A DNA stretch of 64,000 bases from a bacterium (GTDB lineage: Bacteria > Electryoneota > RPQS01). The notes below the pieces were generated by a model. The model made no database searches and was not told the origin of the DNA. It saw only the letters and a program-made list of their open reading frames with translations. Made by a program: the position numbers and the translations under genes. The stretch lies in assembly GCA_023382385.1 (NCBI GenBank), contig JAHDVH010000002.1:324219-388218 (forward strand), given 5' to 3'. Below, in pieces: positions 1-64,000 of this stretch; the first letter of the stretch is position 1; the number at the start of each line of letters is the position of its first letter.

Positions 1-359
1 CAGTTGTGCACGCCGTGACTGCCGGAGAGCGGAAACATCGCACCGTTCGGTGCATCGTTGATGTTTGGAGCACCCGTGAAGATGAAGTTTCCGCCGCCGC
101 GCTCGGGAGAGGGGTGCATGAGATTGTCGGCCCAAACAGCACCGTTGCCCGCAGCGTGACAACTCAGACACATGTCGGAGGGAGAGTTAGCTCTCAGTAA
201 ATAGTTGTTCTCGTACGTGGGCATGACGGGGAAACCGTCCGCGAGCGTGTGCATGGCATGACAGACTGAGCAGGAACCGACGCCGCCGGAATGCACCGCC
301 TGCGCTTGCGCGCTTGACGAAATGAGCGTCGCGAGAAGTAGAGATTTGAATATATTCAT
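1..359 (-). CDS. OmcS-like multihaem c-type cytochrome (3' end cut by window)
   Basis: The reading frame opens at the ATG read from 359 downward and runs off the window edge, so only about 119 residues are visible. It begins with a short signal peptide ending in AQA, followed by VHSGG and two CxxCH haem sites, CSVCH and CLSCH. Numbering from the predicted mature end puts the first haem site at residues 9-13 and an extra histidine at 16 (CHAMH). This is the spacing of the complete OmcS-like protein at 14659-15726, which also shares the CLSCHA..GAVW and PERG.GNF stretches. The gene starts 11 nt after the response regulator stop and is probably in the same transcript. Family knowledge: OmcS polymerises into extracellular haem filaments. 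Whether this copy does so cannot be judged from a fragment. Confidence 0.85.
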   Translation of the reverse strand, partial: MNIFKSLLLATLISSSAQAQAVHSGGVGSCSVCHAMHTLADGFPVMPTYENNYLLRANSPSDMCLSCHAAGNGAVWADNLMHPSPERGGGNFIFTGAPNINDAPNGAMFPLSGSHGVHN

Positions 360-370
360 GAGTATTGGGG

Positions 371-1078
371 CTATCCTTCAGCCGCCGCACTTGTGAACTT
401 GTAGCCCGCCGCGTACACGGTATGAAGATGGCGGGGATTGCGCGCGTCATCTTCGAACAATTTGCGCAGGCGGACGATCAAGTTGTCAATCGTGCGAGTG
501 GACGGATAGCGGTCATATCCCCAGACAGTTTCGATTATCTCGTCGCGCGTGACGACGTTGCCTTCACGCTCGGCGAGCAGTTTCAGGAGCATACACTCTT
601 TTTGCGTCAGGGCGACGGGGCCGGCGGGAGTTTCCGCGGAATAGGCTTCGAGATTGACAACCGACGATCCGATTTTGAGCAACGCGCCGCGCTCGGGAAT
701 CTGACGATACCATTCATTGCGGCGGAAGATGGCGCGGACGCGTTGAATCAACTCGCGGATGCTGAACGGTTTGGTGATGTAGTCGTCGCCACCAAGCTCA
801 AGGCCACGGACGCGAGCATCATCACTATCGCGGGCGGTCAGAAAGAGGATCGGAACATGATTCCCTTTCGCTCTGACACGTTCGCAGACGTCAAATCCGC
901 TGGCGCCGGGCAGCATGACGTCCAGCAATACTAAGTCGTGCTTTCCGCTCAGAATTTCCGAGATTGCCGTGATACCATCGGCGACATGGGCCGTTTCAAA
1001 GCCCTCGGCTTCAAGATTCAGTTTGAGCCCCGCGGCAATGTGGGCTTCATCCTCGACAATCAGGATGCGATCAGACAT
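371..1078 (-). CDS. OmpR/PhoB-family response regulator
   Basis: A 235-residue two-component regulator. The receiver domain occupies about residues 4-115, with the acidic pair E9/D10, phospho-acceptor D53 in LLLDVMLP, and the conserved lysine in ITKPFS. A winged-helix DNA-binding domain follows (about 135-230) with the TIDNLIVRLRKLFE recognition-helix region. The start overlaps the end of the histidine kinase gene by 8 nt, so the two form a cognate pair. Downstream lies an OmcS-like cytochrome gene and upstream the whole haem operon. Control of cytochrome or haem genes is a reasonable inference, but no binding site is visible. Confidence 0.95.
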   Translation of the reverse strand: MSDRILIVEDEAHIAAGLKLNLEAEGFETAHVADGITAISEILSGKHDLVLLDVMLPGASGFDVCERVRAKGNHVPILFLTARDSDDARVRGLELGGDDYITKPFSIRELIQRVRAIFRRNEWYRQIPERGALLKIGSSVVNLEAYSAETPAGPVALTQKECMLLKLLAEREGNVVTRDEIIETVWGYDRYPSTRTIDNLIVRLRKLFEDDARNPRHLHTVYAAGYKFTSAAAEG

Positions 1079-2198
1079 GCAGTTCGTCCTGTGCGGCGGG
1101 GATGGTTACAACAAACTGTGAGCCTTTGCCCTTGCCCGCGCTGTGCGCACTGACGGATCCGCCCATTGCCTGCACAATCTCCTTGACTAAGTAGAGTCCG
1201 AGACCGACGCCTTGATTGGCGCGGGTATCTTCATTGCCGATGCGGTAGAAGCGTTCAAAGATGCGTTTTGTTTCATCGGGTTCGAATCCCTGTCCTTCGT
1301 CGGTGACGGTCAATTCGATTTTCCCGTCGCGGCGGGCGAGGTAGACGTCGATCATGCCGCCGGCGGGAGAATACTTGACGGCGTTATCAACAAGATTCTT
1401 AACAACGAGCTGCCAGCGGCGCGGGTCGGCCATAGCCATGAGTCCGTACTCGGTGTCGACGTTTAGTCGATGCTTGCCTGAAAACTGAATTCGATCCTTC
1501 AACTCATTGACCGCGCGCACGGTTTCCTCGCTGATGTCCACGCGTTCGAGGGGCAATGCGGCGCCGGGAGTCAGCACGCGCTGCGCCTGCAAGAGCCGAT
1601 CGATCAGGTCGTTCAAACGATTCAGATCCAGCGACATCACGGCAAGCAGCTCGGCCCGTTTTTCTTTTGGCAACTCACGGTCACGGAGTGTATCAAGATA
1701 CATGCGAAGCGAGGTGATCGGGGTCTTCAGCTCGTGCGACGTTGCAGACAGGAACACGGATTGGCGATGCTCGATATCAAGTTCTTCGCGAAGCGTGCGA
1801 AACATATAGAGCACCGCGACGAGCACGAGCAGGCCGAAGAAGGCTCCTTCCGAGATAAACATGCGCATCCGCCTATGGACGAACTCCCGAAGGTCGGCGC
1901 GCGCGGAGGGTTTCACTTCGATAGCTCCGGCAGGAGTGATCTCAAGATCGCGGAAGGTTGTCGCAAGCCAAGCATCAAACTCCGAACCCAGAGTATTACG
2001 CTGCATGTAGGCGACGACGATTTGCTGCTGCCAATAGCCATTTTGCGTTTCGATGAGCCGGCGGCCTTCATTGTATTGGAAGACGGCCCACCATGCGAGC
2101 TGCGCGAGTGCAAAGAACGAGATGAGCGCAAACACGACGAAGTGCCGCCGGAAGGGCAGCTTGGGTTGTCGCCAGGCAGTGCGCAGCCATCCGAGCAT
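1071..2198 (-). CDS. Sensor histidine kinase
   Basis: A 375-residue membrane kinase. Two transmembrane segments (about 20-40 and 117-133) flank a periplasmic sensor region of about 75 residues with no haem motif and no domain I recognise. The HisKA domain has the phospho-acceptor H155 in SATSHELKTP. The ATPase domain shows the N box (NLVDNAVKYS), G1 (DEGQGF) and G2 (GVGLGL). The gene sits 24 nt after the hemL stop and overlaps the response regulator by 8 nt, placing the pair at the tail of the haem operon. The signal sensed is unknown. Confidence 0.94.
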   Translation of the reverse strand: MLGWLRTAWRQPKLPFRRHFVVFALISFFALAQLAWWAVFQYNEGRRLIETQNGYWQQQIVVAYMQRNTLGSEFDAWLATTFRDLEITPAGAIEVKPSARADLREFVHRRMRMFISEGAFFGLLVLVAVLYMFRTLREELDIEHRQSVFLSATSHELKTPITSLRMYLDTLRDRELPKEKRAELLAVMSLDLNRLNDLIDRLLQAQRVLTPGAALPLERVDISEETVRAVNELKDRIQFSGKHRLNVDTEYGLMAMADPRRWQLVVKNLVDNAVKYSPAGGMIDVYLARRDGKIELTVTDEGQGFEPDETKRIFERFYRIGNEDTRANQGVGLGLYLVKEIVQAMGGSVSAHSAGKGKGSQFVVTIPAAQDELHV

Positions 2199-2222
2199 TT
2201 TGTTGATTGAGAACCCTGATGT

Positions 2223-3536
2223 TTATGTGACTGTCAGCGCATCACGCGCGGCTTGAATCGTGCGCTCGATGATTTGGTCATCATGCGCAAGGGAGACAAA
2301 CCAGCATTCGTATCCCGACGGCGGAAGATGTACGCCGTGATCCAGCATTGCGTGGAAGAATTTGCGGAAGCGTACATGGTCCGCCCGCTGCGCATCCGCG
2401 TAGTTTTGAATCTTATGATCTGCGAAGAACAGCGTCAGCATGGAGCCGACGCGCTGCACGAGGGCGGGAACATGTGCGTCGGCACAAACTTTGAGCAGTC
2501 CCGCTTCAAGTTTTGCGGAACGCTCTTCGAGCAAGTCGTATACACCGGCATCGAGTTGCGCAAGAGTGGCGAGTCCCGCAGACATGGCAAGCGGATTTCC
2601 GGACAGCGTGCCCGCTTGATAGACTGTTCCTTGCGGCGCGACGTGCGACATCAAATCAGAACGTCCGCCGTAAGCTCCGACTGGCAGCCCGCCACCGATC
2701 ACTTTGCCAAAAGTTGCGAGATCCGGCATGACACCATATCGCTCGATGGCACCGCCGCGCGCAACGCGGAAGCCGGTCATGACTTCATCATAGATCAGCA
2801 ACGCGCCGAACTCATCACAGAGAGTACGCAGACCTTCGAGGAATCCCGATGCGGGCGGAATACAGCCGACGTTTCCGGCAACGGGTTCGACGATGACGGC
2901 CGCAATTTCACGGGGTTCAGCGTCAAAGATCGCTCGCACAGATGCGAGGTCGTTGTAGATTGCGCAGCGTGTATCCTGTGCGGCGCCGCGGGTAACACCC
3001 GGTGAATCGGGCAGGCCGAAGGTAGCGGCCCCTGAGCCTGCCTGAACTAAAAAGGAATCGGCGTGGCCGTGATAGCCGCCGGAGAACTTTACAATCACAT
3101 CGCGCTTCGTAACGGCACGAGCGAGACGGATTGCACTCATCGTCGCTTCGGTTCCGCTATTGACGAAGCGCACCATTTGGAGTCCGGGGACCCGCGCGGT
3201 GATTTCTTCCGCAAGCAGAACTTCCGGCGTCGAGGGGGCGCCATAGCTGAAAGCCTTGTCGACAGCACGATGAACCGCTTCGACGACGGGTCGCGCGCCG
3301 TGTCCCAGTATCATTGGTCCCCAGCTACCAATGTAATCAATATACTCATTTTCGTCAACGTCCACCAGCACCGCACCGCGGGCGGAGGCCATGACCGGCG
3401 GCTGCCCGCCGACGGATTTGAAAGCGCGCACGGGGGAATTCACACCGCCGGGCAGCACGCGCTGTGCGCGAGTGAACCACTCTTCAGATTGTTCAATGGA
3501 ACGCGCGGATTCAGTCAGTATTGCATCATTCGGCAT
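2223..3536 (-). CDS. hemL: Glutamate-1-semialdehyde 2,1-aminomutase
   Basis: A 437-residue PLP enzyme that converts glutamate-1-semialdehyde to 5-aminolevulinate, the second step of the C5 route to tetrapyrroles. It is full length for the family. The PLP-binding lysine is K278 in [11 protein letters not shown]. The N-terminal [10 protein letters not shown] and the [12 protein letters not shown] cofactor region are typical. The start overlaps the hemB stop by 11 nt. It is the last biosynthetic gene of the operon before the two-component pair. Confidence 0.97.
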
Positions 3537-4518
3537 GACGACTCTCCGTGTTCAGCCATTCGGCGGCTTCAACCGCATAGTAGGTCAGAATAAAGTCTGC
3601 TCCGGCGCGTTTGAAAGCAAGCAGCGTCTCAAGAATGAGTCGTTTGCGATCCACCCAGCCGCGTTGCGCGGCGGCTTCGATCATGGCATACTCACCGGAA
3701 ACATGATAGGCCGCAGTCGGGCGGCGGAATTTCTCCTTGATGGTGTGCAGGATATCGAGATAGGCGATACCGGGCTTCACCATCAGCATGTCCGCGCCTT
3801 CGGCGAGATCGAGTTCAGCCTCGCGCAGCGCTTCATCAGCGTTGGCGGGATCCATTTGATAACCGCGACGATCTCCGAACTGCGGAGCGGAATCCACCGC
3901 AACACGAAACGGTCCGTAGAAGGCGGAGGCATATTTGACGGCATAGGACAGAATGGGAATATGCGAGAATCCGTGTTCATCGAGAGAGTGGCGGATCGCA
4001 CCGACGCGTCCGTCCATCATATCAGAGGGCGCAACCACATCGGCTCCGGCGCGCGCGTGACTAAGCGCAGTTTTTGCGAGCAACTCGAGCGTCGCATCGT
4101 TATCTACGTCGGTATCATGAATCGCTCCGCAGTGTCCGTGGTCTGTATACTCACACAGGCAGACGTCGGTAATGACAAGCAAATCAGGATAGGCCTGCTT
4201 GATGGCACGGACGGCGCGCTGCACTTCGGCGTTGTCATCAAATGCGGCGGAGCCGATTGCGTCCTTGTGTGTCGGCACACCGAACAGAATCACGCCGGGC
4301 ACTCCGGCATGGTAACAGCGTCCGGCGATTTCGGTCACGCGATCGACGGACCAATGAAATTGTCCGGGCAAACTGCTGATTTCATGCTTGACATCGCTGC
4401 CGGGAACGACGAACAACGGCTGAATGAAGTCGGTCGGATGCAGATGTGTTTCCCGCACGAGACTCCTCAGCATGGGTGTGCGGCGAAGCCTGCGGGGGCG
4501 ATCAATGGGAAAGCTCAT
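3526..4518 (-). CDS. hemB: Delta-aminolevulinic acid dehydratase (porphobilinogen synthase)
   Basis: A 330-residue enzyme condensing two 5-aminolevulinate molecules into porphobilinogen. The two Schiff-base lysines are K195 (SYAVKYAS) and K248 (MLMVKPG). The metal site keeps three cysteines, C120, C122 and C130, in [14 protein letters not shown], so it should be the zinc-dependent type rather than the aspartate-rich magnesium type. The gene overlaps hemA upstream by 17 nt and hemL downstream by 11 nt, which suggests coupled translation. Confidence 0.97.
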
Positions 4519-5800
4519 GGTTCAGTTTTTCGAGAATTTCTTCAACGGCCTGACGGTCCTGACCTGCGAAAGCGACGGCAATGGCGCGGGCGAGCGTAAG
4601 ATCACTGCCATCGGCTGCTGCGCGGCGCATGTTGGCGACAATCAGACTCGTCACCTTTTTCATCATAGAGCGGGAGAATTTATCGACCTCTTCAAGGTCT
4701 TCTGCGCGAAAGTGATGTGCCTGATGCTCAACTTCAGAAGCACGAATACTTTCGAGCGCAATCTGCAGCTGCTGAATGCTCGGCGCGATGCGATTCTGAC
4801 GATACCACTCAGAGAACTCGGCGACTTCTTTGTCTACGATGTCTTCAGCGCGGACGGCCTCTTTTTCGCGAGCCTTGATGTTCGTGGCGACAAGCTCCTG
4901 GAAGTCGTCCACGGTGTAGAGATAGACTTCGTCGTGCTGCGCGAAATCCGGATCGACGTCGCGGGGCACGGCAAGGTCGAGGAACAACAGCGGGCGTTTA
5001 CGTGAACGCAAGGAGCTTCCAGCAGTATCCAGCGAAATCACCGGAGCTTGAGAGGAAGTGGCACTCACAACTATATCCGCCCATGCCAAATCGTCGGCGG
5101 AAGGTGGAAACGAAGTGGCTTGGCCACCGATGCTATCGGCGAATTGCAGTGCGTTCTCGGCGGTCCGATTACTGACACGCCAATTGCGCGCACCGACATC
5201 GGCGAGATATTTCGCCGCGAGCCGGGAGGTTTCGCCGGCACCAACGAGCAGAATGTTCTTCTCATCAAGCTTGCGGAAGAGTCTCTGCGCGAGTTCGATG
5301 GCCGCATAGGCGACGGAGACCGCACCCTGCGAGATCGCGGTGCGAGTGCGGACTTTCTTGCCGCAGAAAATGGCATGAGTAAAAAGCTTGTTCAAGATGC
5401 CGCTCGTGCCGGCGAGTTCAAGAGCGGCAGCGTATGCCGTTTTTACTTGAGCAAGGATTTGAATCTCGCCGAGCATCTGGGAATCGAGACCGGAAGCGAC
5501 GCGAAAGAGGTGACGCACGGCGGCGGTATCCCGATGCACGTATGCAACATTGGCCTCGGCAAGCTCCAAGCCGCAGATATCCGCATAGAGCGCGCGTAAC
5601 TCAGACTCTTCAAAATGGTAGGTCGGAGACAGATACAATTCGGCGCGATTACAGGTGGACAGGATAACGGCGCCTTCAATGTTCGGATGCCGCACCAGTT
5701 GCTGAATCAAGGCAGGCAGCGCGTCGGGTGAAACGGCGGCGCGTTCGCGGAGACCAAGCGAAGCCGAGTGATGATTGAGACCGATCATCTCAAGTTTCAT
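4502..5800 (-). CDS. hemA: Glutamyl-tRNA reductase
   Basis: A 432-residue NADPH-dependent enzyme that reduces glutamyl-tRNA to glutamate-1-semialdehyde, committing glutamate to haem. The N-terminal catalytic domain has GLNHHSA and the nucleophile C50 in LSTCNRAE. A Rossmann domain follows ([18 protein letters not shown]), and a C-terminal helical dimerisation region ends the protein. The start overlaps the hemX stop in an ATGA arrangement. Having hemA and hemL rather than an ALA synthase shows the C5 pathway is used. Confidence 0.97.
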
Positions 5801-6615
5801 GACTGGCCCCGGAAGAAAATTTGGGTGACGGAGCCTGCGAGCAGGAAGAACATCAAGGCGGTCAGTGCGACTGTCAGCTTGGCCTGTCTCTGGTCACCCA
5901 GCCAGTTTTTTCGTTCTGAAATCGCGAGAATTGTCGCCACGAACCAAAGGGCGAACATCTCATGCAGGTGGTTGAAGAAGCTGGGCGTGCCGGCACGCTG
6001 GATGAACATAAAGACGGTGGATGAAGCGAAACTGATGGTGATGAGCAGCCAGCCGTTGTAAACCGCGAGCGCGCGCAATCTGTGCATATCTTCCATCGAG
6101 GGAAGAGCCGTGAATAGCCGTCCGAATTTGCGCTGGACAAGCACTCTCCGCAGGAGAATCGCACCGGCGCTGTAAACGCCGCTGCCGAAGAGCATTGCGA
6201 CTCCGGCGGTGGAGAGAACGATATGGACGGCGGACCAGATCGAGTGAAGTTCTCGCGGACCTTCCGTGTGCCGCAGTCCGCCCGCCACACCGGTCAGCAG
6301 CAGGACGGTGACAATCACGATGGGCAAAACCGTGAGCATGCGTTGTGAGATACGACGTTCAACGAGCAATTGATCCATCCAGACCAGAAACGCGAGGAAG
6401 ACGCTGATCTGTCCTGCCGTAAGAATCGGAAGTTGGCGCTGGTCGATACTAAGGAGCGTCAGCCACAACGCATACAGAGCCGCGGCTATCCAGCCCACGC
6501 GGACGGCGATTTTTTCGAGGTGTTCGTCGGGACGCTGGTAAAGCATCATCCAGAGCGAGAAAAGGCCGCCAAACACCAGGAGCATCAATCCGGGGAAAAG
6601 TGCGTAGATGAACAT
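5797..6615 (-). CDS. hemX: HemX/CcsA-family cytochrome c assembly membrane protein
   Basis: About 272 residues and eight predicted transmembrane helices. I start it at MFIYALFPG (6615), preceded by GGATGG, rather than at an upstream ATG that would run deep into hemY. Histidines that could handle haem occur in IWSAVHIVLS and FFNHLHEMFALW. It belongs to the CcsA/CcmC haem-handling superfamily. Its place directly before hemA matches HemX in Bacillus hemAX operons, where HemX affects HemA levels. A role in haem delivery to c-type cytochromes is also plausible given the load encoded nearby, but no CcsB/ResB partner is in the window. Confidence 0.82.
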   Translation of the reverse strand: MFIYALFPGLMLLVFGGLFSLWMMLYQRPDEHLEKIAVRVGWIAAALYALWLTLLSIDQRQLPILTAGQISVFLAFLVWMDQLLVERRISQRMLTVLPIVIVTVLLLTGVAGGLRHTEGPRELHSIWSAVHIVLSTAGVAMLFGSGVYSAGAILLRRVLVQRKFGRLFTALPSMEDMHRLRALAVYNGWLLITISFASSTVFMFIQRAGTPSFFNHLHEMFALWFVATILAISERKNWLGDQRQAKLTVALTALMFFLLAGSVTQIFFRGQS

Positions 6616-6616
6616 A

Positions 6617-8035
6617 TCAGGCCATCCTCCACTGCGCGAGCAGCGTGCGCGCGACGCGGAAAGCGTCTTTTGCACAACCATTGACCGACACGCCTCGATA
6701 GCCTGCTCCCGTCAGGATAAATCCCGGAAGTTGTCTTTCGAGAAGCTCCAGTTCTCCGATACGGCTTAGATGACCTTGCGTATACTGGGCAATGCCCTTA
6801 GGGTGACGGAAAATCCGACGGAAGCAAGGCGCGCTCTTCACGTTGTACAAACGGCGGTGCTCGTCGGCGGCGATTTGCTCAACTTCGTGATCTTTCAGGT
6901 CCACTATCTGGGGATCATGCGCTCCGCCGATCATGGTGCGAAGCAGATGGAATCCGTGCGGAGCCTGATTGGGGAAGATGGCATCGCACCAGAGCGATCC
7001 CAGTGCGCGGTAGTCCTCACCGCGCGGGATTAAGACTCCGAAACCATCCAGAGGATGACCGACATCAGCGATGGGATGCGCGTGGGCGACCACATCGATT
7101 GGAGCGTAGGGAATTTCCCGTAGCGCTGAGGCGGCGTTTGAGGACACAGCATTGAGAATCTCGGCTGCGGCGTATGCGGGACATGCGAGGACGACGGCGT
7201 CCGCCGTAAGGGTTCTGCCTTTTGCGTGAACCTCAAAGACTTCACCACGCGGCCGCAAGGACTGGACGGGCGAGTTCGTAATGATGTCAGCGGCAAGCTG
7301 CTGTGCGAGAGTCTCGGTAAGTTCACCCATGCCGTTACGAAACGTCGTGAGCGTCGCGGCCGCTCCGGCAGGTCCGCCCGTCAATTCGCCGGACTGTTTG
7401 GCAGCACGCTTCTTCGCGATCATCGCGCGCATCAGACCGCCGTACTCGGTTTCCATCTCAACCATTTTAGGAAAGACGGCGCGCAACGAAAGTTCTTTGG
7501 CGTTGCCCGCGAAGATTCCGGAAACCATCGGGTCGATCATGTATTGCGCGAAGTCTTCTCCAAGGCGACGCCTGGCGAAGTCATAGACGGATTCGTCATA
7601 ACCATTGCGCTTGGCCGGAATAACCGGTTCGAGCGCCATGCGCAGTTTTGCTCCGACAGGCAGGATGTCCGACTGCAGGAACGAGCGCGGAGAGAGCGGC
7701 ACTTCGCGCATCTTGCCATGATGATAGATGAAGCGCTTGCTCGCGTGTCCGGAGGCACGCACCAGCCGCTGCTCGAGGCCGAGAAGTTTGACAAGCTCAA
7801 GCGTCGCAGGTTCATTGTCGAGGAAACCGTTCGGTCCCCATTCGCAGAGAAAGCCTTCGGCGAGTTCCGTGCGCGTCGCGCCACCAGTGAAAGCTGCGGC
7901 TTCCAGAATAGTCACCTGCGGGTCTGCTCCGCGTTCGCGCGCGAGGGTGCGAATCAGAAAGGCGCTGGCCAGTCCGGCGACACCTCCGCCGATTACCACG
8001 ACGCTTGGCCGAAGGGGATTAGCAGGCAACGGCAT
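6617..8035 (-). CDS. hemY: Protoporphyrinogen oxidase (FAD-dependent, HemY type)
   Basis: A 472-residue flavoprotein converting protoporphyrinogen IX to protoporphyrin IX (called hemG in some schemes). The start at 8035 (MPLPANPLRPS) places the FAD dinucleotide motif VVIGGGVAGLASAF at about residue 12. A longer reading would extend more than 100 nt into hemH. The C-terminal FAD signature GAGYRGVSVNGC is present. The gene overlaps hemH by 17 nt. Enzymes of this class normally use oxygen, which contrasts with the oxygen-independent HemN in the same operon. Confidence 0.95.
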   Translation of the reverse strand: MPLPANPLRPSVVVIGGGVAGLASAFLIRTLARERGADPQVTILEAAAFTGGATRTELAEGFLCEWGPNGFLDNEPATLELVKLLGLEQRLVRASGHASKRFIYHHGKMREVPLSPRSFLQSDILPVGAKLRMALEPVIPAKRNGYDESVYDFARRRLGEDFAQYMIDPMVSGIFAGNAKELSLRAVFPKMVEMETEYGGLMRAMIAKKRAAKQSGELTGGPAGAAATLTTFRNGMGELTETLAQQLAADIITNSPVQSLRPRGEVFEVHAKGRTLTADAVVLACPAYAAAEILNAVSSNAASALREIPYAPIDVVAHAHPIADVGHPLDGFGVLIPRGEDYRALGSLWCDAIFPNQAPHGFHLLRTMIGGAHDPQIVDLKDHEVEQIAADEHRRLYNVKSAPCFRRIFRHPKGIAQYTQGHLSRIGELELLERQLPGFILTGAGYRGVSVNGCAKDAFRVARTLLAQWRMA

Positions 8036-8975
8036 GACAGGACTCCCGCAACAAATTGAGTAACGCAGCGGAGAAGCGCGTGTCGTCATTGAAGACGCGC
8101 ACGCGAACATACTTCTTGACACCCTTCCGCTCAACAATTTCCTTAGCAACGGAATCGAGATCGTAGAGTGTTTCGAGACAGTCGGAAACGAAGCTCAGGG
8201 GCATCATGACGATGGGATCGTCACATTGGGTCCATTCAGAGAGCACATCTTCCATATATGGTTTCGTCCATTCGACGGGTCCGACTTTGCTTTGATAGGC
8301 AACTATCCAGCGCGTTCCGTGCGGCAAGCTCCGCGCGAGTTTTTCCGCTGTAGCACAGACGCGGTCAGGGTAGTCGTCACCTCGGTTTACATAGATTTTC
8401 GGAATGCCGTGAGCAACAAACATGACGCGCGCGCGCGGACCTGCTTCCGACAGAGCATCGCGAAGGTAGTCCCACCAGATCGCCAGCATGCTCTCCTCCT
8501 GTCCCCAGTCTTCAATGTAGTCGAACGTCAGGTGACAGGACTTAGCTGCTCGTCGGACTTCTTTCATCACCGAACCGGTCATCGTGTGCGTGTAGTGGGG
8601 GAAAAGCGGAATGACGTTGAGATGACGGATGCCTTTTCCGGCGAGCGCGGCAATCGCTTCAGGGATCGTCGGCGAAATATAGCGGAATGCCCACATCACC
8701 TCGGTTTGTTCGCCGCGCAGGGAGAGTTCGTTCAAGATGTTTTGTCGAAGAGCTTCCGTCCAATCGAAAAGCGGACTGTAACCGCCAATGCCTTCATATC
8801 GCTCGGCGACTTCTGATGCGCGGCTCCGTGCAATGAGCGACGCAAGCGGCTTGCGGATAATCGCCGGAAGGTCAATGATCGCGGGATCGCTGAAGATTTC
8901 ACGCAAATAGGGTTCTACGTCGATGCGGCGGGCGGGGCCGCCCATATTTACCAGTAGGATTGCTTCACTCATCAT
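8019..8975 (-). CDS. hemH: Ferrochelatase
   Basis: A 318-residue enzyme inserting ferrous iron into protoporphyrin IX to give protohaem. The catalytic histidine is H189 in VMFVAHGIP and the conserved acid is E268 in SFVSDCLETLYDLD. The N-terminal LLVNMGGP motif is typical. Two methionines open the frame (8975 and 8972) and either may be used. It lies 6 nt after the hemN stop and overlaps hemY by 17 nt. Confidence 0.96.
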   Translation of the reverse strand: MMSEAILLVNMGGPARRIDVEPYLREIFSDPAIIDLPAIIRKPLASLIARSRASEVAERYEGIGGYSPLFDWTEALRQNILNELSLRGEQTEVMWAFRYISPTIPEAIAALAGKGIRHLNVIPLFPHYTHTMTGSVMKEVRRAAKSCHLTFDYIEDWGQEESMLAIWWDYLRDALSEAGPRARVMFVAHGIPKIYVNRGDDYPDRVCATAEKLARSLPHGTRWIVAYQSKVGPVEWTKPYMEDVLSEWTQCDDPIVMMPLSFVSDCLETLYDLDSVAKEIVERKGVKKYVRVRVFNDDTRFSAALLNLLRESCHAVAC

Positions 8976-8981
8976 CTATTC

Positions 8982-10376
8982 CTACAAGGTTTTCGAGTAG
9001 ACGACGTTCGCCTGATCGGCGAGGTAGCGATCAAAGGGCATGGCAAGGTTCCTTACGAAGAGCTGCCCAAGCGGCGTGACGCGAAATCCGCCGTTGTCGC
9101 GTTTGACCAGCCCGCTGCTCTCGAAGGAGGAGATGTGATCGATTGCCGAGTTCATTCTTGCCACGAATTCGTCACCAAGCTCGTGCATATGCTTGGGCAA
9201 GTTGATCTCAAGATTGCACATCAAGTGGTTGATAATCTGTTTGGTTGTCCGGTCATCGGCACTCAGTTCGTGTCCGCGCTCGAGGGGCAGGCGGCCCGCT
9301 TCAACCGCGTCAGCGTAGGCTTCCGGTGAGGGGATATTCTGAGTGAAGAGATTGCGAAACTCGCTGATTCCGGAGCAGCCGAGTCCGAGCAGTTCAAGGC
9401 CGCGCGTGGTGGTATAGCCCATGAAGTTGCGCCAGAGACGGCCTTGATTCTGAGCGAGGGTCAGATCATCGTCGGGCAGCGCGAAGTGATCCATGCCGAT
9501 GCCCACATAGCCGGAGTCACCGAGCACGCGATGGGCATCGAAGATCATGCCGAGGCGCTCACGCGAGGAGGGCAGATCATTCTCGTCGATGGCGCGCTGA
9601 TGTTTCATCCGCGACGGCAGGTGAGCGTAACCGAAGCAAGCAAGTCGGTCAGGCCGCAATCCGGCCACGGCTTGCAGGGTTTCCAACCATGTTGTGCGCG
9701 TTTGACGGGGCAGCCCGTAAATCAGATCAATGTTGATGCTCGTGAAGCCGTACTCGCGGGCGCGGGTGATGAATCCGGTGATCTCATGTAAATTGTACTC
9801 ACGCCGCACGGCTGCCTGCACTTCAGGATTCAGATCCTGCAATCCGGCGGAAATGCGGCGGAAGCCGCGTGCGGCAAGCAGCTCGAGATGTTCGTCGGTG
9901 GTGACACGTGGATCCACTTCAACGGAACGATCCGCGACGGGTGCACCGGGGATTTTCTCAATCAACAGATCAAGCATGCCCGCCAAGCGATTCAGCGGAA
10001 CATATGTGGGAGTTCCGCCGCCCAAGTGCAATTGACTGTGGCGAACAGGGCGCACGAACTTGCTTGTGACCAGCCGGATTTCACTTTCGAGCGCATCCAT
10101 GTATCTATTCATGCGCGACTCGTCATGGGTGATGTGCGCGTTGCAGCCGCAATAGAGGCAGCGTTGACGGCAGAACGGCAGGTGCACGTAGACGGCGATA
10201 CTCTCTTGCTCTTGTCCCAGCCTGTGTAAAGCATCTACAAACGCTTCTTCGCGGACCGGAGCATGCCATACGGGAACAGTCGGATAAGAGGTATATCGCG
10301 GCCCGCGGCCATCCAGCTCGTTGACCAGCGCGAAGGCTCGCTCTTCAGAGATGTCGTGCCAGCTTAAGCGGTTCAT
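8982..10376 (-). CDS. hemN: Oxygen-independent coproporphyrinogen III oxidase
   Basis: A 464-residue radical-SAM enzyme that decarboxylates coproporphyrinogen III without oxygen. The cluster motif is C69-x3-C73-x2-C76, followed by a further cysteine C78 (CRQRCLYCGC). True HemN proteins carry this fourth cysteine, whereas HemW-type haem chaperones usually lack it. The HemN C-terminal domain is present. It is separated by 2 nt from hemE upstream and by 5 nt from hemH downstream. Confidence 0.96.
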   Translation of the reverse strand: MNRLSWHDISEERAFALVNELDGRGPRYTSYPTVPVWHAPVREEAFVDALHRLGQEQESIAVYVHLPFCRQRCLYCGCNAHITHDESRMNRYMDALESEIRLVTSKFVRPVRHSQLHLGGGTPTYVPLNRLAGMLDLLIEKIPGAPVADRSVEVDPRVTTDEHLELLAARGFRRISAGLQDLNPEVQAAVRREYNLHEITGFITRAREYGFTSINIDLIYGLPRQTRTTWLETLQAVAGLRPDRLACFGYAHLPSRMKHQRAIDENDLPSSRERLGMIFDAHRVLGDSGYVGIGMDHFALPDDDLTLAQNQGRLWRNFMGYTTTRGLELLGLGCSGISEFRNLFTQNIPSPEAYADAVEAGRLPLERGHELSADDRTTKQIINHLMCNLEINLPKHMHELGDEFVARMNSAIDHISSFESSGLVKRDNGGFRVTPLGQLFVRNLAMPFDRYLADQANVVYSKTL

Positions 10377-10378
10377 GT

Positions 10379-11440
10379 CTATTCTCCGCGAATTTCATCG
10401 AGCAGAATGTCGACGTGCTCGATAGGCGTTTCGGGCAGAATCCCGTGGCCAAGATTGAAGATGTGGCCGCGCTGCGGCGCCTCATTCAGAATCTGACGAG
10501 TGCGCGCGCGGATCGTCCGCTCATCGGTCAGCAGCAGGATGGGATCAAGGTTTCCTTGCAGTGCGACACGCTGACCGAAGCGGCGGCCTGCCTGCTCAAA
10601 ACTCATGCGCCAATCCAGGCCGTAAACAGTTGCTCCAACCTTCGCCGCAGACTCAAGGTGCATACCGTTCAGAACGAAGTAGGTGAGCGGGACGTCGAGC
10701 GATCTCAATTCGGAGAAAATCCGCTGCAAGTGCGGCAGACTGAACTCTGCGTATTCGTCGTCCGTGAGAATCCCCCCCCACGTGTCGAACAGCTGGAGCG
10801 CATCGGCACCGGCCTCGACTTGCGCGCGCAGATAAGAGATGGTTAACGTGCTGAGTTTCTCCATGAGCTCGGAGAACGCGTGCGAGTCCGCATACATCAT
10901 CCGTTTCGTGCGCCTGAAGGGATCGGGCTTGCCGCCTTCAATCAGATAACAGCCCACGGTGAAGGGTGAACCTGCAAAGCCGATCAGGGCTTTGTCATCG
11001 GGAAGCTCGCGACGAATCAATTTGACGGCATCGAGAACTTGGCCGAGTTCTTCCCGCGGGTCGAAGTCCCGCAGTTTGGAAACGTCGTTGTGCGCACGCA
11101 CCGGCCGCTCAATCACAGGGCCGTGTCCACTGTCGAAGTGCAATCCTGCTCCGAGGGGAATTGCAAGCAACAGGATGTCGCTGAAGAGGATGGCGGCGTC
11201 GAAATCGAAGCGGCGAATCGGTTGCAGGGTAACCTCGCAAGCCAGTTCAGGTGTGTAGCAGACGGAGATGAAATCGTGCCGTTCTCGTACGGCGCGATAC
11301 TCGGGAAGATAACGTCCCGCCTGCCGCATGAGCCATACGGGAGGAATGGCGAGCGCTTCACCGCGTGCGGCACGCACATACTTGGAGGTTGCGGTGCGCT
11401 GTTCAGATACAGGTTTCATTGCGGAAATGACTTCAGACAT
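10379..11440 (-). CDS. hemE: Uroporphyrinogen decarboxylase
   Basis: About 353 residues. It converts uroporphyrinogen III to coproporphyrinogen III. I place the start at MSEVISAMKPVSEQ (11440), which overlaps the hemD stop by 8 nt. An upstream ATG at 11533 would add about 31 residues unlike the family. The conserved PPVWLMRQAGRYLPEYR signature near the N-terminus and the GHILPETP region near the C-terminus are both present. Confidence 0.95.
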   Translation of the reverse strand: MSEVISAMKPVSEQRTATSKYVRAARGEALAIPPVWLMRQAGRYLPEYRAVRERHDFISVCYTPELACEVTLQPIRRFDFDAAILFSDILLLAIPLGAGLHFDSGHGPVIERPVRAHNDVSKLRDFDPREELGQVLDAVKLIRRELPDDKALIGFAGSPFTVGCYLIEGGKPDPFRRTKRMMYADSHAFSELMEKLSTLTISYLRAQVEAGADALQLFDTWGGILTDDEYAEFSLPHLQRIFSELRSLDVPLTYFVLNGMHLESAAKVGATVYGLDWRMSFEQAGRRFGQRVALQGNLDPILLLTDERTIRARTRQILNEAPQRGHIFNLGHGILPETPIEHVDILLDEIRGE

Positions 11441-12170
11441 GATCGGGCTCGTGTTGCATGAGACTCGCGCGAACGGCTTTCGTGATGGATAGTGCGTCGG
11501 GGTGAGTGGCTGTAGAGATTCGTGAGTGTCCAAGTGCGCTTAGTGCACGTTGAGTCGTCGGGCCGATGGCAATGGCCGCGAAGGGCCACGGCAACGGCAG
11601 AGCGCGGTGAAGTGCATGCACGGCACTCGGTGCAAAAAAGACTGCTGCGTCCACCGGAAGATGCGATTGCAGTTGCCGGGAAAGTTCGCGTGGCTCGCGT
11701 GCAATCGTGCGATAGACCGGCAGCGCGTGTATTAATAGACCATTGCTGCGGCAGATGTCCGCAAAATCCGATCTGTGCTGGTCTGGACACGGATAGAGCA
11801 GTTGCGTCCCGAGCGGGAGCGTGCGGCTCAACTCTTCCGCGAGGTGCGCTCCGGTTCCCACCGAGGAGATGACTTCAGGCTCTTGAGCGAAGTACACTCG
11901 CACGGCGTTGGCGGTTGACTCACCGACGGCTGCAATCATGACGTCGAAGGGTAGAACCTGTTTTGTGCTCCGGAGTGCTTCAAAGAGTCCGCGCACACCG
12001 TTCGCGCTGGTGAAGGCAACCCACGGCGTGGCGATTTCCAGCTTTTCGGGAGTGATATACTCTGTTGTGGTGGCCGGAAGAGCCGAGCAAGCGAAGCCTT
12101 CCGCGTGCAGAAGGTCGCAGAGTTCGCTGCAGAGTTCCGGTTGACGGATTAACAACACCCGCTGGAGCAT
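11433..12170 (-). CDS. hemD: Uroporphyrinogen-III synthase
   Basis: A 245-residue cyclase acting on hydroxymethylbilane. The family is poorly conserved. The call rests on length, the WVAFTSANGVRGLFEAL and AAVGESTANAVR segments, AIGPTTQRAL near the C-terminus, and the position between hemC and hemE. The start overlaps hemC by 22 nt. Confidence 0.92.
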   Translation of the reverse strand: MLQRVLLIRQPELCSELCDLLHAEGFACSALPATTTEYITPEKLEIATPWVAFTSANGVRGLFEALRSTKQVLPFDVMIAAVGESTANAVRVYFAQEPEVISSVGTGAHLAEELSRTLPLGTQLLYPCPDQHRSDFADICRSNGLLIHALPVYRTIAREPRELSRQLQSHLPVDAAVFFAPSAVHALHRALPLPWPFAAIAIGPTTQRALSALGHSRISTATHPDALSITKAVRASLMQHEPDHV

Positions 12171-13060
12171 GCCTGACTCTGGGAAAGTTCGGTGAAGAGT
12201 TCCTGCGGCAACGCATCAGGCAGATTGCCGCGCACGGTGGCGCGCACTGGCCCGGACAGCGCGTCAAACCAGAAACCTTCCATGATCCACACGTCGCCGT
12301 TACGGGATGCGTATGCGCCTAACGGCAAGCCGCATCCGCCGCCAAACAGGGCCTGCAATTGCCGCTCGATGCGGGTTGCAGTGAAAGACTCAGCGTTGTG
12401 CACGGCCTCGCGCACTATGGAAAGACGCGAATCATCCGCGCGCATTTGAATAGCGAGTGCTCCTTGACCGGGGGCCGGAACAAACAGCGACGGAGCGAGA
12501 CGTTCGACGCGAAACTCGGAGAGATCGAGCGCGAGCCTGCGAACGCCGGCACTCGCCAGCATGATAGCATCGTATTCGCCATCACGCAGTTTTCTTAAAC
12601 GTGTCGGGACGTTGCCGCGCAGATCTTTGGTTTCCAGATCCGGACGCAACGCCAACAATTGGGTTTCGCGGCGGACGGCACTGGTTCCGACAAGTGCTTC
12701 CGGTTTCAGGAAGAGATCGTCTTCATCAGAGGTCGCAGCATCCGGTCGCATAATGAGCAGATCGGCGGCATCTTCGCGCGCAGAAACGGCGGCCAACGTC
12801 AGCCCTTCGGGGGCTCTGGATGGCATATCCTTATAGGAATGCACTGCGACATCTATTCTCCCGTCCAGCAGGGCTTCTTCGAGTTCTTTCGTGAAGTAGC
12901 CGCTGCCTTCCAGTTCGCGTAGAGGGCGGTCTGTGACTCGGTCACCCTGCGTGGTGATAATGTTGACCTCGATGGTCATATTTAACTTCTGTTCGAGGAA
13001 ATTTTTCACCCAGTTCGTCTGTGTGCGGGCGAGGTCGCTGCCCCGAGTTCCGATAATCAT
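12149..13060 (-). CDS. hemC: Hydroxymethylbilane synthase (porphobilinogen deaminase)
   Basis: A 303-residue enzyme polymerising four porphobilinogens. The dipyrromethane cofactor cysteine is C243 in FGGGCGLPLGAY. The N-terminal IIGTRGSDLARTQ and the LRGNVPTRLRKL arginine segment that binds the growing chain are clear. It is the first gene of the haem operon, so the operon promoter should lie in the 13061-13575 gap. I could not pick a convincing one. Confidence 0.97.
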   Translation of the reverse strand: MIIGTRGSDLARTQTNWVKNFLEQKLNMTIEVNIITTQGDRVTDRPLRELEGSGYFTKELEEALLDGRIDVAVHSYKDMPSRAPEGLTLAAVSAREDAADLLIMRPDAATSDEDDLFLKPEALVGTSAVRRETQLLALRPDLETKDLRGNVPTRLRKLRDGEYDAIMLASAGVRRLALDLSEFRVERLAPSLFVPAPGQGALAIQMRADDSRLSIVREAVHNAESFTATRIERQLQALFGGGCGLPLGAYASRNGDVWIMEGFWFDALSGPVRATVRGNLPDALPQELFTELSQSQACSSGCC

Positions 13061-13575
13061 GAGTTCGATCCGTAATTATGGTCAACTTTCGGCACTCAAC
13101 ATAACAAACACACCTCAATCGAGTGTCATGCAATTGTCACGAAGCGAATATGTAGCAAAGTCACGATCTATGACAGGAGGAAATTGGATATAAATAGTCA
13201 CATTTGAGTTTCCGAAACTGTGCTTAGTATTCACAAAAGGTTAGTATCGAAGAGCGCGCAAAAGCGACTGGTTTGTTTGCACCAATTGGAACTTGGAAAA
13301 GAGGAGTTTGGAAGCCTACTCCTCCTATTAAGTCTATAACTGCACGATTGCACTTGACCCACAAAGGGGGGTTCGTGAAATCTTTCGCAAGATAATTCAA
13401 CTGCTTAGTCGTCGTCGCAGCGGACGAATGTGTGTTGTGGAGTATCCACAGGTGCCTTTGCGTTTTCCTCTTCCATATTGTATCTTTGTTGCAAGCTTGA
13501 GTGCGGTAAAATGGCCTGTAAATCTGACAAATAAGGCCGATTTTACGTTCAAGCAGCCGAACAGACCGTCAACAG
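13061..13575. other. Intergenic region between divergent hemC and NHL-propeller genes
   Basis: A 515-nt gap that must hold promoters for the haem operon (leftward) and cluster A (rightward). Scattered AT-rich hexamers occur, for instance a TAAAAT near 13511, but none pairs with a good -35 box at proper spacing. I found no hairpin of note, no RNA gene and no supportable ORF. Confidence 0.6.
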
Positions 13576-14556
13576 ATGCGAACAAGAGTAATGTATACCC
13601 TCAAGTCCAGATGCAGTTTCAATTGCCGAACGGTGAAGACTCTGCTGTGGGTCGCGATGATGGTATTCGCTCAGTTGGCATGGTCGCAGACTTACGACAT
13701 TACGCAGAGTCTTCGTTACCCGGCGGGTGACAACGGCAGTCCTCAGCCGACGAATTTGTATGTGGATCGTTACACGGGCGACATATTCCTCGCGGACGCT
13801 TCCACTTCGCGCATTGTCATTTATGATTCGCAGCGCCGCTTTAATTTCGAATTCTCGACGCGCAGTCACGTCGTATCACCGCGGAAAGTCGCGGTTGACG
13901 CGCAGGGCAGGATCTACGTCTTAGGCGATACGCGGACGCACACGCTGGCGGTGTTCGATTACAACGGCGAGTTTCTGAATCATCTTGATCTGACTGCCGA
14001 AGATGGTTCTCAACTGGAGCCTGCGGACTTCGTCTTAGACAATGAGAACAAGCTGTATCTCCTGTCCCTCGAGCCGCTGCGAATGAACACGTATACGTCT
14101 TCGGGTTCAGCGATTGAGCAGTTTGAGATACTGGGTGACGACGAAGCAACGCGGATGTCGCCGGTGATTGGAAACTTCCTGATTGACCGTGACCGGCTGC
14201 TTCTTCCGTTGCCGATAGCCGGAACGGTGGCGGTGATGGACCTGGCAGGCAAGCTGATTCGCTTCGTAGGCTATAGCGGCGGCGGACCCGGTGAGTTAAG
14301 TTTTCCGGCAGCGTGCTGTCCAACCGATGACGGCGGATATGTGGTTTTGGATAAGCACCGTCACCTGCTGCAGTTCATCGGGAGCGACGGACTTTACAAG
14401 TATGAGATCGGCGGAGCCGGATTGGTGGAGGGCTGGTTCTTTCACCCGACCGCATTGGCAAAGTGTCATGACGGGACGTTGCTGGTAGGTCAGATACATG
14501 CCAATCGCGTGCAGGCTGTTACGCCGCAAGTGACTCCGATTGTGACAGGCTCGTAA
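13576..14556 (+). CDS. Secreted NHL-type six-bladed beta-propeller protein
   Basis: A 326-residue exported protein with a basic N-terminus, a hydrophobic core (TLLWVAMMVFAQLAW) and likely cleavage after SQ. The rest is about six blades of the pattern VDxxGxIYVxDxxxxxIxVFD, for example LYVDRYTGDIFLADAST and VAVDAQGRIYVLGD. There is no enzyme signature. An ATG five codons later (13591) is an equally possible start. It lies just upstream of the OmcS-like cytochrome, in the same direction. NHL propellers are recalled beside filament-cytochrome genes in Geobacter, so a role in filament assembly or anchoring is the working inference. Confidence 0.85.
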   Translation: MRTRVMYTLKSRCSFNCRTVKTLLWVAMMVFAQLAWSQTYDITQSLRYPAGDNGSPQPTNLYVDRYTGDIFLADASTSRIVIYDSQRRFNFEFSTRSHVVSPRKVAVDAQGRIYVLGDTRTHTLAVFDYNGEFLNHLDLTAEDGSQLEPADFVLDNENKLYLLSLEPLRMNTYTSSGSAIEQFEILGDDEATRMSPVIGNFLIDRDRLLLPLPIAGTVAVMDLAGKLIRFVGYSGGGPGELSFPAACCPTDDGGYVVLDKHRHLLQFIGSDGLYKYEIGGAGLVEGWFFHPTALAKCHDGTLLVGQIHANRVQAVTPQVTPIVTGS

Positions 14557-14559
14557 TTC

Positions 14560-14575
14560 AAGGGACAACCCTTTT
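14560..14575 (+). terminator. Weak hairpin between propeller and OmcS-like genes
   Basis: AAGGG-ACAA-CCCTT followed by TTC lies a few bases after the propeller stop. The stem is only 5 bp, so this could be partial attenuation or chance. Confidence 0.25.
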
Positions 14576-14645
14576 CATATATGCATACAATAACAAAAAA
14601 CAAAGTTGTGAAACATTCCCCGATAGGGATGGATATCTCACGTCT

Positions 14646-14653
14646 AAGGAGGT
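14646..14653 (+). promoter_or_regulatory. Ribosome binding site deciding the OmcS-like start
   Basis: A full AAGGAGGT sits 5 nt before the ATG at 14659. It fixes the start at MRRSVLLFL, with a clean signal peptide, and argues against the in-frame ATG at 14581. It is among the strongest Shine-Dalgarno sequences in the window, in keeping with a highly made protein. Confidence 0.9.
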
Positions 14654-14658
14654 CTCTA

Positions 14659-15726
14659 ATGAGACGGTCGGTTCTTCTTTTCCTGGTAACGGCCGCGCTG
14701 GTTTGCTTGCCGTTATCGAACGCGCTGGCGTTTCATGATGAAGGTGTGGCGTATTGCGCGGGCTGCCACACGATGCACAATACGAACGGCAATAATGGGC
14801 TGGTTGACCCGTCAGGTCAAGGCTACCCGTATTTGCTGAAGTATGCGAACGCGACGGATCTATGTTTGTCCTGCCATGCCACGAGCCGTGGCGCGGTATG
14901 GATGGCCGATCCGATGGCTCCGGGTCCGGAACGCGGCCCGGGAAACTTTGCCTTCCTACTGGAAGACAATATCAATGACGGACGTCTTGGCGGCGCGAAC
15001 CCGATTCCGGGTTGGCGTGCGGGTCACACCGTGATTTCACCGAGCCGCGGCACGGTGGCTGATGCCTTGAATCCGATTTCCCCGGGAGGCAACTACCCCG
15101 CCTCGCAACTGGGCTGCACGAGCTGCCACAATCCGCACGGCAACCAGAACTACCGTCTTCTGTACGGTGTCGGCGAGCGCGCGGAACCGGGTAACTTCAG
15201 CTACACTCAGCCAGCACCGATCGCGGAAGGTCTGCCTTTCTCCGGCGCAGGGTCGAGCGAAACGAACAGCAATCACATCGCATACAAGAGCGGTATGAGC
15301 GGCTGGTGCTCGAACTGCCATGGCAACTTCCATCAGAACGATACGCAGTATCGTCACCCGAGCGGCGTTGGCATGAGTTCAGCGATTCAGAACATCTACA
15401 ACACTTACAACGGCACGATGGATCAGAATGGCGGCAGCCCTGCAACGGCTTATCTCGCGCAGGTCGCGTTTGAAGATCCTGACATGTTGATCACGTCGAC
15501 TGCAGGCCCGGACGCTAACAGCAAGGTGAGCTGCATTTCGTGCCACCGTGCACACGCATCCAGCGCTCAGAATTCAGGTCGTTGGGACTTCAACGTTACT
15601 TTCTTCCAGCAGGATGGTGTTGAGTCCGGTTCTTATGTGATGCCGCAGACCTACAACAGCCCGAACCAGCGTTCGATGTGTAACAAGTGCCACAACAAGG
15701 ATCGTAACAACCACAACCCTTTTTAG
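14659..15726 (+). CDS. OmcS-like hexahaem c-type cytochrome, probable extracellular filament subunit
   Basis: A 355-residue precursor with a 24-residue signal peptide cleaved before FHDEG. Six CxxCH sites are present: CAGCH, CLSCH, CTSCH, CSNCH, CISCH and CNKCH. The order and surroundings match Geobacter OmcS as I recall it: FH..GVA.C.GCHTMHN, YPA.QL.C.SCH.PHG, GMS.WC.NCH, RHP.G, C.SCHRAHAS, and a C-terminal QR..CNKCH..D. Candidate distal histidines occur in TMH16, AGHTV, NPHG, NFHQ, RHPSG and RAHAS. In OmcS the residue equal to H16 ligates a haem in the next subunit, and here it falls at exactly mature residue 16. The mature chain (331) is shorter than OmcS, with losses in loops. Filament formation is inferred, not shown. 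Confidence 0.93.
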   Translation: MRRSVLLFLVTAALVCLPLSNALAFHDEGVAYCAGCHTMHNTNGNNGLVDPSGQGYPYLLKYANATDLCLSCHATSRGAVWMADPMAPGPERGPGNFAFLLEDNINDGRLGGANPIPGWRAGHTVISPSRGTVADALNPISPGGNYPASQLGCTSCHNPHGNQNYRLLYGVGERAEPGNFSYTQPAPIAEGLPFSGAGSSETNSNHIAYKSGMSGWCSNCHGNFHQNDTQYRHPSGVGMSSAIQNIYNTYNGTMDQNGGSPATAYLAQVAFEDPDMLITSTAGPDANSKVSCISCHRAHASSAQNSGRWDFNVTFFQQDGVESGSYVMPQTYNSPNQRSMCNKCHNKDRNNHNPF

Positions 15727-15796
15727 TGAATTGCGAGCCTGTAGATCCCTTCCCTCGCAAGCTATAGGCAGCAGTTCTTAACTTCGCGGGTTGGAT

Positions 15797-15849
15797 ACCG
15801 TGGTTCCCCGGTACCGCTTTCTCCCCGGCATGGGCCGGGGAACCACGGT
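15797..15849. repeat. 15-bp perfect inverted repeat with 23-nt loop
   Basis: ACCGTGGTTCCCCGG at 15797-15811 is exactly complementary to CCGGGGAACCACGGT at 15835-15849. The loop holds a second short CCCCGG motif that can pair with the right arm. No T-run follows, so this is not a standard terminator. It may protect the 3' end of the cytochrome mRNA or be a small mobile repeat. Confidence 0.8.
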
Positions 15850-15932
15850 GAATCTTTGTAGAGCGTTTTTGCTCTTTGATTAGACAAGAATTAAAAGGCT
15901 GCACACAGCGGCGGCAAAACTCGAATTACTGT

Positions 15933-15979
15933 GAAGGACCGGTTGCGGACCCTTATCCATGGCAACGGTCCTTCTTTTT
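15933..15979 (+). terminator. Rho-independent terminator after the OmcS-like gene
   Basis: GAAGGACC (15933-15940) pairs with GGTCCTTC (15967-15974), extended by GTTGC/GCAAC across one bulged base, and is followed by TTTTTG. It lies about 200 nt after the stop codon, behind the long inverted repeat. Confidence 0.75.
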
Positions 15980-15989
15980 GCCCCTGCAT

Positions 15990-16018
15990 GTGACAGATAA
16001 ACGATTACGCTTCATAAC
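15990..16018 (+). promoter_or_regulatory. Candidate sigma-70 promoter for the barrel gene
   Basis: GTGACA (15990-15995), a 17-nt spacer and CATAAC (16013-16018) give 5/6 and 4/6 matches to consensus. It lies just after a terminator and about 28 nt before the chosen ATG. Confidence 0.45.
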
Positions 16019-16045
16019 TATTATTGATTATATTTGAAAGCTCCG

Positions 16046-18130
16046 ATGCGAGCGCGTTTTCGAGATATTTCAGGCCTGAACCGGGCCATCGCCACCAGCG
16101 TCTTTCTCCTATTTAGCATGTTGGTAGGGCCAGCGGATGTGCGGGCGGACTGGGGTGGGACAATTTCGGGCAACGCGACGACCTCCGAAGGGGGGGACAC
16201 GCGCACCCGATCGTTGGATCAGCAATACACATTGTTCACGAGCGGAAGTCCGACACCAACAATTCGCTACTCATTGAGCGGATTGTTTCGCCACCTGCGG
16301 AGTCAAATCGGAGATGGCCCGTACTTGTGGAGTAATGAGGTCAGTCCGACAGGGGTCATCAACTGGAACATGGGCGTTTTGGACACGCGAGCCAACGCTT
16401 CCTATCGGGCGGATCGCGACGAATTGGGGACGAACAGGCTGACCAACCGCATGGCATCTGTTTACACACAAACAACTTGGCAGACGTTGCCGCGCCTGTA
16501 TGGTTCCCTGAGCTGGGCTAAGAACGTCAATGATTTGGACTTATTGGGTTATGACACGCGCAGCCGCACGATGGCGGCAGGTGGAACATATAACCACCGC
16601 AGGCTCTATCTCAACTATGAATATTCGGACTACCTGACGCATAACGAGCTGGACGATATCGACCGCAGCTCCAAGTCGCACAACGGACGCGCGGATTTCG
16701 GCACCAGCCTGTTAAAACGCATCGTCAGCTTTCAGACAGGATATCAGATTACGTCGCGCAAGGAGAGTGAACGGTCATCCGCCACAGGTGAGACGCTGGT
16801 TCCGCTGCCGACGATGGCGGGGCTTTATCTTGCGGACAATTCACCGGAATTTGACGCATTGGAGAGCGCACCGTCGTTGGTAGACGGCATCACGGAGATT
16901 CCGGCGGGTGACTATAATCTCGTGAACGGCACGGCGCACAATTTTGGATTGGATTTCGGCGCGCCCGTCACCGTGGATCACCTCTTCTTATATGTGGATA
17001 CGCTCGATGTCGGAACGCTCACCTGGTCGATTTGGCAAAGCTCGGATAATCTCACTTGGACACCTGTCGCGCGGGATGTGCGGGGGACGTTCAGGTCGCC
17101 GTTCTGGCGCTACGAGTTTTCCTTTGCTCCGGTCGAGACGCGCTACATTAAGCTGTCGCTCACTCCTCAGCTGCAAATCACTCCGATAGAAGTGACGGAG
17201 TTGCGAGGATTTGTCACGCGAACTCAGTTGGGGGATTTGGGACGCACGACGGATCATCGCGGTTCGGCCCGCATACAAGTTCAACCGGCAAAGTGGTTCG
17301 GGTGGGAAGTTGGCGGCGACGTGCTGCGGCAGAGTGAGACACAGTTTGCCTTGGCGCGCGAAGAAGATGTTTTTCAGGCCTCCACAAGATTCAACCGTCT
17401 CCGCCTGCTGGACACAGCGGTGCGCTACACGTGGAGCCGTTCCAATTACCTTGATGCGGGCGACCGAGACGTCCAGACGTCACTGATCAGCGCAATCGTA
17501 AGATCAAAGTGGAATCGCGCGCTGAGCACCGCAGGGTTAGTGGAGCGTTCGGACGAGCAATTGGACGAAGTCTTATCGCGGCGCAACAACCGACTGAGAG
17601 CGGATATCAATGCGCTGCTCTTTCCCGCTCTGCGCGTGACCTCTCAGTTTGCCTATGCCGAGGACGAGCGTTTCGCTACTGACGACGTGATTTTCACGCG
17701 TTCGGTGACCACCGCGTTCGAGGGTGAACCGACGACGCGCTCACAGATCACCGTGACGCACAGATATGAAACACAGAACGCTCATGTATCGGCTGTTCGC
17801 AAGTACCGCACGTCCGTCGGCGGCCGCTTGAACTACCGATTGACGGATAAGATCAGCATCACCACGAGCGCCACGACCTCCGAGGATCCGACTCGAACCG
17901 ATCGCAGCTATGACGCCATTGTGGGATGGAATCCATCGCACAAGCTGTCCATCGGCGGCACGTTCAACAGGATCGAAGGTTCTTTGGCCGAGGACGCAAA
18001 TCAGTATTCACTGCAGACGGTATACTATTGGACGAGCCGGACGGAAATCACGGCATCCTACTCGGTCAACGAGCGGGCGGACTTTGCCACAACTTATTCG
18101 TCACGCATATCGCTGCTTTCGCGATTTTAA
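16046..18130 (+). CDS. Outer-membrane beta-barrel protein with discoidin-like domain
   Basis: About 694 residues. I chose the ATG at 16046, with GAAAG just before it, over an in-frame TTG at 16034. The signal peptide ends near VRAD. The body is rich in alternating polar and aromatic strands and the chain ends in phenylalanine (ISLLSRF), as outer-membrane barrels usually do. Roughly residues 260-390 form an inserted F5/8 type C (discoidin) fold, recognisable by VDHLFLYVDT, WSIWQSSDNLTW and ETRYIKLSL. Lying between an OmcS-like gene and giant cytochromes, it could be the outer-membrane sleeve or export pore of the system, with the discoidin part binding surface sugars. It is not recognisably related to OmbB or MtrB. 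Confidence 0.8.
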   Translation: MRARFRDISGLNRAIATSVFLLFSMLVGPADVRADWGGTISGNATTSEGGDTRTRSLDQQYTLFTSGSPTPTIRYSLSGLFRHLRSQIGDGPYLWSNEVSPTGVINWNMGVLDTRANASYRADRDELGTNRLTNRMASVYTQTTWQTLPRLYGSLSWAKNVNDLDLLGYDTRSRTMAAGGTYNHRRLYLNYEYSDYLTHNELDDIDRSSKSHNGRADFGTSLLKRIVSFQTGYQITSRKESERSSATGETLVPLPTMAGLYLADNSPEFDALESAPSLVDGITEIPAGDYNLVNGTAHNFGLDFGAPVTVDHLFLYVDTLDVGTLTWSIWQSSDNLTWTPVARDVRGTFRSPFWRYEFSFAPVETRYIKLSLTPQLQITPIEVTELRGFVTRTQLGDLGRTTDHRGSARIQVQPAKWFGWEVGGDVLRQSETQFALAREEDVFQASTRFNRLRLLDTAVRYTWSRSNYLDAGDRDVQTSLISAIVRSKWNRALSTAGLVERSDEQLDEVLSRRNNRLRADINALLFPALRVTSQFAYAEDERFATDDVIFTRSVTTAFEGEPTTRSQITVTHRYETQNAHVSAVRKYRTSVGGRLNYRLTDKISITTSATTSEDPTRTDRSYDAIVGWNPSHKLSIGGTFNRIEGSLAEDANQYSLQTVYYWTSRTEITASYSVNERADFATTYSSRISLLSRF

Positions 18131-18153
18131 TCAGAACAATATTGGTTCCGGCA

Positions 18154-18723
18154 ATGCACATTAGACTACAGATTGCGATTATCATTCTCTCTACGGTTCT
18201 TTCGGGGTGTGCGGCGAAACGCGCGACGGTTTTTTTGCATCCCGAGTATGACTTCGGTTTTGTAGAGCGAATCGCAGTCGCGAATTTCGAGAATTTGTCC
18301 ACCGAGCAGGGTGTCTCCGCCTATGCGACGCGCTTGTTCATCACCGAAGTGCTCGCCGCGCAGGCGTTTGACGTGGTCGAGCCGGGTGAAACCGCACGGG
18401 TTCTGCGCGACATCGGTCAGACGCGGGCGGGCGAGCTTGACTTAGCCGGTCTTCGGCGCGTGGCGGACTCTTTGGGAGTTCAGGCAATAGTCTTCGGTTC
18501 AGTGGGTGAAGCCACCCAATTGCCGGGCCGTTCGTCTTCCACGCATGTTGTGAGCATCGATGCGCGCATGGTGGATTGTCAGACCGGAACCACAGTTTGG
18601 TCGGCGGCCGTTTCCGTGGGGGGTCCGGGTCCGGTTGCTCGCACGTTCGGAGCAGGCGACAATTCGCGCGGCGATGCGGTTCACAAAGCCGTTCGCAAGC
18701 TTGTCAAGCTGCTGTTGAGCTGA
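18154..18723 (+). CDS. LpoB/CsgG-like outer-membrane lipoprotein
   Basis: A 189-residue lipoprotein starting at MHIRLQ (18154), with lipobox LSGC giving a lipidated cysteine near residue 18. Longer upstream readings overlap the barrel gene. The mature part resembles the nucleotide-binding-like fold shared by LpoB, CsgG and GNA1162: an IAVANFEN strand, a helix, FDVVEPGE, a LRDIGQTRAGELD loop, then LGVQAIVFGSV. It lacks the long hairpins that form the CsgG pore, so a periplasmic scaffold is likelier than a channel. Its stop overlaps the next start (TGATG). Confidence 0.72.
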   Translation: MHIRLQIAIIILSTVLSGCAAKRATVFLHPEYDFGFVERIAVANFENLSTEQGVSAYATRLFITEVLAAQAFDVVEPGETARVLRDIGQTRAGELDLAGLRRVADSLGVQAIVFGSVGEATQLPGRSSSTHVVSIDARMVDCQTGTTVWSAAVSVGGPGPVARTFGAGDNSRGDAVHKAVRKLVKLLLS

Positions 18724-19799
18724 TGCTCCGTCACCTGCTCATAGCGGCACATGTATTTGTGCTTCTTTGTCATAGCGTAAACGGACAGACAGTAGAACGT
18801 ATTGCGCTGCTTCCGTTCACAGAGGAAGGTGTCGAACAGTCTGCACGTTCGATCGTCAATCAGCACGCGCGGCGGCTGCTGATCCGACAGGGATTCTCGG
18901 TTGCGGTGGAAGACTCCGTGTTGTCGGCGTTACGAGACTTGCGCATCAGGAACACCGCAGCTCCAACGCCGCACCAAGTTCGAGAGTTGTGCGCCTTGTT
19001 GGACGTCACGTCGATTATCACCGGAGCAATCCACAGATTCTCGGCGGAGAGCACGTTCACGGAGGCAGCACTTTGTGCGCGGATGATACGGGGCAAAGAC
19101 ACGCAGGTGCTCTGGAGCAATTGCGCGGTCAGTTCAGGAGGCGGAAACGATGCGCTATTGTCAACACCTGCACACGGGCAGGAGCGACTGGCAAAAGGGA
19201 CCGTCAAGAAAGTCTTTCGTTCCTTAAAAGCAAGCTTGAAGCAATCAGACCGAAGAGTTTCTGGGATGACATTCCGGACGCGCAAGGGTCGGCTCGAGAT
19301 TCCCTGCCAACGCGTGGCCATCATTCCGCCGGTGGACGAATCAGAAGCCCAATACGCAAGCTTGCTGATCAGCGACTTGCTTGCCGCGGAAATGCGCCGA
19401 CGCGGATTCACGGTGCTGGACGCCGGAAGTGTTCGCAACCTGCAGCTTCAGACTGAGGATTTGCGATACGGACAGGCCGTAGATGTTGTAAGCCGCGCAC
19501 TTGCGGACAGTCTGGATGCGGACCTCGTGATTACGGGAGCGGTCAGCGGGTTCACCTCTTCCCGACTTGCAGGCCTGGGGAGCGTTCCTGAAGTTTCGCT
19601 GGAGCTGCGGATGATTGAGCCGAAGCGGAACCTTGTATTATGGGCGACGAATCTGCGGCGCACGGGACAAGACAAGCAACGATTTTTCAAGCTCGGCGCC
19701 GTGCACAGTCCGGCACGCCTTGCACAGGATATGATTCACGATTTCGTAAACGACCTGCATATCACGCGGTCACACGTCACATTGACCAACCAACCATAG
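18723..19799 (+). CDS. Exported protein with two LpoB/CsgG-like domains
   Basis: 358 residues starting inside the previous gene's stop codon. A signal peptide ends near VNG. Two domains resemble each other and the preceding lipoprotein: one begins VERIALLPFTEEG and runs to about residue 170, the other begins CQRVAIIPPVDESE and runs to the end. Each has the order strand, helix, GF.V, then SIITGAI or LVITGAV. No lipobox is seen. It is probably a duplicated, fused relative of the lipoprotein upstream and its periplasmic partner. Function unknown. Confidence 0.7.
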   Translation: MLRHLLIAAHVFVLLCHSVNGQTVERIALLPFTEEGVEQSARSIVNQHARRLLIRQGFSVAVEDSVLSALRDLRIRNTAAPTPHQVRELCALLDVTSIITGAIHRFSAESTFTEAALCARMIRGKDTQVLWSNCAVSSGGGNDALLSTPAHGQERLAKGTVKKVFRSLKASLKQSDRRVSGMTFRTRKGRLEIPCQRVAIIPPVDESEAQYASLLISDLLAAEMRRRGFTVLDAGSVRNLQLQTEDLRYGQAVDVVSRALADSLDADLVITGAVSGFTSSRLAGLGSVPEVSLELRMIEPKRNLVLWATNLRRTGQDKQRFFKLGAVHSPARLAQDMIHDFVNDLHITRSHVTLTNQP

Positions 19800-19800
19800 T

Positions 19801-21432
19801 ATGAACCGATTACTTATCTTGCCTTCGCTCGTAATTGTGACGCTGTTCGGAACCGCGTTCGCACAGGCACCCGCAGTCCTCGCCACCGTAAACGGCGAAG
19901 AAATCACAACGGACATGCTGGCTCGGGAGTTGGGCCGGATCCACGCTGCACAGACAACCGAAGTGCAGCGCACGGACTTCGACTTTGAACGGCTGGTACA
20001 GTCCATGATCAATAATAAATTGATCGTACAGGACGCCTACGCACTGGGGTTGGATCAGGAAAAGACGATCACGGAATCCGTTCGCTGGTTTCGCGAGATG
20101 ATTGCCTATCAGCAGTTAATCGCCGACATTCAGCCGAAGAATCTTGAGATTCCGGAAAGTGAGTTGCGTGCGGGATTTGAGCGTTACTTCCGCAGAGCGA
20201 TGCTGAGACTGATATGCGTGGCGGACTCGGGTTTTTGCGCCAGCCTTGCCGACAGTATTCGCAACGGCGTCTCGATGGCTTCGCTGGCTTCGCGCTACGC
20301 GATTGACAAGTATCGTGACCTCGGCGGGGATGCCGGAGTATATCCATTATATAGTCTTCCCGAAACACTGTTTGAGAAGCTTGAAGGCGCTCGCACGGGT
20401 GAACTGCTCGGCCCCCTTTATTTGTGGAGGACATGGGCCTTGGTGCGACCTGACGCATTCTTGCCGCCGGACAAGGCAGTGTATGACAGCGTGAAATCGG
20501 TTATCTACGAGCAGCTCTGGTCGGACAAGGCGACGGCGATTCGTAACGAGTTCATCGAACGCGAAGCGGAATCCATTTTGGTCTGGGCGGACTCCGCAGC
20601 GGTGGATTCAATTCCGGAACGCATCGACTTGAATATGCCGGCCAGCAAGCGGGTGGTGCTGCGCGTCGGGAAGTCGCGTGAACTGCTTGAAGACGAACTT
20701 CAGAACAAGTACATTCACCGCTTTGTGTCGCGCAAGGATCGCGATGCGCGGGAAGTGTTGTGGGAGGTTTTCAATGAGCAGCGCCAAATCATGTTGCTCA
20801 AGGAAATTGCACATAAGCAGAAATACGTGGATGACCCGCGATTAGACGAGGAAGCCGAAGCTTTCAAAGACTCGATGATGATCGTCCGCTACTTGGAGTC
20901 CGTCATTGCTCCGACTATCAAGATCAGCGACGCCGAGATCAAAGCTTATTACGATGCGAATCCCGACAAGTTCCACAAGCCGGGCCGCGTGCGGGTGGCA
21001 ATCATCACTCGCGAGACACAGGAAGAAGCGCAGATGGACTATGAGCGGATTCTGGCCGGCGCAGATTTCACCTGGATAGCCAAGCAGTATTCGATTGACG
21101 AATACAAAGATCGCGGCGGCTTGCGGGAGTGGGCGGATCTTGAGAAATTTCCGAGCATGATCGCCGAGCAGATCGAGATGCTTCCCATCGGCGGGTGTCT
21201 CCCTCCGCTACTGGGAGATGAGGGCTTTGTGGTGTTGAAACTGGTTGAGCGCGAGCCTGGTCCGCGCCGTTCGCTCGACGAAGTGCGGTCGAGTATTCGC
21301 GGACATATCGAGCAAAAGAAGCAACTCGAAGCAATTGAAGCGACCATCCGCGACTTGCGGAACGATTCGGAGATCGTGATCAACCAACAAGCCATTCAGA
21401 GCTTGCAGGCCGACACTCCCCGGAACAACTGA
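19801..21432 (+). CDS. Periplasmic SurA/PrsA-type peptidyl-prolyl isomerase
   Basis: A 543-residue exported chaperone with signal peptide cleavage after AFAQ. The N-terminal half has the SurA-type opening ATVNGEEITTDML and long helices. Two parvulin-like regions follow. The first is around residues 130-220 and degenerate (SMASLASRYAIDKYRDLGGDAG). The second is around 390-490 and clearer (DFTWIAKQYSIDEYKDRGG and LPPLLGDEGFVVLKLVERE). Such proteins fold outer-membrane and exported proteins. It follows the preceding gene by 1 nt and precedes the 26-haem cytochrome by 22 nt, so the cytochromes or the barrel are likely clients. Confidence 0.88.
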   Translation: MNRLLILPSLVIVTLFGTAFAQAPAVLATVNGEEITTDMLARELGRIHAAQTTEVQRTDFDFERLVQSMINNKLIVQDAYALGLDQEKTITESVRWFREMIAYQQLIADIQPKNLEIPESELRAGFERYFRRAMLRLICVADSGFCASLADSIRNGVSMASLASRYAIDKYRDLGGDAGVYPLYSLPETLFEKLEGARTGELLGPLYLWRTWALVRPDAFLPPDKAVYDSVKSVIYEQLWSDKATAIRNEFIEREAESILVWADSAAVDSIPERIDLNMPASKRVVLRVGKSRELLEDELQNKYIHRFVSRKDRDAREVLWEVFNEQRQIMLLKEIAHKQKYVDDPRLDEEAEAFKDSMMIVRYLESVIAPTIKISDAEIKAYYDANPDKFHKPGRVRVAIITRETQEEAQMDYERILAGADFTWIAKQYSIDEYKDRGGLREWADLEKFPSMIAEQIEMLPIGGCLPPLLGDEGFVVLKLVEREPGPRRSLDEVRSSIRGHIEQKKQLEAIEATIRDLRNDSEIVINQQAIQSLQADTPRNN

Positions 21433-21454
21433 ACTAACCGAGAACTTCCAAGCC

Positions 21455-23446
21455 ATGGAGACTTTTCTCCTGAAATTTCGATCCTTTTTGCAGTGGCTGT
21501 CAATCAATCTGCTTGCCGGACTGCTCATTGCAGCTTTGGCATTTCCGCCGCACATCGAGGCTCAGGTCAAGCGCGGATCACGCTTTAGCAAGCAGCAGAA
21601 TTGTCTGGAGTGCCATGACGCGAAGGAGTATCGGGGCAAGTTTGCGCACGAGCCGGCTGAAAAAGGTGACTGTGCCGCTTGTCATTTACCGCACGGAAAA
21701 GTCGGCGCGTTGCGCTTGAAGGATACCGGCGCGGATCTCTGCCTGAGCTGTCATGCCGCGGACTCGTTACGATTGTCGGCGAAGTTTGTGCACGAGCCAT
21801 CGCGCGCGGGGCATTGCACCGAGTGTCACGATCCGCATCGCGGCACGGAAAAGAATCTGCTGAAGGCGTCATTGCCTTCCCTGTGTTATCAATGTCATGA
21901 TGCGGCACAGTTTGAAGCAAAGCACAAACACAAGCCCCTCCAGCAAGGCTGCGGCGCCTGCCATGATATGCACGGCAGCGATCACGCAGCACTGCTGAAT
22001 CAGGAGCAAACCCAGCTTTGCGCGAGCTGTCACGGTGGGCAGGACGCCACGTTTGCGAAGCAGCATGCGGGCTATCCCGTCGCGGGCAAGGACTGCTCAG
22101 CGTGTCACCTTCCGCACTCCTCGGAGACCAAAGCGCTGCTGCCCAAGACGGTACACGCGGTCATGGAGGGGCCGTCGTGCTCGGATTGTCACGTCGCGCC
22201 GACAGAGTCAAAGCCATTTGCGCTGAATGAGGACGAGCGAGCGATCTGCGCGACCTGCCACGATCCGCTTGAGAAACACGGTGCGAACACGCATGCGCCC
22301 GTGCAGGACGGAAATTGCACGGAGTGCCACAATCCGCACGTCACGACACAACCCGCACTGTTGAAAGCGAACGACTTGCAGGTGTGCGGCGAGTGCCACT
22401 CAACCGAGCTTGAGAAGACCAGACTTGCGCACGCGCACTCCGCCGCCAAAGACGCCTGTACGAACTGCCACGAAGGACACGGAAACTCCGAACAGAAACT
22501 CTTGAAGGACAAGAGTAACGGACAGTGCTTAAGTTGTCACGACAATATCTCGGTTGAGTTGAGCCAGCCGTTCACACATTCAGCAACAAAGCTTGGTAAG
22601 TGCTGGAGCTGTCACGAACCTCACGGCACAAACCGCGCGGGGCTGCTGAAGGAGTCGGAGGACAAACTGTGCCTGAATTGTCATGACGAATTGCGCAAGT
22701 CTTTTGCGCAGGTGGATGTTCACGATCCGTTCCGCAAGGGCGATTGCGCATCCTGTCACACCGTGCACGGCGGCACAAACAGCAAGCTGCTGAAAGCCAC
22801 CGACAATTCGCTGTGCGCGACGTGTCATGCCACGGAAATGAAGATTGAGGAGACTTCGGTCGCTCATTCGCCGTTCGTGGACGGCGCGTGTCTCGATTGC
22901 CACCAACCGCATGCGTCCAATCACGACGGCCTGTTGAACATGTCGGTGACGACGACGTGCGGCGAGTGCCATTCGGACATCACGGATAAGATCAAAACGG
23001 CCAAGTCGGTGCATCAGCCGGTGGCGGACGGACAGTGCACAGCCTGCCACAATCCGCATCAAAGCTCGAACAAGCATTTGCTGCTTGCGCGAGCGGCTGA
23101 CTTGTGCATCACATGCCATGCGGACATCGAGGGTGCGCGCACGGCGAAGTTCTCACACCCGCCCGCGGCATCCGGCGAATGCTTAAACTGCCATAGTGCT
23201 CACACCAGTTCGCACAAATCGCTGCTGACCTCCGCAATGCCGGGATTGTGTTTGGATTGTCACGACGTGACGACCGCTGATTTTCGCACAGCCCATTTAG
23301 GGCAGACCGGCGAAAAGATGAATTGTGCACTCTGTCACGATTCACACGGTTCCGACCGGGAACGGATGCTGATGCGCAACCAGCACGCGCCTTTCGAGTC
23401 CGGTGACTGCGCAACGTGCCATGTTGCGGAAGGAGACAAACGATGA
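21455..23446 (+). CDS. 26-haem c-type cytochrome
   Basis: A 663-residue exported protein (signal peptide to about residue 36, ending IEAQ) with 26 CxxCH sites by my count. They alternate between CxxCHxPH-type sites, such as CTECHDPH and CASCHTVH, and plain sites such as CLSCHAAD. This is the doubled-CxxCH pattern of the paired-motif cytochrome families, repeating about every 45-50 residues over the whole chain. There is no other domain and no membrane anchor beyond the signal. Its stop overlaps the next start (ATGA), so the two cytochromes are made together. It is likely a periplasmic or surface electron wire. The partner is unknown. Confidence 0.93.
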   Translation: METFLLKFRSFLQWLSINLLAGLLIAALAFPPHIEAQVKRGSRFSKQQNCLECHDAKEYRGKFAHEPAEKGDCAACHLPHGKVGALRLKDTGADLCLSCHAADSLRLSAKFVHEPSRAGHCTECHDPHRGTEKNLLKASLPSLCYQCHDAAQFEAKHKHKPLQQGCGACHDMHGSDHAALLNQEQTQLCASCHGGQDATFAKQHAGYPVAGKDCSACHLPHSSETKALLPKTVHAVMEGPSCSDCHVAPTESKPFALNEDERAICATCHDPLEKHGANTHAPVQDGNCTECHNPHVTTQPALLKANDLQVCGECHSTELEKTRLAHAHSAAKDACTNCHEGHGNSEQKLLKDKSNGQCLSCHDNISVELSQPFTHSATKLGKCWSCHEPHGTNRAGLLKESEDKLCLNCHDELRKSFAQVDVHDPFRKGDCASCHTVHGGTNSKLLKATDNSLCATCHATEMKIEETSVAHSPFVDGACLDCHQPHASNHDGLLNMSVTTTCGECHSDITDKIKTAKSVHQPVADGQCTACHNPHQSSNKHLLLARAADLCITCHADIEGARTAKFSHPPAASGECLNCHSAHTSSHKSLLTSAMPGLCLDCHDVTTADFRTAHLGQTGEKMNCALCHDSHGSDRERMLMRNQHAPFESGDCATCHVAEGDKR

Positions 23447-24663
23447 GACAGTTTATCTTTTGGATAGTGCTAATCGCCGTTCTGAGTTTCATCGGCCTGA
23501 CCGCTGCCCAGTTACCTAAGGTGGATCAGCGCAAGGTGTGTCTGGAATGTCATGACGATCTTGTGGCGACGCTCGCGAAGCCCAAAGTGCATCAGCCTGT
23601 GAAAGACGGCGAGTGCAGCGCCTGCCACGCTCCGCACGCGTCTCGACACGAAGCTCTGTTGATGGACAAGGAAGCGGAGCTTTGCGCAAGCTGTCATACG
23701 GAAGCTGCGGAGTGGCCGAAGCTTTCGCATCAACACGATCCGGTGGCTCGCGGCGAATGCACACGCTGTCACGATCCGCACGCCGCAGACAAGGCGGACT
23801 TACTAAATGTTGCGACGAAGGATCTCTGCATAACCTGTCACGTCGAAGTGCGGGATTGGCTTGCGAAGCCCAATACTCACGCGCCCATGCGCGTCGGGCA
23901 ATGCGCGAAATGCCATAATGTTCACGGCGGATCTCATGACAACCTGCTGACTCAGAACCTGACACAGCTATGCAAGACGTGTCATGGGAACGAGCAGAGG
24001 CTGCGCGAGCGGCACGTCGGATTTGATCCTGTGAATGCGAATTGCTCGGCCTGCCACGACCCGCATGCGAGCGACTCTCCGTCGCTCGTCATGAGCAACA
24101 AACATGCGCCGTTCGAAGACAAGGACTGCGCCGCCTGTCACGTGGCCAAGCAGACCGCCGACGGCTATCCTTTGAAAGGTGCGGTTCAGAAAGTGTGTGG
24201 AGAGTGCCACGAGGCGGAGGCCGCACATTTCGCTCAATATAAACCGCACGGCGCAACGGAAGAGAATTCCTGCCAGATGTGCCACAACGGTCACGCGGCG
24301 GATCAACGACATCTGCTGACCGCCAATGAGAAGACGCTGTGTGTGAAGTGTCATGATCCGTCTAAAGGAGTGAAGGTGGTCGGAGATAATCCGCATGCGC
24401 GTTACGCCTGTGGAAAATGTCATGAAGCTCACGGCAACACGAATGCGGGATACTTGAAGAAGCCGAGTCTGGAACTCTGCGCGGAATGTCATAAGCATCA
24501 GCATCAGGTGGCGCATCCGATGGGCGAAAAGGTAACGAACCCGTTGACGGGCGGCCCGCTCGATTGCATCAGCTGCCACGATCTTCACTCCTGGACCGCC
24601 GCGCCGTTGATGATTGCGTCAGCCGATCGCGCACTTTGCGTGCGTTGCCACCGCGATAAGTAA
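23443..24663 (+). CDS. 16-haem c-type cytochrome
   Basis: 406 residues from the ATG at 23443, preceded by AGGAG and overlapping the upstream stop. The signal peptide ends near LTAAQ. I count 16 CxxCH sites in the same paired arrangement as the upstream protein, for example CSACHAPH, CTRCHDPH, CAKCHNVH and CGKCHEAH. Its similarity to the upstream gene in repeat layout suggests the two arose by duplication. It is the last gene of cluster A, followed by a terminator. Confidence 0.93.
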   Translation: MRQFIFWIVLIAVLSFIGLTAAQLPKVDQRKVCLECHDDLVATLAKPKVHQPVKDGECSACHAPHASRHEALLMDKEAELCASCHTEAAEWPKLSHQHDPVARGECTRCHDPHAADKADLLNVATKDLCITCHVEVRDWLAKPNTHAPMRVGQCAKCHNVHGGSHDNLLTQNLTQLCKTCHGNEQRLRERHVGFDPVNANCSACHDPHASDSPSLVMSNKHAPFEDKDCAACHVAKQTADGYPLKGAVQKVCGECHEAEAAHFAQYKPHGATEENSCQMCHNGHAADQRHLLTANEKTLCVKCHDPSKGVKVVGDNPHARYACGKCHEAHGNTNAGYLKKPSLELCAECHKHQHQVAHPMGEKVTNPLTGGPLDCISCHDLHSWTAAPLMIASADRALCVRCHRDK

Positions 24664-24684
24664 GCGACTAAGTTAGCCAAGGAA

Positions 24685-24710
24685 GACCCGGGCGAAAGTC
24701 CGGGTTTTTC
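24685..24710 (+). terminator. Rho-independent terminator of cluster A
   Basis: ACCCGG (24686-24691) pairs with CCGGGT (24700-24705) around a GCGAAAGT loop, followed by a T-run. It begins about 20 nt after the 16-haem stop. Confidence 0.8.
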
Positions 24711-24927
24711 TGTTTGTGGTGCTGCAATCGGTATGAATTGATAAGTTTGCGCTGTGCTGCATTTCCGGACAAATTAAAATACCGCTCACTCCAGTATTCA
24801 GTGTTTTTGGAGGTGCGAGCCTCTTTTCGCAGGCCGTAGTATGAGACTCTGACGTAAGTGCCTTGAAACACAAGGGCAGGAGATGCGACCGATTTGGAGT
24901 TTTTTTTCCGTTTTTTTGTGAAGAACC

Positions 24928-24956
24928 TTGCAAACCAGTCACCATTATGCTATAAT
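24928..24956 (+). promoter_or_regulatory. Sigma-70-type promoter of the protease operon
   Basis: TTGCAA (24928-24933), exactly 17 nt, then a perfect TATAAT (24951-24956). Transcription would begin about 60 nt before the ATG at 25024, which is preceded by GGGAG. Confidence 0.75.
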
Positions 24957-25023
24957 TTGCTGCTCAGCACATGTTTTGTAAGATATTAGTTTGCCATCAT
25001 GAACATTTGAGGGAGAAGCAAGC

Positions 25024-25431
25024 ATGAAAATGTGGAAAATGGTGTTAGCGGCCTTAGTCGTCGTGAGCACCGCGTGGGCGAACGAGCCTGCGGCTCCGGG
25101 TCAGACGCCCGACCCGGCGGTCGCGCTTCAGCAGCAGATAAAGACACTGTTGCTGGAACGCGAGCAGCGAGTTGCAGAGATGGACGCGCAGTATCCAACG
25201 CTGGCGCCGCACGAGCGGACGGCGTTTGATGTTGCGTACGCGAACCTGATTGAGTCCTATGAGATTCAGGTCCTCGGTCTGATGGTCGAATATTACGACC
25301 TGACGGGAAACGTGGAGCTTCGTCAGCGGGCCGAAGAGAGCCTTGCACAGCTGGCGGCAGGCCCTGTTACGGGAACTCCGCTTAACACCAGCCGCGATCG
25401 TGCGGGACAAGACGTGCAGGAGGTGAGATAA
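25024..25431 (+). CDS. Small secreted helical protein of unknown function
   Basis: 135 residues. A signal peptide (MKMWKMVLAALVVVSTAWA) is followed by a proline-rich linker and a charged helical segment from about residue 35 to 115, with likely coiled-coil character (QQQIKTLLLEREQRVAEM). There are no cysteines and no domain I recognise. It is the first gene after the promoter and lies 1 nt before the next gene, in a three-gene operon ending with the large protease. A partner or inhibitor-like role for the protease is only a guess. Confidence 0.7.
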   Translation: MKMWKMVLAALVVVSTAWANEPAAPGQTPDPAVALQQQIKTLLLEREQRVAEMDAQYPTLAPHERTAFDVAYANLIESYEIQVLGLMVEYYDLTGNVELRQRAEESLAQLAAGPVTGTPLNTSRDRAGQDVQEVR

Positions 25432-25432
25432 G

Positions 25433-25918
25433 ATGAAGAAGCTTCTTTTGATTGTCACAGCTCTTTCCCTCCCGGTCTTCGTCCTCGCAGCCGATGTGGA
25501 AGTGAAGGGCGAACGCTCTGAAGTTATCAAGACGGTGCACTCGACACCGGCTCCGGTCAGCGTGGAGTCTATTCTCGAAGAAGTTGCTCTCGAAGCAGTA
25601 CAGACTGTGCTGCAGCCCGAGTTCCAGCAGTTGGAAGATCGGTTTCAGAAGCAGATTTCCGAAGTGCGCGCGCAGATCGCACTTGCAACGGATGAGCAGG
25701 CTGAACTGCTTGAGCAGCAGATCATCGCTCTGAAGGCGGAGCAGGAGGAAGCGCGGCTAGTTGCGGTGCTGAATTATGTTCGCGCTCAGGGCAACCACGA
25801 GGCTGAGGCCCGTGTGCTTGCGGCCATCGAGAGTCGCAATAACCAGACACCGGTGCAGAGAGTGACGGTAGAACGCGACCCGCTGACGGGTGACGTCCGC
25901 GAAGGAGGTGCGAAGTGA
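25433..25918 (+). CDS. Small secreted coiled-coil protein of unknown function
   Basis: 161 residues with a signal peptide ending VLAAD. Residues about 50-115 are strongly helical and charged (LEDRFQKQISEVRAQIALA, then QQIIALKAEQEEARL) and probably form a coiled coil. An AGGAGGTGA ribosome site lies within the end of the previous gene. The stop overlaps the protease start by 4 nt, so the two are translationally coupled. No family is recognised. Confidence 0.7.
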   Translation: MKKLLLIVTALSLPVFVLAADVEVKGERSEVIKTVHSTPAPVSVESILEEVALEAVQTVLQPEFQQLEDRFQKQISEVRAQIALATDEQAELLEQQIIALKAEQEEARLVAVLNYVRAQGNHEAEARVLAAIESRNNQTPVQRVTVERDPLTGDVREGGAK

Positions 25919-28900
25919 AACTCCGCACACTTCTAATCATGCTGGCTTCCGTGCTGACGGCTTCGGCACTCTATGCCAGTGACACGATGATTGAACGCGA
26001 CTTGGGAGAGATGCTTCCAAACGAGGAGCCGACCCGCGACTTTTCCAAGCGAATCGTTTTTGAGAAATATATTTGGGCCGAGGGTGTTGATCCTACGGCA
26101 CGCAATCTGACTCGCCTGTTTGTGAAGTTCTTTGATGAAGACACAGTTCGTATCCGTAACAACGAGTTGGTGTCTTTGACGGGCCGCGACATTAACGGCA
26201 CGAAGGCTTTCTTAGCCCGTCATCCGGAGATCAAGCCGCGCGTCATCATCACAAACCGCAGCGAGGAAGCCTACATGGCAGATCTCGCGCGCATCGAGAA
26301 GAAGTCCGGATGGGACTTGGTGGATCTATTCAGTTTCTACTGTTTCGATCTTCCGGAAGTGGCGGCTGATCCCAAGGGGCTGATCTATGAGATTCTCGAG
26401 AATCCGGAAATCGAAACGGCATATTATGAGCCGATTCCCGTGGATTTGCTGTGTCAGGACCTCGGCAATCCGACGCCCAATTTCATACCTAACCAGACGT
26501 ATCATGATCCTGCCCCACTGGGCGTAGACCTTGATTGGGTTTTGGCGAATCATGACCCGGATGTCGTGGATGGGCCGGGAACGGGCAGGTGGACGGGAAT
26601 TTTCGAGCGCGGTATGCAGACCACTCACGAAGATGTGACATTGGCCAATGTCGCCACGGCAGGAACGCCGGACAGCGATAACGATCATGGCACAGCGGTG
26701 ATGGGCGTGCTCGGCGCGTGCGATGACAACAACGTCGGCTGTCTGGGCTTTGTCGCAGATCAGCAGATGCGATTGTACCAGCGCAATTCAGGGAGCTACG
26801 GATCTGTGGCGGACATTTATGATTTTGCCAATGGTCAGTTGCTTGCCGGTGAAATGACGAATTCATCCTGGGGATATTTTGCCAGCCCGCTGCCTCCGGG
26901 TCAGAGCTGTCCGTGCAACCCTTCGCAGAATGGTGTGGTGGCAGCCGAGTATGATGCGGCAGTGAAGTCTTCGATTCAGGCTGGCGTTGCCGACGGCATT
27001 CATTACTTTCTTGCATCGGGCAACGGCTGTGTCAATCTGGATCACGCGACATTCGGGACCACTTTCCGGAACTCGACAGATACGGGGTCTAATTACGTTT
27101 CCGCTGTTCAGTCTACGGTCGCCCACGATGCGTCATGCTTCACGAACTGGGGCGAGCGCTGCGACTTGAATGCGTGGGGTGATGGCAGCTTCACGTTGGG
27201 TTATTCAGATGATGGTACTCCGTTTAACCCGACATCGCGTGACGAATGGTATACGAACAGCTTTGGCGGAACATCGAACGCATCGCCCACAGTGGCGGGC
27301 TGCGCCGGAGTGATTCACAACATCGTTCACAATTACAACGGCACGACCATTTCGACGGCGTTGATGCGCGACTACCTGAACGACTTCGGCACGCTTCCGG
27401 GCACAACTCCGGGCAACATTGGCAGAATGCCGAATTTGTTCGGGATTCTTGCACCGGAATTGCTTCCGCAGTTGCGTGCGGGCTGGACGTGGTATATGGT
27501 GCCGCGCAACACGACCGGTGCGACCGGCTCGAGTTGCGTAATAACCTCCGATTTGGATCCTGCGCCGGCGACGACCTATTGGAACGGGGCAATCAGAAAC
27601 TCGGCCCGCATCGGCTGGGCTGCGCCGGCACGCTATCGCATTTTTGTGGACGATGCGTTTGAGATTGGCTGGATTCAAGACACACTCCACGCTGCAGGCG
27701 AAGCCTTTGGTATAAATGCAGGAACGTCTGTCCGCGGCGGTCGTCATTTTGTGCGTTTGACCGCAGACCCGCTGGAGCAGGTCAACGAGCGGATCGAAAC
27801 CAACAACCACGCTTACAATCAGTGGGCATGGGATCCGCGACAGATGAACGACGGCGAGATTCTGACGCAGTCCTCTCCTCCGATCAAGTATGCCACAGAC
27901 CAGCTCGCGCAAGGCTACACCTACGAAAACGTGGATGGCTACGGCGGCGAGAATTTCTACAATACCGGTTGGTGGGACATCATGGCCGTCATGGCACAGA
28001 CCTCGACCGCGGACTATGACGCCCGCATTTACAGCGAAGCGGTTAGCTCCACCAACGGTTTCGACGACTCGGAAGCGTCCTCTTCCTACGGCTCTTTTAT
28101 GGACTTCGTCGGAGTCAATAACAACAACGTGGGACAGGCGCAGAGACTGATTGCTTCCGTACTGAACTTCGACGGCGAGTCCTCGCAGCATCGAGTGGAG
28201 TGCGGAACATCCACGATTCTTTCACCGAGTCAGCCGGGAATTGGCCGCAACGACTATGGTTCGCATTCGCTGAGTTCGACAGAGCTGTTTGACGTTTGGG
28301 AATTCTATGTAAACGAACTTGTACCGTACAGCATTGAAGCGGAAGTCACATCCGGCACGGCGAACATCGTCGTCTCGGTGTATGGTCCTGACGACACCTT
28401 CTTTGGACGCTCTGCATTCAATGTGCAGTCGAATTCAGGCGGCGCGGGCGCGAGCGAGCTGATTTCCTGCTGGACTCCGGCAGCAATCGGCTGGCATGCC
28501 ATTGTGGTTCACAAGCACAACTATTTGGATTGGGACCAGAGTGCCAATTTCAATTTGTTTGTGGGCAAGTCCGGCTTTGATTTCACGCACGCGTTGGGTG
28601 TTGGCTGGTCGCATCAGTTGGTAGTTCGTCAGGCCGTAGGTGGTCAGCCGGCAATTCTTCCCGCGACGCTCACGGGCAATGCGCCAAACAACTACGTGAA
28701 CATCTCGGCTCTCAATCAGGGCTGTGGTGCGGCGGTGGCGTCACTGGATGACCGCGTCTACCGCGATGGTCCGGCGGTCGGCACGTTTGCGAACTGGAAC
28801 GGTCCGATCGTACCGGGCGGATCCGCCTTTGGATCGAATCGCAACATCGGCACGGTGCCAGGTGGCCGCCACCAGATCGGCAACGTGATTGACATTCTGA

Positions 28901-30102
28901 ATGAGGGAGCCGAGTGGAATGAGACGAACAATCGTCGTGACGAGCAGTTCGTGTGGACTCCGGCGGTCTTGGCAAACAATGTGATGTTCACTTCCCCGAA
29001 CGTGGCGCCGAACTGGAGAGACTTCCAAGCGGACTACTTCTTCCCTGATTACAACGTGGACGGATTCAGGTTTACGGGAAGTTCGTTCTGGAGCGGAGTG
29101 GGCATGATGCCGAACAACAACGTGGATGACGTATACAATTGCCTCCTGTATCAACCGGCGACCTCTTCAACGATCGGGTTCAGCAGCCCGCTGGTTCCTT
29201 CGTGGTCAGGCGGCGCGAATACGGAGTGGGTTTTGGAAAACGGCAACATCAACGGCATTTCCACATTTGACGTCGGTGTGCATAACAACACGGGGTGGCC
29301 GATGGACGTTTCGGTGGGGGCTTACCGCCTGCACCAGTCAAACCGGATTCACGACGTATTTGCCGGCGAACATTACGGTCCGTATCCTTTCCCCGACACG
29401 GAACTGATCAACGTGTTTGACGCCTTCTTTGTTGCGGGTCAGGCAACGAGAATCATTCTCGACAATCTTGGCGCAGGCGATCTTGGATTTGCACTCTACA
29501 ATCCGAGCATGACTTACGGCAGCCGGTCGAGCTATACTCAGTTGATCAACATGAGCGGGGACGGTGCGGATGAAGTGCTTGTCTTCACGCCCACTGAAAC
29601 CGGCTGGCACGGCTTGGTCGTGTTCAAGGAAGACATCACGGACTTGCCGAACAATCCGTATAATCTGATCATCGGGGATCGCACGCCGCGCAAACCTGAA
29701 CGTCTCGTTATCAAGTGGGTGCAGAGCACGCCGAGCTTGATTCTTGAGTTGTCGTGGGATCCCGTGGTCGCCGACATGAACGGCGACCCGATCACGGTGG
29801 AGCGCTATGACCTGTACTACTCTTATGACTTGAACGCGGTCTATCCGACCGGCTGGGGCTACGGCGGCTTCGTGCCCGGCGCGAGTCCGACGGTTCAGGT
29901 TCCCATCTATCCGGATCCATCGCAGTTCGGGTTCCAGTGCCTGTTCCTCGCGGTGGACACGGACGGCTATGTGGTTGCGTCTTCGCCACTGCCCCCGGAT
30001 ATGCCGAGCGTGATTGGGCGGAGCGCAGACGAAGTTCGTGCAACCGCTGCATTTGAAGCGAATCTGTTCAGAACGAAGGAAGCGCAAGACGCATCAAAGT
30101 AA
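25915..30102 (+). CDS. Large secreted subtilisin-like (S8) protease with CARDB-like domains
   Basis: 1395 residues from a GTG with a strong AAGGAGGT site. The signal peptide ends near LYAS. After a pro-region, the peptidase domain (about 200-480) has histidine H258 in DNDHGTAVMGV, oxyanion N370 in LASGN and serine S454 in GGTSNASP. The position normally held by the catalytic aspartate reads IFERG, giving E231. Further on, two CARDB-like adhesion domains end in ETNN and WNETNN motifs, and pre-peptidase-C-like segments follow. No sorting tail is recognised. It is probably an exported endopeptidase, useful for nutrition or, by analogy with the OzpA protease needed for OmcZ maturation, for processing a cytochrome. 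The glutamate leaves activity open. Confidence 0.85.
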   Translation: MKLRTLLIMLASVLTASALYASDTMIERDLGEMLPNEEPTRDFSKRIVFEKYIWAEGVDPTARNLTRLFVKFFDEDTVRIRNNELVSLTGRDINGTKAFLARHPEIKPRVIITNRSEEAYMADLARIEKKSGWDLVDLFSFYCFDLPEVAADPKGLIYEILENPEIETAYYEPIPVDLLCQDLGNPTPNFIPNQTYHDPAPLGVDLDWVLANHDPDVVDGPGTGRWTGIFERGMQTTHEDVTLANVATAGTPDSDNDHGTAVMGVLGACDDNNVGCLGFVADQQMRLYQRNSGSYGSVADIYDFANGQLLAGEMTNSSWGYFASPLPPGQSCPCNPSQNGVVAAEYDAAVKSSIQAGVADGIHYFLASGNGCVNLDHATFGTTFRNSTDTGSNYVSAVQSTVAHDASCFTNWGERCDLNAWGDGSFTLGYSDDGTPFNPTSRDEWYTNSFGGTSNASPTVAGCAGVIHNIVHNYNGTTISTALMRDYLNDFGTLPGTTPGNIGRMPNLFGILAPELLPQLRAGWTWYMVPRNTTGATGSSCVITSDLDPAPATTYWNGAIRNSARIGWAAPARYRIFVDDAFEIGWIQDTLHAAGEAFGINAGTSVRGGRHFVRLTADPLEQVNERIETNNHAYNQWAWDPRQMNDGEILTQSSPPIKYATDQLAQGYTYENVDGYGGENFYNTGWWDIMAVMAQTSTADYDARIYSEAVSSTNGFDDSEASSSYGSFMDFVGVNNNNVGQAQRLIASVLNFDGESSQHRVECGTSTILSPSQPGIGRNDYGSHSLSSTELFDVWEFYVNELVPYSIEAEVTSGTANIVVSVYGPDDTFFGRSAFNVQSNSGGAGASELISCWTPAAIGWHAIVVHKHNYLDWDQSANFNLFVGKSGFDFTHALGVGWSHQLVVRQAVGGQPAILPATLTGNAPNNYVNISALNQGCGAAVASLDDRVYRDGPAVGTFANWNGPIVPGGSAFGSNRNIGTVPGGRHQIGNVIDILNEGAEWNETNNRRDEQFVWTPAVLANNVMFTSPNVAPNWRDFQADYFFPDYNVDGFRFTGSSFWSGVGMMPNNNVDDVYNCLLYQPATSSTIGFSSPLVPSWSGGANTEWVLENGNINGISTFDVGVHNNTGWPMDVSVGAYRLHQSNRIHDVFAGEHYGPYPFPDTELINVFDAFFVAGQATRIILDNLGAGDLGFALYNPSMTYGSRSSYTQLINMSGDGADEVLVFTPTETGWHGLVVFKEDITDLPNNPYNLIIGDRTPRKPERLVIKWVQSTPSLILELSWDPVVADMNGDPITVERYDLYYSYDLNAVYPTGWGYGGFVPGASPTVQVPIYPDPSQFGFQCLFLAVDTDGYVVASSPLPPDMPSVIGRSADEVRATAAFEANLFRTKEAQDASK

Positions 30103-30126
30103 CGTCTTAGCTTTCAGTCGACATAT

Positions 30127-30158
30127 GAGGGGCTCCCGAGAGGGGGCCCCTCTGTTTT
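30127..30158 (+). terminator. Rho-independent terminator after the protease
   Basis: GAGGGGC (30127-30133) pairs with GCCCCTC (30146-30152), followed by TGTTTTAT, about 25 nt after the stop. Confidence 0.8.
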
Positions 30159-30313
30159 ATGCGAATTTTCTGAATATGATAATATGTATCAGATTTTGAT
30201 TTGAGAGGGACGGGAGTGCGTCAGGATTTGCAAGAGTGGCCAGCGAAGCGTAAATTATAGTTTGTTGCGATACAGCTATTGTAGTCATAATTTCATCATT
30301 GGAAGTAACTTGC

Positions 30314-32461
30314 ATGATGCCTTCGGATTCGATTGATTTACTTGAAGTGAAACGGATTTTTCAGCCGACCTCGATTGCGGTGGTCGGCGCCAGCCGCCAG
30401 CCGGGTACGATTGGCCGCGATATGCTGCGGAAGATTCTCGATTTTGAGTTTAACGGGATTGTCTATGCCGTCAATCCATCTGCCAAGTTTGTAAATTCAA
30501 TGCGCGCCTACCGGAATGTCTTGGAGATTCCCGATCCGGTGGACATGGCGGTGATTTGTGTACCAAAGAAGTTTGTGCTCCAAGCCGTTGATGATTGCGG
30601 CCGCAAGGGAGTCAAGTCTTTGATCATGATCACGGCGGGATTTGGTGAAGCTGGAGAAGAGGGCGCGAAGCTTGAACGCGAGTTGTTTGAGAAGGTGCGC
30701 AGTTACGGGATGCGGATGATCGGACCGAATTGCATGGGCGTGATCAACACCGATCCTGAAGTTAGTATGGACGCGACGTTTGCGGGTCCGATGCCGGTGC
30801 CGGGGAATATCGGATTTCTTTCGCAGAGCGGCGCGCTGGGCGTTGCGATTTTGGAACGCGCGGCGAGCATGCAGTTGGGACTTTCGTCATTTGTCAGTCT
30901 GGGGAATCGCACGGATGTTTCGGTGGACGATATTCTCGCGTACTGGAAGGACGATCCGCGCACGTCATTGGCACTGCTTTATATTGAGAGTTTCGGTAAT
31001 CCCGCGCGGTTCATCCAGGTGTGCCGCGAGATGACGCGCACAAAACCGATCGTCGCGGTGAAGTCGGGACGCACAACGGCTGGCGCGCGGGCGGCGAGTT
31101 CACACACGGCAAGTCTCGCCGCGGCGGACGTTGCGGTGGACGCGATTTTTGAGTCGGCAGGGATTCTGCGGGTGGATACGGTTGAAATGCTGTTTGATTA
31201 CGCGCAGGCGTTTGCGACGCAACCTATTCCACGCGGATCGAACGTTGCAGTCATGTCCAATGGCGGCGGCCCCGCGATCTTGGCGACCGACGCGGTGGAA
31301 GGCAACGGTCTGAAGATGGTCGAGTTTGCGCCGGAGACGACGGCGAAGTTGAAGAGTGTGCTTGCGGACCTGGCCAGTGCGAAGAATCCCGTAGATATGG
31401 TGTCCAGCGCAGGAGCAACACACTTTGAAGCGGTCGCAGATCTCTTGCTTAACGATCCCAACACCGATGCGATGATCGTCAATTTCGTGCTGCCGATCAC
31501 ATCGGATTCACGGGACGTCGCTGAGGCAATCGTGCGGGCTTACGAGAAGAACAAACATTTGAAGAAGCCTGTGCTGGTCTGCTTTATGACGCGCGACGGT
31601 GATATGTCCGGAACGCCGGTGCTGCGCGCGGCAGGGTTACCGGTGTATATTTTTCCGGAGTCGGCGGTGCATTCGCTGGCCGCATTGACACGATTCGGGA
31701 AGATTCAGAGTCGTCCGCAGGGCGTGATGCGAACCTTTGACGATGTTGACCGTGATCGTGTGCGTGAGATTATTGACGGGGCTTTAGCGGCTAATCGCGA
31801 GCAGCTGCAATCGGACGAGGTGTTTGGAATTTTGAAATCTTATGGATTTCCGACGCTGTCTCTCGATTATGTCGCCCAGCGCGAGGAGTTGGCTGCGACG
31901 GCCAAGAAGATTGGCTATCCGGTGGTGCTGAAGATTTCGGCGGAAGGAATCACGCACAAGTCCGATGTCGGCGGGGTGCGATTGAATTTACGGACGCAGC
32001 AGGAAGTGGAAACGGCGTGGGATGAGATTTCTGAAGCGATTGCGAAACTACCTTCGCCGCCAAAGACCTGGGGGGTGACTCTTGAGCCGATGGTCAGCGG
32101 CGGACGGGAGATAGTGATGGGAATTCATACGGATCCGACCTTCGGACCGCTGATCATGTTCGGCATGGGGGGTATCTACGTCGAGGTCTTAAAGGACGTG
32201 AGCTTCCGGCTTGCACCGCTCACAGAAACGGATGTCAAAGGGATGATGAAGTCGTTGCGGGGCTATCCGATTTTGGCGGGAGTGCGCGGCGAAGAGTCAA
32301 TTTCCTTTGAGAAGATCACGGAGTTGCTGTTCCGACTGTCGCAACTTGCTGTGGACTTCCCGCAGATTGCCGAATTAGACATCAATCCGCTGCTGGCCTT
32401 CCCCGATGCGAAGAGATGCGTCATGGCGGATGCGCGGATCAAGCTTGGCAAGCCCGCTTAG
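30314..32461 (+). CDS. ADP-forming acyl-CoA (acetyl-CoA) synthetase, fused subunits
   Basis: About 715 residues from the ATG at 30314 (GGAAG upstream). An in-frame TTG lies five codons earlier. Order: CoA-binding Rossmann domain (IAVVGASRQPGTIGRDML), succinyl-CoA-ligase-like domains with the likely phospho-histidine in SSHTASLA, then a C-terminal ATP-grasp domain from about 490 (FPTLSLDYV, HKSDVGGV, PMVSGGREIVMG). Such enzymes make ATP from acyl-CoA thioesters during fermentation of organic or amino acids. The substrate cannot be told from sequence. The gene stands alone between terminated neighbours and could serve energy gain from peptide breakdown. Confidence 0.93.
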   Translation: MMPSDSIDLLEVKRIFQPTSIAVVGASRQPGTIGRDMLRKILDFEFNGIVYAVNPSAKFVNSMRAYRNVLEIPDPVDMAVICVPKKFVLQAVDDCGRKGVKSLIMITAGFGEAGEEGAKLERELFEKVRSYGMRMIGPNCMGVINTDPEVSMDATFAGPMPVPGNIGFLSQSGALGVAILERAASMQLGLSSFVSLGNRTDVSVDDILAYWKDDPRTSLALLYIESFGNPARFIQVCREMTRTKPIVAVKSGRTTAGARAASSHTASLAAADVAVDAIFESAGILRVDTVEMLFDYAQAFATQPIPRGSNVAVMSNGGGPAILATDAVEGNGLKMVEFAPETTAKLKSVLADLASAKNPVDMVSSAGATHFEAVADLLLNDPNTDAMIVNFVLPITSDSRDVAEAIVRAYEKNKHLKKPVLVCFMTRDGDMSGTPVLRAAGLPVYIFPESAVHSLAALTRFGKIQSRPQGVMRTFDDVDRDRVREIIDGALAANREQLQSDEVFGILKSYGFPTLSLDYVAQREELAATAKKIGYPVVLKISAEGITHKSDVGGVRLNLRTQQEVETAWDEISEAIAKLPSPPKTWGVTLEPMVSGGREIVMGIHTDPTFGPLIMFGMGGIYVEVLKDVSFRLAPLTETDVKGMMKSLRGYPILAGVRGEESISFEKITELLFRLSQLAVDFPQIAELDINPLLAFPDAKRCVMADARIKLGKPA

Positions 32462-32518
32462 GTAGACATTTGTTCAACTCTGGAGCTGTAGCAAAAGTTC
32501 CCCGGCCTGCTAAGTAGT

Positions 32519-32536
32519 TGTCCCATAATTAGGACA
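32519..32536. repeat. Short inverted repeat upstream of cluster B
   Basis: TGTCC-N8-GGACA in an otherwise featureless 245-nt gap before the cytochrome b gene. It has the shape of a dimeric regulator site, but the half-sites are only 5 bp. Confidence 0.3.
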
Positions 32537-32706
32537 CTTTGTAAGGCTACGAAATTGGGATGATATTGTTTACATTGAGGTTGTACTTGGCGTTCGGTGC
32601 GTAACTTTCTTGAGAATTTAAGCCCAATTCTTGCAGTTAGGGTGAGGGATTGGGATAGGTTATTATCAAATTTCTGTTTTTCTAAACTTAGCGGAGCGCG
32701 GCCAGA

Positions 32707-33567
32707 GTGTCATTCCATCGCCTGAGTCTTATCTTATTGTATTTATTGACTATCATGGCGACTGTTTATCTCGCATACGGGGGCTGGGAGTATTACTCAT
32801 TGCCTCTACAGGAGCGGGCACGGCACGACAGCCACGAGGAGTGGCGCCCGAGCGGATTCATCGGCCATGGCGTGGGCGTGATTGGCAGCGCCCTGATGCT
32901 GATCCTGCTACTCTATTCACTGCGCAAGCGATGGCGGCCCATGCAACGGGGATGGGGCGACATTCGCTATTGGCTGAACTATCATATATGGATGGGAGTC
33001 ACGGGACCGATATTGGTCTTGTTTCACACCAGCTTCAAGTTCGGCGGCATCGTTGCGGTGTCCTTCTGGTCGATGGCGGCTGTCGCACTGAGCGGAGTCG
33101 TCGGAAGGTATATCTACGTGCAGATTCCGCGCAGCCTGAGCGGCGAGGAGCTTTCTGTGACTGAGTTGCAGGAGCTTGAGAATAAGATGCGAGCACAACT
33201 ATCCTCTGAAGCGGGGGGAAATACGAAGGCACTCTCGATACTTGAGGAGTTTGTAAACGACAGCATTCAGTCGGGCGGGGGACTGTTGAACTGGCTGCGG
33301 CGCGACTTGACCGCGACGTGGCGCTATACCGCACTTCGATCGCGGCTTGTTCGCGAGGCGAATCTCTCCGCTCACGATGCGAGGCATCTGGTGACGATTG
33401 CACGCAAGCGCGCCTTGCTGGATCGGCGCATCGCATTTCTCGGAACGGCGCGCAGACTTCTGCATCATTGGCATGTGTTTCATAAACCGTTTGCGATCAT
33501 CATGCTGGTGATCATGGTCGTGCATGTGGTCGTGGCTGTGTCATTAGGTTACACGTGGATATTCTGA
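32707..33567 (+). CDS. Dihaem cytochrome b-like inner-membrane protein
   Basis: 286 residues from a GTG. About five transmembrane helices lie near 7-24, 52-72, 90-110, 116-136 and 258-282, with a charged cytoplasmic or periplasmic loop between the last two. Helix 3 carries H93 and H107, and the last helix H259 and H273. Both pairs are 14 residues apart, the spacing by which two helices bind two stacked b haems. H54 in helix 2 could also take part. No c-haem motif is present. It is followed 1 nt later by the Fe-S/FAD gene. Together they look like the quinone-facing entry module of the cytochromes downstream. I cannot assign it to a named Cbc-type family. Confidence 0.8.
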   Translation: MSFHRLSLILLYLLTIMATVYLAYGGWEYYSLPLQERARHDSHEEWRPSGFIGHGVGVIGSALMLILLLYSLRKRWRPMQRGWGDIRYWLNYHIWMGVTGPILVLFHTSFKFGGIVAVSFWSMAAVALSGVVGRYIYVQIPRSLSGEELSVTELQELENKMRAQLSSEAGGNTKALSILEEFVNDSIQSGGGLLNWLRRDLTATWRYTALRSRLVREANLSAHDARHLVTIARKRALLDRRIAFLGTARRLLHHWHVFHKPFAIIMLVIMVVHVVVAVSLGYTWIF

Positions 33568-33568
33568 A

Positions 33569-34879
33569 GTGAGCGTTGAGACTTTGATCTACGTATTAAC
33601 CACCGTGCTCGTGATCGCACTTCCGGTGGCGTATATTTGGAAGGAGCGCACGAGCAGCGCGCGCGCGGCAAAGACGTTGGAACAGTCGACGCTGGCGGGC
33701 CTTGACCAACCGGTGTCTTTGCATCCGGTGGTCGACCCCGACTCGTGTATCGGGTCAGGTTCCTGCACAAAGGCGTGTCCGGAACAGGGTATCCTGCAAC
33801 TCATCAACGGGAAAGCTGCATTGGTCAATCCCGCGCGCTGCATCGGTCACGGGGAGTGCCAGCGGGCGTGTCCGGTGGACGCGATTACACTTGTTTTCGG
33901 CACCGAGAAGCGCGGTGTGGATATTCCGAATGTGAAGGGGACGTTTGAGACGAATGTTCCGGGAGTGTTCATCGCGGGCGAGTTGGGAGGAATGGGCCTG
34001 ATTCGCAACGCGGTTTCGCAAGGACGTCAAGCTGTGGAGAATTTAGCCAAACAGATCGAACAGGATCGCGCGGGTGAAGCGCTTGACCTGATCATCGTCG
34101 GTGCGGGACCTGCGGGGATTTCAGCGTCATTGCAGGCGAAGAAAGAGGGCTTGAATTTCATCACGCTTGATCAAGAGGATCTGGGCGGCACCATCTACAC
34201 TTATCCGCGCCAAAAGCTCGTGATGCTGCAGCCGATGGAGTTACCATTACACGGTTCGGTGAAGCTACGTGAAGTTGAGAAAGAGCCGCTGCTTGAGCTG
34301 TTGACGGAAGTGGTCACCAAGCATAATCTGGACATTCGCGCGGGCGAGCGAGTGACCGCCATTCAGCGGGTGAACGGGCACTTCAAAGTAACAACGTCCG
34401 TCAACGAGTATGTCACACGCAAAGTTCTGCTGGCGATTGGGCGCAGAGGGACTCCGCGCAAGATCGGCTGTCCGGGTGAGAAATCGGAGAAGGTGACTTA
34501 CCGTTTGCTCGATCCAGGGAAGTATCATCACAAGAAGATTCTCGTCGTGGGCGGAGGGGACAGCGCGGTCGAGGCGGCGGTTTCGCTCTCTTCGCAGCCG
34601 GGGAATACGGTGCATATGTCATATCGCGGAGAGAGCATATTCCGAATCAAGGAAGGCAATCGCGAGCGTCTCGAGCGGGCCATTGATGAAGGGAGAGTCA
34701 CGCTGCTGCTCAACTCGACCGTGACCTGCATCGAGCCGTCGCGCGTGATATTGGATCAATCCGGAACCGAAGTGACGCTGGCCAACGATCAGGTGTTTGT
34801 CATGATCGGCGGCGTGCTTCCGACGGAGTTTCTGCAGAGCATTGGAATAGAGTTCGAGCGCAAGTTTGGAACCGCCTAA
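33569..34879 (+). CDS. Membrane-anchored Fe-S/FAD pyridine-nucleotide oxidoreductase
   Basis: 436 residues from a GTG. One N-terminal membrane helix (about 6-23) precedes a two-cluster ferredoxin domain (about 50-115), then a thioredoxin-reductase-like flavoprotein. The ferredoxin motifs are CIGSGSCTKACP and CIGHGECQRACP: in each the second cysteine of the usual CxxCxxCxxxCP is replaced, by serine and histidine. FAD and NAD(P) sites are IIVGAGPAGISAS and ILVVGGGDSAVEAA. A segment normally found at the C-terminus of such reductases (VFIAGELGGMGLIRNAV) lies instead between ferredoxin and FAD domain. No redox-active CxxC is seen in the flavoprotein part. It likely moves electrons between NAD(P)H, Fe-S centres and the neighbouring cytochrome b. 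Direction unknown. Confidence 0.85.
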   Translation: MSVETLIYVLTTVLVIALPVAYIWKERTSSARAAKTLEQSTLAGLDQPVSLHPVVDPDSCIGSGSCTKACPEQGILQLINGKAALVNPARCIGHGECQRACPVDAITLVFGTEKRGVDIPNVKGTFETNVPGVFIAGELGGMGLIRNAVSQGRQAVENLAKQIEQDRAGEALDLIIVGAGPAGISASLQAKKEGLNFITLDQEDLGGTIYTYPRQKLVMLQPMELPLHGSVKLREVEKEPLLELLTEVVTKHNLDIRAGERVTAIQRVNGHFKVTTSVNEYVTRKVLLAIGRRGTPRKIGCPGEKSEKVTYRLLDPGKYHHKKILVVGGGDSAVEAAVSLSSQPGNTVHMSYRGESIFRIKEGNRERLERAIDEGRVTLLLNSTVTCIEPSRVILDQSGTEVTLANDQVFVMIGGVLPTEFLQSIGIEFERKFGTA

Positions 34880-34881
34880 GC

Positions 34882-35469
34882 ATGACCAATTCAGTACACA
34901 GACCACCCAAGAACACCACACGCATCATTTTTGCGATCGCGCTGTTGGTGATTCCCGCTCTCCTGTTATGGATCTACTTTGCTCCGCAGCCGGGCGGCGA
35001 ACCATCGTTTGAATCCCTGCAGCGCAAGCAAAGCCGACAGGAGCAGAAGCCGCCGATCGAGCAGATGCTGGAAATGTGGAAGACGGCTCCGGGTCACGGT
35101 CCAATTGCGCTGGAACTTGGCAATATGTACTTCATGGCCGGACAGTATGAGAAGGCGATCGAGTTTTACCGTGAGTTTTTGAAGACGGATACGACAGAGG
35201 ACGGCTGGCTTGTGCGGCTGGACATCAGCAGGTCGCTTGCCGCGCTCGGCCGTGACAATGAGGCCATTACGGAGCTGAAGGATATTTTGAAAGATCATCC
35301 GGGCGATCCCGGAGCACTCTACAATCTTGGTGCGATTGAGGCGAACCGCGGAAACCACGATGTTGCACGCGACGCCTGGAGCGAGTTGATCAGACTGCAC
35401 CCGAGCGACACGTTAGCGACTTACGCTCAGAAAGCGCTGCCAAGGCTCAAGCCTTCAAATCATCCATAA
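34882..35469 (+). CDS. Membrane-anchored TPR protein
   Basis: 195 residues. One N-terminal membrane helix (IIFAIALLVIPALLLWIYF) precedes three to four tetratricopeptide repeats, for example PIALELGNMYFMAGQYEKAIEFY and PGALYNLGAIEANRGNHDVA. It starts 2 nt after the oxidoreductase stop and ends 3 nt before the 20-haem gene. TPR proteins such as NrfG and CcmI present apocytochromes to haem ligation machinery, and the setting supports a similar role here. Confidence 0.85.
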   Translation: MTNSVHRPPKNTTRIIFAIALLVIPALLLWIYFAPQPGGEPSFESLQRKQSRQEQKPPIEQMLEMWKTAPGHGPIALELGNMYFMAGQYEKAIEFYREFLKTDTTEDGWLVRLDISRSLAALGRDNEAITELKDILKDHPGDPGALYNLGAIEANRGNHDVARDAWSELIRLHPSDTLATYAQKALPRLKPSNHP

Positions 35470-35472
35470 ATC

Positions 35473-37164
35473 ATGCGCATCTTCTGGCTTGTACTGCTTA
35501 CACTGACTTCGCATCTTTACGCGCAAATCTCTCCGGGCAAATTGTCGCGCTTCCACGCGGCACTTGAAGGACTGAACAATTGCACTCAATGCCACGAGCT
35601 GGGCAAGGAAGTTACGGATACGAAGTGTCTGGCGTGTCACACGGCGATTGAGGAACGGCGTAAAGCGGGGAAAGGGTACCATGCCAGCGCGGACGTAAAG
35701 TCACAGCGCTGTGCGAAGTGCCACGGAGAACACTACGGGCGCGAGTTTGAGTTGATCTTCTGGAAGGACGGTCGGGAGAAGTTCGACCACTCGTTGACCG
35801 GCTATCCGCTTGTGGGTGCCCACGCGCGTCAGAAGTGTCAGGCCTGCCACACGTCCTCTTATCACAGCGAGGCGTCGCTGGCGCTGGATTCGACGACGAA
35901 TCGCGCTCAGACTTTTCTTGGGCTAACTCCCGCTTGCATTTCGTGTCATGCCGACGAACACGGTGACCAGTTGACAAACGACTGCGCATCCTGCCACAAT
36001 AGCGAGAAGTGGAGTCCCGCACCACAATTTTCTCACGACAAGTCCAAGTATCGGCTCACGGGCAAGCACGTTGAAGTGGCATGCGTGAAGTGTCACAAAG
36101 CGGAACTTGTCGAGTCTGCGCAGGCAAACCGGATTCCCGATCCCGTGCATCCTTCCGAGCGAACGAAATATCTGGGACTTGAATTCTCGAGCTGCAAATC
36201 CTGCCACAACGATGTTCATCAAGGAAAATTCGGAATCAATTGCAGCGGCTGTCACACCACGGAGAGTTTCGCCGTGGCGCGTATGGCGGCGGACTTTGAT
36301 CACAACAAGACGGGTTTTCCGCTAACAGGCAAACATATCGGTGTTGACTGCGCGAAGTGTCACACGTCCGGGAAACTGACCGATCCGGTCGCGCATGCCG
36401 CGTGTAAGGACTGCCATAAGGACGAGCACCGAGGGCAATTCGCAGATCGCACCGACAAAGGCGCATGTGAGACTTGCCATACCGTGGACGGATTTGTGCC
36501 CGCGCGTTACGGTATCGCAGAGCATGCGGAGTCGATTTTCCCACTCGCGGGAGGGCATCTTGCCACGCCGTGCATTGCCTGTCATACCGCGACACTTTCG
36601 GACAAAGCCGGCACCTATGCCAAGTTCGCATTCGCGGATCGCACCTGTAAGGGCTGCCACACCGACGTGCATCGTGGGCAGCTTGACAAGTACATGCAGA
36701 ATGGAAGCTGCGAGTTCTGCCACAATGTTGAGAGCTGGCGATCGATTACCTTCGACCACGCCTCAACGGGATTCCCCTTAGTCGGCAAGCATGACCAAAC
36801 CGCTTGCATGGGATGCCACGTGCGAGAACGCACCGAAACCGACGAACAACTCATTCGGATGTCGCCTTTGGCGCGGGAGTGTGAGTTGTGCCATGCCGAT
36901 CCACACCGTGCACAGTTTGTTATCGAACCGTTGTCCGAGATCAAGATCAATTGCAAACGCTGTCACACATCCGAGGCATGGAACGTACTCGCATTTGACC
37001 ACAATCGCGACGCGCGGTGGGCACTGGACGGCGCGCACCAGAAAGTCGCTTGCAACTCCTGCCATAAGAGTCAGAGCGACTCGGAAGGCAGTTTCGTCGT
37101 TTACCGACCGCTCGCATCCGCCTGCACCGATTGTCACGGCGGAGCAACTCCCTCCAAACCATGA
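35473..37164 (+). CDS. 20-haem c-type cytochrome
   Basis: 563 residues with a signal peptide ending HLYAQ. I count 20 CxxCH sites. They recur with a motif [FY]xLxGxH-x5-CxxCH, for example FPLTGKHIGVDCAKCH and FPLVGKHDQTACMGCH, and with CxxCHxDxH sites such as CKGCHTDVH. This class-III-like layout is distinct from the paired-motif proteins of cluster A. Its stop overlaps the start of the 31-haem gene in ATGA. It is probably a periplasmic electron carrier fed by the cytochrome b/Fe-S module. Confidence 0.93.
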   Translation: MRIFWLVLLTLTSHLYAQISPGKLSRFHAALEGLNNCTQCHELGKEVTDTKCLACHTAIEERRKAGKGYHASADVKSQRCAKCHGEHYGREFELIFWKDGREKFDHSLTGYPLVGAHARQKCQACHTSSYHSEASLALDSTTNRAQTFLGLTPACISCHADEHGDQLTNDCASCHNSEKWSPAPQFSHDKSKYRLTGKHVEVACVKCHKAELVESAQANRIPDPVHPSERTKYLGLEFSSCKSCHNDVHQGKFGINCSGCHTTESFAVARMAADFDHNKTGFPLTGKHIGVDCAKCHTSGKLTDPVAHAACKDCHKDEHRGQFADRTDKGACETCHTVDGFVPARYGIAEHAESIFPLAGGHLATPCIACHTATLSDKAGTYAKFAFADRTCKGCHTDVHRGQLDKYMQNGSCEFCHNVESWRSITFDHASTGFPLVGKHDQTACMGCHVRERTETDEQLIRMSPLARECELCHADPHRAQFVIEPLSEIKINCKRCHTSEAWNVLAFDHNRDARWALDGAHQKVACNSCHKSQSDSEGSFVVYRPLASACTDCHGGATPSKP

Positions 37165-39560
37165 GACACACACCTGTTCTTCATCCCTGCGCGATCACAC
37201 TGTCTCTGATGGCGATACTCATGCTTGCGGCACAGACGGCCACCGCCGCAATCGATTCCCCTCACGGTTCGCTTACACTCGACTGTCAACTCTGTCACAC
37301 TACGGACAATTGGCTCAAGTTGAAAGATGACTCGGGGTTTTCGCACGACACGCAGACGAGTTTTCCGTTAGCGGGGAAGCACGTTGGGCTGAAGTGCGTG
37401 GCGTGCCACTCGTCTCTCGTCTTCACAGAAGCGGGGTCTGAGTGCCTCGACTGTCATACGGACGTGCATCGGGGCCAATTCAGCAATAACTGCGGAGAGT
37501 GTCATACGCCGCAACAGTGGGCCAACGACAGCTACTTTCGAAAGCTGCATGAGAGCACGCGCTTTCCGCTGGTCGGCGTGCACGCGACACTTGATTGTCA
37601 GAGTTGCCATGCGACCGGACAGTATGTGAATGTTCCGTCGGATTGCGGGAGTTGTCACTTTGGAGACTTTGCGGCCGTTACCGATCCGAATCACGTTGAC
37701 GCGGGCTTTTCACAGAATTGCAGCGAGTGCCATAGCATCACAACGGCGGCTTGGAAAAATCCGCGATTTGCGCATCCGCAGACGTTTCCGCTGACAGGAG
37801 GGCACGCGCTCGGTGATTGCCGCGCGTGTCATGCGTCAGGTTTTGCGAACACAAGCAGCGCCTGTGTCGGATGTCACGAGCAGAACTACACTGCCGCGCA
37901 GAACCCTACGCACGAACCGGGAGCATTTCCCAACACTTGCGAGATGTGCCACACTACGAACGCCTGGCGTCCTGCAGAGTTTGAGAATCACAGTTTGACA
38001 AGTTTCCCGCTGACCGGAAGGCACGTTCAGGCTGAATGCTCGCAGTGTCATGTCGGTGGACAGTACACTGGAACGCCGGTTGATTGCTGGTCGTGCCATG
38101 AAGCGGAGTATGCTGGCACAACTAATCCCAACCATGCTGCGGCAAACTACAGTCATAACTGCGCTGTTTGCCACTCGACGGAGACGTGGGAAGGCGCGAC
38201 ATTGGACCACAATCTAACGGACTTCCCGTTAACCGGGCGGCATGTGCAAACCGATTGCGCCCAATGCCACATTGGCGGGCAGTATACGGGTACGCCGACC
38301 GATTGCTGGTCATGCCATGAAGCGGAGTATGCGGGAACGACGAATCCGAATCATGTCACGGAGAACTATCCGCAAAACTGCGCAATTTGCCACTCAACAG
38401 ACACGTGGGAAGGCGCGACATTTGACCACAATTTAACGGACTTCCCGTTAACGGGGCGGCACGTGCAAACCGACTGTGCCCAATGCCACATTGGCGGGCA
38501 GTATACGGGTACGCCGACCGATTGCTGGTCATGCCATGAAGCGGAGTATGCGGGAACGACGAATCCGAATCATGTCACGGAGAACTATCCGCAAAACTGC
38601 GCAATTTGCCACTCAACAGACACGTGGGAAGGCGCGACATTTGACCACAATTTAACGGACTTCCCGTTAACGGGGCGGCACGTGCAAACCGACTGTGCCC
38701 AATGCCACATTGGCGGGCAGTATACGGGTACGCCGACCGATTGCTGGTCATGCCATGAAGCAAATTTCAATCAGGCAGAGGGTCATATAGAGAATAGTTT
38801 CCCGCATACGTGCGAAATTTGCCATACGACGTCAAACTGGGAAAGCAGTTTCAATCACGACAACACGCAGTTTCCTCTGACGGGCAGGCACGTGCAGACG
38901 AATTGCACGGACTGTCACATCGGCGGAGTGTATCAGGGAACACCAACTGATTGCTGGTCCTGCCATGAAGCGGACTACAACGATGCAGAGGGCCACCTTC
39001 AGAACAACTTCCCGCACGATTGCACACAATGTCATAACACAGGCAGCTGGGACAGCGACTTCAATCACAATAATACGGATTTCCCGTTGACCGGCAGACA
39101 TTTGTCTGTAAACTGCCTTGACTGTCACGTCGGCGGTCAATTTGAGAATACTCCGACCGACTGCTGGTTCTGTCATGTAGCCGATTACAATGGCGCCTCG
39201 CCAGACCACAACACGGGTTACCCGCAGGAATGCGCGGATTGCCACACGACGAACAATTGGGATTCCAATTTCAATCACGATCAGCAGTATTTTCCGATCT
39301 ATTCCGGCAGACATCGGAACGAATGGAATCAGTGCAGCGAGTGTCACACAACGGCCGGGAACTTTGGTTTGTTCAGCTGCATTGACTGCCACGAACACAG
39401 CAATCGCGGAGATGTCGACGACGACCACGAGGATGTCCCGGGCTACACGTACACACCCACGTCGTGCTACGCGTGTCACCCCGACGGCGAAGAGGGTCCG
39501 AATCGCAACTCGCGGCCAACGCCTCGGGTGAAGCCCGGTCGGACGGGGGTGAGAAATTGA
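37161..39560 (+). CDS. 31-haem c-type cytochrome with three-haem repeats
   Basis: 799 residues from the ATG at 37161, overlapping the previous stop. The signal peptide ends TATAA. I count 31 CxxCH sites. Much of the chain is a 73-residue unit with three haems: an SxxTW haem site, then FPLTGRH-x5-CxxCHIGGQY, then GTPTDCWSCHEAEY. At least two units are identical at DNA level (219-bp period, 38259-38761), and others are diverged. The FPLxGxH motif is shared with the 20-haem gene, so both have a common origin. Uniform repeats suggest a rod-like haem wire whose length changes by repeat gain or loss. The stop overlaps the TTG start of the barrel gene. Confidence 0.93.
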   Translation: MRHTPVLHPCAITLSLMAILMLAAQTATAAIDSPHGSLTLDCQLCHTTDNWLKLKDDSGFSHDTQTSFPLAGKHVGLKCVACHSSLVFTEAGSECLDCHTDVHRGQFSNNCGECHTPQQWANDSYFRKLHESTRFPLVGVHATLDCQSCHATGQYVNVPSDCGSCHFGDFAAVTDPNHVDAGFSQNCSECHSITTAAWKNPRFAHPQTFPLTGGHALGDCRACHASGFANTSSACVGCHEQNYTAAQNPTHEPGAFPNTCEMCHTTNAWRPAEFENHSLTSFPLTGRHVQAECSQCHVGGQYTGTPVDCWSCHEAEYAGTTNPNHAAANYSHNCAVCHSTETWEGATLDHNLTDFPLTGRHVQTDCAQCHIGGQYTGTPTDCWSCHEAEYAGTTNPNHVTENYPQNCAICHSTDTWEGATFDHNLTDFPLTGRHVQTDCAQCHIGGQYTGTPTDCWSCHEAEYAGTTNPNHVTENYPQNCAICHSTDTWEGATFDHNLTDFPLTGRHVQTDCAQCHIGGQYTGTPTDCWSCHEANFNQAEGHIENSFPHTCEICHTTSNWESSFNHDNTQFPLTGRHVQTNCTDCHIGGVYQGTPTDCWSCHEADYNDAEGHLQNNFPHDCTQCHNTGSWDSDFNHNNTDFPLTGRHLSVNCLDCHVGGQFENTPTDCWFCHVADYNGASPDHNTGYPQECADCHTTNNWDSNFNHDQQYFPIYSGRHRNEWNQCSECHTTAGNFGLFSCIDCHEHSNRGDVDDDHEDVPGYTYTPTSCYACHPDGEEGPNRNSRPTPRVKPGRTGVRN
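38259..38761 (+). repeat. Near-perfect tandem duplication, 219-bp unit
   Basis: About 2.3 copies of a 219-bp unit (73 codons) inside the 31-haem gene. Copies beginning at about 38272 and 38491 appear identical by eye, and identity extends into the third as far as 38761. The copy just upstream differs at scattered silent sites. This points to a recent in-frame duplication or gene conversion. Such a stretch can also be collapsed or expanded by assembly. Confidence 0.9.
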
Positions 39561-41140
39561 GAGTCCTCGTTCTCGCGCTTCTCGGCTTCTCTATCATCGC
39601 AATGGCGTCCGAAGTCAGAACAACAGTACAGTATGTTTCAGCGACAACAGTCTATCTTGCCGTCGGCCGCACATCGGGGATTGCACCCGGCGACAGCGTT
39701 GAGATCACAAGGAACGATCAAGTCGTGGCTCGCTGCGTTGTCACATTTGTCTCCGACAATTCGACCTCTTGTGAGTTACCGGATGCCGCAACGCTGGTGT
39801 TTCGCGGCGATGCCGCTGTCGTGCGTGCCACTGGAAGCGAATCTGCATTGCAAGCAACAACCGACACCACGGAGTACTCAGAGCCTCAGGCAGTGCTGCC
39901 GGAAACACAAGAACGACTGACTTCCGATAGATCTTCGAACAGGCTAAGCGGTCTCATCGGTTTGGAGTACCGAGTTCAGGATGACCGTGAGCCGGTCAAC
40001 TACGACTACTCCGAGCCTTCTTTGAGAATTCGCGGGACGTTCAGCAAAATTAGCGGAAGTGACATTACCGCGCGAGCTAATCTTCGACTGCGCCGTACGT
40101 TTCGCAGGAATGACGAACTGAGCGCGTCCACGCACCGAATCTATGAGGCAATGTTGGCATACGAGCCTGCTGATAAACCACTTGAAGCTGGTTTAGGTCG
40201 ACTGCTGCTTCGCGAAACTCGCGGTCTGGGCTATCTCGACGGAGCCTATGTCAAGTATGACATCAGCAGCGAATTCGGATTAGGTGCCGTCGGAGGCATC
40301 GAACCAGACCTCCAAACGGCGCGCATTCAGACGGACATCACAAAGTTCGGTGCCTTTCTATCATACGAGAAGCGACTCGCCAAGCGGCAAAGCGTGCAGG
40401 CCACCGGCTCACTTGTGGGACGCTACCGAGAAGGCGAAGTCAGTCGTGAGTTTCTCTACCAACAGATTTCATACGTTTACGGCGGTAAACTTCGACTATT
40501 TGAGAGCACCGAAATCAACTACAATCGCGGCTGGCTGAAGGACGCAGAAGGCTCGACTCTTTCACTGGCTTCGCTGATTCTGGACGCTCGTTACCGTTTT
40601 GCGCGCGCGCTTTCGCTAAGCATAGGCTATGACAGCCGTCAGAACTATTACACGATTGAGACTCGCACTGTTCCGGATAGCCTATTCAACAACGCGTTGC
40701 AGCGCGGTTACAGAATAAGCGTTGAATCTCGATTCGCAGACTCTTATTCTGCTGAGATTGGATTCGGTCTGCGGGATAGTGATGATAACAGCTCGGAGGC
40801 AACCAGTGGTTGGCTTCAGCTAGGGACTACGCGTTTTGTGAACACTTCAAGCTCCGCTTTTGCCCGAGTTCGCTGGTATGATTCAGAGTGGAGTACGGGT
40901 GTTCAGCCGTCTCTTTCGCTCTCTTCACAAACAGCTGCGTGGCTGCGGACGACTGTGGATGTCGGAGTGAACGAGTATACGCTTGCCACGACGGAGGATC
41001 AGATATCTCAGAAATGGGCCGGCCTTGTGTTGGACGTTTCCGTTTCGCGTCAGTCATATGCCATGTTTGAGTTTGAACAAAGATTCGGCGACCATAACGA
41101 CGCGAGTATCGTGACTGTCTCTATGGGATATCGCTTCTAA
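39557..41140 (+). CDS. Outer-membrane beta-barrel protein closing cluster B
   Basis: About 527 residues from a TTG at 39557 that overlaps the 31-haem stop (TTGA) and follows GGGGGTGAG. The signal peptide (residues 1-16) ends IAMAS. Residues about 17-95 form a small beta-rich periplasmic domain (VGRTSGIAPGDSVEI). The remainder is barrel-like, with many aromatic alternating strands and a C-terminal phenylalanine (VSMGYRF). It is the last gene of the cytochrome b, Fe-S, TPR, 20-haem, 31-haem series, so a porin sleeve through which a cytochrome passes electrons outward is the natural reading. It is not recognisably MtrB or OmbB. Confidence 0.8.
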   Translation: MRVLVLALLGFSIIAMASEVRTTVQYVSATTVYLAVGRTSGIAPGDSVEITRNDQVVARCVVTFVSDNSTSCELPDAATLVFRGDAAVVRATGSESALQATTDTTEYSEPQAVLPETQERLTSDRSSNRLSGLIGLEYRVQDDREPVNYDYSEPSLRIRGTFSKISGSDITARANLRLRRTFRRNDELSASTHRIYEAMLAYEPADKPLEAGLGRLLLRETRGLGYLDGAYVKYDISSEFGLGAVGGIEPDLQTARIQTDITKFGAFLSYEKRLAKRQSVQATGSLVGRYREGEVSREFLYQQISYVYGGKLRLFESTEINYNRGWLKDAEGSTLSLASLILDARYRFARALSLSIGYDSRQNYYTIETRTVPDSLFNNALQRGYRISVESRFADSYSAEIGFGLRDSDDNSSEATSGWLQLGTTRFVNTSSSAFARVRWYDSEWSTGVQPSLSLSSQTAAWLRTTVDVGVNEYTLATTEDQISQKWAGLVLDVSVSRQSYAMFEFEQRFGDHNDASIVTVSMGYRF

Positions 41141-41165
41141 GCTCGACTTCCGCGAATCAAGAGGA

Positions 41166-41196
41166 AGCCCCTGACCGCATTGGTCAGGGGCTTTTT
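41166..41196 (+). terminator. Strong rho-independent terminator of cluster B
   Basis: AGCCCCTGACC (41166-41176) and GGTCAGGGGCT (41182-41192) form an 11-bp perfect stem around GCATT, followed by TTTT. It separates the convergent barrel and RND genes and may act in both directions. Confidence 0.92.
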
Positions 41197-41219
41197 GACT
41201 TCCGAAAAGGCAGGGACGC

Positions 41220-44200
41220 TTACTTCTTTCTGCTGAATCGGTAGAACAACGAGGGAATCACAACCATGTTTAAGAAAGTAGAGGTGATCAACCCGCCCAA
41301 GATGACAATTGCCATCGGGGTCTGGATTTCCTTGCCCGGTTCACCACCGCCGAGCGCCAAAGGAACCAATGCCAAACCCGCGCACATCGCAGTCATCAAA
41401 ATCGGGTTCATGCGCTCGAGGCTTCCCCGAATGACCGCTTCATGGTGACCCGAATTCTCCATATTCATGAGCTGATAATAGTGCGCAACAAGCAAGATGC
41501 CGTTGCGTGCTGCAATGCCGAACAAAGTAATGAACCCAACGAGAACCGCGATTGTAATCACACCATCCGTCAGCCAGACCGCAAACATACCTCCGACTAA
41601 TGCCAAAGGAAGGTTGATCAGCACGAGCAACGAGTCGCGGATACTCTTGAATTCCGAATACAGCAAAACGAATATGACTCCGAGAGACACAAGACTCAGC
41701 AGGAGAATGACACGTCGCGCAGCCGCAGCGCTTTCGAACTGACCGCTGAACACAACATAGTAGTCGTCCGGCAGTGCAACTTGCTTTCGAATCCTTTCCT
41801 CGACATCCTTCACGGTGCTCCCAAGATCGCGTCCGGAGACATTGGCTTGTACAACAATCTTCCGGCTCACGTTTTCACGACTGATGGAGTTCGGGCCGCT
41901 TGAGCGATACACATTGGCCAGTTCACGTAAAGGCACCAACGGACCCGCCGGTGTGGAGAATACTGTTCTGGCAATGGCCTCGTCATCGGCACGGGCTGCA
42001 TCGTGATATCGCACAACCAGATCAACAGGGTTCTGCCCTTCCAGGACCTGCCCAACGACGTCTCCGTTAAAGGCAGTTCTGATGTTTTCCGCGAGGTCGG
42101 ATACTTGAACACCATACATGGCCATCGCTTCGCGATTCATGTCGATTCGCAGCTGCGGAACATCCACTTGCGGTTCAACGGCCAGGTCCACCAGACCTTC
42201 AACGTCCGTGATCGCGTTCTTGACTTCATGTGCGACCCGCCTTAACTCATACAGGTTTGGACCAAATATCTTGATTGCCAGAGCCGCCTGTGTACCGCTG
42301 AGCATGTGGTCTATGCGATGGGAGATAGGCTGACCAACCGAAACATAGGCACCGGGCACAGCGAGCAATGCCTCCCGCAGCTCATCGAAAACTTGCTCCT
42401 TATCAAAGTTGTCCCTGTGAAACGTCACCTCGAACTCGGTCTGATTGGAGCCAAACGAATGTTCGTCAAGTTCACCACGACCAGTTCTGCGGGTGATGTT
42501 CTTGACGGCGGGGTTGCGAGACATGAGTTGCTCCGCCATGCTACCGAGGTCTGCAGACTCATTCAAGTTGGTTCCAGGGGGTGCGATCACAATAACGGTC
42601 GCCGAGCCTTCATTGAACTCCGGCAGGAACGACGTTCCCAAGCGTGTAAAGACGAATGCTGTCGCAAGAAAGAGCACAATACAGCTCGCGATGACCACTC
42701 CGGAATGTCTGACGCTCCACTCCAAAGCGGGTTGATAGATTTTCTTCAGTTTACGAACGACGAGCGACTCTTCACGATGGGACGCAAGTGACGCCGGCAG
42801 CATCCAATAGCATAATGCAGGCACGACCGTCAGCGCTACCAAAAGCGACGCAAACACGGAGATAACAAACGCAAAGCCGAGCGGCTGCAACAGACGACCT
42901 TCCACGCCGGACAAGAAGAACAACGGAAGAAAGACGGCAATAATGATCACTGTAGCAATCAACATCGGCTGCCTGATTTCGTTGGACGCCTCATAGACCA
43001 CCTGCATCGTACTTCGCCGTTCAGTTTCAGGCAATAGCGCATTGGCACGCAGGCGCCGGAACACATTCTCAACGTCAATGATGGCGTCATCCACCAGCAC
43101 ACCGATCGCGATTGCCATTCCGCCGAGCGTCATTGTGTTCACAGTCATGCCCAACCACTGCATGCACAGAACGGCGGCAACAAGTGAGAGCGGTATGGCC
43201 AGCAGGCTGATCGCCGTCGTACGCCAATTCGCAAGGAACAGGAGCAGAATGATCGTCACGAGAATCACGCCATCCCGCAGAGCATCCAGCACATTGTGAA
43301 TCGCCGCAGAGATGAAGTCTGCTTGCCGAAACACTTCCGTGTCTATCTTCACGCGATTCCCGACCAACGCCTGCAACTCCTCGACGGCACGGTCAATGTC
43401 CTTCGACAGGTCAAGCGTGTTGGCAGATGGCTGCTTCTGCACGCTGATGATAACCGCCGGTTTGTTGTTCACGGAAGCCGTACCATATCTGAAGGCGGGA
43501 CCGATTTCCACCTGTGAGACTTGCTCCAGCAGGATAGGAACTCCGTTGCGCACAGTGATAACGCCGGAGCGTAAATCGGCAAGCGATTGAACGCGTCCGA
43601 TGCCTCGAATGACGAATTCCTGACCAGCGGCTTGAAAGACTCCTCCTGCGGCATTCACATTCGACTTTCGCACGGCGGTAATAACGTCCTCAAACGTAAT
43701 CCCATACATAGCCAGCCGCTCAGGGTCGACTTTCACCTGATACTCTTTGCGGAGTCCGCCAATCGCGACAATCTGGGAGACTCCGGGAACCGACAGCAAT
43801 CTGCGCCGCAGAATGTTATCCGCAAATGAGCGTAACTCCAATTCAGTCAGTGTATCGCTGGTAACGCCTACCAGCATGATCTCTCCCATCAGCGAACTTA
43901 CCGGCGCAAGCATAGGCGGGTCGACCTCTTCGGGCAGTACAGAGGCGACGGACTGGAGCTTCTCTGTGACAACCTGTCGTGCCTTGTAAATTTCGGTACC
44001 CCACTCAAACTCGACCCATGTCACCGCGACACCCATGCTCAATGACGAGCGAACACGCCGCACGCCAGTGGCTCCGTTCATCGCGGTTTCAATTGGAAAT
44101 GCCACGAGCGTCTCAATCTCTTCCGGAGCCATGCCATGCGCGTCCGTGAGAATTGTGACGGTCGGCGCCGACAAGTCCGGGAAGATGTCAACCGGAATGT

Positions 44201-44297
44201 GCGTAGCTACAATTCCGCCTCCGACCAGCATCACGCCCGCAATTAGCAGTACGAAGATGCGCTTTTCGAGCGATATTCCGATTAATCTTGAGAACAT
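41220..44297 (-). CDS. Heavy-metal efflux RND permease (CzcA/CusA family)
   Basis: A 1025-residue inner-membrane pump with the RND layout of twelve helices and two large periplasmic domains. The N-terminus VDIFPDLSAPTVTI and the EMIETLVAFPIE-like region belong to the metal-transporting HME branch. The fourth-helix ion-coupling segment reads GVLVDDAIIDVEN. This is not the exact CzcA or CusA pattern, so the exported metal is undecided. It is the last gene of a four-gene operon, 9 nt after the adaptor. Confidence 0.93.
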   Translation of the reverse strand: MFSRLIGISLEKRIFVLLIAGVMLVGGGIVATHIPVDIFPDLSAPTVTILTDAHGMAPEEIETLVAFPIETAMNGATGVRRVRSSLSMGVAVTWVEFEWGTEIYKARQVVTEKLQSVASVLPEEVDPPMLAPVSSLMGEIMLVGVTSDTLTELELRSFADNILRRRLLSVPGVSQIVAIGGLRKEYQVKVDPERLAMYGITFEDVITAVRKSNVNAAGGVFQAAGQEFVIRGIGRVQSLADLRSGVITVRNGVPILLEQVSQVEIGPAFRYGTASVNNKPAVIISVQKQPSANTLDLSKDIDRAVEELQALVGNRVKIDTEVFRQADFISAAIHNVLDALRDGVILVTIILLLFLANWRTTAISLLAIPLSLVAAVLCMQWLGMTVNTMTLGGMAIAIGVLVDDAIIDVENVFRRLRANALLPETERRSTMQVVYEASNEIRQPMLIATVIIIAVFLPLFFLSGVEGRLLQPLGFAFVISVFASLLVALTVVPALCYWMLPASLASHREESLVVRKLKKIYQPALEWSVRHSGVVIASCIVLFLATAFVFTRLGTSFLPEFNEGSATVIVIAPPGTNLNESADLGSMAEQLMSRNPAVKNITRRTGRGELDEHSFGSNQTEFEVTFHRDNFDKEQVFDELREALLAVPGAYVSVGQPISHRIDHMLSGTQAALAIKIFGPNLYELRRVAHEVKNAITDVEGLVDLAVEPQVDVPQLRIDMNREAMAMYGVQVSDLAENIRTAFNGDVVGQVLEGQNPVDLVVRYHDAARADDEAIARTVFSTPAGPLVPLRELANVYRSSGPNSISRENVSRKIVVQANVSGRDLGSTVKDVEERIRKQVALPDDYYVVFSGQFESAAAARRVILLLSLVSLGVIFVLLYSEFKSIRDSLLVLINLPLALVGGMFAVWLTDGVITIAVLVGFITLFGIAARNGILLVAHYYQLMNMENSGHHEAVIRGSLERMNPILMTAMCAGLALVPLALGGGEPGKEIQTPMAIVILGGLITSTFLNMVVIPSLFYRFSRKK

Positions 44298-44306
44298 GAC
44301 CGCTCC

Positions 44307-45935
44307 TTAATGTGCGTGACCATGGCCTGCGTCCTCCGGATTGATCTTGGTAGAAGCGAGACGCACTTTGTACGCGCCTTCAATCACGACACGTTCCCCT
44401 GCATCAAGACCCTTGAGAATCTGCACCCACTTTCCGTCTCGAACTCCCGTCCTAACGAACCTCTTCTCAAAAGACTCTCCGCCCTTTTGCACATAAACGA
44501 CTGGTGTACCGTCATCATCTATCAGTGCGGAGTGCGGCACAGCGATGACGGAGTCCTGCTTATCCGACAGCAGGTGCATCCGAACATAAGCTCCCGGACG
44601 AAATCTCCCTTCTGGATTCTCAATTGAGAATATAAACGGCGCACGACGCGTTCGGGGATCGAGAATCCTGTTTGCAGAAACAAGCTTGCCGCCAAGTTCC
44701 GACACACGATATGTTGTGGAGGAACCCGCTTCAGTGAAGTCGGCATCCACAACATTGCCAAGCGGCTGAAGATCGGAGGTCGCAACCTGCGCTTCGATCC
44801 AGACACGAGACGCATCCACAATGTTAAAGAGATGCTCGCCCGCCTGCACGCGTTGTCCGTATTTCAGATGCACATCTGTTAAGACTCCAGAACGCGGAGC
44901 ACGCAAGGTAAGCTGGGGTCCCTCCAAGTTGAATTCATCCACTCGCTCCTCTGCCACTCCTAATGCGGCTGCCATTTGGGCGCGTGTGCTTCGCAGCGCG
45001 ACCTTAGCCTCGTCATAACGTCGTTGGGACACGGCACCTGATTTAAAGAGCTCACTCACGCGGGAGTGTTCTTGCTGGGCGAGCTGGTAATCGCCAACCA
45101 ACCGAACCCAGTCTGTTTCGGCGCCGGGAACTGGCGAAATGCGTAAGAGCGCATCTCCTTTTCTGACATTCTGACCGGGAATAACGATTTCCCCATCGAG
45201 TGTTGGGTAGAGTAGTCCGGCGAATGGCGCCACAACTTCTGCTTCGTTCGTGCCTGCCGAGGTGATTTCACCAAGTGTGGAGACCGAGTGCGAAATTGTC
45301 TGCCGTTCCACCACCGCTGTCCGCATACCAAGCATCCACTGCTGTTCTTTCAGATATGAAATGTAGTTCCCGGTTTCCGGTTCCTCAATATGAGGTGCGG
45401 CACCTGAATAGACCACTACTCTATCAACTGCGATCGGCGCCGTTTCGTCCGCATTCTTGTACAGGGCAACAAGCTCATAGGTCCCCGCCTCAGGTGTTGT
45501 CAATGATCCGGAGAAGATTCCCACTCGGCTCACCTTCATGAACTTCTGGCTTTTGAAGACGTTTCCGCCTTTCAACCACTGAACCTCCAATGAGCCGGAA
45601 TTCACGGGATCTCCTGAATCCAAGTTCGTCAAGTGCCAAACCGATTCGACGTTCGATTGAGCTTGCAATGGTCCCCATTCGGCAAACAATTCAAGGCCGC
45701 TTTCCCATCTCGTGACGGAAGTAAAGACCTCTTCATGAGCATGATCATCGTGACCACCAGAGTCAGTGACCTCGCCGTGGTCATCGTCGTGGTTGTGACC
45801 TTCGTGATCATGCTCGTGGTCGGAAGGCTTAGACTGCGATTTGTTTGTTCCCGACTTGACATCGATCGACTTGCAGCTCGGACCAAATACAAGCAGAGAA
45901 CTGCTAATCAGAGTGAGAAGAATGTATTTCATCAT
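44307..45935 (-). CDS. RND efflux periplasmic adaptor lipoprotein, His-rich (CzcB/CusB family)
   Basis: 542 residues with a probable lipobox (FGPSC). A histidine/aspartate-rich stretch follows at about residues 38-72 (HEHDHEGHNHDDDHGE), and the chain ends AGHGHAH; both could bind Zn, Co, Ni or Cu. Between them come an extra beta domain, a biotinyl-lipoyl hairpin (GQNVRKGDALLRISPV), a coiled-coil hairpin and the membrane-proximal domain. It bridges the pump and the TolC-like channel encoded either side. Confidence 0.92.
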   Translation of the reverse strand: MMKYILLTLISSSLLVFGPSCKSIDVKSGTNKSQSKPSDHEHDHEGHNHDDDHGEVTDSGGHDDHAHEEVFTSVTRWESGLELFAEWGPLQAQSNVESVWHLTNLDSGDPVNSGSLEVQWLKGGNVFKSQKFMKVSRVGIFSGSLTTPEAGTYELVALYKNADETAPIAVDRVVVYSGAAPHIEEPETGNYISYLKEQQWMLGMRTAVVERQTISHSVSTLGEITSAGTNEAEVVAPFAGLLYPTLDGEIVIPGQNVRKGDALLRISPVPGAETDWVRLVGDYQLAQQEHSRVSELFKSGAVSQRRYDEAKVALRSTRAQMAAALGVAEERVDEFNLEGPQLTLRAPRSGVLTDVHLKYGQRVQAGEHLFNIVDASRVWIEAQVATSDLQPLGNVVDADFTEAGSSTTYRVSELGGKLVSANRILDPRTRRAPFIFSIENPEGRFRPGAYVRMHLLSDKQDSVIAVPHSALIDDDGTPVVYVQKGGESFEKRFVRTGVRDGKWVQILKGLDAGERVVIEGAYKVRLASTKINPEDAGHGHAH

Positions 45936-45940
45936 ATCAT

Positions 45941-47182
45941 TTACTCCAGAATGTTAAGTCCAGTCACGCGACGGAGCTCAATGTTTGCGTTTGTCCACTC
46001 GGCTTGAAGCTGCTGAAATGCCGAGAGCGCGTCCACACTTGTTCGCAGGGCATCTACGAATTCCTGCGCACTGAACTCACCCGACGTGTAAAGTCGCGTG
46101 CCTCGGTCCAACCCAATAAGCGACTCTTCAACACCGTAGCGCCTTTCCCTCGCAGGCGAGCCAGACACGCGCGTCCACCGTTCCATTGCGAGATTGATTT
46201 CAAGCGACGCTCCAGTTTCTTCGGCACGGTGAAGGAGCTTGGCCCGCTGGTGTTCCGCGCGAGCAAGTTTTCGTTGAGCAGAGCGGCGATTCCAGAGTGG
46301 GATTTCCAGATCTGCTTCCCACACGAGACCGGACCACTCCGGATCTGCCGTCATGTATGCAACACCGACTCCAAAATCGGGCAGCTGCTTTCGCTTTGTG
46401 GCGCGCTCCGCCATCTTGGTGGAGTTCACCATGATCTGCTTTTCCCGCAAAGAAGACCGGTGCTCAAGGCCGTAAGCTACGGCTTCATCGACGTTATTAA
46501 AGGGCGGATCCGAAATCACGGGTATCGACAGAGTTTGCAAGGACTCCATTCCAAGGCCGGTCAGCGCAACAAGTTCGCGTTGGAGCGAACGTATTTCGCC
46601 GTCGGTCTGCAACTTACGAAACTCGATCTCGACTAACTCTGCTCGAATCCTCTGGGCTTCATATTCGGAAATGTCTCCCTTGTCCAAACGGGCATCCGTG
46701 GCGCGCTCTGCACGGCCTGCAACGGCGAGCACACTGTCCAACAGCATGCTTTGGTCAGCAAGCTGCCGCAGTTTCACGACTGAACTCACGACTTGTACGA
46801 TTAGTGCGCGCCGAGCTTCTTCGAATGCCGCTTCTCTGCTCTGCAGGTGAAGTCTGCGCGCCGCTGATTCAGAACTTCTGGACCACAGAAAGCCCAGAGG
46901 CTGATGTACGCCGATGGTCTGCTCCGACTCGTTGGTCGACCCGTCTGAAAGCCTTTGTAGTTCATACCCCGCGACGGGATTCGGCAAGGCGCGACTCGCC
47001 GAGAGCTCCATGTGTGCTTCAGCAAGGCGCATCCTCGCCTCTGAAAGCACGGGAGACGTCGAATCGAGCGCGGCCAAAACTACGCTCCATTCACGTGATT
47101 CGGCATACGCTCTGCCCGCGTGAAGCAAGACAACAAACGCCACTCCGGTCAGGAGCGGCGTTAACAAAACTGAAAAACGCAT
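45941..47182 (-). CDS. TolC-like outer-membrane efflux protein (CzcC family)
   Basis: 413 residues with a signal peptide ending AYAES. Two long helical repeats of the outer-membrane efflux family are visible, with SPVLSEARMRLAEAHMELSASRALPNP at the first helix in shortened form PVLSEARMRLAEAHMEL, and the end RRVTGLNILE. It lies 5 nt before the adaptor and completes the three-part pump. Confidence 0.9.
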   Translation of the reverse strand: MRFSVLLTPLLTGVAFVVLLHAGRAYAESREWSVVLAALDSTSPVLSEARMRLAEAHMELSASRALPNPVAGYELQRLSDGSTNESEQTIGVHQPLGFLWSRSSESAARRLHLQSREAAFEEARRALIVQVVSSVVKLRQLADQSMLLDSVLAVAGRAERATDARLDKGDISEYEAQRIRAELVEIEFRKLQTDGEIRSLQRELVALTGLGMESLQTLSIPVISDPPFNNVDEAVAYGLEHRSSLREKQIMVNSTKMAERATKRKQLPDFGVGVAYMTADPEWSGLVWEADLEIPLWNRRSAQRKLARAEHQRAKLLHRAEETGASLEINLAMERWTRVSGSPARERRYGVEESLIGLDRGTRLYTSGEFSAQEFVDALRTSVDALSAFQQLQAEWTNANIELRRVTGLNILE

Positions 47183-47247
47183 TCCTGTCCTCCAAATACG
47201 ATAGGAAAGTACTTCTGCAATGCGCAGAAGCTATCACTAATACGGTA

Positions 47248-47550
47248 TCAGGAGAACGGTCGAGGAGGTCGGTCTATGGAGGGCTTGGGGGGGGAGGGTG
47301 GGATGATATCAAGACTTGAGTGGAACTCAATGTCTTTATAATGAGTAGGGGTTGAAGACGGCGCAAGCAATGTTGCGGCGGTCGTGTTATGATGACACAC
47401 ACAACCGCAACCACAAGCGTCAGCCGTATCGTGATGGTGGTCGTGCGACTCCGCCTCGTGTGCCTCGCAGGAGTGGTGGACCAGCACCGATATCGCCGAT
47501 ATCGGTGCAAAGGCGAGGGCCAGTAATAATAGCAGGGCAGTAAGTCGCAT
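47248..47550 (-). CDS. Small His/Cys-rich exported metal-binding protein
   Basis: 100 residues with a signal peptide (LLLLLALAFAPISA) and a metal-binding centre HSCEAHEAESHDHHHD followed by CGCGCVCHH, then a proline-rich tail. It heads the metal efflux operon, 65 nt before the TolC-like gene. Small histidine-rich periplasmic proteins often lead such operons and may sense or buffer the metal. I do not recognise a named family. A perfect 11-bp palindrome lies inside its signal-peptide coding region. Confidence 0.72.
   Translation of the reverse strand: MRLTALLLLLALAFAPISAISVLVHHSCEAHEAESHDHHHDTADACGCGCVCHHNTTAATLLAPSSTPTHYKDIEFHSSLDIIPPSPPKPSIDRPPRPFS
47484..47508. repeat. Perfect 11-bp inverted repeat within the leader gene
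   Basis: GCACCGATATC-GCC-GATATCGGTGC, a 3-nt loop, lying in the first 25 codons of the metal-binding protein. It could be an operator or an mRNA hairpin near the start codon. It could also arise from coding for repeated Ile-Ser residues. Confidence 0.6.
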
Positions 47551-47870
47551 CGGGTATTAAACGCTCCAGAGCAAGAGTCGTTCCCAAAAGATAAAATTCA
47601 TCTTCAAAACACGCAATCTTAAGCAAGCAGTTCGTAACGCTTACATTAGCCGCCTAAGCGCAGAACTTATTAGATTAAACTATTATATATTATTAGCTTA
47701 CCAAGATTCTGGGTTTTGGGTCACCTGTTACTGGGATCCCCCCTTATATGCGTAGAGGAGAAAGCCCCCGGCATCTCCAGCCGAGGGCTTTGGACAATAC
47801 TGGCAATTCTTTGGCAAAAGCCTCCAATCAAGTTGACCGGAGTCAACCCACAAATCACCGCTCGGCTATG
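47551..47870. other. Intergenic region upstream of the metal operon
   Basis: A 320-nt gap. The part next to the metal operon is AT-rich (around 47670-47700, with overlapping TATAAT-like words on both strands) and should contain its promoter, but no -35 box stands out. The other end holds the terminator of the OPT genes. No ORF is supported. Confidence 0.6.
47760..47793 (-). terminator. Terminator after the OPT genes
   Basis: AAAGCCC-c-CGGC and GCCG-a-GGGCTTT form an 11-bp stem with one mismatch and a 7-nt loop, about 80 nt beyond the OPT stop. Read on the minus strand it ends in CTTTCTCC, a modest T-run. Confidence 0.65.
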
Positions 47871-50414
47871 CTACAGCCAACCGACCGCACCAAGCAGTGT
47901 GATGAAAATCCCCATCAGACTTTCTCCTGCGATGATTCCGGAAGCGGAGGCAACGGTGTACTCTTCAGCAATCGCGGGACGCATCCTCGCATACACGAGC
48001 GCAATCACGCCGCCGATGAACATCGAAAGTGCATTGTAGAAAGGCAGCACAAAGGCAAGTCCGAGTCCCATTGCCGACGGAATCCACTTGCGCCATTTGG
48101 GGAATAGCCGCTCACACATTGGAATCAGAAGACCCACGATGCCGCCAATGACCAGCGCAGCGCGAGCGGTTGGGTGCAGCGACTCAAGACCATTGGAAAG
48201 CAATCTTGCAACCGACGCCCAGACTTGGGCCGCAGGTGCAGGGAATTTTGTTGAACCGAGAATCGAAACGTCCGGCACCACGAGAAAGAAGGCCGGAACC
48301 GTAACGGCGGTTCCGATAAAGATTCCGGCAAACTGTGCGAGAAACTGTTTTCTCGCATTTGCGCCGAGCACATACCCGCTCTTTAGGTCGGTCAGCAAGT
48401 CGGAAGCGGAATCCGCCACGCCCGCCGTGATACAGGCCGACATCAAGTTTGTGTTCATTTGCTTGGGTGCAATCGCGCCAAAGATCAATTGGGTTATCTT
48501 GCCCATTGCGCCAACCGGAGTGGTATCGGTCTCGCCGCAAGCACGACATGCGACCAGCGCGAGAAAGAACGACAGGAAGACGGCCAGCAACGCCATCCAC
48601 CATGGGATCATGAAGTAAACAGATGCAAGAAAGACAATGCCCAATGTTCCAATTACCATTCCGCCCGCGAACCAAGAACCGGGCACCTCGATGCGATCGA
48701 GTGGGTCCTGCTCGTGACGCGGTTTGGCGCGCGCAAAGATGGTCTTCAGGCCCGAGAAAGCCCGCAGAGCCGTGCGCCACTCAAAGACAAAAGCCAGCAG
48801 TCCGCTTGTCACCATACATGCCGCTCCGCCCCACAGACTCCAAGAGACAATATTGCGGAATCCGCCGGGCGACTGAGTGTTGCTGTCTCCGGACTCAAAG
48901 GCGAGCAACTGACTTGTGGACGCGGCCGCAATCACCAGCTTCTCATCTTCAGACGACAGTTCAAAAGTGCCCGGGAGAAGATTAGCTTCTCCGTTCTTCA
49001 TCCGCGGAGATTTCAAGTCTGAGACTAATTGTGCGATGCTCGCGTATTGTGCCGCTTCCGGCCAGACGAATTCATAGTCTTTGGAATTTCCGCCTTCCGC
49101 GAGCGTAATTGGTAAGGTGAACCCTGCGGGGATCTCCAGAGGGAAATTCGGACTGGCAACCAGTTCATTAGAGCCAGCCGACCGAATCTTTAACGTTTGC
49201 ACGGCAACTTCTGAGGTTGAAACTGTTACTTCTGGACTCATGAGAGTCAACGCAGTCTCAACATGCATCGCGCTCTTCAAAGAGCTGTCCACTCGCAACT
49301 CAAGCCGCCTGCGCAAGTAGGCGTCTTCAGGCTCCATGACTCGCAGTTTCCCGAAGAAGGGATTCGTACTGCCGTCTTTGAGCCTCGGGCTGTTCAATTC
49401 TGCGGCGAGTTCACTCAGACTGTTATAGGTCGTTTGCTCTTTCCATGGGAATTCGATGATTGAGGTGGTTGCGCCGTCCTCGATCAAGTAGTCGTTGCTG
49501 GCCTTCACCAGTTCGAAGCTGAGCACGCGACCGGCAGAAATGGTCAGCGGGAATTGCAGATCCTCTATGGAACGAATATATGGAAGCGGGTGGCTGATGA
49601 CTTGCTTGTCCATCATCATCGGTGCGAGGATTCCCCAATTGAGAATCCCGCCGATCAGCACGCTGACCGCGACTTTGAAGCCCATCAGCGCTCCTGCGCC
49701 CACCAAGATCATGCTCGCATCAAACTGAATCGTGTACATCCCCATTCGGGCACCGAAAGTATTGTATAGAGCGGGAATCCAAGCGAACCAGTCGCGCACC
49801 GCAGCGATAGCGATCCCGATGCCGCCCCACAGGAACAGCAGCTTGGCCGACTTGGACTCTTTTCCATTCCCCCCGACTCCGTGCAGACTCTTGAGGGTTT
49901 CAGCCGCCGCAATGCCTGACGGAAACTTCAACCGCTCAATGTTGATCATCTGACGCTTCATCGGAATGGCCATCGTGACCCCCAGCACGGCCAGGAAGAA
50001 TATCCATGCCGAGAGCAAGCCGTAGCTGATGTGCACTCCGTTGACGAGAAGATACGCGCTGATTGCCGAGACGATTGTTCCGCCGGTCGAATATCCTGCA
50101 GAGGAAGCGGTCGACTGCATCGCGTTGTTCTCGAGGATGGACATATCCGTCTTTACCCATCGCGGGAACATCTTCCGAAGTGACTTCCAGATCGTGTAGC
50201 TGAGGATACACGATGTGATGGCCACACCCAAGCCCCAGCCGGTCTTCAGGCCGACATAGAGATTCTGGAGCGACAGAAACGCCCCAAGAACCGAACCCAT
50301 GATGATCGAGCGAATCGTCAACTGCGGCATGTCGTCGCCGCGGTAGACGTTCTCGTACCACTCTCGCTCGAGTTCTTCCGGCGTCATTTTTTTGACGGGC
50401 AGTTCATCGGCCAT
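47871..50414 (-). CDS. OPT-family oligopeptide transporter with a duplicated soluble insert
   Basis: 847 residues with many membrane helices and typical OPT openings: EWYENVYRGDDMPQLTIRS, then GLKTGWGLGVAITSCILSY. Such proteins import peptides or metal chelates using a proton gradient. A soluble block at about 275-525 interrupts the membrane core. It holds two related units, one near 290-375 (YNSLSELAAELNSPRLKDG) and one near 426-500 (YASIAQLVSDLKSPRMKNG). The neighbouring OPT gene has the same insert once. The pair are adjacent, with 43 nt between them, and co-directional. Substrate unknown. Confidence 0.9.
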   Translation of the reverse strand: MADELPVKKMTPEELEREWYENVYRGDDMPQLTIRSIIMGSVLGAFLSLQNLYVGLKTGWGLGVAITSCILSYTIWKSLRKMFPRWVKTDMSILENNAMQSTASSAGYSTGGTIVSAISAYLLVNGVHISYGLLSAWIFFLAVLGVTMAIPMKRQMINIERLKFPSGIAAAETLKSLHGVGGNGKESKSAKLLFLWGGIGIAIAAVRDWFAWIPALYNTFGARMGMYTIQFDASMILVGAGALMGFKVAVSVLIGGILNWGILAPMMMDKQVISHPLPYIRSIEDLQFPLTISAGRVLSFELVKASNDYLIEDGATTSIIEFPWKEQTTYNSLSELAAELNSPRLKDGSTNPFFGKLRVMEPEDAYLRRRLELRVDSSLKSAMHVETALTLMSPEVTVSTSEVAVQTLKIRSAGSNELVASPNFPLEIPAGFTLPITLAEGGNSKDYEFVWPEAAQYASIAQLVSDLKSPRMKNGEANLLPGTFELSSEDEKLVIAAASTSQLLAFESGDSNTQSPGGFRNIVSWSLWGGAACMVTSGLLAFVFEWRTALRAFSGLKTIFARAKPRHEQDPLDRIEVPGSWFAGGMVIGTLGIVFLASVYFMIPWWMALLAVFLSFFLALVACRACGETDTTPVGAMGKITQLIFGAIAPKQMNTNLMSACITAGVADSASDLLTDLKSGYVLGANARKQFLAQFAGIFIGTAVTVPAFFLVVPDVSILGSTKFPAPAAQVWASVARLLSNGLESLHPTARAALVIGGIVGLLIPMCERLFPKWRKWIPSAMGLGLAFVLPFYNALSMFIGGVIALVYARMRPAIAEEYTVASASGIIAGESLMGIFITLLGAVGWL

Positions 50415-50457
50415 TGTATCTTTGGCTCCGTTGCATTGTCAAGAGTGAGGAACTCAG

Positions 50458-52698
50458 CTATAGAATACCGAATGCGATGAGTGCTGCGATAAGGACACCC
50501 ATGATACTCTCGCCTCCGATCAAGCCTGAGGCCGTCGGAATAGTATACATGTCGTTAAACTTAGGTGCGCGTTTTTCGAGGAACCATGCGATCAAGGCCC
50601 CGACAAACATGGCAAAACTCGTATACGCAGGAATCGTCATGGCAATTCCCAGCGCTGTCGGAGAAGGTGTATAGGGCCTGAGTTTAGGGAATACCTTATC
50701 CACAATCACGATCACGACCGCGAGCACAAATGCGATGGCCATCGCCAAGACTGCGCTGGGCGGCAAGGTGCTCAGCCCCTGCGCCAACACCTTTGCGACG
50801 CCCATCCATACCAGTGCGGACGGTGCGGGGAACTTGTCACCGCCGAGCGTGCTGACATCGGGAACAAGAATAAAGTAAGCGGGGACTGCCAGCAGCGCGC
50901 CAGCCAGCACGCCGAACAACTGGGCGATGAATTGCTTGCGCGGGTTCGCTCCTACCATGTGTCCGACCTTAAGATTTCCAATCGTGTCGCTGCAGCTCGC
51001 CGCCGCACCTGCCGTGATTCCGGCGGTCATCAAGTTCGCCGTCACGTTTCCCGCTGAGATCACACCAAACGTGAGCTGCGTGACTTTTCCGAGCGCTCCA
51101 ATCGGATTGATGCCGACTTCAGCGCCCGCGCGGGCGGCGACGGCCGCCAGAATGAAGGTCAACAGCACGGCAATCGCGCCCATGTACCAATGCACCCCAA
51201 AGCTGCCAAACATCAGGGACAAAGTCACTATGCACAAGATTCCCGTAATCACAAATCCCGGAACAAACCAGCTCATGGGGATTTCAAGGTCGTCAAGAAT
51301 GCCTTTTGTCGCGCCGTCTTTCTTTCGTCCGAAGCTGCTGAAGATGCTGCCAAAGGTTCTCCCTAAGGTTCGCCATTGAAACGCGAGCGCCAGCAATCCG
51401 CCCACAACGAGAATCGTGGCTCCCGGCCACAACGACCACGCACTGATGTTCCGGAATCCTCCGACCACCTGCAGTCGGGATTGTCCGGGTTCGAATCCTA
51501 AGGCCTGCACGATTTGAGGCGACGATTGCTCTTTGTCTAATGTGAGTTTCGATTCCCAGTAGACGGAGTTGGAAGCCTCAATAAACAGAGCTTTGGCTCC
51601 AACGCCGTTTGCCTTGCTCAGCGTATCTCGCACGCTGATCACGCCGTAGAAAGGATTGGGCGTGCCGTCGCTCAATTGAGGCGCATTGAAGTCGCGCACA
51701 ATTTCTTCATTGGAACGATAGACTTTCGGCTGAGTCCACGTATAGCGGTAGCTCTTCGTGCTGCTTCCCGAAGACAACTCAGGTCCGACATTCGCTTCTT
51801 CCAACGTGACTGAAATACTCTGGCCGGCTTCAACCATAATCGGAGCGGCCATCAGCGTCGCTGCGTGAACTTGAGGTGCGGGGTGCTTAATAATCTTATT
51901 GTAAATAAGATTTGGCGCCAGCACCCCGTAATTCAGCACCAGACCGAACAGCATACTTAGACCGACTTTGATTCCGAACAGAGCGCCGATACCGATGAAG
52001 ATGAGACTTGGCTCAAAAGTCAGTGTGAGTTTACCCATTCCGACTCGAGCGATCGACAACGGCAGGGCAAACTGCGCGGGAATCCAAGCAAGTCCGTCGC
52101 GCAAACCGGCTATCAGGATACCGAGGCCGCCGGCCAGACCGAGCGCTTTGGCCTTCTGAACTGCCTCCGTGCCTTTGGAGTACATCGCCTTAAGTGTTTC
52201 ACCGGTGGGAATATTGGCGGGGAATCGCAGATTATCCACTTGAATCATCTGCCGCTTCAGAGGGATTGCCATGAACAAGCCCAGATACAGAATGCCGCCG
52301 ATCAGAATTGCCAGTTGCCACCACACGAATTCATATCCGGTGAGCATGGACAGCGCGGGAACCGCTGACACCAGGCCTGCGGAAGAAATCCAGCTTGCCG
52401 CCACTGCCACAGTCATCATGATCGTGTTTTCCATCATTCCGAATTCACGACTGACAAGACCTGCACTTTTCAGTCCTTTGAAAATGGAGAAGATCAAAAT
52501 TACCGCGACAATATCCACACCCAGTCCCCAACCGGATTTCAGACCGATGTATAGGTTTGAGAGTGACATCAGTCCTCCGAACAGCATGCCGGAGATAACT
52601 GCACGAGCCGTCAGTTGCGGTACGTCTCTCTGGTAGACATTCTCGTACCAATCGCGATCACGTTCTTCAACGGTCTTGTTCTGGGTTTCGTCAGACAT
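50458..52698 (-). CDS. OPT-family oligopeptide transporter with one soluble insert
   Basis: 746 residues, paralogous to the following gene (DWYENVYQRDVPQLTARA and GLKSGWGLGVDIVAVILIF). The soluble insert at about 275-415 contains one unit (VYRSNEEIVRDFNAPQLSDG) matching those in the neighbour. AGAGGTG precedes the ATG. It is probably the first gene of a two-gene operon, with the promoter in the gap to its right. A DPP III-like peptidase lies divergently beyond the gap, which supports peptide import over siderophore uptake. Confidence 0.9.
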   Translation of the reverse strand: MSDETQNKTVEERDRDWYENVYQRDVPQLTARAVISGMLFGGLMSLSNLYIGLKSGWGLGVDIVAVILIFSIFKGLKSAGLVSREFGMMENTIMMTVAVAASWISSAGLVSAVPALSMLTGYEFVWWQLAILIGGILYLGLFMAIPLKRQMIQVDNLRFPANIPTGETLKAMYSKGTEAVQKAKALGLAGGLGILIAGLRDGLAWIPAQFALPLSIARVGMGKLTLTFEPSLIFIGIGALFGIKVGLSMLFGLVLNYGVLAPNLIYNKIIKHPAPQVHAATLMAAPIMVEAGQSISVTLEEANVGPELSSGSSTKSYRYTWTQPKVYRSNEEIVRDFNAPQLSDGTPNPFYGVISVRDTLSKANGVGAKALFIEASNSVYWESKLTLDKEQSSPQIVQALGFEPGQSRLQVVGGFRNISAWSLWPGATILVVGGLLALAFQWRTLGRTFGSIFSSFGRKKDGATKGILDDLEIPMSWFVPGFVITGILCIVTLSLMFGSFGVHWYMGAIAVLLTFILAAVAARAGAEVGINPIGALGKVTQLTFGVISAGNVTANLMTAGITAGAAASCSDTIGNLKVGHMVGANPRKQFIAQLFGVLAGALLAVPAYFILVPDVSTLGGDKFPAPSALVWMGVAKVLAQGLSTLPPSAVLAMAIAFVLAVVIVIVDKVFPKLRPYTPSPTALGIAMTIPAYTSFAMFVGALIAWFLEKRAPKFNDMYTIPTASGLIGGESIMGVLIAALIAFGIL

Positions 52699-53458
52699 TG
52701 GTCACCTCTGCAATGCGGAGAGTTATGGTAAACATCCGGAAATTATGCTTGGGAAGACATCAGAAAGCAGGAGTTGCTCAGGGAAGGAGCAGGAAAAACG
52801 CTTGGGATGTCAGATCAAAGTTGGATATACAGACGTTTTCGAAGGCGAATAGGTTGAGACTCAGAGAGGTTGTGCCGCAGGAACTGACGGCGGCAACATC
52901 AAAAGGCAATACTGTTTGCAGGACGCTTTTGCGCAGGCAGCTGCCGGAAACTGCGTTCAGAGACAATAGCCGACGGGGAAAGCCAAATCAGTTCAATCTA
53001 CATTGTTCTTTATGATTTTGCAAGTGGGGAATCTGATAAACCCAACAATAATAACTTAATAAGATACTGCCCGTCCAATTTGCCCGGACAATGAAACTCA
53101 TGATTATCTTTCAATTGGCTTCCCGGCACCGCCGTCCGCCTGGAAAGTGGTCTAATTGGCAAGAGGAATGTCCTGTGAGCAGTGCTTGGAGAAGAACGGC
53201 AGATTGCAAAGTGAATTTTGGAGTTCAATATCGCTCGGCGGAACTTTTGCACTCTGAGTGCGTTCTACTATCCCAGCCCAGCCGCCAAGCGGTTCCGAAG
53301 TACCTGCACTTATCGGAATCCCCGCCGACAACACCCCTTGATTGCGAGAAAAAAAAGCCTATCTTGACTTTACTTGCGCGCGAGAGTTCATAAGTAGTTT
53401 TATGCCCGCGACTCATTCCTGCTACGTCTCCCACTCACAATTCTCCTCTGGAGCTTCC
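52699..53458. other. Intergenic region between divergent OPT and peptidase genes
   Basis: About 760 nt that must carry promoters for both sides. Short ORFs exist but have no ribosome site, signal or recognisable content. A TTGACT at about 53367 with a CATAAG some 19 nt on is a poor promoter candidate for the peptidase. I see no RNA gene, repeat or terminator. Confidence 0.55.
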
Positions 53459-55276
53459 GTGGACAACAATAAACACCCTGTTACTTTTGTTCCCTATCAG
53501 CAGAAAGACGAAACCCCGCGCGTTGCCGCAGTGACTCGAGTTGAATTCTCGCTCGACGGTTTGTCCGATGCCGATTTGCAAGTGCTCGGCCATCTTTCCG
53601 ATGCTGCGGACTTGATCAACCCGATCTATCGTGACCAGTTTGAACCGAAAACACCTGCGATAGAACGCCTGCTCGACGGCATCATCGGTGTGGCATCGTC
53701 GGAACAGAAGGTCAAGATTCAGAATTACCGTACGATTCTCAATCTGCAAAACAGCCCGTATAGTCTACTTCCCCGCAAGAATCACCTGTTGGGTCTGACA
53801 AAAGACGAGGTAGCGGAGCTTGTCAAAAAGTCCGGCAAGAACAACCTGGAAGCGGACTTGGCGCTGGCCGCTCCGTTTTTGTTCGACGGACTCGCCTTGC
53901 CCGATAAAGCAGGGTTGTATCCGGATGATATGACTGAAGAGGAGTGGCGGGTGCTGGGCGACGAAGCAAATATCGTCAACGCGAGTTTTCAGCGAGTGAA
54001 CGGCAAAGTTACGGGTAAGTTAAACGAAGACAAGTATCGTGCAACTCTTCAACCCGTCATAGAACATCTCATCAAGGCCCGTGACCTGACGCCTCACATC
54101 GGTTTCAGACTCTATCTCGATAGCAAGATTGAAGAACTTCGTCATGGCACACTCGAGTCGCGCCGCATCGCCGACTACATGTGGATCAAGCACAATGCAC
54201 CGGTCGACTTGATTCTTAGCACGGCGCTCGAAGTCTATCTGGACAATTGGAAGAATGCGCGCGGCGAAGCGGCTGCCGCCGTCATGGTTGTGAACAACGA
54301 GGCGCAAAGCATGCTGCATGCGCTGGTGGATCGGCTGCCTGCACTCGAAGCTTCCGCTCCGTGGACGCACCGCAAGATGCAGATCGACAAGGACAAGTTG
54401 CCGCATTTGCGATTCGTGGATGTGTTGAATTGGAGCGGCGATTATGTCAACGGGCCTATGACGATTATTGCGCAGTCACTGCCGAACGATCATTGGGTTG
54501 TGAATCAAGTTGGCTCTGTCAACATGGTCTACCGGAATACAGGGAAAGCCGTTTACTCGCTTTCCGGCGAAATGATTGCAAGGGAGTTCCTGCCCAAGGA
54601 TGTTTTTGAAAAGTACGGCGACGTGATGTTTGAGGCCACGCAGATCCATTCCGCATTGCACGAGTTGGGTCATACGACCGGAGCAATGGCACCGGAGCAT
54701 TCCGGCAAGGAAGCCCGTGATTTGCTTGAAGCGGAATACTCTCCGCTCGAGGAAGCGCGCGCAGAATTATTTGGAATGTGGGCAATGCCGCAGATGGCCC
54801 GCGAAGGGGTCTTTCCGATGAAGCTGGCTGAGGCTGGGCACTACGGAATGGTCATCAGTATGGTTGGCGGCTTGCGCTTTGTTCCTGAGCAGGCGCACGT
54901 CAAAGCACGCAACCTCATGTGGCACTATTTCGTTCAGAACGGCGGAGTTGAAGAAGTCGTGGAAGAGGGCAAGAAGCGGTTTCGACTCAGGATTTCCCGT
55001 ATTGAAGAACTCGTCGCGGAACTGCTTGGCATTGTGGGGAACACGAAAGCCGCCGGTGACAAGGCCGGTGCAATCAAGTTGCGGGAGACCTATTGCTTCA
55101 CCGACCCCCTGCGCGAGGATGTGGAAAAGCGCATGGCTTCGTTTCCACTTGGCCGCGGCCTGATCTTCCCGCGCCTCAAGCGCGACGGCGACCGCTATGC
55201 GGCCGAACTTGAGTATCCCTCGTCGTTCATCGATCAACCGAGATACAGTGCCCGGCTGCTGGATGAAACAGCTTAG
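53459..55276 (+). CDS. Dipeptidyl-peptidase III-like metallopeptidase (M49) with HEXXH motif
   Basis: About 605 residues from a GTG with TGGAG 5 nt upstream. An in-frame ATG at 53402 lacks such a site. The zinc motif is H401-ELG-H405, followed at 431 by EEARAE, the counterpart of the M49 EECRAE/D motif. Most DPP III enzymes have a six-residue HELLGH. Here one residue is missing, giving the five-residue form I recall for Caldithrix DPP III. No signal peptide is seen, so it is probably cytoplasmic, cleaving dipeptides from imported oligopeptides. It is divergent from two OPT transporters. Confidence 0.88.
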   Translation: MDNNKHPVTFVPYQQKDETPRVAAVTRVEFSLDGLSDADLQVLGHLSDAADLINPIYRDQFEPKTPAIERLLDGIIGVASSEQKVKIQNYRTILNLQNSPYSLLPRKNHLLGLTKDEVAELVKKSGKNNLEADLALAAPFLFDGLALPDKAGLYPDDMTEEEWRVLGDEANIVNASFQRVNGKVTGKLNEDKYRATLQPVIEHLIKARDLTPHIGFRLYLDSKIEELRHGTLESRRIADYMWIKHNAPVDLILSTALEVYLDNWKNARGEAAAAVMVVNNEAQSMLHALVDRLPALEASAPWTHRKMQIDKDKLPHLRFVDVLNWSGDYVNGPMTIIAQSLPNDHWVVNQVGSVNMVYRNTGKAVYSLSGEMIAREFLPKDVFEKYGDVMFEATQIHSALHELGHTTGAMAPEHSGKEARDLLEAEYSPLEEARAELFGMWAMPQMAREGVFPMKLAEAGHYGMVISMVGGLRFVPEQAHVKARNLMWHYFVQNGGVEEVVEEGKKRFRLRISRIEELVAELLGIVGNTKAAGDKAGAIKLRETYCFTDPLREDVEKRMASFPLGRGLIFPRLKRDGDRYAAELEYPSSFIDQPRYSARLLDETA

Positions 55277-55351
55277 CAATTCCCCCGCGCTAAGAGATGG
55301 TGCAGACAACGACTGTGGGTTGATGCATCAGGCCCAAACTTAACAAATTCA

Positions 55352-55377
55352 CAAGAGCCCCTATATCGGGGCTCTTG
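55352..55377. terminator. Bidirectional terminator between peptidase and HMA-like gene
   Basis: CAAGAGCCCC (55352-55361) and GGGGCTCTTG (55368-55377) form a 10-bp perfect stem with a 6-nt loop between convergent genes. The T-run on either side is weak. Confidence 0.75.
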
Positions 55378-55403
55378 CATTCTTCTGCCTGATATGGACA
55401 GGT

Positions 55404-55766
55404 TTAATGCATAGATTCACACACGAACACTTGTCTGTAACTTCCGTCGTTTAGAAGAATGGGAGCCTCCATCACTTCCCTAATCCCTTCCGGAGTGATG
55501 AGCGTCGGATCGTACTTGAAGATGACTTTGTGCTCTGTGGCGAAAGTCTCAATTCCAGCGATTCCGGGAACGTCGGCATACAGATTTGTGAAAAAGTTCG
55601 CCGTCCCTTTGCACTTGACTCCCTGCACGGTGCATGTCACGGTCTCTCCGGCCACCGCTTCGAAGGTTGCATTGGTCGTCGGCTGTGTAAACACGTTACG
55701 CAACATGTAGCCGCTTAGGATTGCGGCAGTCACCAGAACAGGAAGAATGAAGCTCGGCACTTTCAT
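55404..55766 (-). CDS. Exported HMA-like small protein
   Basis: 120 residues from the ATG at 55766, preceded by GAGGAG. The longer reading would overlap the ferredoxin gene. An N-terminal membrane helix or signal (FILPVLVTAAILSGYML) is followed by a ferredoxin-like domain resembling metal-associated HMA folds: TCTVQGVKCKGTANFF, then IAGIETFATEHKVIFKYDP and ITPEGIREVME. The two cysteines in CTVQGVKC are further apart than the usual CxxC. It lies 10 nt after a NapH-like ferredoxin gene and probably works with it. A role in metal or redox handling is inferred only. Confidence 0.7.
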   Translation of the reverse strand: MKVPSFILPVLVTAAILSGYMLRNVFTQPTTNATFEAVAGETVTCTVQGVKCKGTANFFTNLYADVPGIAGIETFATEHKVIFKYDPTLITPEGIREVMEAPILLNDGSYRQVFVCESMH

Positions 55767-55776
55767 TGCTTGCTCC

Positions 55777-56556
55777 TCAGATCGTTGCCTTAAGTTCCAG
55801 AGCCTGGTCCACCGGACAGGCGTCAACACATTCCAGGCAAAGCGTGCAATCGCGATGCCGCAGCTTTACTGTCGCATGCGGCGCAAGGTTCTGCGGGCAC
55901 TTGCGTTGACAGTTACCGCACATGTTGCATTTACTTTCGTCACGAACCACCTTCAAGATTCCCAGCCGGCTGAACGGGTCAAATGTCGCGCCCATGGGAC
56001 AAAGGTAACGACAGAAAAACATCGGGACGACGAACGCTCCGACGACCAGAGCAGCCAGCACAATCCAACTGACGATCCCTAACGAACCATGCCCAAAACC
56101 TGAGAACAGTAAAAAGAACGGGTCATATCCGCGGAGAATCAACTCACCTGACTTGTAGGTGAAATACAGGGCCGCAACAAGAACCACATAACGCAACAGC
56201 TTCAAGTATCCCTCTACTTTTTTTGTCGGCTGCGGACGTCTGCGCCAAAACAGTCCGGTGAATCTCGCGGCAAGTTCCCCCAGAAATCCGATAGGGCAGG
56301 CCCACCCGCAAAAAGCTTTTCGGGCAATCAATGCCAATACCAGAACACCGACCAGCATGGAGAGATTCAGAGGGCCGAGCGCGCAGCTGAACTCGCCTGC
56401 CTGCACCAATCCCCAGAGGCTTTCCATGCCTCCAAACGGACAAAAGGCCTCGAAACTACGGCTGCCGTAGCCCAAGGCCAGATAGACAATCAGTCCAAGA
56501 ATAACCGTGAAAATGGAATACCGCAACCAGCGGGTGGGGTGCTTGAGTGCTCTCAT
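55777..56556 (-). CDS. NapH/NosR-like polyferredoxin membrane protein
   Basis: 259 residues with about five membrane helices. Two membrane-edge cysteine motifs, CGWACP and CRYLCP, are typical of the NapH/NosR/CcoG-like group. Two full 4Fe-4S motifs follow at the C-terminus, CNMCGNCQRKCP and CTLCLECVDACP. Proteins of this group pass electrons from quinol to periplasmic reductases. Here the only partner is a small HMA-like protein 10 nt downstream, so the target is unknown. Confidence 0.85.
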   Translation of the reverse strand: MRALKHPTRWLRYSIFTVILGLIVYLALGYGSRSFEAFCPFGGMESLWGLVQAGEFSCALGPLNLSMLVGVLVLALIARKAFCGWACPIGFLGELAARFTGLFWRRRPQPTKKVEGYLKLLRYVVLVAALYFTYKSGELILRGYDPFFLLFSGFGHGSLGIVSWIVLAALVVGAFVVPMFFCRYLCPMGATFDPFSRLGILKVVRDESKCNMCGNCQRKCPQNLAPHATVKLRHRDCTLCLECVDACPVDQALELKATI

Positions 56557-56830
56557 AATCCACTGAGCATTTTATCTATTCAATTAAGAAATGCAAATAT
56601 CTACTTATATATCCTGAAATCCGCAGAAGGCGATGACGTACTACAACGAGAGAAGTCAAGATAGTGAATTAAACACTCTTAACCCTCTTACCCTCCTTTC
56701 AAAACATACACTCGATTCAAACGAAAAGCAAGCCATTCTTCACAGCCCCGCAGGATTCTTATTTGTAACTTCCCAGCGATTGGAACGGTTCCAGACGCCT
56801 GATGCGCGGGCGATGCGGATGCACGCTGTA

Positions 56831-58501
56831 TCAAGCCGTCAGCTTACGATACAGTGAACGGCGTGGACGATCATATTGCGACCCGAGTTCAGTGCGGCGA
56901 CGCTGCTCATAGGCCTCAAAGTTACCTTCGAACCAACGAACAACTCCGTTACCTTCAAAGGCTAATATGTGCGTGCAGATACGGTCCAAGAAGAAGCGGT
57001 CGTGGCTGATTACCATCACACAGCCGCTGAAATCGAGTAGTGCGTTCTCCAGACTGCGCAGAGTTGTGATATCTAAGTCGTTACTCGGCTCATCCAGCAG
57101 CAGGAAATTCCCGCCCTTTCGCAGCAGTTTCGCAAGATGCACGCGATTGCGCTCTCCGCCCGAAAGATTGCCTACGAACTTCTGCTGATCTCCGCCACGG
57201 AAATTGAATTTCGACACATAGGCGCGCGATGAGATCTCTTTGCCACCCATGAAAATTGTGTCGGTTCCGCCTGTAATCTCTTCAAAGACGGTGTGTTTAT
57301 CGTCCAAGTCATCCCGCATCTGGTTGACGTACTCAAGAACTACCGAAGGTCCGAGACGGATTGAACCGCTGTCGGGCTTCTCTTCGCCCGTGATCATGCG
57401 AAACAGCGTCGACTTTCCTGCGCCGTTTGGGCCGATAACGCCCGTGATACTGCCTGGCGGGAGAAACAAATTCAGGTCCTTGATAAGATTGACGTCACCG
57501 TAGCTCTTAGATACGTTCTCAATCTCCAAAACGACGTCTCCCAGATGCGGTCCGGGTGCAATCTGAATATCCATGTTCTGAGTGTTCATCTCAAACACTT
57601 CTTTGGACCGTTGCTCATACTCGGCCATGTGCTTGTGACTCTCGGCAAGACGATCCCGCTGCGTCATCCTAATCCAAGCCAGCTCGCGTTTCAAAGAGGC
57701 CAATTTTGCTGAAGGCTTTTTGTCCGGACTCTCCATGGTCTGAATTTTTTGCTCAAGCCACGACGAGTAGTTGCCTTCCCAGGGAATTCCCTTTCCCGCA
57801 TCAAGCTCGAGAATCCACTTTGTTATGTTGTCCAGAAAATAGCGATCGTGAGTGGAAATGATGACCGTCCCCTCAAACTCCCGTAATTGCTTTTCCAGCC
57901 AGAGCACGGTTTCCGCATCGAGATGGTTTGTCGGCTCGTCAAGCAGCAGAATATCCGGACGCTCGATCAGCGCACGACAGAGCGCAACGCGCCGCCGCTC
58001 GCCGCCGGAGATCTGCGAGACCGGCATATCACCGTCCGGCAGGAAGAGGGCGTCGGAAGCCACTTCAACTTGATGCTCGAGGTTCCAGCCGTCCACCTTA
58101 TCAATCTCGTCCTGCAGATGCTGCATGCGATCAAGGGCTTTCATCATGGCATCCCCTTCCATCGTCGCCACGTCGTTGGCAAGCTGATTGTACTTGTTCA
58201 GCAAGCTAAGGGTCGGAGCAAAAGCCGTCTCAACATTCTCACGGACAGTCTTGCTCAAGTCGAGTTCGGGCTCTTGAGCGACGAGCACGGCACGCACACC
58301 TTTAGCGGGCTCCGCAGACCCCTGGAAGTCTTTGTCCAATCCTGCCATGATACGAAGCAGGGTTGACTTCCCCGAGCCATTGTCTCCCACCAGTCCGATC
58401 TTCGCTCCGGGATAAAATGCTAGGTTGATATCTTCAAGAACCTTTTCATGACCATAGAGCTTGGTCAGGTTCTGCATGACAAATATGAATTGAGGAGCCA
58501 T
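56831..58501 (-). CDS. ettA: ABC-F translational throttle protein EttA
   Basis: 556 residues, the usual EttA length. Two ATPase domains have Walker A motifs GDNGSGKST and GPNGAGKST and signatures SGGERRRVA and LSGGERNRVHLA. There is no membrane domain. The linker carries the helical P-site tRNA interaction motif region. EttA binds the ribosomal E site and gates entry into elongation according to the ATP/ADP level. It is a single housekeeping gene, with no clear link to its neighbours. The 274-nt gap after the ferredoxin start holds nothing convincing. Confidence 0.95.
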   Translation of the reverse strand: MAPQFIFVMQNLTKLYGHEKVLEDINLAFYPGAKIGLVGDNGSGKSTLLRIMAGLDKDFQGSAEPAKGVRAVLVAQEPELDLSKTVRENVETAFAPTLSLLNKYNQLANDVATMEGDAMMKALDRMQHLQDEIDKVDGWNLEHQVEVASDALFLPDGDMPVSQISGGERRRVALCRALIERPDILLLDEPTNHLDAETVLWLEKQLREFEGTVIISTHDRYFLDNITKWILELDAGKGIPWEGNYSSWLEQKIQTMESPDKKPSAKLASLKRELAWIRMTQRDRLAESHKHMAEYEQRSKEVFEMNTQNMDIQIAPGPHLGDVVLEIENVSKSYGDVNLIKDLNLFLPPGSITGVIGPNGAGKSTLFRMITGEEKPDSGSIRLGPSVVLEYVNQMRDDLDDKHTVFEEITGGTDTIFMGGKEISSRAYVSKFNFRGGDQQKFVGNLSGGERNRVHLAKLLRKGGNFLLLDEPSNDLDITTLRSLENALLDFSGCVMVISHDRFFLDRICTHILAFEGNGVVRWFEGNFEAYEQRRRTELGSQYDRPRRSLYRKLTA

Positions 58502-58589
58502 ATGCCTTTCTGCAAAAGTGAAACATTGACTTGAGGCGTTTCATGGCCTCACTACTCGAGAAACTAACGGCGGCGATGCCGAGTTCTCA

Positions 58590-58877
58590 TTAATCGGACT
58601 TCGGTCGTCTGACAAAGACTGCCACGATGGCGACTAAAGCACTGATACCGATTGCCCACCTAAGCTCGAGTGCGGTCTGATAGTGAGTGGCGGCCCAGGT
58701 TAGCAGAAGAAAACAGGCAACACCTGCAATGACACCTCGCACAAGCGGCCACAGGAAGAATGACGCCACCTTGCTGATAATCCCGAACACGACAATTACA
58801 GCGAGCAGCCCCAAACCAACCTTAGTCCAAGTCAGATCATTAAGCCAATCAGTAGTTATCGGTAAACTAAAATCCAT
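58590..58877 (-). CDS. Small three-helix membrane protein of unknown function
   Basis: 95 residues from the ATG at 58877, preceded by GAGGAG. A GTG six codons upstream is less likely since it swallows that site. Three hydrophobic helices are evident (LGLLAVIVVFGIISKVASFF, GVIAGVACFLLLTWAA, WAIGISALVAIVAVFV). There are no conserved cysteines or histidines. No family is recognised. Confidence 0.65.
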   Translation of the reverse strand: MDFSLPITTDWLNDLTWTKVGLGLLAVIVVFGIISKVASFFLWPLVRGVIAGVACFLLLTWAATHYQTALELRWAIGISALVAIVAVFVRRPKSD

Positions 58878-59047
58878 TTGTAACTCCTCAGTCACGCAAG
58901 TGTATAGTTAATAATATTCCAGCATGTACACAGATTTCCGCGGCCGCTTTTGCACCACAAGACCCTGAGCCGAAATACCATCACACGGAACTCCGCTAAA
59001 AATCCTGCAGTTATCACATTCAGCACAGCCTCGTTCTGGCACTCACG

Positions 59048-60700
59048 CTAATGAAAGTAGTCACTATAGAGAAATCGTTTTATCTTGCGCGTGGAGGTCT
59101 TCTCAAATTCACCTTCAAGCAACCGCCACTCTCGAATGTTTTGATACGCCGGTGAACTACTGTTGTATCTGCGGATGACTTCAGTTGCAATCTCCTCGGG
59201 AGATTTTTGCGACGAGTGAAGTTGGACGTACTCATCATCCAGTTTTATCAGCGCGCACAGTTTCTCTCCCCTTCCGCCCTTTCGCTCCACCGCGAGCACC
59301 AAAGCATCGGAGATCGCCTCCTCTGCCATCAGTTTAGCCTCAATTTCCTCCGGATACACATTCTTTCCCGCCGACGTGACAATCACATTCTTGAGCCGAC
59401 CCGTCAAATACAAATACCCGTCACGATCGAGATACCCTGCATCCCCGGTATGCAGCCAGCCCTCCTGCAACACGCGGCTTGTTGCGTCCGGGTTTTCATA
59501 GTACCCCTGCATGATGTTTGGCCCACGTGCGCATACTTCGCCGATTCCAGCCTGATTGGGATCCTTGATCCTCAGAGTGACACCTCGCAATGCGGGTCCC
59601 ACCGAACCAATCTTGTTTCTCGCCGGCGGGTTAACGCAGAGGACCGGACTGGTTTCGGTCAGTCCATAGCCTTGAACCAGCACAAAGCCCAGCGACTCGA
59701 AGAACTTGTTCACAACAACCGGCAGAGCTGCACCGCCGGAAACCATGAGTCGAACCGAACTCAGTCCAGCTTTTACACGGAGTGACTTGAAAAGAGTGCG
59801 ACCTGGATTCAGACCGAGAGGCCGAATGCATTGCGAGATCCACATCAAAGCATAGAAAAGCGTTTGCTTCATCGTCGATGATGAATCAACGGCACGCAGA
59901 ATGCCGATCTTGATATTTTCGAACAGTTGCGGAACACCTACCAGCACGCTGACTCCGCAGATGCGTATGTCATCAATGACGTCGCGGGAGCGAAAGCTGG
60001 TAGCAAGTGTCGCACGAGCACCTTTCGCGATCGGAAGCAGCATCGTGACCGTGCTGGCGAACGTATGATGCAGCGGCAACAGCAACAGGAAATTGTCTTC
60101 CGCCTCTATCTCGCAAACCTCGCAGCACGCCAACACGTTGGAAATCAGGTTCTCATGCGTGAGTACAACGCCTTTCGAGTGACCGGTAGTCCCGGATGTA
60201 AAGATCACAGCCGCCACATCCGTCGGACGCCGGTCGAACGGGACATCTTCCAAATTCGCATCGTCTTCCGCGCCCGTTACTTGCGTGAAGCATTCGACTC
60301 TCACCAGATGTTTTTGCTTGTCTTGAATCTCTTGAAGCTGAGTCACAAAACGCTCGGAACAGAGCACAAGACTTGCATCGGACAGTTCGAGGACATGCAG
60401 AATCTCAGCAAGTGGCATGAGCGAATCTATCGGCACAACAATGCATCCGGCCTGCAAAATGGCGAGATACGCTATCACCCAGTCGCTGCTATTCTCCCCA
60501 AGCAACGCGATCCGATCATTCTTCTGAAGACCCGCGTGAAGTAAACTCCTCGCACGTCCTTCGATCTTTGTCAGAACATCGCCGTAGGTAAGCCGGAAGA
60601 TTTCTTCACCCTTCCGATACTGCAGGAACGGCTCAGCGGATCGCTTAGCTGCTGCTGCACGAAATAGTGCGGGGATTGTGTCGGCAATTACTCCCGCCAT
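59048..60700 (-). CDS. AMP-forming acyl-CoA ligase (long-chain type)
   Basis: About 550 residues from the ATG at 60700, preceded by AAGGA and 5 nt after the MFS stop. The AMP-binding signature is IFTSGTTGHSKGVVLTH. The hinge region has HTGDAGYLDRDGYLYLTGR and the C-terminal KNVIVTSAGKNVYPEEIE. It activates a carboxylic acid, likely a fatty acid, to its CoA ester. The chain-length preference is not readable. It is co-directional with the MFS and lipocalin genes. Confidence 0.92.
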   Translation of the reverse strand: MAGVIADTIPALFRAAAAKRSAEPFLQYRKGEEIFRLTYGDVLTKIEGRARSLLHAGLQKNDRIALLGENSSDWVIAYLAILQAGCIVVPIDSLMPLAEILHVLELSDASLVLCSERFVTQLQEIQDKQKHLVRVECFTQVTGAEDDANLEDVPFDRRPTDVAAVIFTSGTTGHSKGVVLTHENLISNVLACCEVCEIEAEDNFLLLLPLHHTFASTVTMLLPIAKGARATLATSFRSRDVIDDIRICGVSVLVGVPQLFENIKIGILRAVDSSSTMKQTLFYALMWISQCIRPLGLNPGRTLFKSLRVKAGLSSVRLMVSGGAALPVVVNKFFESLGFVLVQGYGLTETSPVLCVNPPARNKIGSVGPALRGVTLRIKDPNQAGIGEVCARGPNIMQGYYENPDATSRVLQEGWLHTGDAGYLDRDGYLYLTGRLKNVIVTSAGKNVYPEEIEAKLMAEEAISDALVLAVERKGGRGEKLCALIKLDDEYVQLHSSQKSPEEIATEVIRRYNSSSPAYQNIREWRLLEGEFEKTSTRKIKRFLYSDYFH

Positions 60701-60705
60701 AGCTG

Positions 60706-62031
60706 CTATCCTTGCACCTTTGCGGGTTTCCTGATCCATTTCCTAATCAGGAGCAAACCAATTGGCGAAACCAAGGCAATTAGACCATAGATTGCCCATA
60801 GGGTTCCGCTGTCTTGTGCGCCCTGTTCGGGGATGAAGTGTTCGAGCATTGTTCCAGAGTACAAACCCGTCGTGAACTTGGCAAGAAACCACGGTATCCC
60901 TGCCAATCCCATATACGCGCCAACTTGGCCGGCAGGAGCAAGTTCCGCTACGTATTCAAAGAACCTGCTCGACCAGATGGCTTCCCCCAGCGAAAATACC
61001 AGAATATAGGTGATGAGCAGCGTTACGTCCGGTGTTGTCGCAAGGATGAATGTGGACAATGCCGACACTACGGTCCCGACGATCATCATGGAGATAACAT
61101 TCACTTTGCGCGTCATCGCCGCGACGAGCGGCACGGCAAAGGTGATGATCAGAGGATTCAGTCCCTGAAACCACTCGTAGCGCGCGCCAACTGCATCTGG
61201 AAAGCAGCGCATTATGTAGTGCGGCATGGTCAACCACTGATGCGCAAACATTGTTCGCACCGGCAATAGCACAAATATGAAAGCCATAAATCGCGAATCC
61301 AGAATCGGGAGCGATCTAAGTTTCTGACTCAATGTTAGTCGTTCAGAGTGCTCCAGCTTTATGTGCACGACGCGGTCATGATCTTCCACTTTGCGTGTAA
61401 ACAGCAAGAGTATCGCCAACAGCACTACCCCGTTCACTGCGGCCATCGTCCAGAACACCGATTCAATGCCGCCGCGCTCGCGGATGTAAGGTGAGACATA
61501 ACTTTCAATCACAATCCCGAAGTTCATGATCGCATAGATCAAACTGTAGCTGATTGCGGAAGTCCGCGGGTCGGAGAACTCCTTTGCACCTGCGTAGAGC
61601 GACGGCTGCAGGACGCCGGTCCCGAGCGCCATTAACGCGAGGCTTGTCCAGAGCATAATCTCGGATGCGTCAAACAGAGGGCTTGAGGTGAGGAAGATGC
61701 GGCCCACAAGTAACAGCAGCAGCGAAACCATCAGCGCCTTGCGCACTCCCAGCCGATCCGAGACAAAGCCGCCAAAAAACATAAACAGCGTGACCGCACC
61801 CGTAAACATCGAGACGGCCACGCCGGTCATCTGGTCGGTCAACCCCAGCTGATCGTGGATGAACAACGTCAGCAAATTCAGAATGCCGAAGTAGGCGATT
61901 CCGTCACCGAAGTTGACAAGGTTAACAAGCCAGTATGCGCGTGAAGCGCGGGTCATGATTCGAAAACTCTCTCGCAGCGAGAGATTCTCGGAGTCAGCTA
62001 TGGGCGAAGAAGTACCTTTTGTTGCAGACAT
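60706..62031 (-). CDS. MFS transporter, POT/PTR2-like
   Basis: 441 residues and about twelve membrane helices. The opening NLVNFGDGIAYFGILNLL resembles the POT peptide-transporter first helix. The A-motif loop is GGFVSDRLGVRKA and the C-terminal half has VGAYMGLAGIPWFLAKF. The full ExxERFxYY motif for proton coupling is not present. Peptides are a possible substrate, given the OPT and DPP III genes, but lipids or others are not excluded. It overlaps neither neighbour. Confidence 0.85.
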   Translation of the reverse strand: MSATKGTSSPIADSENLSLRESFRIMTRASRAYWLVNLVNFGDGIAYFGILNLLTLFIHDQLGLTDQMTGVAVSMFTGAVTLFMFFGGFVSDRLGVRKALMVSLLLLLVGRIFLTSSPLFDASEIMLWTSLALMALGTGVLQPSLYAGAKEFSDPRTSAISYSLIYAIMNFGIVIESYVSPYIRERGGIESVFWTMAAVNGVVLLAILLLFTRKVEDHDRVVHIKLEHSERLTLSQKLRSLPILDSRFMAFIFVLLPVRTMFAHQWLTMPHYIMRCFPDAVGARYEWFQGLNPLIITFAVPLVAAMTRKVNVISMMIVGTVVSALSTFILATTPDVTLLITYILVFSLGEAIWSSRFFEYVAELAPAGQVGAYMGLAGIPWFLAKFTTGLYSGTMLEHFIPEQGAQDSGTLWAIYGLIALVSPIGLLLIRKWIRKPAKVQG

Positions 62032-62086
62032 TGAGCAGAATTGAAAAGGTGTTAGAATCTTGGCAAAGTGGAGGATTGATCAGATG

Positions 62087-62680
62087 CTATTGTCCTGCTT
62101 GCTCTGTTCTAATCAGACCGGACAAATCGTAACCCAGTCGTTTGATCTCATCGAGGATGCTCTGCAAGAGAGCATCCTCCATCTGCGGAGCGCGGGATAG
62201 AATCCAAAGATACTTGCGGCTTGGCTCACCCACGGCAGCATAACTGTAGTCAGACGCGAGGCTAATGATCCAATAGTCTCCCCACACAAATGGAAGGAAA
62301 GAGAGCAACTTCGGAGCAAAACGAACTTTCAGTTTCGAGTTCGGTCCGTTTGCTGTCGCCCGTCTTGCAATGCCTTCTGCTTGCGTCGTGAGACCGTTCT
62401 TGCCCTTGCAGCTATTCACAACGCTGACTCGCCCGTCCGGCAAGAGAGTATATGTGGCGACTACATCAGCCGAGCACTTCTTCTGAAACCAGTTAGGCAG
62501 TCGTGCGATCTCATACCACGTGCCGACGTACCGATTCAAATCGACTTCGGGAACGGTATTCAGTGTTGGCATGCTGTCCGCAGTTGCATTCAGAATGAGG
62601 CCGAGAAGTGCGAGAGCTAAAAGTAAACGTACGCATTGGGGTTTACCCCCATGCTTGGGATAACAAAGCGAATAACGCAT
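62087..62680 (-). CDS. blc: Lipocalin (Blc family)
   Basis: 197 residues. GGAG lies 6 nt before the ATG. A signal sequence is followed by the lipocalin motif VDLNRYVGTWYEIARLPNWF and the second conserved strand RVSVVNSCKGK, and the C-terminal FWGDYWII-like (VWGDYWIISL) and YLWILSR elements. No lipobox cysteine is evident, so unlike many Blc proteins it may be soluble in the periplasm. It probably binds fatty acids or lysophospholipids, which fits the acyl-CoA ligase nearby. Confidence 0.9.
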   Translation of the reverse strand: MRYSLCYPKHGGKPQCVRLLLALALLGLILNATADSMPTLNTVPEVDLNRYVGTWYEIARLPNWFQKKCSADVVATYTLLPDGRVSVVNSCKGKNGLTTQAEGIARRATANGPNSKLKVRFAPKLLSFLPFVWGDYWIISLASDYSYAAVGEPSRKYLWILSRAPQMEDALLQSILDEIKRLGYDLSGLIRTEQAGQ

Positions 62681-62700
62681 AAGGCTCCGAAAGCAAGGTT

Positions 62701-64000
62701 TTACTCCGGATTTCCCTTTTTCAGGATCAGCTTGTCATATAGAACAAGGATGATGGCCGTTGCCAGCGCCAATCCTCCGAAGATCATCCACATCAAGTCT
62801 GGTCGTCCCTGATCGCGCGCCAGCGTGCCGTAGAGTTCACCCGAAAGCCGACCTCCGAAGATATTCCCAAGAGCGATGGTCCAAAAGTAGAATCCCATGT
62901 ACATCGCCACCTTTTGCTGCGGTGCAATACGGCCAACGTATTCCTGACTCTTTGGAGAAGCGATCATTTCGCCGAATGCAAAAATGGTTATCGCAAGCGT
63001 CACCAGCCATCCCGTCGCAAGCCACGCGCTCATACCGATACCGATCGCCGAAACAATAATTCCGATGACCATTACGGACAGCGGCGGGAAGAAACCTATC
63101 AGGAACGAAACAAGCACCTGAAAGACGACGATTGCTCCCGCGTCGATGTTGATGATATACTCGGGATTGACCTGCCGATACTTCTCTGCCCACGTGTGCG
63201 CCAGAGCTTTGACTGCGGCCGAATCCGCACTCCATGGTTCTTTCCCGTTGGACGCAGCGGGCAGCGCGGCAATGGAGGCCCGAATGTCCTCCTCAGGCAC
63301 GCGCACTTTGAAGTCAAACAGCGTGCGCCGGATTTTCGCAGTCTCCTCCGCACTAAGCATCGTCCCGACTTCGCCTTTGCGCATCGCGGCGGCAGTGTGG
63401 ATTTCGGAAGCAAGCAGATCTTCATTGACTGCTGCGAACTCGCGGGCGAAATCTTCGCCTACCCAGTTGCGCGCCGTATTGACCATGTCGCTCGTATCCA
63501 CGAAGTCACGAATGTACTCAGGCATGGTTAGAAAGATCTGATTAAACGAAGTCCAGAAACCTGACAGAATCAGCAGGTAGAGAGCGAACTTCCAATTGCC
63601 GAGCTTGAGCGGCTGCATGAGCCAAGACGACGCCAAAGCTTTCTTGGCCCGTGCGCGCAACGGAACATCAAGCAGCAGATTCAACACTACCCACACTGCA
63701 CCGATGACCAACATTTGATTCCACGAAATGTAACGGCCGGAAATCGCCAGCAGCGTCAGCAGAACAAAGACCAAGAGGAAAAAGCGGCCATTGCCCAGCA
63801 CCTCCACGATTCCCGACAGCACCTGCTTTATCGAGCGTTTCTCACCGCTGGTGGCTTCGGTAGTCGGCTCTTTATAGAAGAACAGGAGCCAGAAGAAATT
63901 GCAGGCGATCCAGAACGAAGAAGCGATGAACACCCAATCCCAACCGTATCTCACTCGCACCATTCCCGCGACGATCGGCCCGATGAATCCGCCGATGTTA
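62701..64000 (-). CDS. MFS transporter, POT-like (5' end beyond window)
   Basis: The frame stays open through the window edge: codons upstream of the first internal ATG (63963) read NIGGFIGPIVAG, a normal MFS helix, so the true start lies outside. About 433 residues are visible. A soluble stretch of about 120 residues (MPEYIRDFVDTSDM to WAEKYRQVNPEY) separates two helices in mid-protein. The end has IAPQQKVAMYMGFYFWTIAL, as in POT carriers. It is related in style to the MFS gene at 60706-62031, with the lipocalin gene between them. Confidence 0.85.
   Translation of the reverse strand, partial: NIGGFIGPIVAGMVRVRYGWDWVFIASSFWIACNFFWLLFFYKEPTTEATSGEKRSIKQVLSGIVEVLGNGRFFLLVFVLLTLLAISGRYISWNQMLVIGAVWVVLNLLLDVPLRARAKKALASSWLMQPLKLGNWKFALYLLILSGFWTSFNQIFLTMPEYIRDFVDTSDMVNTARNWVGEDFAREFAAVNEDLLASEIHTAAAMRKGEVGTMLSAEETAKIRRTLFDFKVRVPEEDIRASIAALPAASNGKEPWSADSAAVKALAHTWAEKYRQVNPEYIINIDAGAIVVFQVLVSFLIGFFPPLSVMVIGIIVSAIGIGMSAWLATGWLVTLAITIFAFGEMIASPKSQEYVGRIAPQQKVAMYMGFYFWTIALGNIFGGRLSGELYGTLARDQGRPDLMWMIFGGLALATAIILVLYDKLILKKGNPE

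Follow-up and report, generated by a model that had tools for sequence, protein, structure and literature searches.

Does a bacterium of the phylum Electryoneota build a haem filament of the kind known from the OmcS nanowires of Geobacter? The question is raised by a hexahaem cytochrome gene in a window of 64,000 nucleotides, the whole stretch of DNA that was analysed (contig JAHDVH010000002.1, positions 324,219 to 388,218). The first-pass annotation, made from the letters of this DNA, described its product as an OmcS-type filament cytochrome of a lineage other than Geobacter. The open-reading frame is real and its coordinates are exact: translation starts at the ATG at 14659, which is preceded by AAGGAGG, and the stop codon occupies positions 15724–15726. 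The mature protein, which follows a signal ending in ALA and whose N-terminus was placed by alignment with that of OmcS, is FHDEGVAYCAGCHTMHN. Its CxxCH motifs lie at mature residues 9, 45, 129, 193, 268 and 317, as expected of a secreted hexahaem cytochrome. A chance origin of this pattern was rejected: when the residues were shuffled 20,000 times, CxxCH occurred 0.019 times on average and at most twice, compared with the six motifs present. The features of the locus are collected in Table 1.

Table 1. Features of the hexahaem cytochrome locus and of the related gene at the window edge.
Position	Strand	Feature	Basis or remark
1..359	-	Seven-haem stand-alone OmcS-like paralogue, N-terminal part, cut by the window edge	Full gene at L024 13448-14578
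13576..14556	+	NHL-repeat beta-propeller protein	Pfam NHL 4.5e-9; upstream in 5 relatives, absent from L001
14659..15726	+	Hexahaem OmcS-type cytochrome, OscC position, 355 aa, 6 CxxCH	PDB and profile searches, alignment
14659..14730	+	Sec signal peptide with ALA at its end; FHDEGV at the mature N-terminus, as in OmcS	Alignment
14776..14778	+	H16 codon (mature numbering), equivalent of OmcS H16	His in 12/12 sequences
15797..15849	+	Strong hairpin after the hexahaem gene	Other osc clusters share the structure but not the sequence
15933..15974	+	Terminator-like hairpin and T run before the barrel gene	Shared with L025
16034..18130	+	Outer-membrane beta-barrel, OscE position, C-terminal F	AlphaFold2, Foldseek; start may be ATG 16046
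18154..18723	+	Lipoprotein, GNA1162/CsgG/LpoB-like, OscF position	Pfam GNA1162-like 1.9e-6, CsgG 0.003
18723..19799	+	Lipoprotein-like protein, OscG position	Pfam matches all weak
19801..21432	+	SurA/PrsA-type parvulin peptidyl-prolyl isomerase, OscH position	Pfam Rotamase_2 1e-21
21455..23446	+	26-haem cytochrome, OscI position	Haem count; GSU2495 also 26-haem (PMC12977616)
23443..24663	+	16-haem cytochrome, OscJ position	Haem count
24680..24711	+	Terminator-like hairpin at the cluster end, 14 pairs	Such sites number at chance level overall

Among solved structures, OmcS is the sole convincing relative of the hexahaem protein. A phmmer search of all PDB chains returned OmcS with an E-value of 8e-37 and the next match with 0.92, and a profile of 11 homologues returned OmcS with 9e-51, followed by matches of 0.006 or worse to short haem stretches. 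The assignment to the OmcS type is thus upheld, with no comparable second family. Kinship with nitrite reductase was considered and rejected, as the profile search of the PDB gave weak short matches only. OmcE and OmcZ are also polymeric multihaem cytochromes, and OmcE shares a histidine across subunits; neither was found as a sequence relative of the window protein in the PDB search.

The window protein and OmcS (GSU2504; PDB codes 6EF8 and 6NEF; sequence verified against 6EF8) share 37% identity across 315 aligned residues. The six CxxCH motifs and their flanks follow the OmcS order, and the mature N-terminus FH..GVA.C..CHTMHN is common to both, with the first CxxCH at residue 9 and H16 aligned. 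In an alignment of OmcS with the 11 homologues, OmcS histidines 2, 13, 16, 51, 110, 144, 147, 243, 247, 257, 332, 335 and 404 are histidine in all 12 sequences. These 13 positions would suffice for the 12 axial ligands of six haems with one to spare, and candidate distal ligands are thereby present for every haem. The mature chain has 331 residues as opposed to 407, corresponding to 6.5 and 7.8 kDa per haem, and 82 OmcS residues are missing from all 11 homologues, mainly in the loops 149–172, 176–185, 302–312 and 372–392. The order of the haem sites, the N-terminus, the candidate ligands and the shortened loops all stand as they were first described.

We take H16 to be the residue that in OmcS reaches haem 5 of the neighbouring subunit. 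The periodicity of the motifs points in the same direction: CHxxH is present at haems 1, 3 and 5 in the alignment, and if its second histidine serves haem n-2, then H16, which belongs to haem 1, would have to ligate haem 5 of the adjacent subunit. One ligand of haem 5 in the OmcS filament is indeed a histidine from the neighbouring subunit (PMC6584659, PMC7096707). Alternatively, the protein could be a monomeric electron carrier, secreted or periplasmic, in which H16 ligates a haem of its own chain. The one spare histidine leaves 12 intramolecular ligands possible by counting, and a chain shorter by 76 residues may lack interface loops. However, the N-terminal segment bearing H16 matches OmcS residue for residue, and the adjoining genes for a dedicated barrel, lipoproteins and an isomerase are expected for assembly at the surface and not for a soluble carrier, which makes a monomer distinctly improbable. 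An AlphaFold2 model of the hexahaem family (11 sequences) reached a mean pLDDT of only 32, too low for a fold search or for claims on ligand geometry.

The genes around the hexahaem gene form an operon-like run, in the order NHL propeller, hexahaem cytochrome, barrel, two lipoproteins, parvulin isomerase, 26-haem and 16-haem cytochromes. In Geobacter, the block from GSU2501 (oscC) to GSU2493 has been linked to the maturation and secretion of OmcS; it includes the 26-haem GSU2495 (oscI) and oscJ (GSU2494), OscH is a folding factor and OscE, OscF and OscG are secretion factors (PMC12977616, PMC13194489), and GSU2497 is annotated as a lipoprotein (PMC3495685). The window run matches the published order, the gene types and the 26-haem count of this “nanowire secretion” block from GSU2501 to GSU2494. 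The neighbours were matched by their order, gene type and haem count and not by sequence comparison, and the letters E to H are interpolated for the window genes from order and gene type. In both, a hexahaem gene adjoins secretion genes, and a 26-haem cytochrome lies beside another multihaem cytochrome, a lipoprotein and a folding factor. The first-pass annotation had placed the cytochrome outside a recognisable Geobacter setting; this part of it fails, because the neighbours reproduce the osc block.

The two clusters also differ. In Geobacter a YVTN-type propeller, probably OscD, lies beside oscC, while the window cluster has none, and no such propeller was found anywhere in the window genome. 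A YVTN/YncE-type propeller does lie between the hexahaem and barrel genes in two related genomes (G022 and G025), as it does beside oscC. Copies of omcS and omcT are likewise missing from the window cluster, in which no separate omcS-like gene was found.

The AlphaFold2 model of the barrel (pLDDT 82) shows about 28 barrel strands, counted as DSSP elements, and an inserted jelly-roll-like domain. Its Foldseek matches, TonB receptors, MtrB and FimD, are all outer-membrane barrels, and MtrB has the highest TM-score (0.41) among the 50 matches listed. This similarity, together with the large multihaem proteins that adjoin the barrel, would fit an MtrCAB-like porin-cytochrome conduit, in which the barrel encloses the 26- and 16-haem proteins and the hexahaem protein acts as a terminal reductase at the surface. 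The cluster, however, contains two lipoproteins and a parvulin, neither of which is known as a component of Mtr conduits. The hexahaem protein is moreover related to OmcS and not to MtrC or OmcA, and the gene order is that of the osc block (PMC12977616). A conduit of this type is therefore very improbable.

Several other features are found in the vicinity. Haem biosynthesis genes, from hemL, hemB and hemA to hemC (2223–13060, minus strand), stand head to head with the osc cluster, and the same arrangement is seen in G001. A 1395-residue protein of the subtilase family is encoded directly downstream of the cluster (25915–30102, plus strand); Geobacter OmcZ needs a serine protease. A second module resembling electron export (32707–41140, plus strand) encodes a ferric-reductase-like membrane protein, a ferredoxin-flavoprotein, a TPR protein, 20-haem and 31-haem cytochromes and a 558-residue protein without a family, which may be a barrel. 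Type IX-like C-terminal sorting domains occur near the clusters (L024 7566-10259; L025 83-2662; L029 15429-18926), suggesting a host of the FCB group.

The osc hexahaem gene is present in six of the 39 species genomes of the phylum that were searched, the barrel gene in exactly those six, and the gene order is identical in all of them. Beyond the phylum, a search of genome contigs yielded one relative, in an Acidobacteria metagenome-assembled genome (MAG), which carries the same run from the hexahaem gene onward without the NHL gene; no relative was found among the plasmids or viral contigs searched. The order hexahaem, barrel, lipoproteins, isomerase, 26-haem and further multihaem cytochrome is thus common to the window and six other loci, one of which (L001) ends inside the last gene. 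In a tree of the 12 sequences, the window protein groups with that of its genus mate (support 100/100), the deeper forks being open, and OmcS, the sole Geobacter member, forms a long outgroup branch of 2.2–2.7 changes per site. Taken together, this grouping and this branch show that the window protein is not an orthologue of Geobacter OmcS in any recent sense. The phylogeny that had been proposed as a check is answered in part, with OmcS as the only Geobacter sequence; nothing points to a relationship between the window protein and other solved multihaem cytochromes. The phylum is represented by only 39 species genomes, and the Desulfobacterota would be represented by far more, which supports a lineage other than Geobacter.

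A paralogue with seven haems, 48% identical and with the seventh CxxCH at the C-terminus, is found outside the cluster in four genomes of one family (f1). These paralogues form one clade (100/99), nested near the hexahaem proteins of the same family. In G000 and G001 the paralogue adjoins cytochrome c assembly genes of the CcsB type, and the full gene in L024 is flanked by a response regulator and histidine kinase pair and by CcsB/ResB genes.

The existence of this paralogue bears on whether the hexahaem protein is the wire or an accessory to it. In Geobacter only OmcS, and not OscC, OmcT or OmcJ, is known to form a wire (PMC12977616), and homology is consequently no proof of polymerisation. 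The window protein occupies the position of OscC (GSU2501), a predicted periplasmic protein for which no role as a wire is known (PMC13194489). It could accordingly be an OscC-like accessory, held in the periplasm or tethered to the outer membrane, that caps, nucleates or electrically couples the filament of another protein, perhaps here that of the seven-haem paralogue, which exists in the same family of genomes. In three genomes with the osc cluster (G022, G025 and G028), however, the hexahaem protein is the only family member found, and the Acidobacteria MAG has no other as far as its short contig shows. An accessory role would leave these genomes without a filament subunit, and in the three of them the hexahaem protein is the only obvious cargo. 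The paralogue also occurs apart from the osc genes, in G002, where it is the only family member and the osc cluster, with its barrel, is absent, and every histidine relevant to polymerisation is kept in the hexahaem protein. On this evidence an accessory role is unlikely.

We therefore favour, with some confidence, the reading that the hexahaem gene supplies the subunit from which an OmcS/Osc-type cytochrome nanowire is built. An OmcS relative stands beside what appears to be the same set of secretion genes, and the host thus probably builds a nanowire comparable to that of Geobacter. Given the OscC position and the lack of a separate omcS-like gene in the cluster, the OscC-type protein is likely itself the wire, and the locus is best read as an OmcS/Osc nanowire system with one subunit and no OscD-type propeller.

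In such a system, the subunit would be exported by Sec and loaded with haem in the periplasm, where the CcsB/ResB system adjoining the paralogue may serve. The isomerase would help it to fold, and the subunit would then cross the barrel, predicted to be a wide pore of about 28 strands, with the assistance of the lipoproteins. Polymerisation would proceed end to end, because H16 of each subunit is proposed to complete haem 5 of the next, and the 26- and 16-haem proteins may feed electrons into the filament from the periplasm.

The RNA downstream of the subunit gene may contribute to its dosage. Folding of the 130 nucleotides after the hexahaem stop codon gave z-scores of -2.8 to -6.0 in six of the seven osc clusters and of -1.4 in L027. 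The hairpins may keep the subunit in excess over the machinery, a reading of modest weight because 3' hairpins are common. The hairpin after the hexahaem gene is present in a single copy, and its identity as a dispersed repeat was rejected. An Rfam search of the window gave no family, nor any riboswitch close to the cluster.

Homologues of OmcS outside Geobacter have already been published (PMC10954620, PMC12545173, PMC7399161, PMC12203936). DA_402 of Desulfurivibrio alkaliphilus (PMC12545173) and CwcA of Thermincola (PMC12203936) are OmcS-like and were predicted or proposed to stack or polymerise. The seventh motif of DA_402 is near haem 1, whereas that of the paralogues described here is at the C-terminus. 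The machinery is reportedly called widespread in the title of Shen 2025. The window system is thus an extension of a known kind of nanowire and not a new kind.

Whether the OscC-type protein forms an uncharacterised nanowire, or whether OmcS took over the block at a later stage, was left open by a 2026 study of Geobacter genomes (PMC12977616). Genomes with a complete block and one hexahaem protein make this role testable: if the block works in these genomes, its cargo must be the hexahaem protein. With its compact chain, the protein also offers a natural experiment on the loops of OmcS and on their importance for polymerisation, for insulation and for the width of the filament, and the lack of a propeller similarly probes whether a nanowire system can do without OscD. 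Tentatively, and at somewhat less than even chances, the ancestral state outside Geobacter may have been a compact single-subunit osc system without OscD, in which the hexahaem protein in the OscC position was the wire, while in one family of the phylum a duplication produced a second subunit, with seven haems, which moved out of the cluster. If this is true, OmcS of Geobacter would be a later, loop-enlarged copy that was taken over by an older machinery.
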